Of a DNA stretch of 20,493 nucleotides, positions 1 through 20,493 are shown one piece after another. The number at the start of each line of letters is the position of its first letter. The stretch's first letter is position 1. The notes beneath the pieces were generated by a model. That model saw only the letters and a program-made list of their open reading frames with translations. It ran no database searches and was not told the origin of the DNA. The DNA is taken from positions 1-20,493 of IMG/VR virus record IMGVR_UViG_3300010883_000662. The stretch is one strand, 5' to 3'. A program made the translations under genes and the position numbers. The stretch comes from a virus.

Positions 1-420
1 CATAAAGGTAAACAAACCCCTCATGGTAATCCTATGCCATATCAAGAACTTTCACAAGAAGTTTATGAAACTTTAACTATTAAAGAAAAAAATAACTACC
101 ATATAGGTATGAGTAGATTAACTGAGGGCGAAGAGAAAAAATTTCATATAAGAATGATAAATAGATTTCGTAGAAATAACAAACTTCCTACCTTTGCGGC
201 TTCTAAATATGGTGGGGAAAGCATAATGAATAAAACATCCACAAGGGAAGAATATGAAAACATGACTAATGATGAGAAAAGAAAGTATCACAGAAAAATG
301 CAAAGTAGAAGTTTAAAAATAGGTAAAAAAGATAAGGCTAAATTCCATCAGAAAATGAATAATAGGTTGAGAAGGAATATCAACCTTCCCGTATTTTATT
401 CACCGGAGGATGAACAGTAA
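1..420 (+). CDS. 5'-truncated small basic repeat protein, candidate small terminase subunit
   Basis: The reading frame is open to the left edge, and the first ATG in the window (position 34) has no Shine-Dalgarno sequence, so the gene almost certainly starts upstream; 139 residues are visible. Counting from that ATG, the protein holds two diverged tandem repeats (about residues 11-54 and 74-121). Each begins Y-E-x-[LM]-T-x-x-E-K, continues with Y-H and F-H pairs, and ends N-R-[FL]-R-R-N then L-P-x-F. It is strongly basic and predicted helical. It lies directly before the large terminase and overlaps it by one base (TAATG), with GGAGGA at 405-410 serving the downstream start. Position, size and charge would suit a small terminase subunit that binds DNA, but no terminase motif is recognised; this role is inferred from position only. 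Confidence 0.6.
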   Translation, partial: HKGKQTPHGNPMPYQELSQEVYETLTIKEKNNYHIGMSRLTEGEEKKFHIRMINRFRRNNKLPTFAASKYGGESIMNKTSTREEYENMTNDEKRKYHRKMQSRSLKIGKKDKAKFHQKMNNRLRRNINLPVFYSPEDEQ

Positions 421-1841
421 TGGACCTATTAACTGAAATGGACATGAAAATGTCTAAGAATAATTTTCCTTACTTCTTTGAAAACATATTAGGATATGAA
501 ATGGCTTCGTTCCACACTCAATGGTTAGAACTTGTACATTCAACACAGCGTACAGTTATTATATGTTCTAGGGACCACGGTAAGTCTGTATTCTTTCACG
601 CATGGGCTGTTCACCAATTAATATTTCAAGAGCCACCATATCAAATGCTCTACATTTCCTCAAACCAAAAACAGACAATGGTTCACATGAAAGATATAGA
701 CCGCATGTTCACAAATATACCAGCATTAAGACCATTCAAACCTAAGTCTGGCTGGGCTGTAGGTTCTATGCGATTAACAAATGGCAATGAAATTTTAGAG
801 CGTTCAGTAGGTTCTCAGATTCGAGGTCTTCACCCTCAAGAAATTATTATTGATGATCCAATGAAAGAATTTACTATAGCCGCAATACAAAGAGTTACAG
901 ATTGGTTTTGGGGAGATATGATACCTACCCTGCACCACACAGCATCATTAAGAATGGTAGGCACTCCATTTACATACACAGATATATTCGCTGAATTAGA
1001 AGAAAATAGCGAATACAGTGTTAATCACTATCCAGCAATTAACCAACATGGTGAGGCATTATGGCCTTCCCGTTGGGATATAGATTCGTTAGAAAGAAGG
1101 AAGAAAGAAATAGGCTCATCTAAATTTACTCGTGAATACTTATGTATTCCTATATCATCAAACACAATGTTGTTTACTAAAGAATATATCGACAAATCTA
1201 AAGATAGAACCGAAAGATTACTATACAGGGGTAAGGAGAGTATGAAGTATTATATAGGCTACGACCCCTCGTTATCAGTGAACGGGGACTACACAGTTAT
1301 GATAGTGATAGAGGTAGACGAAGATATGAATAAAAAGATAGTACACATGGTTAGGGAAAAGAATGTAGATTTCCGTAGTCACATCACCCGCATAAGTGAC
1401 CTATGTGAAAGATTTAAACCTGAAGTGGTTATGATAGAAACAAATACATTTGCCAAATCATTTAGTATGGAGTTGAGAGATATAACAGATTTCCCAGTTA
1501 GGGATTTCACAATGAGTAGGAAAAAGAAAGAGGAAATTATCCTTAACCTACAAATGAACCTAGAAAATGATAAAATTATATTCCCCTATGCTGACGATGC
1601 TGCTAAAGGCGTTAGTAATGCAATTATACAAGAATTGGAAGCATTTGGTATTAGCACACAAGGTAAAATAGAAGGTTTGGGAGCCCATGATGATTGCGTT
1701 ATAGCATTGGCATTGGCTAATTATGCCACAAAGTCTTTTAACGATGCCTTTATTGATGTTGATGTAGATGGGTTATTTTCTAGTAATTTAGTATCGTCGA
1801 GGACAAATATGGGGGGTGGGATACATGGAATTAATTTTTAA
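420..1841 (+). CDS. terL: terminase large subunit (packaging ATPase-nuclease)
   Basis: This is the DNA-packaging motor protein, which pumps DNA into the prohead and cuts it. At 473 aa it has normal family length. The N-terminal ATPase shows a Walker A-like S-R-D-H-G-K-S (residues 50-56), a Walker B stretch I-I-I-D-D (142-146) and a coupling motif M-V-G-T-P-F (179-184). The C-terminal RNase H-like nuclease shows its three acidic residues: D282 in G-Y-D-P-S-L, E340 in M-I-E-T-N, and D424/D425 in A-H-D-D-C-V-I-A. The ATG at 420 is preceded by GGAGGA with about 9 nt spacing and overlaps the stop of the previous gene. The protein is intact, with no intein, and its 3' end overlaps the next gene. 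The assignment rests on recognised motifs and on the portal gene downstream. Confidence 0.95.
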   Translation: MDLLTEMDMKMSKNNFPYFFENILGYEMASFHTQWLELVHSTQRTVIICSRDHGKSVFFHAWAVHQLIFQEPPYQMLYISSNQKQTMVHMKDIDRMFTNIPALRPFKPKSGWAVGSMRLTNGNEILERSVGSQIRGLHPQEIIIDDPMKEFTIAAIQRVTDWFWGDMIPTLHHTASLRMVGTPFTYTDIFAELEENSEYSVNHYPAINQHGEALWPSRWDIDSLERRKKEIGSSKFTREYLCIPISSNTMLFTKEYIDKSKDRTERLLYRGKESMKYYIGYDPSLSVNGDYTVMIVIEVDEDMNKKIVHMVREKNVDFRSHITRISDLCERFKPEVVMIETNTFAKSFSMELRDITDFPVRDFTMSRKKKEEIILNLQMNLENDKIIFPYADDAAKGVSNAIIQELEAFGISTQGKIEGLGAHDDCVIALALANYATKSFNDAFIDVDVDGLFSSNLVSSRTNMGGGIHGINF

Positions 1842-3204
1842 AGAAGAAGAAATAGACACCGAAGAATTGCGTAGGAAATTATCTGAATACGATGAAGATA
1901 AATCAAAGGCTGATGCTGAAGCAAAGAAAAGGAAAGATGAATTACTTAGTCAAATTAAACTACAAGATTGGTTAGGCTATCAATCCTCAGATGAAACAGA
2001 AATTATTAAAGACATTTCAAAGGTGTATTCTATTAATTTATCAGAAGCAAGGTCTATGTTAAATGCTCTACCCACTGAACCCCTAATTGACAACAAAACA
2101 ATACCTGAAATAACTAAAGAACTAAGAATGTTAAGAAGGGAATTAAAAGGTGGGGCTAGAGATAAAATTAGTAAAACTGTAGACCATTTAATTAACGCAT
2201 ATACAGAATATCTAAACAGTTGTATTAAGTCTGTATATTGGCTTAATCCGTATACAAAACCTCTCAAAACTATGACACCTAACTTAAAAATGATTAGAAA
2301 ATTAGACTATATCAAAGATGGGGAAACTAGAAATATTATTATAGGCCACCTTAAAGATATATGGGAAGCCGATACTATGAAGTCTAAGTTAGATTTCGGT
2401 GCTGAGTATTGTGAATATAATAATATATTTAAAAATTCTAAAAAGGGGATTAGGTCTATTTTGAAAGATATTAATCACCAGTCTATAAGAAAGTCAAGAC
2501 AAAATAATTTAGACGACATACTAATTAAATCTGTATGTAATGAACCTGGAATTACTAGTAATAAAATACACTCTATTTTACCTAAAGGTTATCATGATTC
2601 TTCTACCCCCCAAACTATATCTAAAATGTTAAAACGGTTAGATATAACAAATGTCGAAGGGGATTATTATCTCCTAAGTGATAATATTAAGAAGGATCTT
2701 TATTCTTATGTGGCTGGCTTTATTGATTCTGATGGTTACATTACTATGGATTCAACTCATTCACCAAGAGTAGGGATGGTTGCTACGGGTAATAGGGGTA
2801 AGGCATTTTTCCAAGAATTAGAAGGAGAGATGAAGATTGGTAGACTTCACCTCGACCAAAAGGTAGGGGAGAATAATAGAAGTCAGCATAGGTTAAATTT
2901 CTACAAACAAGATGATATAATTACCCTGTTAGATAAGTGTATACCGCATCTCCGCATGAAGAAAGAGCAGGGTTATTTGCTCTTAGAGGCCATTAGGATT
3001 AAAAAGAACTATAAGAAACAACCGTGGGCTAAAGATAGAGTGGGTGAAATTTTCAAACTAATTAAGTACGAAAATTGGAAAGACGCTAAAAACAAATGGG
3101 AATTTGATAAGTACGGGATTAACGAGGAAGACATAGCCAAGTATAAAGTTAATTGTAAAATGACAACAATGGATGAATTAGATTCGATAGTTAAGGAGGA
3201 ATAA
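1825..3204 (+). CDS. LAGLIDADG endonuclease-like protein with long N-terminal region and winged helix
   Basis: This 459-aa protein (ATG 1825, served by the G-rich run at 1811-1820; a GTG at 1816 is also in frame) overlaps the terminase end. Residues 1-150 are charged and helical and not recognised. Residues 230-288 look like a winged-helix DNA-binding unit. Residues 296-304 form a LAGLIDADG helix (V-A-G-F-I-D-S-D-G), with D303 as the expected metal-binding acid, followed by about 100 residues with the strand-helix pattern of one LAGLIDADG domain. Only one such motif is visible, so an active enzyme would have to dimerise as I-CreI does. It is free-standing between large terminase and portal, not an intein. 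It could be a homing endonuclease, a domesticated DNA-binding protein, or a packaging accessory nuclease in the place where many tailed phages keep an HNH gene. Confidence 0.8.
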   Translation: MELIFKEEEIDTEELRRKLSEYDEDKSKADAEAKKRKDELLSQIKLQDWLGYQSSDETEIIKDISKVYSINLSEARSMLNALPTEPLIDNKTIPEITKELRMLRRELKGGARDKISKTVDHLINAYTEYLNSCIKSVYWLNPYTKPLKTMTPNLKMIRKLDYIKDGETRNIIIGHLKDIWEADTMKSKLDFGAEYCEYNNIFKNSKKGIRSILKDINHQSIRKSRQNNLDDILIKSVCNEPGITSNKIHSILPKGYHDSSTPQTISKMLKRLDITNVEGDYYLLSDNIKKDLYSYVAGFIDSDGYITMDSTHSPRVGMVATGNRGKAFFQELEGEMKIGRLHLDQKVGENNRSQHRLNFYKQDDIITLLDKCIPHLRMKKEQGYLLLEAIRIKKNYKKQPWAKDRVGEIFKLIKYENWKDAKNKWEFDKYGINEEDIAKYKVNCKMTTMDELDSIVKEE

Positions 3205-3206
3205 TA

Positions 3207-4826
3207 ATGGGTATTGCAGATAAAGTTAAAAATTTAGTTAGACGGAAAACACCTGTTCCTAAAGAGAAAGAAATATTTAATTTAGGAATACAAGAAAGGA
3301 GACACCCACAACATATGGCAGGGCCAGTATTATACCAAACTGCTAAAAATTCAACTATTGTTAGGTCTTGTATGGTACAATTAAAGACTGAAATATTTAG
3401 ACGAAGTTATCAGTGGGCAAAAGCATTTGAGTTAAAATGTAAAGATTGTGGATATGAACATCAAAAAATAGTAGATGATTGTATGAATTGCGAATCTACA
3501 AATTTACGCAAACCTTCCTTTAAGCAAAAGAATTATGCAGAAAATTTCTTTAACGGGTATGTTAATGATGCCCACCAAATGTTTATAGATGTGTTAAAAG
3601 AATTAGAAACAGATTTAAATATTATAGATGATTGCTATATGATATTAGTAAAGGATTATTATTTAGACGAAAAGGGAGATATAGTATTATCCAAAATTAA
3701 TGAAATTTATAGAGGCGACCCTGTTACACTATTTATAGAAACAGATGAACATGGGGATAGAGGTTTTAATCGTTTTACTTGTATCACACATAGAGACTAT
3801 CATAGTACCGATGTATTCGAAAAGTGTGTAGAATGTAATGGTAAATTACACCCTATTGAATTTGTAAATAAAGTTAATGGTGAAGACCAAAATTTTATTG
3901 TAGGGGAAGTTATACATCAAAGTAAATACAGTCCTACTCGCTTATACGGACATCCACCTGTTATCACCCTATGGAATAATATCTTTACCTTAGCGGCTAT
4001 GGAATCATATGTTAGTACAAGTTATTCTAAGGCTCGCACACCAAGAGGTATATTGGCTGTACAGACTAATAACATGGAGTCATTGATTAAATATTGGAAG
4101 GGTGTGAAGGAGAAGTTGGAACAGGACCCTCATTACATACCTATTATGGGTATTGAAACAGATACAGGTAGCAAAGGTTCCGTTGAATGGATACCATTTA
4201 TGAATACTTTAAAGGAAATGGACTACATAGCAGTTAAGGAAGATTTAAGAGATAGGATTTGTGCTTTCTACGGAGTAAGTAAAATCTTTATGTCTGATTC
4301 AGCAGCAAGTGGAGGTCTTAATAACGAAGGTATGCAGATTCTTGTTACCAACAGGGCTGTTGAAATGGCCCAAAATGTATACAACAAATATATGTTCCCA
4401 TTCTTAATGAAGCAATTTGGTATTACAGATTGGAAATTACAATTACTAAGAAGTGAGGAAGAAGATAACTTAGCAAGACTACGAAGGAGAGAAATAGAAA
4501 TTAACATGGCTACACAAATTAAAAACTTAGGATTTGAAGTAGACATGGATGAAGAAGGAAACTTTATTTATAAAAAATACCCACCTAAACAAGAAGTTAA
4601 TTTAGAAATGGATGCACCATCAGCAGAAGGAAAAGATGAAAAGTTAGAAACAGATCCTTACGCCGGTACAAATGTAGATGCTTCCCAATTAGGACAGATA
4701 CAAGAAGAGACTATGACTAGAAATAAACCTTCAATGAGTGTTGGTCCTCCACAAAGAAATACTGGACTACCAGCACAAGCAGCAAATAATAATGTTGATA
4801 AAAGAACAGAAAGGAGAGTTGGTTAA
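3207..4826 (+). CDS. portal protein with inserted zinc-ribbon-like motifs
   Basis: The portal is the ring at the capsid vertex through which DNA enters and leaves. The 539-aa protein starts at ATG 3207 after AAGGAGGA (3193-3200), two bases after the previous stop. The central and C-terminal part (about residues 235-450) has the character of HK97/SPP1-type portals, including the V-[KE]-x-D-L-R-D-R-I-x-x-F-Y-G-V region (343-357) and a following S-x-x-x-G-G-L-N segment, which is typical of portals. Two Cys clusters are unusual: C78-x2-C81 with C92-x2-C95, and C192-x2-H195 with C207-x2-C210. Both look like zinc ribbons inserted in the N-terminal half. The last 80-90 residues are polar, proline-rich and probably disordered. 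The portal call also rests on its position between terminase and the protease/capsid genes. Confidence 0.88.
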   Translation: MGIADKVKNLVRRKTPVPKEKEIFNLGIQERRHPQHMAGPVLYQTAKNSTIVRSCMVQLKTEIFRRSYQWAKAFELKCKDCGYEHQKIVDDCMNCESTNLRKPSFKQKNYAENFFNGYVNDAHQMFIDVLKELETDLNIIDDCYMILVKDYYLDEKGDIVLSKINEIYRGDPVTLFIETDEHGDRGFNRFTCITHRDYHSTDVFEKCVECNGKLHPIEFVNKVNGEDQNFIVGEVIHQSKYSPTRLYGHPPVITLWNNIFTLAAMESYVSTSYSKARTPRGILAVQTNNMESLIKYWKGVKEKLEQDPHYIPIMGIETDTGSKGSVEWIPFMNTLKEMDYIAVKEDLRDRICAFYGVSKIFMSDSAASGGLNNEGMQILVTNRAVEMAQNVYNKYMFPFLMKQFGITDWKLQLLRSEEEDNLARLRRREIEINMATQIKNLGFEVDMDEEGNFIYKKYPPKQEVNLEMDAPSAEGKDEKLETDPYAGTNVDASQLGQIQEETMTRNKPSMSVGPPQRNTGLPAQAANNNVDKRTERRVG

Positions 4827-4827
4827 T

Positions 4828-5043
4828 ATGAGCGAAATAGTAAGAAAAAAATTAGAAGAAGCAAGAAAGGCCCTACAGGAAGCAGAAAAGGAAGCAGATA
4901 GGCCGGTAAAGAAGGAAGTAAAAACTACAAATCTTTGTCCACCTATCCCAGAAATTCCGCCAGCAGCATTTGAAACACAACCCGATATTCCGGGTGTAAT
5001 CACTGGTGGTAAAAAAGGTAATAATAAATGGCGTGAGGTTTGA
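4828..5043 (+). CDS. small protein of unknown function, helical then proline-rich
   Basis: The 71-aa product starts at ATG 4828, one base after the portal stop, with AAGGAGAG at 4811-4818. A longer frame opens upstream at 4738 but lies inside the portal gene and lacks a ribosome site. Residues 1-30 form a charged amphipathic helix rich in Glu, Lys and Ala. Residues 36-60 are proline-rich (P-P-I-P-E-I-P-P), with a single Cys at 37. No family is recognised. Tight coupling to the portal gene suggests a morphogenesis role, for example a portal or scaffold partner, but this is only inference from position. Confidence 0.72.
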   Translation: MSEIVRKKLEEARKALQEAEKEADRPVKKEVKTTNLCPPIPEIPPAAFETQPDIPGVITGGKKGNNKWREV

Positions 5044-5045
5044 AT

Positions 5046-6884
5046 ATGATTATTGCAAAGGAAGACGACCTACTAGATGTTTTAGAAGAAAATATCAAAG
5101 GAAACAAGGAAGGTAAAAAAGAAGATTTTCCCTTCGGGTATACAAATAGGGCGGGGGACTTTGTAGAGGATTTATCAGCATATATAGAATTAATGTCACC
5201 AATTAATACATTAATCCAAAATTCAATTCAGGAAATAAAAACTAGTGAAAAAGAAATACTTGAAACTAATAATAAGGTTATAAAATTAAGAAAAGAATTA
5301 AAGTTATTACCTAAGAAAAATAAAGCAAAAAACGCTAAAATCAAAAAAGGTCTAATATCTTTGCAGAAAATTATTACTATATCTAAACAAAGTATAAAGA
5401 ATAACGAACAGTCTATTACTAAAGAAAAAATAGACTCTCTTATTGTTACAGAAGTTAAGAAAAAAACAAATACTAAATTAGGAGATACAGAAATTCTAAA
5501 TACTTTTAAACCAATGTATGTAAAGGCTAAAAAATCTTCCGAGGGTGAAAGAACTAGAGATTTAAAAGTTAAACCTAAAGTAGAAGGAGAAAAATATATT
5601 CCCACTGAAGAAGAATTAAAGGTAATAAATAGAAAAACTTCTATTAAATACGAAGATAGAGATATTAAACCTACTGATAAATCTAAATTTATACAAATAA
5701 TTCTACAAAAAATAGTTCCAACACCAACAGTCGAGGAAATTGAAAATGCTTGGGAAAAATTATTAGCAGGAGAAGATATGGGTTTTGATTCTACCGAAGA
5801 ATTAGAAGAAATAAAGGCAAAATACCAAGAAACCCCAAAAGTAGATACCGATTTAAGAAAAATACTTATTAGACTTTCAAGAAAAAGTAAGGTTTCTTCT
5901 AAAACAGAACAGAAGAAAAAATATAACTCTGTAGTTATAGCAGAATTTTTTGATGCAAAAGGCACAACCCAAAAAATGCATTTCTTAGATGATACAGAAA
6001 GTGAAAAACCTTTAAGACCCTTCAAGGTAAGTCATGGGTCTTTAATAATTAGTTTAACTCATTTAAAAATGCAGGTAGGCGGTACGATGCATCACCCAAG
6101 ACTAGAAACAGCGATAAACACATGGATGGGAAATAATGGCTATAACCCACTACAATTAAAACATTTACTAAATTTAGTTGAAAATTTATTTGGTGGTTCT
6201 TCTAGAAGTTCATTAGAAGGTAAAAATAACGAAGATTTTTATGATAACATATGGGAAATGCAAACAAATATTAAAGAAACCGTAGATAATAATATTATGG
6301 TAGACACTGTATTAGATAAAACTAAAATGGATACAATAAATAAAAATATATTAAAAGGTTTAGAATTAAGTAATAATTTTAGCCTAGAAGAATTAGGTAA
6401 AATAATAGTAAAAAGACCTGAAATAGAAGATAAAGTATTGAGGGATAATGTTATAAATTTTATAGACACGCCCGTTAATAATAAAACTTACGGTTATTTC
6501 ATTCTTAGGGCTATCGCTACTAAAGTCCCTTATAGAATATTGTTAAGGGAGGCTAAACCAACACAAAAGAAAATAGTGCAAGACTTAAGGAATATTAATA
6601 ATAAGTTGAAAAAGTCTATGGATGATCTAAACTCTAAACAAAGAAGGAAGGTCAAAACCTACCTTCAAGATGCCGACCCAACTGAATATTTTGGTGAGGA
6701 ATACCTAAAATTAGGAAAACTTATAAATATATTAGACGAAGTAGAGGGTAGTACAGGCGAACTAGAAGGGCTAGAAGAAGACAATCTAAAAATGATTAAA
6801 GTAGCCGCTTCATTAAGAAAAAAGTATGAAAATTTATACAGGAAATTAAGAGAAAAAGTATACCCGGAGGAAGAAGAAGAATGA
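5046..6884 (+). CDS. large coiled-coil-rich protein of unknown function
   Basis: This 612-aa, lysine- and glutamate-rich protein starts at ATG 5046 with GAGGT at 5034-5038; a TTG at 5040 is also in frame but is a less likely start. Roughly residues 45-135 are heptad-like and lysine-rich, consistent with a coiled coil. A middle section (about 270-390) contains more hydrophobic and Gly/His-containing segments and may be a folded domain. The last 110 residues are again charged helices ending in five glutamates. No catalytic motif, signal peptide or membrane segment is visible, and no family is recognised. The gene is embedded in the packaging/head operon and overlaps the next gene by 4 nt. A virion-internal or assembly role is plausible but unproven. 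Confidence 0.75.
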   Translation: MIIAKEDDLLDVLEENIKGNKEGKKEDFPFGYTNRAGDFVEDLSAYIELMSPINTLIQNSIQEIKTSEKEILETNNKVIKLRKELKLLPKKNKAKNAKIKKGLISLQKIITISKQSIKNNEQSITKEKIDSLIVTEVKKKTNTKLGDTEILNTFKPMYVKAKKSSEGERTRDLKVKPKVEGEKYIPTEEELKVINRKTSIKYEDRDIKPTDKSKFIQIILQKIVPTPTVEEIENAWEKLLAGEDMGFDSTEELEEIKAKYQETPKVDTDLRKILIRLSRKSKVSSKTEQKKKYNSVVIAEFFDAKGTTQKMHFLDDTESEKPLRPFKVSHGSLIISLTHLKMQVGGTMHHPRLETAINTWMGNNGYNPLQLKHLLNLVENLFGGSSRSSLEGKNNEDFYDNIWEMQTNIKETVDNNIMVDTVLDKTKMDTINKNILKGLELSNNFSLEELGKIIVKRPEIEDKVLRDNVINFIDTPVNNKTYGYFILRAIATKVPYRILLREAKPTQKKIVQDLRNINNKLKKSMDDLNSKQRRKVKTYLQDADPTEYFGEEYLKLGKLINILDEVEGSTGELEGLEEDNLKMIKVAASLRKKYENLYRKLREKVYPEEEEE

Positions 6885-7114
6885 ATGAAGAATATGGTGA
6901 TTTAACAGTATTGTTGAAAATGTTAGTAGAGCGAGTACAAGAATTAGAAAAATATGTTTATGACGGTGACAACATTTTAATGAAGTCGGGATTAGTCAAA
7001 GTTGAAGGCTCAAGGCCACATAGGTCTACTTCACCAGTGCCAGATTCTAATGTTATTTCAAAAATGGATTGGACTCAATTAGACGATATGGTTCGAAGAA
7101 TGACAGGTGAGTAA
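6881..7114 (+). CDS. small protein of unknown function
   Basis: The 77-aa protein is translationally coupled to the preceding gene through an ATGA overlap, with GGAGG about 10 nt before its ATG. Residues 1-27 form an acidic amphipathic helix with Leu/Val spacing suited to a short coiled coil. Residues 40-55 are Ser/Pro-rich and likely flexible, and the C-terminus is again helical (W-T-Q-L-D-D-M-V-R-R-M). No known family is recognised. The acidic two-helix layout with a flexible linker would suit an assembly adaptor, but nothing in the sequence proves that. Confidence 0.7.
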   Translation: MNEEYGDLTVLLKMLVERVQELEKYVYDGDNILMKSGLVKVEGSRPHRSTSPVPDSNVISKMDWTQLDDMVRRMTGE

Positions 7115-7116
7115 TA

Positions 7117-7527
7117 ATGGCAAAAGATGAAACAAACGGAATAGAACAATTAGATGGGGACCGTATTACTACTTTACTTTCCCAATTGAATGAGCAAGTA
7201 TATTTAATCAGTAATGCTTTAGGTGTAGAAGAAGCAAAAGAAGGGAAGGGGAAGCAATCTAAGGGTAAACTTAATTTAAACACAGTTACCCAATCTGCTA
7301 ATAAACCAATCCCTGTTGTTAAACAATCAAAGAAAAATCTGATGCCTACACATATGCTTTACAAAGATGAAGAAGCACCTGTTGAAGATATAGAAAAGCC
7401 GGAAGATTCACAAGATAAAGAATTAGAATCTACTTTAGAAACTGCTCTCGCTGCTCTAAAAAGATATAAACATACTCTACAAGTACCTCTAGTAGACAGT
7501 TTAACCCCAACAGATGAACAATTGTAG
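7117..7527 (+). CDS. small acidic/lysine-rich protein of unknown function
   Basis: The 136-aa protein starts two bases after the previous stop, with AGGTGAG at 7105-7111. Residues 10-40 are helical (an L-L-S-Q-L-N-E-Q-V type segment). Residues 40-100 are low-complexity, rich in Lys, Glu, Gly and Pro, and probably disordered; a final helix spans about 108-125. The layout of two short helices joined by a flexible charged middle resembles the preceding 77-aa protein, so the two may be functionally paired. No homologous family is recognised. It is the last member of the tight block that begins at the portal; a 71-nt gap with an odd start signal follows. Confidence 0.7.
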   Translation: MAKDETNGIEQLDGDRITTLLSQLNEQVYLISNALGVEEAKEGKGKQSKGKLNLNTVTQSANKPIPVVKQSKKNLMPTHMLYKDEEAPVEDIEKPEDSQDKELESTLETALAALKRYKHTLQVPLVDSLTPTDEQL

Positions 7528-7538
7528 GGGGGATTATT
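7527..7538 (+). promoter_or_regulatory. G-run ribosome binding site implying a non-ATG ligase start
   Basis: Six G residues (7527-7532) follow the stop of the previous gene. The first in-frame ATG of the ligase (7599) has no ribosome site, whereas the frame is open back past this G-run. ATT codons occur at 7533, 7536 and 7539, and the one at 7539 lies 6 nt after the run, the spacing seen for other genes here. A similar G-run precedes the LAGLIDADG gene. Initiation at ATT 7539 is therefore proposed, adding 20 residues to the product; this is inference. Confidence 0.4.
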
Positions 7539-9653
7539 ATTAACCCTTTTGATATTCCTTTTGACACAATAGGTAAAAATGTAAATTCCTTTTGTAATAT
7601 GATGGGTTCTAAATATTTAAATGCTATAGATAATCCTAATGATAATCAAGATTGGGAAGACCTTGTAATACAATTAAGAGAATATTTAGAAGACCCACAA
7701 ATTAAAGAAGCATTCCCAAATATAGATACTAGTATTTTATATTCAGATAAAACTCTTAATGTTGATAATAAAAAGGCTAATCAATTGTATAGACTTATTT
7801 CAGGGAAAGGTAGCCCAACTCCTTTAGTAAAAGAAGATAAGAAAAATAAATTTGTCGTACCTAATAAACCCATGTATCGTATTTTTGAAATAGAAGATAT
7901 GAATGAAATTAATGGTTTTACTGGAGAGTATGTAGTACAGGAAAAGTATGACGGTCTTCGTGTACAGTTACACAAGTTTGATAATAAGGTTACGATTTAT
8001 TCTTATACCGGAAAAGACATTACTGATAAAATGGGTAAGGCTGTTGAAATATTAAAAAAGAGAGAATTTCCTAATTGTATTTTAGACGGTGAGGCAATCT
8101 TACATAAGGATAACGAACCTTTAATTAGAGCAGATACTTTAGCCCATATTAATAAAAAGGGTATAGAAAGTGAAGGTGAAATAAAAATATATATTTTTGA
8201 TATAATGTATTTTGAAGACGAATCTACTGTTAGTGAAAAATTAGAAGAAAGATTAAAAATATTAATGCAAAACTTTGCTGTCCAATCAGATGAATATTTA
8301 GTATTTCCTAATAAGTCAAATACGAGAGATGCAGACTCCTTAAAAGAAATTGAAGAATATGCTATGGAAATAATGAATAATCCTACAAGTGAAGGGGTTG
8401 TAATTAAAGATGCTAAGTCTTCCTATGTTATAGGGAAAAAGAAAAACCCTAAATGGATTAAATGGAAAAAATTTGTAGATCTAGATGTGGTAGTATTAGA
8501 AACTAAAGAGAATAAAGATGGTACTTTTAATTATAAAATGGGTATTGGACCTGTTGATGAAGATACGAAAAAGGTACAAGAATTAGAAAAAGAATACTAC
8601 ATGTTTGTAGGTAAAACAACTAATACTAAAATACAGGCAGAAGTTAGTGATATTATTCGTGTGAAAATAGATGAAGTGCAGGGTAATTCCAAAAAAGGCT
8701 ACAGTTTGTATAATGCTAATGTAGTGGAAAAACCAGAAACTACACAACCTGACAAATTAGTTACCTTGGAATTTTTAACAAAAGATGGTAAAAAAAGTTT
8801 ATCCGACTACACAGTAGAAGCATTAAAGAAATCATATACAGTTACTGATGGGGTGCATGGTTTGGCTAAGTTTGAAGGTGAATTAGATTTAGAAGGATTT
8901 ACATTTTACGGATTTACAGATAATAATTTAATGGCTAAAAATGCAGAATTAGATATAGATATTTGGAAGGATGAATTGAGGGTTGCTTATGGTAAAGATA
9001 ATGGAAGGTTCTTTACCTATATCCAACAAGTCTTAAGAGATGGTCCTGCCAATATAGAATCTTTAACTAAGAAGGTTACAGAACATGATAAAGATTTAAC
9101 TAATAGATTATTTGGTGGTAATAATTCACAAGATAAAATATTACAAAGGTTAAAAAAGGGTGGGGAAACCTATGGTATTATTTATGATAAAAGAAATAAA
9201 ATGTTTTCTTTTGATGATATAATTATTAATAAGGCCGAGAATAAACCAAAGGGTAAATTTGAAATATGGCATAGAGAAGATAAAACACTTAACTTTGTAA
9301 TTAAATATAAAGAAGGTGAAATGTCTTGGCATATTAAAGTAGATAATGAAGAAGAAATATACGACTTACTAGGGGAAGCAGGTAAATATCCTGCATCTGT
9401 TGATAAAAACCCCGATAAAGAAAAATTATTAGAAAGGGGAAGTTTAATTTTTGGTGCTAATCGAGATGGTTATCACGAATATATTTTAGATGGACCTGAA
9501 ACTAAAGGTAAAATACATTTTAGAGTTCTACCAGTTAAAGATAAAGAAATGTGGCTTGCATGGACTGGTTATGAAACCAAACCCGCACCTGAATCTAGTA
9601 ACAAAGGTTTATTAAATATAACTGATGATAAGTATTCAGACCTGCGGTGGTAA
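7539..9653 (+). CDS. ATP-dependent DNA ligase with long C-terminal extension
   Basis: This enzyme seals DNA nicks using ATP. Numbered from ATG 7599, motif I is E-K-Y-D-G (115-119, K116 the AMP-accepting lysine), motif III L-D-G-E (162-165), IIIa Y-I-F-D-I-M-Y-F (198-205), IV E-G-V-V-I-K (265-270) and V K-W-I-K-W-K (285-290). An OB-fold domain follows (about 293-380). The Arg usual in motif Ia is Tyr here (S-Y-T-G-K-D). The large N-terminal DNA-binding domain of cellular archaeal ligases is absent. About 300 further residues follow: a winged-helix-like part (470-540) and a region (552-660) resembling a degenerate LigD phosphoesterase domain. The coordinates use a proposed ATT start at 7539; the conservative start is ATG 7599 (684 aa). 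A ligase inside the head-gene block is unusual. Confidence 0.85.
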   Translation: MNPFDIPFDTIGKNVNSFCNMMGSKYLNAIDNPNDNQDWEDLVIQLREYLEDPQIKEAFPNIDTSILYSDKTLNVDNKKANQLYRLISGKGSPTPLVKEDKKNKFVVPNKPMYRIFEIEDMNEINGFTGEYVVQEKYDGLRVQLHKFDNKVTIYSYTGKDITDKMGKAVEILKKREFPNCILDGEAILHKDNEPLIRADTLAHINKKGIESEGEIKIYIFDIMYFEDESTVSEKLEERLKILMQNFAVQSDEYLVFPNKSNTRDADSLKEIEEYAMEIMNNPTSEGVVIKDAKSSYVIGKKKNPKWIKWKKFVDLDVVVLETKENKDGTFNYKMGIGPVDEDTKKVQELEKEYYMFVGKTTNTKIQAEVSDIIRVKIDEVQGNSKKGYSLYNANVVEKPETTQPDKLVTLEFLTKDGKKSLSDYTVEALKKSYTVTDGVHGLAKFEGELDLEGFTFYGFTDNNLMAKNAELDIDIWKDELRVAYGKDNGRFFTYIQQVLRDGPANIESLTKKVTEHDKDLTNRLFGGNNSQDKILQRLKKGGETYGIIYDKRNKMFSFDDIIINKAENKPKGKFEIWHREDKTLNFVIKYKEGEMSWHIKVDNEEEIYDLLGEAGKYPASVDKNPDKEKLLERGSLIFGANRDGYHEYILDGPETKGKIHFRVLPVKDKEMWLAWTGYETKPAPESSNKGLLNITDDKYSDLRW

Positions 9654-9654
9654 C

Positions 9655-9999
9655 ATGAATTGGGAAGATATACTCAAAGTAAAAGCATGTGGTCTATGTT
9701 ACGTTACTGCTTATACTTATATTATAGAGGAAAATATGAAAAATGGGAGAGATGATTTAATTCTCGTTCATGCAGATGTAACAGGAACAGGTGGCGGGAT
9801 AGAAGGAGTAGTGTACGGACATGCTTTTGTTTTAGATGGTAATACTGTTATTGATACTGAACAATTAAGAAAAGGCAATACATATAAATTTCCCTACGAC
9901 TTCTATAAAAGAATGGGTAATGTAACTAATGAGAAAAAATATACTTTTTTAGAAGCGGCTAAAAAGTCGATAGATGCAGGAACTTATGGTCCGTGGTAA
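9655..9999 (+). CDS. small Cys/His protein, possible cysteine peptidase-like, with WEDILK N-terminus
   Basis: The 114-aa protein starts at ATG 9655, one base after the ligase stop, with GGTGG just upstream. Residues 1-8 are M-N-W-E-D-I-L-K, the shared N-terminal peptide. The rest has the layout of small papain-like/NlpC-like folds: Cys12 and Cys15 at the start of a helix (C-G-L-C-Y-V-T-A-Y), then a Gly-rich loop, then G-H-A-F-V-L-D-G with His56, and Asp67 in V-I-D-T. A Cys15-His56-Asp67 triad is a reasonable reading. It could be a peptidase, amidase or transglutaminase-like enzyme acting on host envelope or capsid proteins, or an inactive relative. No exact family is recognised, so the enzymatic role is inference. 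Confidence 0.6.
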   Translation: MNWEDILKVKACGLCYVTAYTYIIEENMKNGRDDLILVHADVTGTGGGIEGVVYGHAFVLDGNTVIDTEQLRKGNTYKFPYDFYKRMGNVTNEKKYTFLEAAKKSIDAGTYGPW

Positions 10000-10020
10000 T
10001 AGACAACAGGAGGAATACAA

Positions 10021-10845
10021 ATGACATCACCCGACATACAAGCCTCATTAGAAAATGCTGATGAGATAGCAGAATTGACAGGGCGTAGTAAAGGTGATGT
10101 TATAGCAGATCTATTAGATGATGGTAAATTGAATAATTCTAACGCTATGAAGGAAAACACATCGGCTCTTGAAAAAGCCACCAGTGCAGCAAAGGCAACA
10201 CATAAACTGCTAATAGCAGTTATCCCCATATTGATTCTTTTAGCAACAAGTGGCTTAGAATTAGGTGGTGTTATTAATTTAACACCTGCTGGTGCTGAAG
10301 AACCATTTTGGGAAGATGAAGAACCTGAATATGAAATCTATTGGGGTTGTACTGATTACTATGCAATTAATTATGACGATTACGCAAATGAAGATGATGG
10401 TTCATGTTATTATGAGGAAGAAGAAATATATGGTTGTATGGATGATATGGCTATGAATTATAATTACGAAGCAACAATTGATGATGGTTCATGTGAGTAT
10501 GAAGAACCGGAAGAAAACTGTACTGGTTCTTTTTACAGTGCTTCAGTAGAATTAATTACATCCAATAATACAACAGATTTGAAAATCTATTGGGATGCTG
10601 ATTGGTCTTGCGAAGTAAAACAGTATATTGAAGTTGATGTTGTTATTAAATGGACTGGAAATCAAACTTATTATTATAATAACTTTGCAGGTTACAATAC
10701 AACAGGTCAAGAAATAGATAACAAGGTCTTTACTAAAATAAATATACCAAGTGGGAATTACGATGTATGTCTTTCTTTTTGGGTTGATATTGATGGTTGG
10801 AGAATGGACTCCGAATGGAATGAAACAAATATAACAATTGCGTGA
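10021..10845 (+). CDS. membrane-anchored surface protein with two Cys-bounded Asp-rich repeats
   Basis: The 274-aa protein starts at ATG 10021 after AGGAGG. Residues 1-61 are polar and helical, with no signal peptide. Residues 62-88 are strongly hydrophobic and form one membrane anchor, so the C-terminal two-thirds should lie outside the cytoplasm. An acidic linker leads to two 21-residue repeats (109-129 and 138-158) of the form G-C-x-D-x-x-A-x-N-Y ending D-D-G-S-C, a repeat widespread in secreted proteins of marine bacteria and archaea and possibly calcium-binding. The remaining 110 residues look beta-rich and carry about seven N-x-[ST] sequons (N166, N182, N183, N214, N226, N267, N270). 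This suggests a glycosylated surface domain for host adhesion, superinfection exclusion or virion display; capture from a host gene is plausible. Confidence 0.72.
   Translation: MTSPDIQASLENADEIAELTGRSKGDVIADLLDDGKLNNSNAMKENTSALEKATSAAKATHKLLIAVIPILILLATSGLELGGVINLTPAGAEEPFWEDEEPEYEIYWGCTDYYAINYDDYANEDDGSCYYEEEEIYGCMDDMAMNYNYEATIDDGSCEYEEPEENCTGSFYSASVELITSNNTTDLKIYWDADWSCEVKQYIEVDVVIKWTGNQTYYYNNFAGYNTTGQEIDNKVFTKINIPSGNYDVCLSFWVDIDGWRMDSEWNETNITIA
10393..10494 (+). repeat. DNA repeat units coding the ends of the Asp-rich Cys repeats
   Basis: An exact 15-bp unit, GATGATGGTTCATGT, occurs at 10393-10407 and again at 10480-10494, coding D-D-G-S-C at the end of each protein repeat. The flanking repeat sequence is diverged at DNA level, so the duplication is not recent, or the ends are under stronger constraint. 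Confidence 0.7.
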
Positions 10846-10850
10846 TAATT

Positions 10851-11207
10851 ATGTGGTTTGATATTATTAAAAAACCTGAAACAACAACATTTGTTGTAAA
10901 GGATTCTATTTGGAATGCAGCAGGTGGTGAAGGTATGGATGGTATTTTAGATTTAGAAAAAAAATTAAATAGAAAATTAACCTTTGATGATTTTGATGAT
11001 TCATCTGCTAATTGGCATACTGATAGATTAAATGACTTAAAAAATAAACACCCTGAAACTCATGAACTTTTAATGGATAGATTGGGTGGAATAGAAGGAA
11101 CTAAAAAATTGGCAAAGAAGTATCTTAATAGAACAGAAAAATTTCCTAGTAGGTATGCTAAAACTCCCGATAATGAAATAGAAGCAAAGCGAATTTTAAA
11201 TATATAG
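10851..11207 (+). CDS. unknown protein with WFDIIK N-terminus
   Basis: The 118-aa protein most likely starts at ATG 10851; an in-frame GTG at 10842 overlaps the previous stop, and the ribosome site is weak, so translation is probably coupled. It begins M-W-F-D-I-I-K-K-P, a variant of the peptide that opens three other proteins in this window. The remainder is soluble and mixed, with an acidic stretch (T-F-D-D-F-D-D), several helices and a basic C-terminal third. No enzyme motif, Cys cluster or membrane segment is visible, and no family is recognised. It sits between the surface protein and another tagged protein, so a shared destination with its neighbours is plausible. Confidence 0.65.
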   Translation: MWFDIIKKPETTTFVVKDSIWNAAGGEGMDGILDLEKKLNRKLTFDDFDDSSANWHTDRLNDLKNKHPETHELLMDRLGGIEGTKKLAKKYLNRTEKFPSRYAKTPDNEIEAKRILNI

Positions 11208-11218
11208 GGGAGATTAAA

Positions 11219-11950
11219 ATGAATTGGGAAGATATTCTAAAAATAAAAGTAACTCGTACAGAACATTGGGATACAAAGGATATAAAAGAAGCATATAAAA
11301 AAATATCTAATAAGACATCCTATGATTACGAGGATATTCCTAATTGGCAATTTAGAAAACTTGTAGAATACTTTCAGTTAGATATGCAAAAGGTTTATTT
11401 TAATAAATACGACGGTGCGAATGGTCAAGGGAAAAAGGGGTTAGTTTTATTAAATAATCTTAAACCTCACAAATCTAAAGTCATAATATATCTAGATGAT
11501 AAAGGCGAACATACTATGGAGTCATTTATAAAATACGAAACTAAAACAATGTCATTTATAACTAATGAATCCCATCTATTCAACGACTATTTGAACATTA
11601 GGTCGGCCAACGACCAGCGTTCAGGAGTATACTTTCAAGAAATACTTAGAAAGGATGATAAATGGAGATTCGATACAATGTTACATAATTTACTTAGCAA
11701 AGTTAGCGAGCCCGTTCATCATACTATAGGGGTAAAAACAGAACATTTCGACATACCAATTACAATAAAGGTGAATATTAGTACTTGGGAAAACCTTAGT
11801 GAATTAGAAGGATTACTTAACCAAGCCACAAACGAAGATACTAAAAAACTATTAAAAATTTGGTGGTTCTCTATTGATTGGTCTACTCAGAAAAGAATTA
11901 AGGCACAGCCTGAATTATACGCAAGATTTCAAAAGGAGATATTATCATGA
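11219..11950 (+). CDS. unknown protein with WEDILK N-terminus
   Basis: The 243-aa protein starts at ATG 11219 with AGGGGAGA a few bases upstream. It opens M-N-W-E-D-I-L-K, identical in its first eight residues to the product of 9655. The next 235 residues are a mixed alpha/beta soluble protein with many aromatic residues, a central K-V-I-I-Y-L-D-D strand-like segment, and a C-terminal W-W-F-S-I-D-W helix. No catalytic motif is obvious; scattered His and Asp residues do not form a known signature. It overlaps the next gene by 4 nt. Function is unknown; the shared N-terminus suggests delivery to the same complex or compartment as the other tagged proteins. Confidence 0.7.
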   Translation: MNWEDILKIKVTRTEHWDTKDIKEAYKKISNKTSYDYEDIPNWQFRKLVEYFQLDMQKVYFNKYDGANGQGKKGLVLLNNLKPHKSKVIIYLDDKGEHTMESFIKYETKTMSFITNESHLFNDYLNIRSANDQRSGVYFQEILRKDDKWRFDTMLHNLLSKVSEPVHHTIGVKTEHFDIPITIKVNISTWENLSELEGLLNQATNEDTKKLLKIWWFSIDWSTQKRIKAQPELYARFQKEILS

Positions 11951-12147
11951 CATACGAAATTAGATTAGGAAAAAAAGGTTTTGATGTTATAGATACCAAA
12001 ACAAATACAAAAATTAATGAAAAGCCACTATCTTCAAAATCTAAAGCAAGGGGATTAGTAAAAACTCTCACTGATAAAAAAAATGATAATAAAAAAACCC
12101 GTTCCGATTCAATGGCTATGAGAATTTTAGGTAGAAATTTAGATTAA
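11947..12147 (+). CDS. small basic protein of unknown function
   Basis: The 66-aa, lysine-rich protein is coupled to the preceding gene by an ATGA overlap and has AAGGAG about 10 nt before its ATG. Residues 1-25 suggest a small beta hairpin (Y-E-I-R-L-G then F-D-V-I-D-T). The rest is basic and helical, ending M-A-M-R-I-L-G-R-N-L-D. It resembles a small nucleic-acid-binding protein in charge only; no family is recognised. It is the last gene before the promoter that opens the capsid operon. Confidence 0.65.
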   Translation: MTYEIRLGKKGFDVIDTKTNTKINEKPLSSKSKARGLVKTLTDKKNDNKKTRSDSMAMRILGRNLD

Positions 12148-12156
12148 AAAAACAAA

Positions 12157-12168
12157 TTTCAATTGAAA
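12157..12168. repeat. 12-bp perfect palindrome in the gap before the capsid operon
   Basis: TTTCAATTGAAA reads the same on both strands. It lies 9 nt after the stop at 12147 and about 22 nt before the TATA box. It could be a repressor or activator site upstream of the promoter, or chance in AT-rich DNA. No T-run follows, so a simple terminator is not supported. Confidence 0.35.
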
Positions 12169-12180
12169 AATGATTAAAAA

Positions 12181-12222
12181 GGTAGTTATATTTATATAGT
12201 AATCTACCGAAGACCTGTATAA
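12181..12222 (+). promoter_or_regulatory. archaeal-type TATA promoter for a leaderless protease/capsid mRNA
   Basis: TTTATATA at 12191-12198 matches an archaeal TATA box, and the purine-rich stretch just before it (12168-12185) could be the BRE. Initiation about 25-27 nt downstream of the box centre falls on or next to ATG 12222, which lacks any Shine-Dalgarno sequence; a leaderless transcript is the simple reading. GGTAG (12181-12185) and CTACC (12204-12208) flank the box as inverted 5-bp arms and could be an operator. This is the only clear promoter-sized gap in the window. Confidence 0.6.
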
Positions 12223-13373
12223 TGCAGTTAGAGACCCCTATGTTTGGTAAGTCCATTTCTGATGGTGGAGAATTTGTAATTCTTAAATCTGAACAAGATT
12301 TAGTTATTGCTGGATATGCTTCAGTAGATGTAGTGGATAAACAAAATGATAAAATTACACTATCCGCAATTAAAGAAGCGGCTGGTAAATTTATGAAAGG
12401 TGATCGTTATAGAAATGTAATGATTACCCATTCTAATGTACAAGTAGGGGAAGTTATGAACCAATGGTCGGATTCCAATGGTAAAGTCCTTAAAACGGGC
12501 GTTGATGATACAGGATTTTTTGTAGTGATAAAATTAAGAAATGACATAGAGAAAGCAAAAGAAGTTGCGAGAGATATTCGTAGGGGAAATTTGCGCTCTT
12601 TCAGTATTGGAGGTCAGGCAATTAGTAAAACTAATCGCTATGATGCTGATGTTGGTAGTTACAAGGAAATTGATAAACTTGAATTGCATGAAATTACTAT
12701 TTGTGAAGAGGGTATAAACCCGGAAGCAAAATTTAATATTGTAAAGGAGGACAAAAAAATGACAGAAGAAATTGAAAAGGCTCTTGCAGAGTTTAACGAT
12801 GTTATGGGTGAACTTAAAGGACATCTTGATACCGTTAAGAAAGACGATGAAGGAATAGATGCTTCTCTTGAAGAAGAAGTTGAAATGATGGATGAAGAAT
12901 TAGAAGAAGGAGAAGAAGAGGACCTTGAATTGGGTGACTATTCAGCAGAAGATGTTGAAGAAGAACCTACACTCAAGACCGACGCTACTATTGATTATGA
13001 TACATTCATTGAGCAAAAGGGAGAAGAAGTTACTACTCTCGACTTGAGTGAGGAAAACCTTGCTAAAGCATATGCTCAATTTAAGGCTGAAAAAGAAGAG
13101 GCTCGTGCATACGATTTAATCAAAGCACAATTTGAGTCCCGTTGGAACACTGAATTAGAAGTAGAAGCGGATTCTATCGCAAAGTCTACATTTGATTCTC
13201 GTAGTGAAATTAGCGAACTAAAAACAGAACTTGCAGACCTACGCAAGTCTATGGAAACTGAAACAATTGCAAAGTCGGCTGACACAGTAAATGCGTCTAC
13301 CACTATTGAAGTTGATATTAGTAACATGACTTGGGCTGAAGCACATGAGTTCGCAAACAACATGAGGGTGTGA
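12222..13373 (+). CDS. prohead serine protease fused to scaffold domain
   Basis: The protease matures the HK97-type prohead by cleaving scaffold and capsid protein. The N-terminal 175 residues match the prohead protease family (S78/U35 type): I-A-G-Y-A-S-V-D with following D-x-x-x-D (29-43), catalytic His70 in M-I-T-H-S-N, Ser128 in L-R-S-F-S-I-G-G, and the closing L-x-E-I-T-I-C-x-E-G-x-N-P-x-A segment (154-169). The C-terminal 204 residues are very acidic, helical and coiled-coil-like, typical of scaffold or delta-domain proteins. The ATG at 12222 has no ribosome site and probably begins a leaderless mRNA. Residue 180 is a Met with its own strong ribosome site, so the scaffold may also be made alone. 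The major capsid gene follows after 5 bp. Confidence 0.9.
   Translation: MQLETPMFGKSISDGGEFVILKSEQDLVIAGYASVDVVDKQNDKITLSAIKEAAGKFMKGDRYRNVMITHSNVQVGEVMNQWSDSNGKVLKTGVDDTGFFVVIKLRNDIEKAKEVARDIRRGNLRSFSIGGQAISKTNRYDADVGSYKEIDKLELHEITICEEGINPEAKFNIVKEDKKMTEEIEKALAEFNDVMGELKGHLDTVKKDDEGIDASLEEEVEMMDEELEEGEEEDLELGDYSAEDVEEEPTLKTDATIDYDTFIEQKGEEVTTLDLSEENLAKAYAQFKAEKEEARAYDLIKAQFESRWNTELEVEADSIAKSTFDSRSEISELKTELADLRKSMETETIAKSADTVNASTTIEVDISNMTWAEAHEFANNMRV
12743..12750 (+). promoter_or_regulatory. internal ribosome binding site for the scaffold
   Basis: AAAGGAGG lies inside the protease gene, 8 nt before an in-frame ATG at 12759. It is among the strongest Shine-Dalgarno matches in the window, and it sits exactly at the protease/scaffold boundary, which argues for use rather than coincidence. 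Confidence 0.65.
12759..13373 (+). CDS. internally initiated scaffold protein (204 aa)
   Basis: This is the proposed separate product from the in-frame internal ATG at 12759 of the protease gene. It would be the C-terminal 204 residues alone: a Glu/Asp-rich helical protein with an extreme acidic run near its residues 35-60 and likely coiled coils in its second half. An independent scaffold made from the 3' end of the protease gene is known from lambda (C/Nu3), and it supplies many scaffold copies per protease. Codons such as CGT for Arg and CTC/CTT for Leu are more frequent here than in the protease half, in line with higher expression. The internal start is inferred from the ribosome site and boundary position. 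Confidence 0.6.
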   Translation: MTEEIEKALAEFNDVMGELKGHLDTVKKDDEGIDASLEEEVEMMDEELEEGEEEDLELGDYSAEDVEEEPTLKTDATIDYDTFIEQKGEEVTTLDLSEENLAKAYAQFKAEKEEARAYDLIKAQFESRWNTELEVEADSIAKSTFDSRSEISELKTELADLRKSMETETIAKSADTVNASTTIEVDISNMTWAEAHEFANNMRV

Positions 13374-13378
13374 ATTAA

Positions 13379-14581
13379 ATGACAGGATATTACAAAACAA
13401 TTGAAGATTTAGAAAGAGCAACATACGGAATGTCTGGTAGCGACCAACTATTGAAGGCCACTACTGGTATTCATTCTATACACGATGGCGCACAAACTCT
13501 TGGAAGTCAAGGACTTTACAACCTAGTTTACGGACAAAAGGTTTGGTCACTTATTAACCGAGAAATGAATGCTCTAAGTATTCTACCTAAGAAACCGTGG
13601 AATGCTAGTGGATGGAGAGTCCTAACTAGTCGTTCTCTTGGTGGAGCAACAGATGTATTTACTGTTGCAGATTTGGATAATCTCGGTGGAGTTGCAGAAA
13701 ACGCTTCCATTTCAGGTATTACAGAAATTGCACCAACATTCGATATACTTCATGCATCTCCTAAGACTATAGCGCATACTTACGAAGTAAGTGAAATTGC
13801 ACAGTTGATGGGTGGTCTTGATGATGGTATTGGAGATATTATGGCTGCATACCGAGAAGAAGTGGGAGTTTCACACGCTGAATCAATGAATAAGATGGTT
13901 ATTACTGACCTAACTGAATTGGATGCTGCTGGATATGGTACTGAAGGTAACTCTTTGCTATCTTTGTATAAGATTGTTTCAACTTTTGCTGAAATGAATG
14001 CACTAACAGCAGCAGGTAGAGCCGCTTCTCCTTTGAATTTGTACGGACAAACACGACATACATCTGACACTGCTTATTTAGAAGCATATGTAGATAGCAA
14101 TTCAGGAACAGACCGTCAACTTACTGTTAACTTGCTAAACACAGCACTAAGAAACTTGAATGCTCGTGGTGGAGATCCAAAGGTTATTCTAACAGGATAC
14201 GACACTATTCAGGATTTGGGAGAACTTCTACAATCACAGGAAAGATTCATGGGTCGTGCAGAAGTAGTACCTACTCATGGTGGAATTAAAGGTGTTAAGG
14301 GAAGAGAGATTGGTTTCAAGGTTGCAACATACCACGATATACCAATTATCCCTGTAAAGGATATGCCTAACGGTGGTGCTGGTCTAAGTGATATGCTTAT
14401 TCTAGATACAGACCATCTTTTCCTATGTACTCTAAAGCCTACTGAATATTTCGAGGCTGGAATGGATACTGGAGAAGTATTTGGACATGGTAAACTAGGA
14501 CACCGTGGACTATACCGTACTGTTGCTGAAACTATGTGTACTTACTTCCGTGGTCAAGGAAAGATTATTGACTTGGTTTGA
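13379..14581 (+). CDS. major capsid protein, HK97 fold
   Basis: The 400-aa protein would form the icosahedral shell. It starts at ATG 13379 with GAGGGTG about 9 nt upstream, 5 nt after the protease-scaffold stop. The call rests on position directly after the protease-scaffold gene, on size, and on sequence character. The N-terminal region is helical and polar; central residues about 60-130 show the E-N-A-S-I-S type N-arm/E-loop features of HK97-like proteins; and the C-terminal half has P-K-V-I-L-T-G-Y followed by G-F-K-V-A-T-Y-H-D-I-P-I-I-P typical of the P and A domains. No membrane segments occur. CGT/CGA Arg and GGA Gly codons are more common than in neighbouring genes, consistent with abundant expression. 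The next gene's ribosome site overlaps its stop. Confidence 0.87.
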   Translation: MTGYYKTIEDLERATYGMSGSDQLLKATTGIHSIHDGAQTLGSQGLYNLVYGQKVWSLINREMNALSILPKKPWNASGWRVLTSRSLGGATDVFTVADLDNLGGVAENASISGITEIAPTFDILHASPKTIAHTYEVSEIAQLMGGLDDGIGDIMAAYREEVGVSHAESMNKMVITDLTELDAAGYGTEGNSLLSLYKIVSTFAEMNALTAAGRAASPLNLYGQTRHTSDTAYLEAYVDSNSGTDRQLTVNLLNTALRNLNARGGDPKVILTGYDTIQDLGELLQSQERFMGRAEVVPTHGGIKGVKGREIGFKVATYHDIPIIPVKDMPNGGAGLSDMLILDTDHLFLCTLKPTEYFEAGMDTGEVFGHGKLGHRGLYRTVAETMCTYFRGQGKIIDLV

Positions 14582-14591
14582 GGTGTTTTAA

Positions 14592-14972
14592 TTGACACAA
14601 CAATTCATAACAGCAATTGCTGACCATACAGGAGTTTCTGCTCCTAAAGTAGTAGGTGCAGAATATGTCGTAGACCTTTTTGTGAAAATGACAGTTTATC
14701 ATACAGCAGATGTGATTAATGCTTCTGATGTAGGACTAAGTACAATTAATGCAGCAGTAATAACAGGTACAACCGGAGGTGTTTCTGATGGTAGTATGGC
14801 GAGTGGTGCTTATATTCAAGTACCTACCGCTAATGTTGCCACAGGTCTTTATACAAGTAGTACTAGTATCAAAATAGTTTTACATGATAATGATGGTGAC
14901 TGTACTGTTTTATCCAATGCAACAAATATGGATGATATGACATTTAGACTCCGCATTTGGGGCAACCTTTGA
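14592..14972 (+). CDS. small beta-rich virion protein candidate, TTG start
   Basis: The 126-aa product begins at TTG 14592, the only start with a ribosome site: GAGGTG at 14580-14585, overlapping the capsid stop. The next in-frame Met is at residue 33, which would delete a well-formed N-terminus. The protein is rich in Thr, Ser, Val, Ala and Gly with alternating hydrophobic residues, suggesting a beta-sandwich, and ends in a basic/aromatic segment (F-R-L-R-I-W-G-N-L). Coming straight after the major capsid gene, it is a candidate head decoration or capsid-stabilising protein. No family is recognised with certainty. Confidence 0.7.
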   Translation: MTQQFITAIADHTGVSAPKVVGAEYVVDLFVKMTVYHTADVINASDVGLSTINAAVITGTTGGVSDGSMASGAYIQVPTANVATGLYTSSTSIKIVLHDNDGDCTVLSNATNMDDMTFRLRIWGNL

Positions 14973-14985
14973 TTAGGTGGTTAAA

Positions 14986-15324
14986 ATGGTAATGATTAGA
15001 AATAACGGACCAACAGTAACTACTTTGGGATTACTTTTCCAGCGTGGTTTTTGGTATGAAGTTTCTGATGGTGTAGCAAAAAGAATTACAAGTAAAAGTG
15101 CAAACTTTGAATTGGAGCAGGAAGAGGGTTCGCCCTCTCCTGTTCTTACTTCTTTAGAAGAAGAAATTATTGAAGTGGTAGCAGAAGAAGTTACTGTAGA
15201 TATAGGTTCAATGTCTAAGAAGCAATTGCAAGAGTATTTATCATCATTAGGAATTACTTTTAAGAAGTTAGATAGTAAGACTAAATTACAAGATTTGGCT
15301 TTTTCACTTGATGAAGAAGAATAA
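14986..15324 (+). CDS. small head-associated protein with HeH/LEM-like C-terminus
   Basis: The likely start is ATG 14986, with AGGTGG at 14975-14980; a GTG at 14977 lies in the same frame but inside that ribosome site. The 112-aa protein has an N-terminal beta-like region (residues 1-45) with the flavour of short phage structural proteins that sit next to capsid genes. An acidic linker follows, and residues about 76-108 match the two-helix HeH/LEM pattern: M-S-K-K-Q-L-Q-E-Y-L then L-G-I-T-F then S-K-T-K-L-Q-D-L. Such domains occur at the ends of head-tail proteins and can bind DNA or proteins. Function is inferred from the pattern and position, not proven. Confidence 0.7.
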   Translation: MVMIRNNGPTVTTLGLLFQRGFWYEVSDGVAKRITSKSANFELEQEEGSPSPVLTSLEEEIIEVVAEEVTVDIGSMSKKQLQEYLSSLGITFKKLDSKTKLQDLAFSLDEEE

Positions 15325-15330
15325 ACTTTA

Positions 15331-15352
15331 TTAGTGTAGTCAACTTCACTAA
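15331..15352 (+). other. hairpin-forming inverted repeat
   Basis: TTAGTG (15331-15336) and CACTAA (15347-15352) can form a 6-bp stem; after one T-T mismatch, AGT and ACT add three inner pairs. It lies in the 46-nt gap before the 15371 gene and just upstream of its ribosome site. It might set mRNA processing or expression of the downstream genes. An adjacent TTTATTA (15327-15333) could also be a weak TATA element; both readings are uncertain. Confidence 0.3.
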
Positions 15353-15370
15353 CATTAGAGAGGAATATAT

Positions 15371-15649
15371 ATGCCCTATGTATCAACAAAAATAACAGCA
15401 AACACTTTGATTAGTGCAACAGGTGGACTTCTAGGTGGAGTACTTATTGTAGCAGGTTCAGGTGCATCAACTACAAACAATGTTAAAGTATTTGATTCAG
15501 CAGATAATTCAGGCATACAAGTAGCCGAGTTTGATGTAACCCCCTCAGATACCGAATTATACAGAGGTTTAGACATTGTTATGAGAACAGGTATGTATGT
15601 TGAATGTGCTGCTTGGACTGAATTAGCCGTTTATGTATTACACAATTGA
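15371..15649 (+). CDS. small virion protein candidate (decoration or neck)
   Basis: The 92-aa protein starts at ATG 15371 with GAGAGG a few bases upstream. It has a hydrophobic Gly/Ala-rich segment (about residues 13-32, A-T-G-G-L-L-G-G-V-L-I-V-A-G) within an otherwise beta-like sequence: S-A-D-N-S-G-I then P-S-D-T-E-L-Y-R-G-L. This resembles small phage proteins that form a beta-sandwich with a strand pattern around value-like surface loops, often found next to capsid genes. The hydrophobic segment is too rich in Gly and Ser at its ends to call a clear membrane anchor. The gene probably makes a minor capsid or decoration subunit; this is inference. Confidence 0.65.
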   Translation: MPYVSTKITANTLISATGGLLGGVLIVAGSGASTTNNVKVFDSADNSGIQVAEFDVTPSDTELYRGLDIVMRTGMYVECAAWTELAVYVLHN

Positions 15650-15659
15650 GGTGTAATAT

Positions 15660-18254
15660 ATGCCTAATACAAAAGTCCCAAGGATAGCAACAGATACAAT
15701 CGTGTCTATTGACAATTCAGATTGGGATGAAAATGTAGCATTAAAGGCTATGGCTCGATTTTCAACACCTAATGCATATAAGGTTTTAAAAAAGTACTTT
15801 AAAGTATGGTTGATAGACGACCATTCAGATGTAAAAGGACTTGTTGGATACAATGATGATATATTCGATAATATTAATAAAATTGCATTCGCAAAACTAT
15901 TAACATTAGATATAACTGCGTTAAATGTGGACAGTCTTAGCACTGATTCATTGGCTGAACCTAAAGCCGCTTTAGAAGTTTTTGACCAAATACAATTTAA
16001 AGAAAAAGGTAAAAGGGATATTGTAAATGATTCTGATATAATAGCGCAATTAGTTTCTGAAATAGGGGAATTAAAACAGCGTAAAGAAGAATTAATCGAC
16101 CAAGATGATAAAGATTACATAGATAGTTATATTCAATCTTTAGAAAGTATGAAAATTAAACGAGAGGGTAAAGTAAAAATAACTTTGCAGGAAGTTTTAG
16201 AAAATAAAGGTCAGCGATTTTTTACTACAATAGATATTAACGATGAAGATATGCATGAGTTAATAGGTGAATACGGTTTTATTAAACGATTATCTACACA
16301 ACAATTTGCTGAACAAACAGATAACTTGTTAGAAGGGTTATCTAATACATTAACTGATAAAATGGGAGAAACTGTAAATTTAGAAGAATATATTGATAAA
16401 AGACAAATTGCACATTATCAAAAAGAAGAAATTTTAAATTACTTGAAATCTAAATTACCCACAGGTGGTAGTATTATTGAATGGTTAGAAAGTGAAGATT
16501 CTTCCTATACAGAAAAAGATGGGGTAAAAACTGCTAATGCTTTAGGAATTACAGGTTTTGATTATTATAAATATATGCCGGATGAAATATCATTAACTGA
16601 AGAAGAAGCAAAAGATTTAAAAGAAAATGGTATTGAAGTAGACGAACTTACCATTAAAGTAGGAAAAAATTTCCCAATGACTCGTGAAACATATCGAGAG
16701 TTTTTAAGAATAATTTCTCAAGATAAGGCTTTAGGTATAATTAAAGAAAGTTTAAAAATAAGGGCTGGTCAAAAATTAGATACTGAAATTAGAGAATATT
16801 ATAATAAACATTTAGATTCATTAAATATTAACCCAAAAATTAAGTCTAAAGGTGGTTTAGTTCAAAGAGATATTAAAATACCTAATACTACTTTAGCCTT
16901 TAAGCGTGGTATAAAAAGTATTAAGTTTAGGAGACAAAAATCGAACAAAGAAAGTAATATTGATGTTAATTCAGAAGGGAAAAATACAGTTGTAATAGGA
17001 AAAATACCATTCTTTTCCTTTAACTTAATACCTGAATGGAAAATAGGAAATTCATATAATACTACTAAAAATAGATTAAAAAAGCAAATACAAGTTAAAG
17101 GATCTTTTACTATTAAAGACCAAAGTCAAAATAAAAAACTAAGAAAATTAGTAAAAAATCAATCCTTGAAGGGGGACTATGTAAAAATTGATAAGTTTTT
17201 AAAAATGACTAATCGTGTTTCTGATAATACTATTAAAAGAAAATTGGAAAATCAATTTAAACCACGCTTTGAAGAATTTGTGGAGTATTATGACGAATTT
17301 ATATTAATGACTCAAAAAGATAAATGGTCACAAGAATTTGAAAATGAAATAGATTTTACACAAATACAAGAATTTGAAAATTATTCATCAGATGAAATGA
17401 TTGACCTTTTAATAAAAATGCATACAGAAGGTGAAAAATTAGATTTTATCCAAGAAGTACATGATGATTTAAGAAGTATACAAAGATTTCTTAATGATTA
17501 TAAAAAAGAATTAAATACAAAATTTAAGAACCAAGATAAAAAATCGGGAATTACTGCTATTGATGCTGAAATAGATATGACACCCGATGAATTTAATGCA
17601 TTAGATATTAACGATGAAGAAGATAATATAATAGATATTTGTGTTGATTCTATGGCTACTACAATTAGTACTGAATTAAATAAATGGGTTCCTCCAGCAG
17701 ATAGCGGGGATTTAGAAACTATGGTTAGAGAATTAATAACCAATATGGGTTTAGATATGAAAGATTTTGAAAATGAAATACAATCACTTGCTGGGACAAA
17801 CCCACAGTTTGTTAACTTGAGAGCAAAATTAGAAAAAGAATTTAAAGCGTTAGAAAAAACAGGTACATTTAACACTGATATTGACGAAGCAGATATTCAA
17901 GAATTATTAAAAGAATACGGCCTATATGAAAAATTAAGTCAAATATCTAAAGGTACTGATGTGACAGACCCAAGAAATCAAGGTGATATGTCAATAACTT
18001 TTAAACTTAAATTTACACCAATTGGTTTAGACTTAGATTTAGAGGCTATTTATAGTGTTAAGGAAACTAATTCCCCCACAATTACTTCAGCAACAGTCCC
18101 CAATACAAAAATAAGACAACAAGGTTCTTTTAATATTCCAGTGTCGGGCTCTAAAAGAATTAAAAGCGGCGTTGCTATTGACAGGAATAAAAAGGAATTT
18201 TATATAGAAGTAAGGCAAAATTTAATAAACTTGAAAAGGAGTGTAGGTATATGA
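15660..18254 (+). CDS. large helical protein of unknown function (864 aa)
   Basis: The longest gene of the window starts at ATG 15660 with GAGGTG 8 nt upstream and overlaps the next gene by ATGA. It is rich in Lys, Glu, Asp, Asn and Ile, mostly helical with charged coiled-coil-like stretches (about residues 110-175 and 560-660). Beta-like parts lie around 395-470 and in the final 90 residues. No membrane segment, signal peptide or catalytic motif is recognised. It stands between the capsid group and the head-tail connector, where known HK97-type gene orders have no protein of this size. Its codon use is more AT-rich than that of the capsid gene. It could be an internal head protein, an ejected protein or a lineage-specific insertion. 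Confidence 0.78.
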   Translation: MPNTKVPRIATDTIVSIDNSDWDENVALKAMARFSTPNAYKVLKKYFKVWLIDDHSDVKGLVGYNDDIFDNINKIAFAKLLTLDITALNVDSLSTDSLAEPKAALEVFDQIQFKEKGKRDIVNDSDIIAQLVSEIGELKQRKEELIDQDDKDYIDSYIQSLESMKIKREGKVKITLQEVLENKGQRFFTTIDINDEDMHELIGEYGFIKRLSTQQFAEQTDNLLEGLSNTLTDKMGETVNLEEYIDKRQIAHYQKEEILNYLKSKLPTGGSIIEWLESEDSSYTEKDGVKTANALGITGFDYYKYMPDEISLTEEEAKDLKENGIEVDELTIKVGKNFPMTRETYREFLRIISQDKALGIIKESLKIRAGQKLDTEIREYYNKHLDSLNINPKIKSKGGLVQRDIKIPNTTLAFKRGIKSIKFRRQKSNKESNIDVNSEGKNTVVIGKIPFFSFNLIPEWKIGNSYNTTKNRLKKQIQVKGSFTIKDQSQNKKLRKLVKNQSLKGDYVKIDKFLKMTNRVSDNTIKRKLENQFKPRFEEFVEYYDEFILMTQKDKWSQEFENEIDFTQIQEFENYSSDEMIDLLIKMHTEGEKLDFIQEVHDDLRSIQRFLNDYKKELNTKFKNQDKKSGITAIDAEIDMTPDEFNALDINDEEDNIIDICVDSMATTISTELNKWVPPADSGDLETMVRELITNMGLDMKDFENEIQSLAGTNPQFVNLRAKLEKEFKALEKTGTFNTDIDEADIQELLKEYGLYEKLSQISKGTDVTDPRNQGDMSITFKLKFTPIGLDLDLEAIYSVKETNSPTITSATVPNTKIRQQGSFNIPVSGSKRIKSGVAIDRNKKEFYIEVRQNLINLKRSVGI

Positions 18255-19324
18255 GTAAAATATTTACACCATCCGACTCGGCTTTGAATGTTGTAGACTA
18301 TTCTAACGCTAATGGTGCTTATACAACAGGTGTAAAGATTGCAGCCCTTTTAGGTATTAGTGATTTTACTACATCTACCTCACCTACTAAAGCAGAAATA
18401 GGGGATATTATTAGAAGATGTGAGGATTATGTAGATGAAGTAACTAATTCTTCATGGAGAGAAAATATTATACAAAATGAGTTTCACGATTTCCAATGGA
18501 CAGCAGCATTAAAAACTGTTTGGGATGATTATAGAGGAAAAATTAGAGTCCATAATGAACATATTAGAAAGATTATTCGTATTGCTATTTGGGAAGGAGA
18601 TGTATATAAAGACATAGCAAGTGTAGTTTCTATTGTAACTTTATCTGATTACAATAATATAACTTCAATTACTTTAGGTGCAGGTGGTAAATCTTGGGTT
18701 TTAACAGCAGGCACTACTAATGCCACTTTCAATAAAACATTGGGGAAAAGGAGTACGGCACAGGAAATTTGTTATTTAATTAATGAACAACCTCCGGTAT
18801 TAACTGCCCCATTTACAGGTGCAACTGCAAGTAAAGTTTTGCAGGACACAGGTACTTCTAAAAATATTTCTAACTTCTTTTATGCTAATTTAGAAGAAGA
18901 CGACACTGTAACAATTGTTTCTTTATTGCCCGGTTCAGACGGTTCCAATTCTACTATTACTTCTTCAGGTAGTGGTGTTAGTTATGTGGCCTTTACAGAC
19001 AAAGAAACTTATGACCGTAATGGTACTTGGTGGGATATGAAAGATACAGGAGATATTTTCTTCCGTACTGAATATCCTTATCACCAAAAACATTCTATTA
19101 AAGTCACATATTCCTACGGCAATTCAAGAGTTCCTGCAATTATTGAAGATGCCGCTACAAAACTTGCTGCTTGTGAAATTATAGCAGCAGACGATTCTTA
19201 TGTATTGTTAGGAGATGATAATACAAGTGGTCTAGATCTAAAGTCTAAATACGATTCGTATAAGGCTGATGTAGATAAGATTTTAAAGTTAAAGCGTAGA
19301 GTGCTATATTACTTGGATAGTTGA
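18251..19324 (+). CDS. probable head-tail connector with inserted domain
   Basis: The 357-aa protein is coupled to the previous gene (ATGA) and has AAAAGGAG upstream. Residues about 25-72 show a hydrophobic helix then S-P-T-K-A-E-I-G-D-I-I-R-R-C-E-D-Y-V-D-E, the first helices of HK97 gp6/SPP1 gp15-type connectors. The C-terminal 60 residues (V-P-A-I-I-E-D-A-A-T-K-L-A-A-C then K-S-K-Y-D-S-Y-K-A-D-V-D-K-I) match their last helices. Connectors are usually about 100-200 aa; here the middle (about 120-270) holds a beta-rich, Thr/Ser/Gly-rich insertion. The protein would bind the portal and extend the neck. The identification rests on helix pattern, order of genes and size of the conserved ends. 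Confidence 0.6.
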   Translation: MSKIFTPSDSALNVVDYSNANGAYTTGVKIAALLGISDFTTSTSPTKAEIGDIIRRCEDYVDEVTNSSWRENIIQNEFHDFQWTAALKTVWDDYRGKIRVHNEHIRKIIRIAIWEGDVYKDIASVVSIVTLSDYNNITSITLGAGGKSWVLTAGTTNATFNKTLGKRSTAQEICYLINEQPPVLTAPFTGATASKVLQDTGTSKNISNFFYANLEEDDTVTIVSLLPGSDGSNSTITSSGSGVSYVAFTDKETYDRNGTWWDMKDTGDIFFRTEYPYHQKHSIKVTYSYGNSRVPAIIEDAATKLAACEIIAADDSYVLLGDDNTSGLDLKSKYDSYKADVDKILKLKRRVLYYLDS

Positions 19325-19329
19325 TTGAT

Positions 19330-19644
19330 ATGAATGAAGAATGGATTCCTTTAGATAGTTGGTGGCTTGTAGTTAAAGGTCCTTCTAGGGGTAGGTCTTT
19401 TATGAAAAAATTTGAAAAAGAATTGAATAGCAGAGGCTATACAATTAATAGAAATAAAAGTAAAGCGGCTGTTGGTGGAACTCATATGAAATTAGCAATA
19501 ATTGAAGAAAGTACAGGTGAAGAAAAAGAAGCAACTATTACACCCGTAGATAAAGGAAATGCGGTTAAAAATGCAGTTGCTCAAGTATTAGGAATGTTTA
19601 AGGGTAGAGGAAGAAGGGGACAAGGTAGTTTTAAATTGGAGTGA
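19330..19644 (+). CDS. small neck-region protein of unknown function
   Basis: The ATG at 19330 is chosen over the in-frame TTG at 19321, which overlaps the preceding stop; no good ribosome site is visible, so translation may be coupled to the connector gene. The 104-aa product opens with a Trp-rich segment (W-I-P-L-D-S-W-W-L-V-V-K-G). The middle is a mixed alpha/beta domain with F-M-K-K-F-E-K-E-L and later T-H-M-K-L-A-I-I-E-E, and the tail is basic (G-R-G-R-R-G-Q-G). Its place just after the connector fits a head-closure or neck component, but no family is recognised. Confidence 0.6.
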   Translation: MNEEWIPLDSWWLVVKGPSRGRSFMKKFEKELNSRGYTINRNKSKAAVGGTHMKLAIIEESTGEEKEATITPVDKGNAVKNAVAQVLGMFKGRGRRGQGSFKLE

Positions 19645-19649
19645 AAAAA

Positions 19650-20078
19650 ATGTGGGAAGATATATTAAAAATGATGGTTCCGTCGGAATTTATGGAACAG
19701 GTGAAAAAGCATGTGGAAGGCGGAGAAATAGAAAATAAAACCAAACATGGTAAGAAAAAACAGGGAGATTTTGTTAGAAATGTAACCCATTTAGAATTAA
19801 GAGATAGCAATAATAGAGTATACAAATTAATGCACGACCCTAGAATATCTATAAATCCTAACCAAGAATACAGTTTCAGATTCCATAAATATGCAGGTGC
19901 TGATTTAATGAAAGAAATTAGAGGCTACAATCTAAAGAAAATGTTAGAATTATTTAAAGGAATGTGGAAATACGATTCAGAAGATATAGAAAACATGGGT
20001 CCTTTAGGAGCATTGTTAGTTGGTGGGGCTGCACAAGGAGTAAAAACAGTAGCAGAAAATGTTGAAGGTAAGGTTTAA
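19650..20078 (+). CDS. unknown protein with WEDILK N-terminus, neck region
   Basis: Starting at ATG 19650 (GGAGTG upstream; an in-frame GTG at 19641 lies inside that ribosome site), the 142-aa product opens M-W-E-D-I-L-K-M-M, the peptide shared with the products of 9655, 10851 and 11219. A Lys/Glu-rich region (about 20-45) is followed by a folded alpha/beta part containing V-Y-K-L-M-H-D-P-R and E-Y-S-F-R-F-H-K-Y. The last 30 residues include a Gly/Ala/Leu-rich segment (G-P-L-G-A-L-L-V-G-G-A-A) that may contact a membrane or pack in a helix bundle. Among neck genes it may be a virion component. No family is recognised. Confidence 0.65.
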   Translation: MWEDILKMMVPSEFMEQVKKHVEGGEIENKTKHGKKKQGDFVRNVTHLELRDSNNRVYKLMHDPRISINPNQEYSFRFHKYAGADLMKEIRGYNLKKMLELFKGMWKYDSEDIENMGPLGALLVGGAAQGVKTVAENVEGKV

Positions 20079-20079
20079 A

Positions 20080-20286
20080 ATGTTTAGAGGTATTCTAGAA
20101 AAATTGCAACAGGCAAATGTAGAATACGACGATACGGTTAAAAGAATTATTAGACAAAATCAAGATTTAGAAGAATTATCTGAGGAATTATTAGGTGAAA
20201 AAATGTCAGACGATATAATGGAACTGGTAATTAAACAGGAAGTTGTCGAGGCAATAAGCAAAAGAATTGCGGAGGCATTTAAATGA
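20080..20286 (+). CDS. small helical neck-region protein
   Basis: The 68-aa protein begins at ATG 20080, just after the previous stop, with AAGGT upstream; a longer in-frame start at 20059 lies inside the preceding gene. It opens M-F-R-G-I-L-E-K, a faint echo of the tagged N-termini, too weak to count. The rest is one or two charged helices (I-R-Q-N-Q-D-L-E-E-L-S-E-E-L) with coiled-coil periodicity and a C-terminal A-I-S-K-R-I-A-E-A-F-K. Size and position suit a neck or tail-assembly adaptor. The following gene overlaps it by 4 nt. Confidence 0.62.
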   Translation: MFRGILEKLQQANVEYDDTVKRIIRQNQDLEELSEELLGEKMSDDIMELVIKQEVVEAISKRIAEAFK

Positions 20287-20493
20287 CAGACGAAGTTACA
20301 TTTTTAATTGACCTTATAGAAACAAATTGGAATGGTGCTATAACTTCTATGCTCGCAAACGGACATACAATACCTACAATACATAGAGTGCGCCCACAAA
20401 TTATGGATATTCGTTCTATGGCTTCTACTCGCAATACATCAAAACCCGGAAGAGGTGGTAATAGAGTTAGAATTAGTAAAGCAAGTGAAACTA
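20283..20493 (+). CDS. neck or tail-joining protein candidate, cut by the window edge
   Basis: The ATG at 20283 overlaps the previous stop (ATGA) and has GCGGAGG upstream. Seventy codons are visible before the window ends, with no stop. The N-terminus, M-T-D-E-V-T-F-L-I-D-L-I-E-T-N-W, followed by P-T-I-H-R-V-R-P-Q-I-M-D-I-R, has the look of small tail-completion or tail-terminator proteins, which start with an N-terminal helix and continue into strands. The call is by position and general character only. Confidence 0.6.
   Translation, partial: MTDEVTFLIDLIETNWNGAITSMLANGHTIPTIHRVRPQIMDIRSMASTRNTSKPGRGGNRVRISKASET

What the first reader, a model, noticed from the sequence alone, without database searches (positions are those of the whole stretch)
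9655..19720. Shared N-terminal peptide M(N)W-[EF]-D-I-[LI]-K on four unrelated proteins
Four genes (starts 9655, 10851, 11219, 19650) begin M-N-W-E-D-I-L-K, M-W-F-D-I-I-K-K, M-N-W-E-D-I-L-K and M-W-E-D-I-L-K-M, and the remaining sequences do not resemble each other. A short amphipathic peptide reused at the same end of different proteins suggests a docking or targeting tag. By analogy with cargo-loading peptides of encapsulins and T4 capsid-targeting sequences, it may recruit proteins into the head or onto one structural partner, so that enzymes such as the Cys/His protein are packaged and delivered. I know of no described family for this tag, though I cannot search. If confirmed, it would let one find the packaged effectors of this virus group by motif alone.
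Basis: partly seen in the sequence, partly recalled or inferred. Interest (0 to 1): 0.8.

Follow-up and report, generated by a model that had tools for sequence, protein, structure and literature searches.

The report
Shared N-terminal tag on magrovirus proteins
Viruses of abundant ocean archaea put the same eight-residue address label (roughly M-S-W-E-D-I-L-K) on the front of 10 to 30 otherwise unrelated proteins per genome, most likely to load them into the virus head, which gives a way to list the cargo of uncultured viruses from sequence alone.

Summary
The window is part of a magrovirus (tailed viruses of Poseidoniales archaea). In 18 related contigs (1370 genes) the strict motif W-x-x-I-[ILV]-K starts at residue 2-5 in 184 proteins, against 0.14 in shuffled proteomes. 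Eight further, more distant genomes give 80 against 0.06. Relaxed, 251 proteins in 157 unrelated families carry it. All lie on the virion-gene strand (0 of 440 replication-strand genes), mostly upstream of terminase, and never on terminase, portal, protease or major capsid protein. Conservation stops sharply at residue 8; codons vary freely. One module, 75% identical in a cyanophage, lacks the tag there, and fused proteins keep it as an internal linker: it is a portable peptide.

Best explanation: a prohead/virion-loading tag that works like the T4 capsid-targeting sequence but is unrelated in sequence and far more widely used. A possible mechanism is that the prohead protease-scaffold and a small coiled-coil protein end in a similar M-[SD]-W-x-[DE]-[ILV] helix, so cargo may use the scaffold's docking site; support is suggestive only. 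Packaging itself is inferred, not shown. In this window the tagged Cys/His protein is probably a papain-like cysteine hydrolase.

The parts
9655..9999 (+). Tagged protein 1 (114 aa): tag MNWEDILK (codons 9655-9678) plus a papain-like Cys-His-Asp domain (C15, H56, D67)
   Evidence: AF2: residues 1-12 below pLDDT 50, body mostly 70-85; top structural matches are papain-like amidases/proteases, Z up to 7.5
10851..11207 (+). Tagged protein 2 (118 aa): tag MWFDIIK (10851-10871); homologues in three other contigs, all tagged
   Evidence: phrog_6053, unknown function, E 1e-4; F94, 4 of 4 tagged
11219..11950 (+). Tagged protein 3 (243 aa): tag MNWEDILK (11219-11242); no relative found
19650..20078 (+). 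Tagged protein 4 (142 aa): tag MWEDILK (19650-19670); homologue in G002 tagged MSWKEILKMM
   Evidence: (F186)
12222..13373 (+). Prohead serine protease (S78) fused to a long helical scaffold part; C-terminal helix MTWAEAHEFANN (codons about 13326-13361) with invariant Trp, possible counterpart of the tag's core motif
6881..7114 (+). Small scaffold-like protein (77 aa, N-terminal coiled-coil-like stretch), ends KMDWTQLDDMVRRMTGE (motif about 7064-7111)
13379..14581 (+). Major capsid protein (SU10/HK97-like), untagged; presumed ultimate docking partner
420..1841 (+). Terminase large subunit, untagged; landmark for the tagged region
3207..4826 (+). Portal protein, untagged
   Evidence: conserved in 18 of 18; name from synteny with HVTV-1

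Best explanation
The peptide M-x(0-2)-W-x-[DN]-I-[LI]-K is a portable targeting tag of magroviruses. It is a short amphipathic helix at the front of late proteins that docks them onto the assembling prohead (scaffold core or inner capsid surface), so that 10 to 30 different proteins per virus are carried in the head and probably delivered to the next cell. Shown here: the tag is real, modular, conserved as a peptide, restricted to virion-strand genes, and nearly specific to this virus group. Inferred: that it binds a head component and that tagged proteins are packaged. More tentative: that it docks at the site used by the C-terminal M-[SD]-W-x-[DE]-[ILV] helix of the protease-scaffold and of the small coiled-coil protein.
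For: Enrichment 184 vs 0.14 and 80 vs 0.06. Representatives of 149 unrelated tagged families align only at MxWxxILK; per-position information falls from 3.5 bits at K8 to 0.37 and below after it. 251 tags on the virion strand, 0 of 440 on the replication strand, 0 of 72 on terminase/portal/protease/MCP, 45% of genes upstream of terminase, 4% in the tail module. Codon use in the tag equals genome codon use. Modularity: family F72 starts MSWQDILKAK-RIPRKKGQ... while the cyanophage Bellamy homologue (about 75% identity) starts MSNP-RIPRKPGQ...; fused versions keep ...VITWKDILKAK-RIPRKKGQ inside. 37 of 50 contigs found by the tag's DNA pattern alone carry the magrovirus terminase. HVTV-1, a haloarchaeal relative, shows no tag in the genes read. 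Cargo is diverse: papain-like fold, PAP2 phosphatase, GNAT, metallopeptidase-like and small basic proteins. Known parallel: T-even internal proteins are a highly diverse set sharing only a capsid targeting sequence (PMC3012670).
Against: No virion proteome exists for these uncultured viruses, so packaging is unproved. No complex with a partner was modelled. No T4-type protease site ([LI]xE) is enriched behind the tag. The tag also occurs inside fused proteins (14 vs 1.3 expected), so a free N-terminus is not strictly required; this also fits a processing site. The scaffold resemblance is only partial: with a profile of the tag the scaffold C-termini do not rank high, and in the reverse test the true column order ranked 8 of 120 for the protease-scaffold but only 43 of 120 for the small protein.
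Confidence: 0.65

Rival explanations
1. The motif is mainly a processing site: the prohead protease cuts at or after I-[LI]-K, releasing the body of each late protein or separating fused modules; targeting is by something else.
For: Internal copies sit exactly between modules in fused proteins (F72, F34, F179). The MCP has a conserved [IL]-[LIM]-K-[AGS] about 25 residues in, and long N-terminal forms of family F64 carry ...YEDILKAI or ...DSDELLKG. A K at the end of the motif is its most fixed residue after W.
Against: No clear preference at the residue after K. The conserved Trp five residues upstream and the strict N-terminal position are not needed for a simple protease site. The MCP and F64 sites lack the Trp.
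Confidence: 0.15
2. The tag directs late proteins to another place in the infected cell (membrane, assembly site) or to one non-head partner such as the tail or packaging motor, with no packaging in the head.
For: Any shared docking peptide would show much the same genomic pattern; the partner is not identified.
Against: Nearly absent from the tail module and absent from replication genes; clustered around head-assembly genes; diversity of cargo matches internal-protein sets of T4 and P1 (PMC3012670, PMC9024508).
Confidence: 0.15
3. The sequence is conserved at the nucleic-acid level (translation start enhancer, promoter or recombination site) and the peptide is a by-product.
For: Nearly always at the start of genes; one pair in the window is 89% identical over 35 nt.
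Against: 189 distinct DNA versions of 228 tags, synonymous codons used as in the rest of the genome; retained internally as peptide in fusions.
Confidence: 0.03
4. The tagged proteins are divergent paralogues of one family.
For: Some genomes have tandem arrays with a longer shared leader (G025, L099:3494-9597).
Against: 157 families without detectable similarity beyond the tag, with different domains.
Confidence: 0.02

Closest known systems
T4 capsid targeting sequence (CTS) of internal proteins IPI-III and Alt
   Same: Short N-terminal peptide as the only shared part of a diverse, fast-changing set of late proteins; a prohead protease is encoded; works by docking to the prohead core (PMC3012670, PMC5694885).
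   Different: Different sequence (Trp-centred); no [LI]xE processing site behind it; used on 10-30 proteins per genome; archaeal viruses; tag also tolerated inside fusions; packaging not yet shown.
P1 DarB N-terminal packaging signal
   Same: N-terminal signal that sends a large effector into the head (PMC9024508).
   Different: In P1 no consensus among Dar N-termini was found and more than 9 residues are needed; here one consensus of 8 residues is shared by all.
Herpesvirus UL26/UL26.5 protease-scaffold C-terminus
   Same: A protease-scaffold fusion and a shorter scaffold share a C-terminal MCP-binding element (PMC12474303); here the protease-scaffold and a small coiled-coil protein share a C-terminal Trp helix.
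   Different: No cargo set with an N-terminal copy of that element is known to me in herpesviruses; no sequence relation tested or claimed; binding to MCP untested here.
Encapsulin cargo-loading peptides
   Same: Short peptide loads enzymes into an HK97-fold shell (own knowledge).
   Different: Those are mostly C-terminal with few cargos per system; here N-terminal, dozens of cargos, and a virus.

Membership tests
T4-type capsid targeting sequence | Short N-terminal peptide shared by otherwise unrelated late proteins | tested here: met
T4-type capsid targeting sequence | Followed by a T4 gp21-type cleavage site ([LI]xE) | tested here: not met
   32% of tagged proteins at residues 9-35 vs 33% at 36-62 and 38% in untagged late proteins
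T4-type capsid targeting sequence | Bearers are found inside the virion head | not testable with these tools
   no virion proteome of magroviruses in the held sources
T4-type capsid targeting sequence | Sufficient to package a foreign protein | not testable with these tools
   needs experiment
Scaffold C-terminal docking helix (proposed counterpart of the tag) | Core M-[SD]-W-x-[DE]-[ILV] conserved in scaffold C-termini | tested here: met
   of 25 non-N-terminal matches in set A, 22 lie within 22 residues of a C-terminus (0.11 expected), all in the protease-scaffold and the small protein; repeated in set B
Scaffold C-terminal docking helix (proposed counterpart of the tag) | Scaffold profile recognises N-terminal tags in the right register | tested here: inconclusive
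   AUC 0.80, rank 8 of 120 permutations (protease-scaffold); AUC 0.70, rank 43 of 120 (small protein)
Magrovirales (window's virus group) | Relatives of about 90-110 kb with opposed morphogenesis and replication arms; MCP related to Druskaviridae | tested here: met
   description in PMC12999244; family-level placement not attempted
Papain-like cysteine hydrolases (protein at 9655) | Papain-like fold with Cys on a helix and His/Asp on strands | tested here: inconclusive
   coherent group of papain-like matches, Z 4-7.5, but no Foldseek hit below E 0.4 and only two sequences in the alignment

The most novel reading that the evidence does not exclude
The tag is a portable copy of the capsid-docking helix of the virus's own scaffold: scaffold proteins carry it at the C-terminus and 10-30 cargo proteins per virus carry it at the N-terminus, so cargo enters the head by posing as scaffold. 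Any module can be made cargo by adding eight codons, and the whole injected protein set of an abundant uncultured virus order can be read from sequence.
Probability: 0.33. Interest if true: 0.88.

Novelty: new variant of a known kind. Interest (0 to 1): 0.77.

Why it matters
[quoted passage not shown] A tag that marks about a quarter of their virion-strand genes turns an anonymous set of several hundred proteins into a testable list of probable head cargo and delivered effectors. It would show that a T4-like cargo-loading logic arose separately in archaeal viruses, on a larger scale, and it would provide a short handle for loading foreign proteins into a new capsid in the laboratory.

Tried and rejected
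Profile of the tag against scaffold C-termini: not top-ranked. ADP-ribosyltransferase idea for tagged family F184 (YHGT...EGI by eye): no support in PDB sequences or Pfam, dropped. Anti-defence families: PADLOC, NCBIfam and most Pfam/PHROG hits among 149 tagged representatives are weak single hits, so no common function of the cargo is claimed; the Lar restriction-alleviation hit (E 0.001, one protein) is only a lead. AF2 of the protease-scaffold was poor overall (pLDDT 45) and is used only for the position of the terminal helix. A test of host proteomes was not possible: MCP relatives in genome contigs fell on four marine MAG contigs labelled Altibacter or Maricaulis, probably mis-binned viral contigs. 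Cyanophage T4-GC119, which holds untagged homologues of several tagged modules, could not be checked in the S-SM1 virion table (supplement not available). Literature search for the peptide or for such a tag in magroviruses found nothing in the papers that could be read; the main magrovirus papers of 2017 and 2025 are not held, so prior mention cannot be excluded.

Full report
WHAT THE WINDOW IS. The window is a 20.5 kb IMG/VR virus record. Its major capsid protein (MCP) retrieves 38 IMG/VR contigs, many 86-96 kb long, and among named phages only Druskaviridae haloviruses and one Methanofastidiosa virus at 24-28% identity. The relatives have a virion arm and a replication arm on opposite strands, as described for Magrovirales, viruses of Poseidoniales archaea (PMC12999244). 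I therefore treat it as a magrovirus; the exact family was not determined.

The four starts are exact. I fetched 17 related contigs, called genes with a simple coding-potential and start-site script, and counted the strict motif W-x-x-I-[ILV]-K. It begins at residue 2-5 in 184 of 1370 proteins; shuffling each protein gives 0.14 on average, at most 2. In 136 cases exactly one residue separates Met and Trp, in 42 none. Ser is the second residue in 46% of one-spacer tags against 12% in other proteins. Eight further and more distant genomes (median 38-44% identity of shared proteins) give 80 of 978 against 0.06. Near-complete genomes of set A have 7-19 strict and 10-27 relaxed tags, plus near-variants such as MWRDVLK or MSWEDTL.

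IT IS A PEPTIDE AND IT IS PORTABLE. After removal of the first 12 residues, tagged proteins form 157 families, 110 of them singletons. A multiple alignment of 149 family representatives has a consensus only at MxWxxILK, and information content falls to background right after the Lys. The alignment members were chosen by the motif, so W, I, L and K are conserved by selection there; but among all 331 proteins with Trp at residues 2-4, chosen without regard to the rest, I, L and K are still present in 60, 63 and 74%. The 228 tags checked at DNA level use 189 different sequences with ordinary codon choice, so selection acts on the peptide. The clearest case of modularity is family F72: magroviruses have MSWQDILKAK-RIPRKKGQPANSKKHSDLYTDENPKG..., the cyanophage Bellamy gp123 has MSNP-RIPRKPGQPANSKKHSDLYTDENPKG... 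at about 75% identity. Fused magrovirus proteins keep the tag in front of the same module (...SEDVITWKDILKAK-RIPRKKGQ). The same is seen for families F33/F34. Some core-region genes have the tag in some genomes and not in others (F64, F65, F71). In F64 the untagged long form from G015 carries ...NYEDILKAI... where the G025 form has its tag.

WHERE IT IS FOUND. All 251 relaxed tags are on the strand of the virion genes, none among 440 genes of the opposite strand (Fisher p 2e-48). None is on terminase, portal, protease or MCP (0 of 72). They make up 45% of genes upstream of terminase, 22% of other genes between terminase and MCP, 12% of the ten genes after MCP and 4% of the tail region. Of 50 contigs examined from this and the first pattern scan, 37 carry the magrovirus terminase (36 at E below 1e-200); several others are fragments with magrovirus-like genes, such as G034 with 9 tags, or single chance hits. 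The halovirus HVTV-1 shows no tag in the proteins read.

WHAT THE TAGGED PROTEINS ARE. Most match nothing. Recognisable ones include a PAP2 phosphatase (E 1e-15, in a protein that also carries the small basic KWPSAYASG module), GNAT acetyltransferases, putative metallopeptidases, EF-hand and zinc-ribbon proteins, and one weak hit to restriction-alleviation protein Lar. The window's Cys/His protein at 9655 was modelled: the tag (residues 1-12) is a detached low-confidence helix, and the body resembles papain-like amidases and proteases, the closest being NTAQ1 (Z 7.5), LapG (6.4) and protein-glutaminase (5.7), with C15, H56 and D67 placed as a possible triad (the triad assignment is mine). Foldseek alone gave nothing significant, so the fold is probable, not proven. 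Some genomes have tandem arrays of tagged proteins with a longer shared leader and divergent bodies, for example G025 (L099:3494-9597), which looks like a fast-changing effector locus.

HOW IT MOST LIKELY WORKS. The known system with this logic is the capsid targeting sequence of T4: T-even internal proteins are a highly diverse set with only that sequence in common (PMC3012670), it joins them to the prohead core, and it is later removed by the prohead protease (PMC5694885). Phage P1 DarB has a comparable N-terminal signal (PMC9024508). Magroviruses encode an S78 prohead protease fused to a helical scaffold part. The exclusive late-strand position, the absence from shell, portal, terminase, most tail and all replication genes, and the variety of cargo fit head loading better than any rival I could think of. 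That the cargo is then injected is a further inference.

A POSSIBLE DOCKING MECHANISM. The protease-scaffold ends in a conserved helix with an invariant Trp (EMSWDEINELVREL and variants), set off by a disordered stretch and beginning at the Trp in the AF2 model (low confidence). A small coiled-coil protein encoded nearby (window 6881-7114) ends in KMDWSELDELVKKMSGE-like sequences. Both share M-[SD]-W-x-[DE]-[ILV] with the tag. Of 25 non-N-terminal matches to M[STNDK]W.[DEN][ILV] in 1370 proteins, 22 lie at C-termini (0.11 expected) and all 22 belong to these two families. The distant set B repeats this, there often with Lys at the same place as in the tag (EMDWSDIHKMV against MSWEDILKM). By analogy, herpesvirus protease-scaffold and scaffold share a C-terminal element that binds the MCP (PMC12474303). 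The caution is that the pattern was chosen after seeing the sequences, it is in effect two events, and stricter tests were mixed: a scaffold profile separates N-terminal tags from internal Trp windows with AUC 0.80 (protease-scaffold, rank 8 of 120 column permutations) and 0.70 (small protein, rank 43 of 120), and the tag's own profile does not rank the scaffold ends high. I give this mechanism about one in three.

ALTERNATIVES. A processing-site role remains open because internal copies sit between modules (14 against 1.3 expected) and the MCP has a conserved [IL][LIM]K[AGS] near its N-terminus. No T4-type cleavage site follows the tag. Targeting to a place other than the head cannot be excluded without proteomics.

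NOVELTY. In kind it is a capsid-targeting-like signal, so I file it as a new variant of a known kind. It is not filed as a member of the T4 CTS family: one defining feature tested (the cleavage site) is not met and others are untestable here. No description was found in the papers that could be read, but key magrovirus papers were not held.

Noticed in passing
window:10021-10845: Untagged protein with one transmembrane-like stretch and GC[TM]D..A.NY...A..DDGSC repeats, with relatives in 5 of 18 contigs; possibly a host-derived surface repeat.
   Followed up: partly
window:1816-3204: Gene between terminase and portal whose C-terminal half looks like a LAGLIDADG homing endonuclease (YVAGFIDSDGYI); HVTV-1 has an HNH endonuclease at the same place.
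   Followed up: no
window:7599-9653: ATP-dependent DNA ligase encoded inside the head-gene block; its family (F0) is present in all 18 contigs of the group, not only in a replication arm.
   Followed up: no
window:9651-9685 and 11215-11249: 35 nt around the two MNWEDILK starts are 89% identical, including bases before the start codon: possible recent copying of the tag as DNA.
   Followed up: partly
L099:3494-9597 (G025); similar arrays in G018, L059, L136, L186, L042: Tandem arrays of tagged proteins that share a longer, lineage-specific leader (e.g. DILKNIQISSQRTSSKDYVKPDE) and then diverge completely.
   Followed up: partly
L281:77-1282 (Synechococcus phage S-SSM5), L282:73-1929 (phage Bellamy gp123): T4-like cyanophages string untagged versions of several modules that magroviruses encode as separate tagged proteins into one 400-620 aa protein, next to terminase in Bellamy.
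   Followed up: partly
G026:C1:9835-11250, G071:C1:47413-48825 (-), G027:C1:51740-53155 (-): Terminase match reported with one TGA stop inside the open frame in three genomes: recoding, a split gene or just a neighbouring frame; not examined.
   Followed up: no
G050 (IMGVR_UViG_3300021958_000021, 184733 bp): Record carries two magrovirus terminases about 90 kb apart, so it is probably two genomes joined in assembly.
   Followed up: no
window:13379-13460 and the MCPs of all related contigs: MCP N-terminus has a conserved TIxDLExATYG followed by a conserved [IL][LIM]K[AGS] about residue 25, a candidate prohead-protease site.
   Followed up: partly
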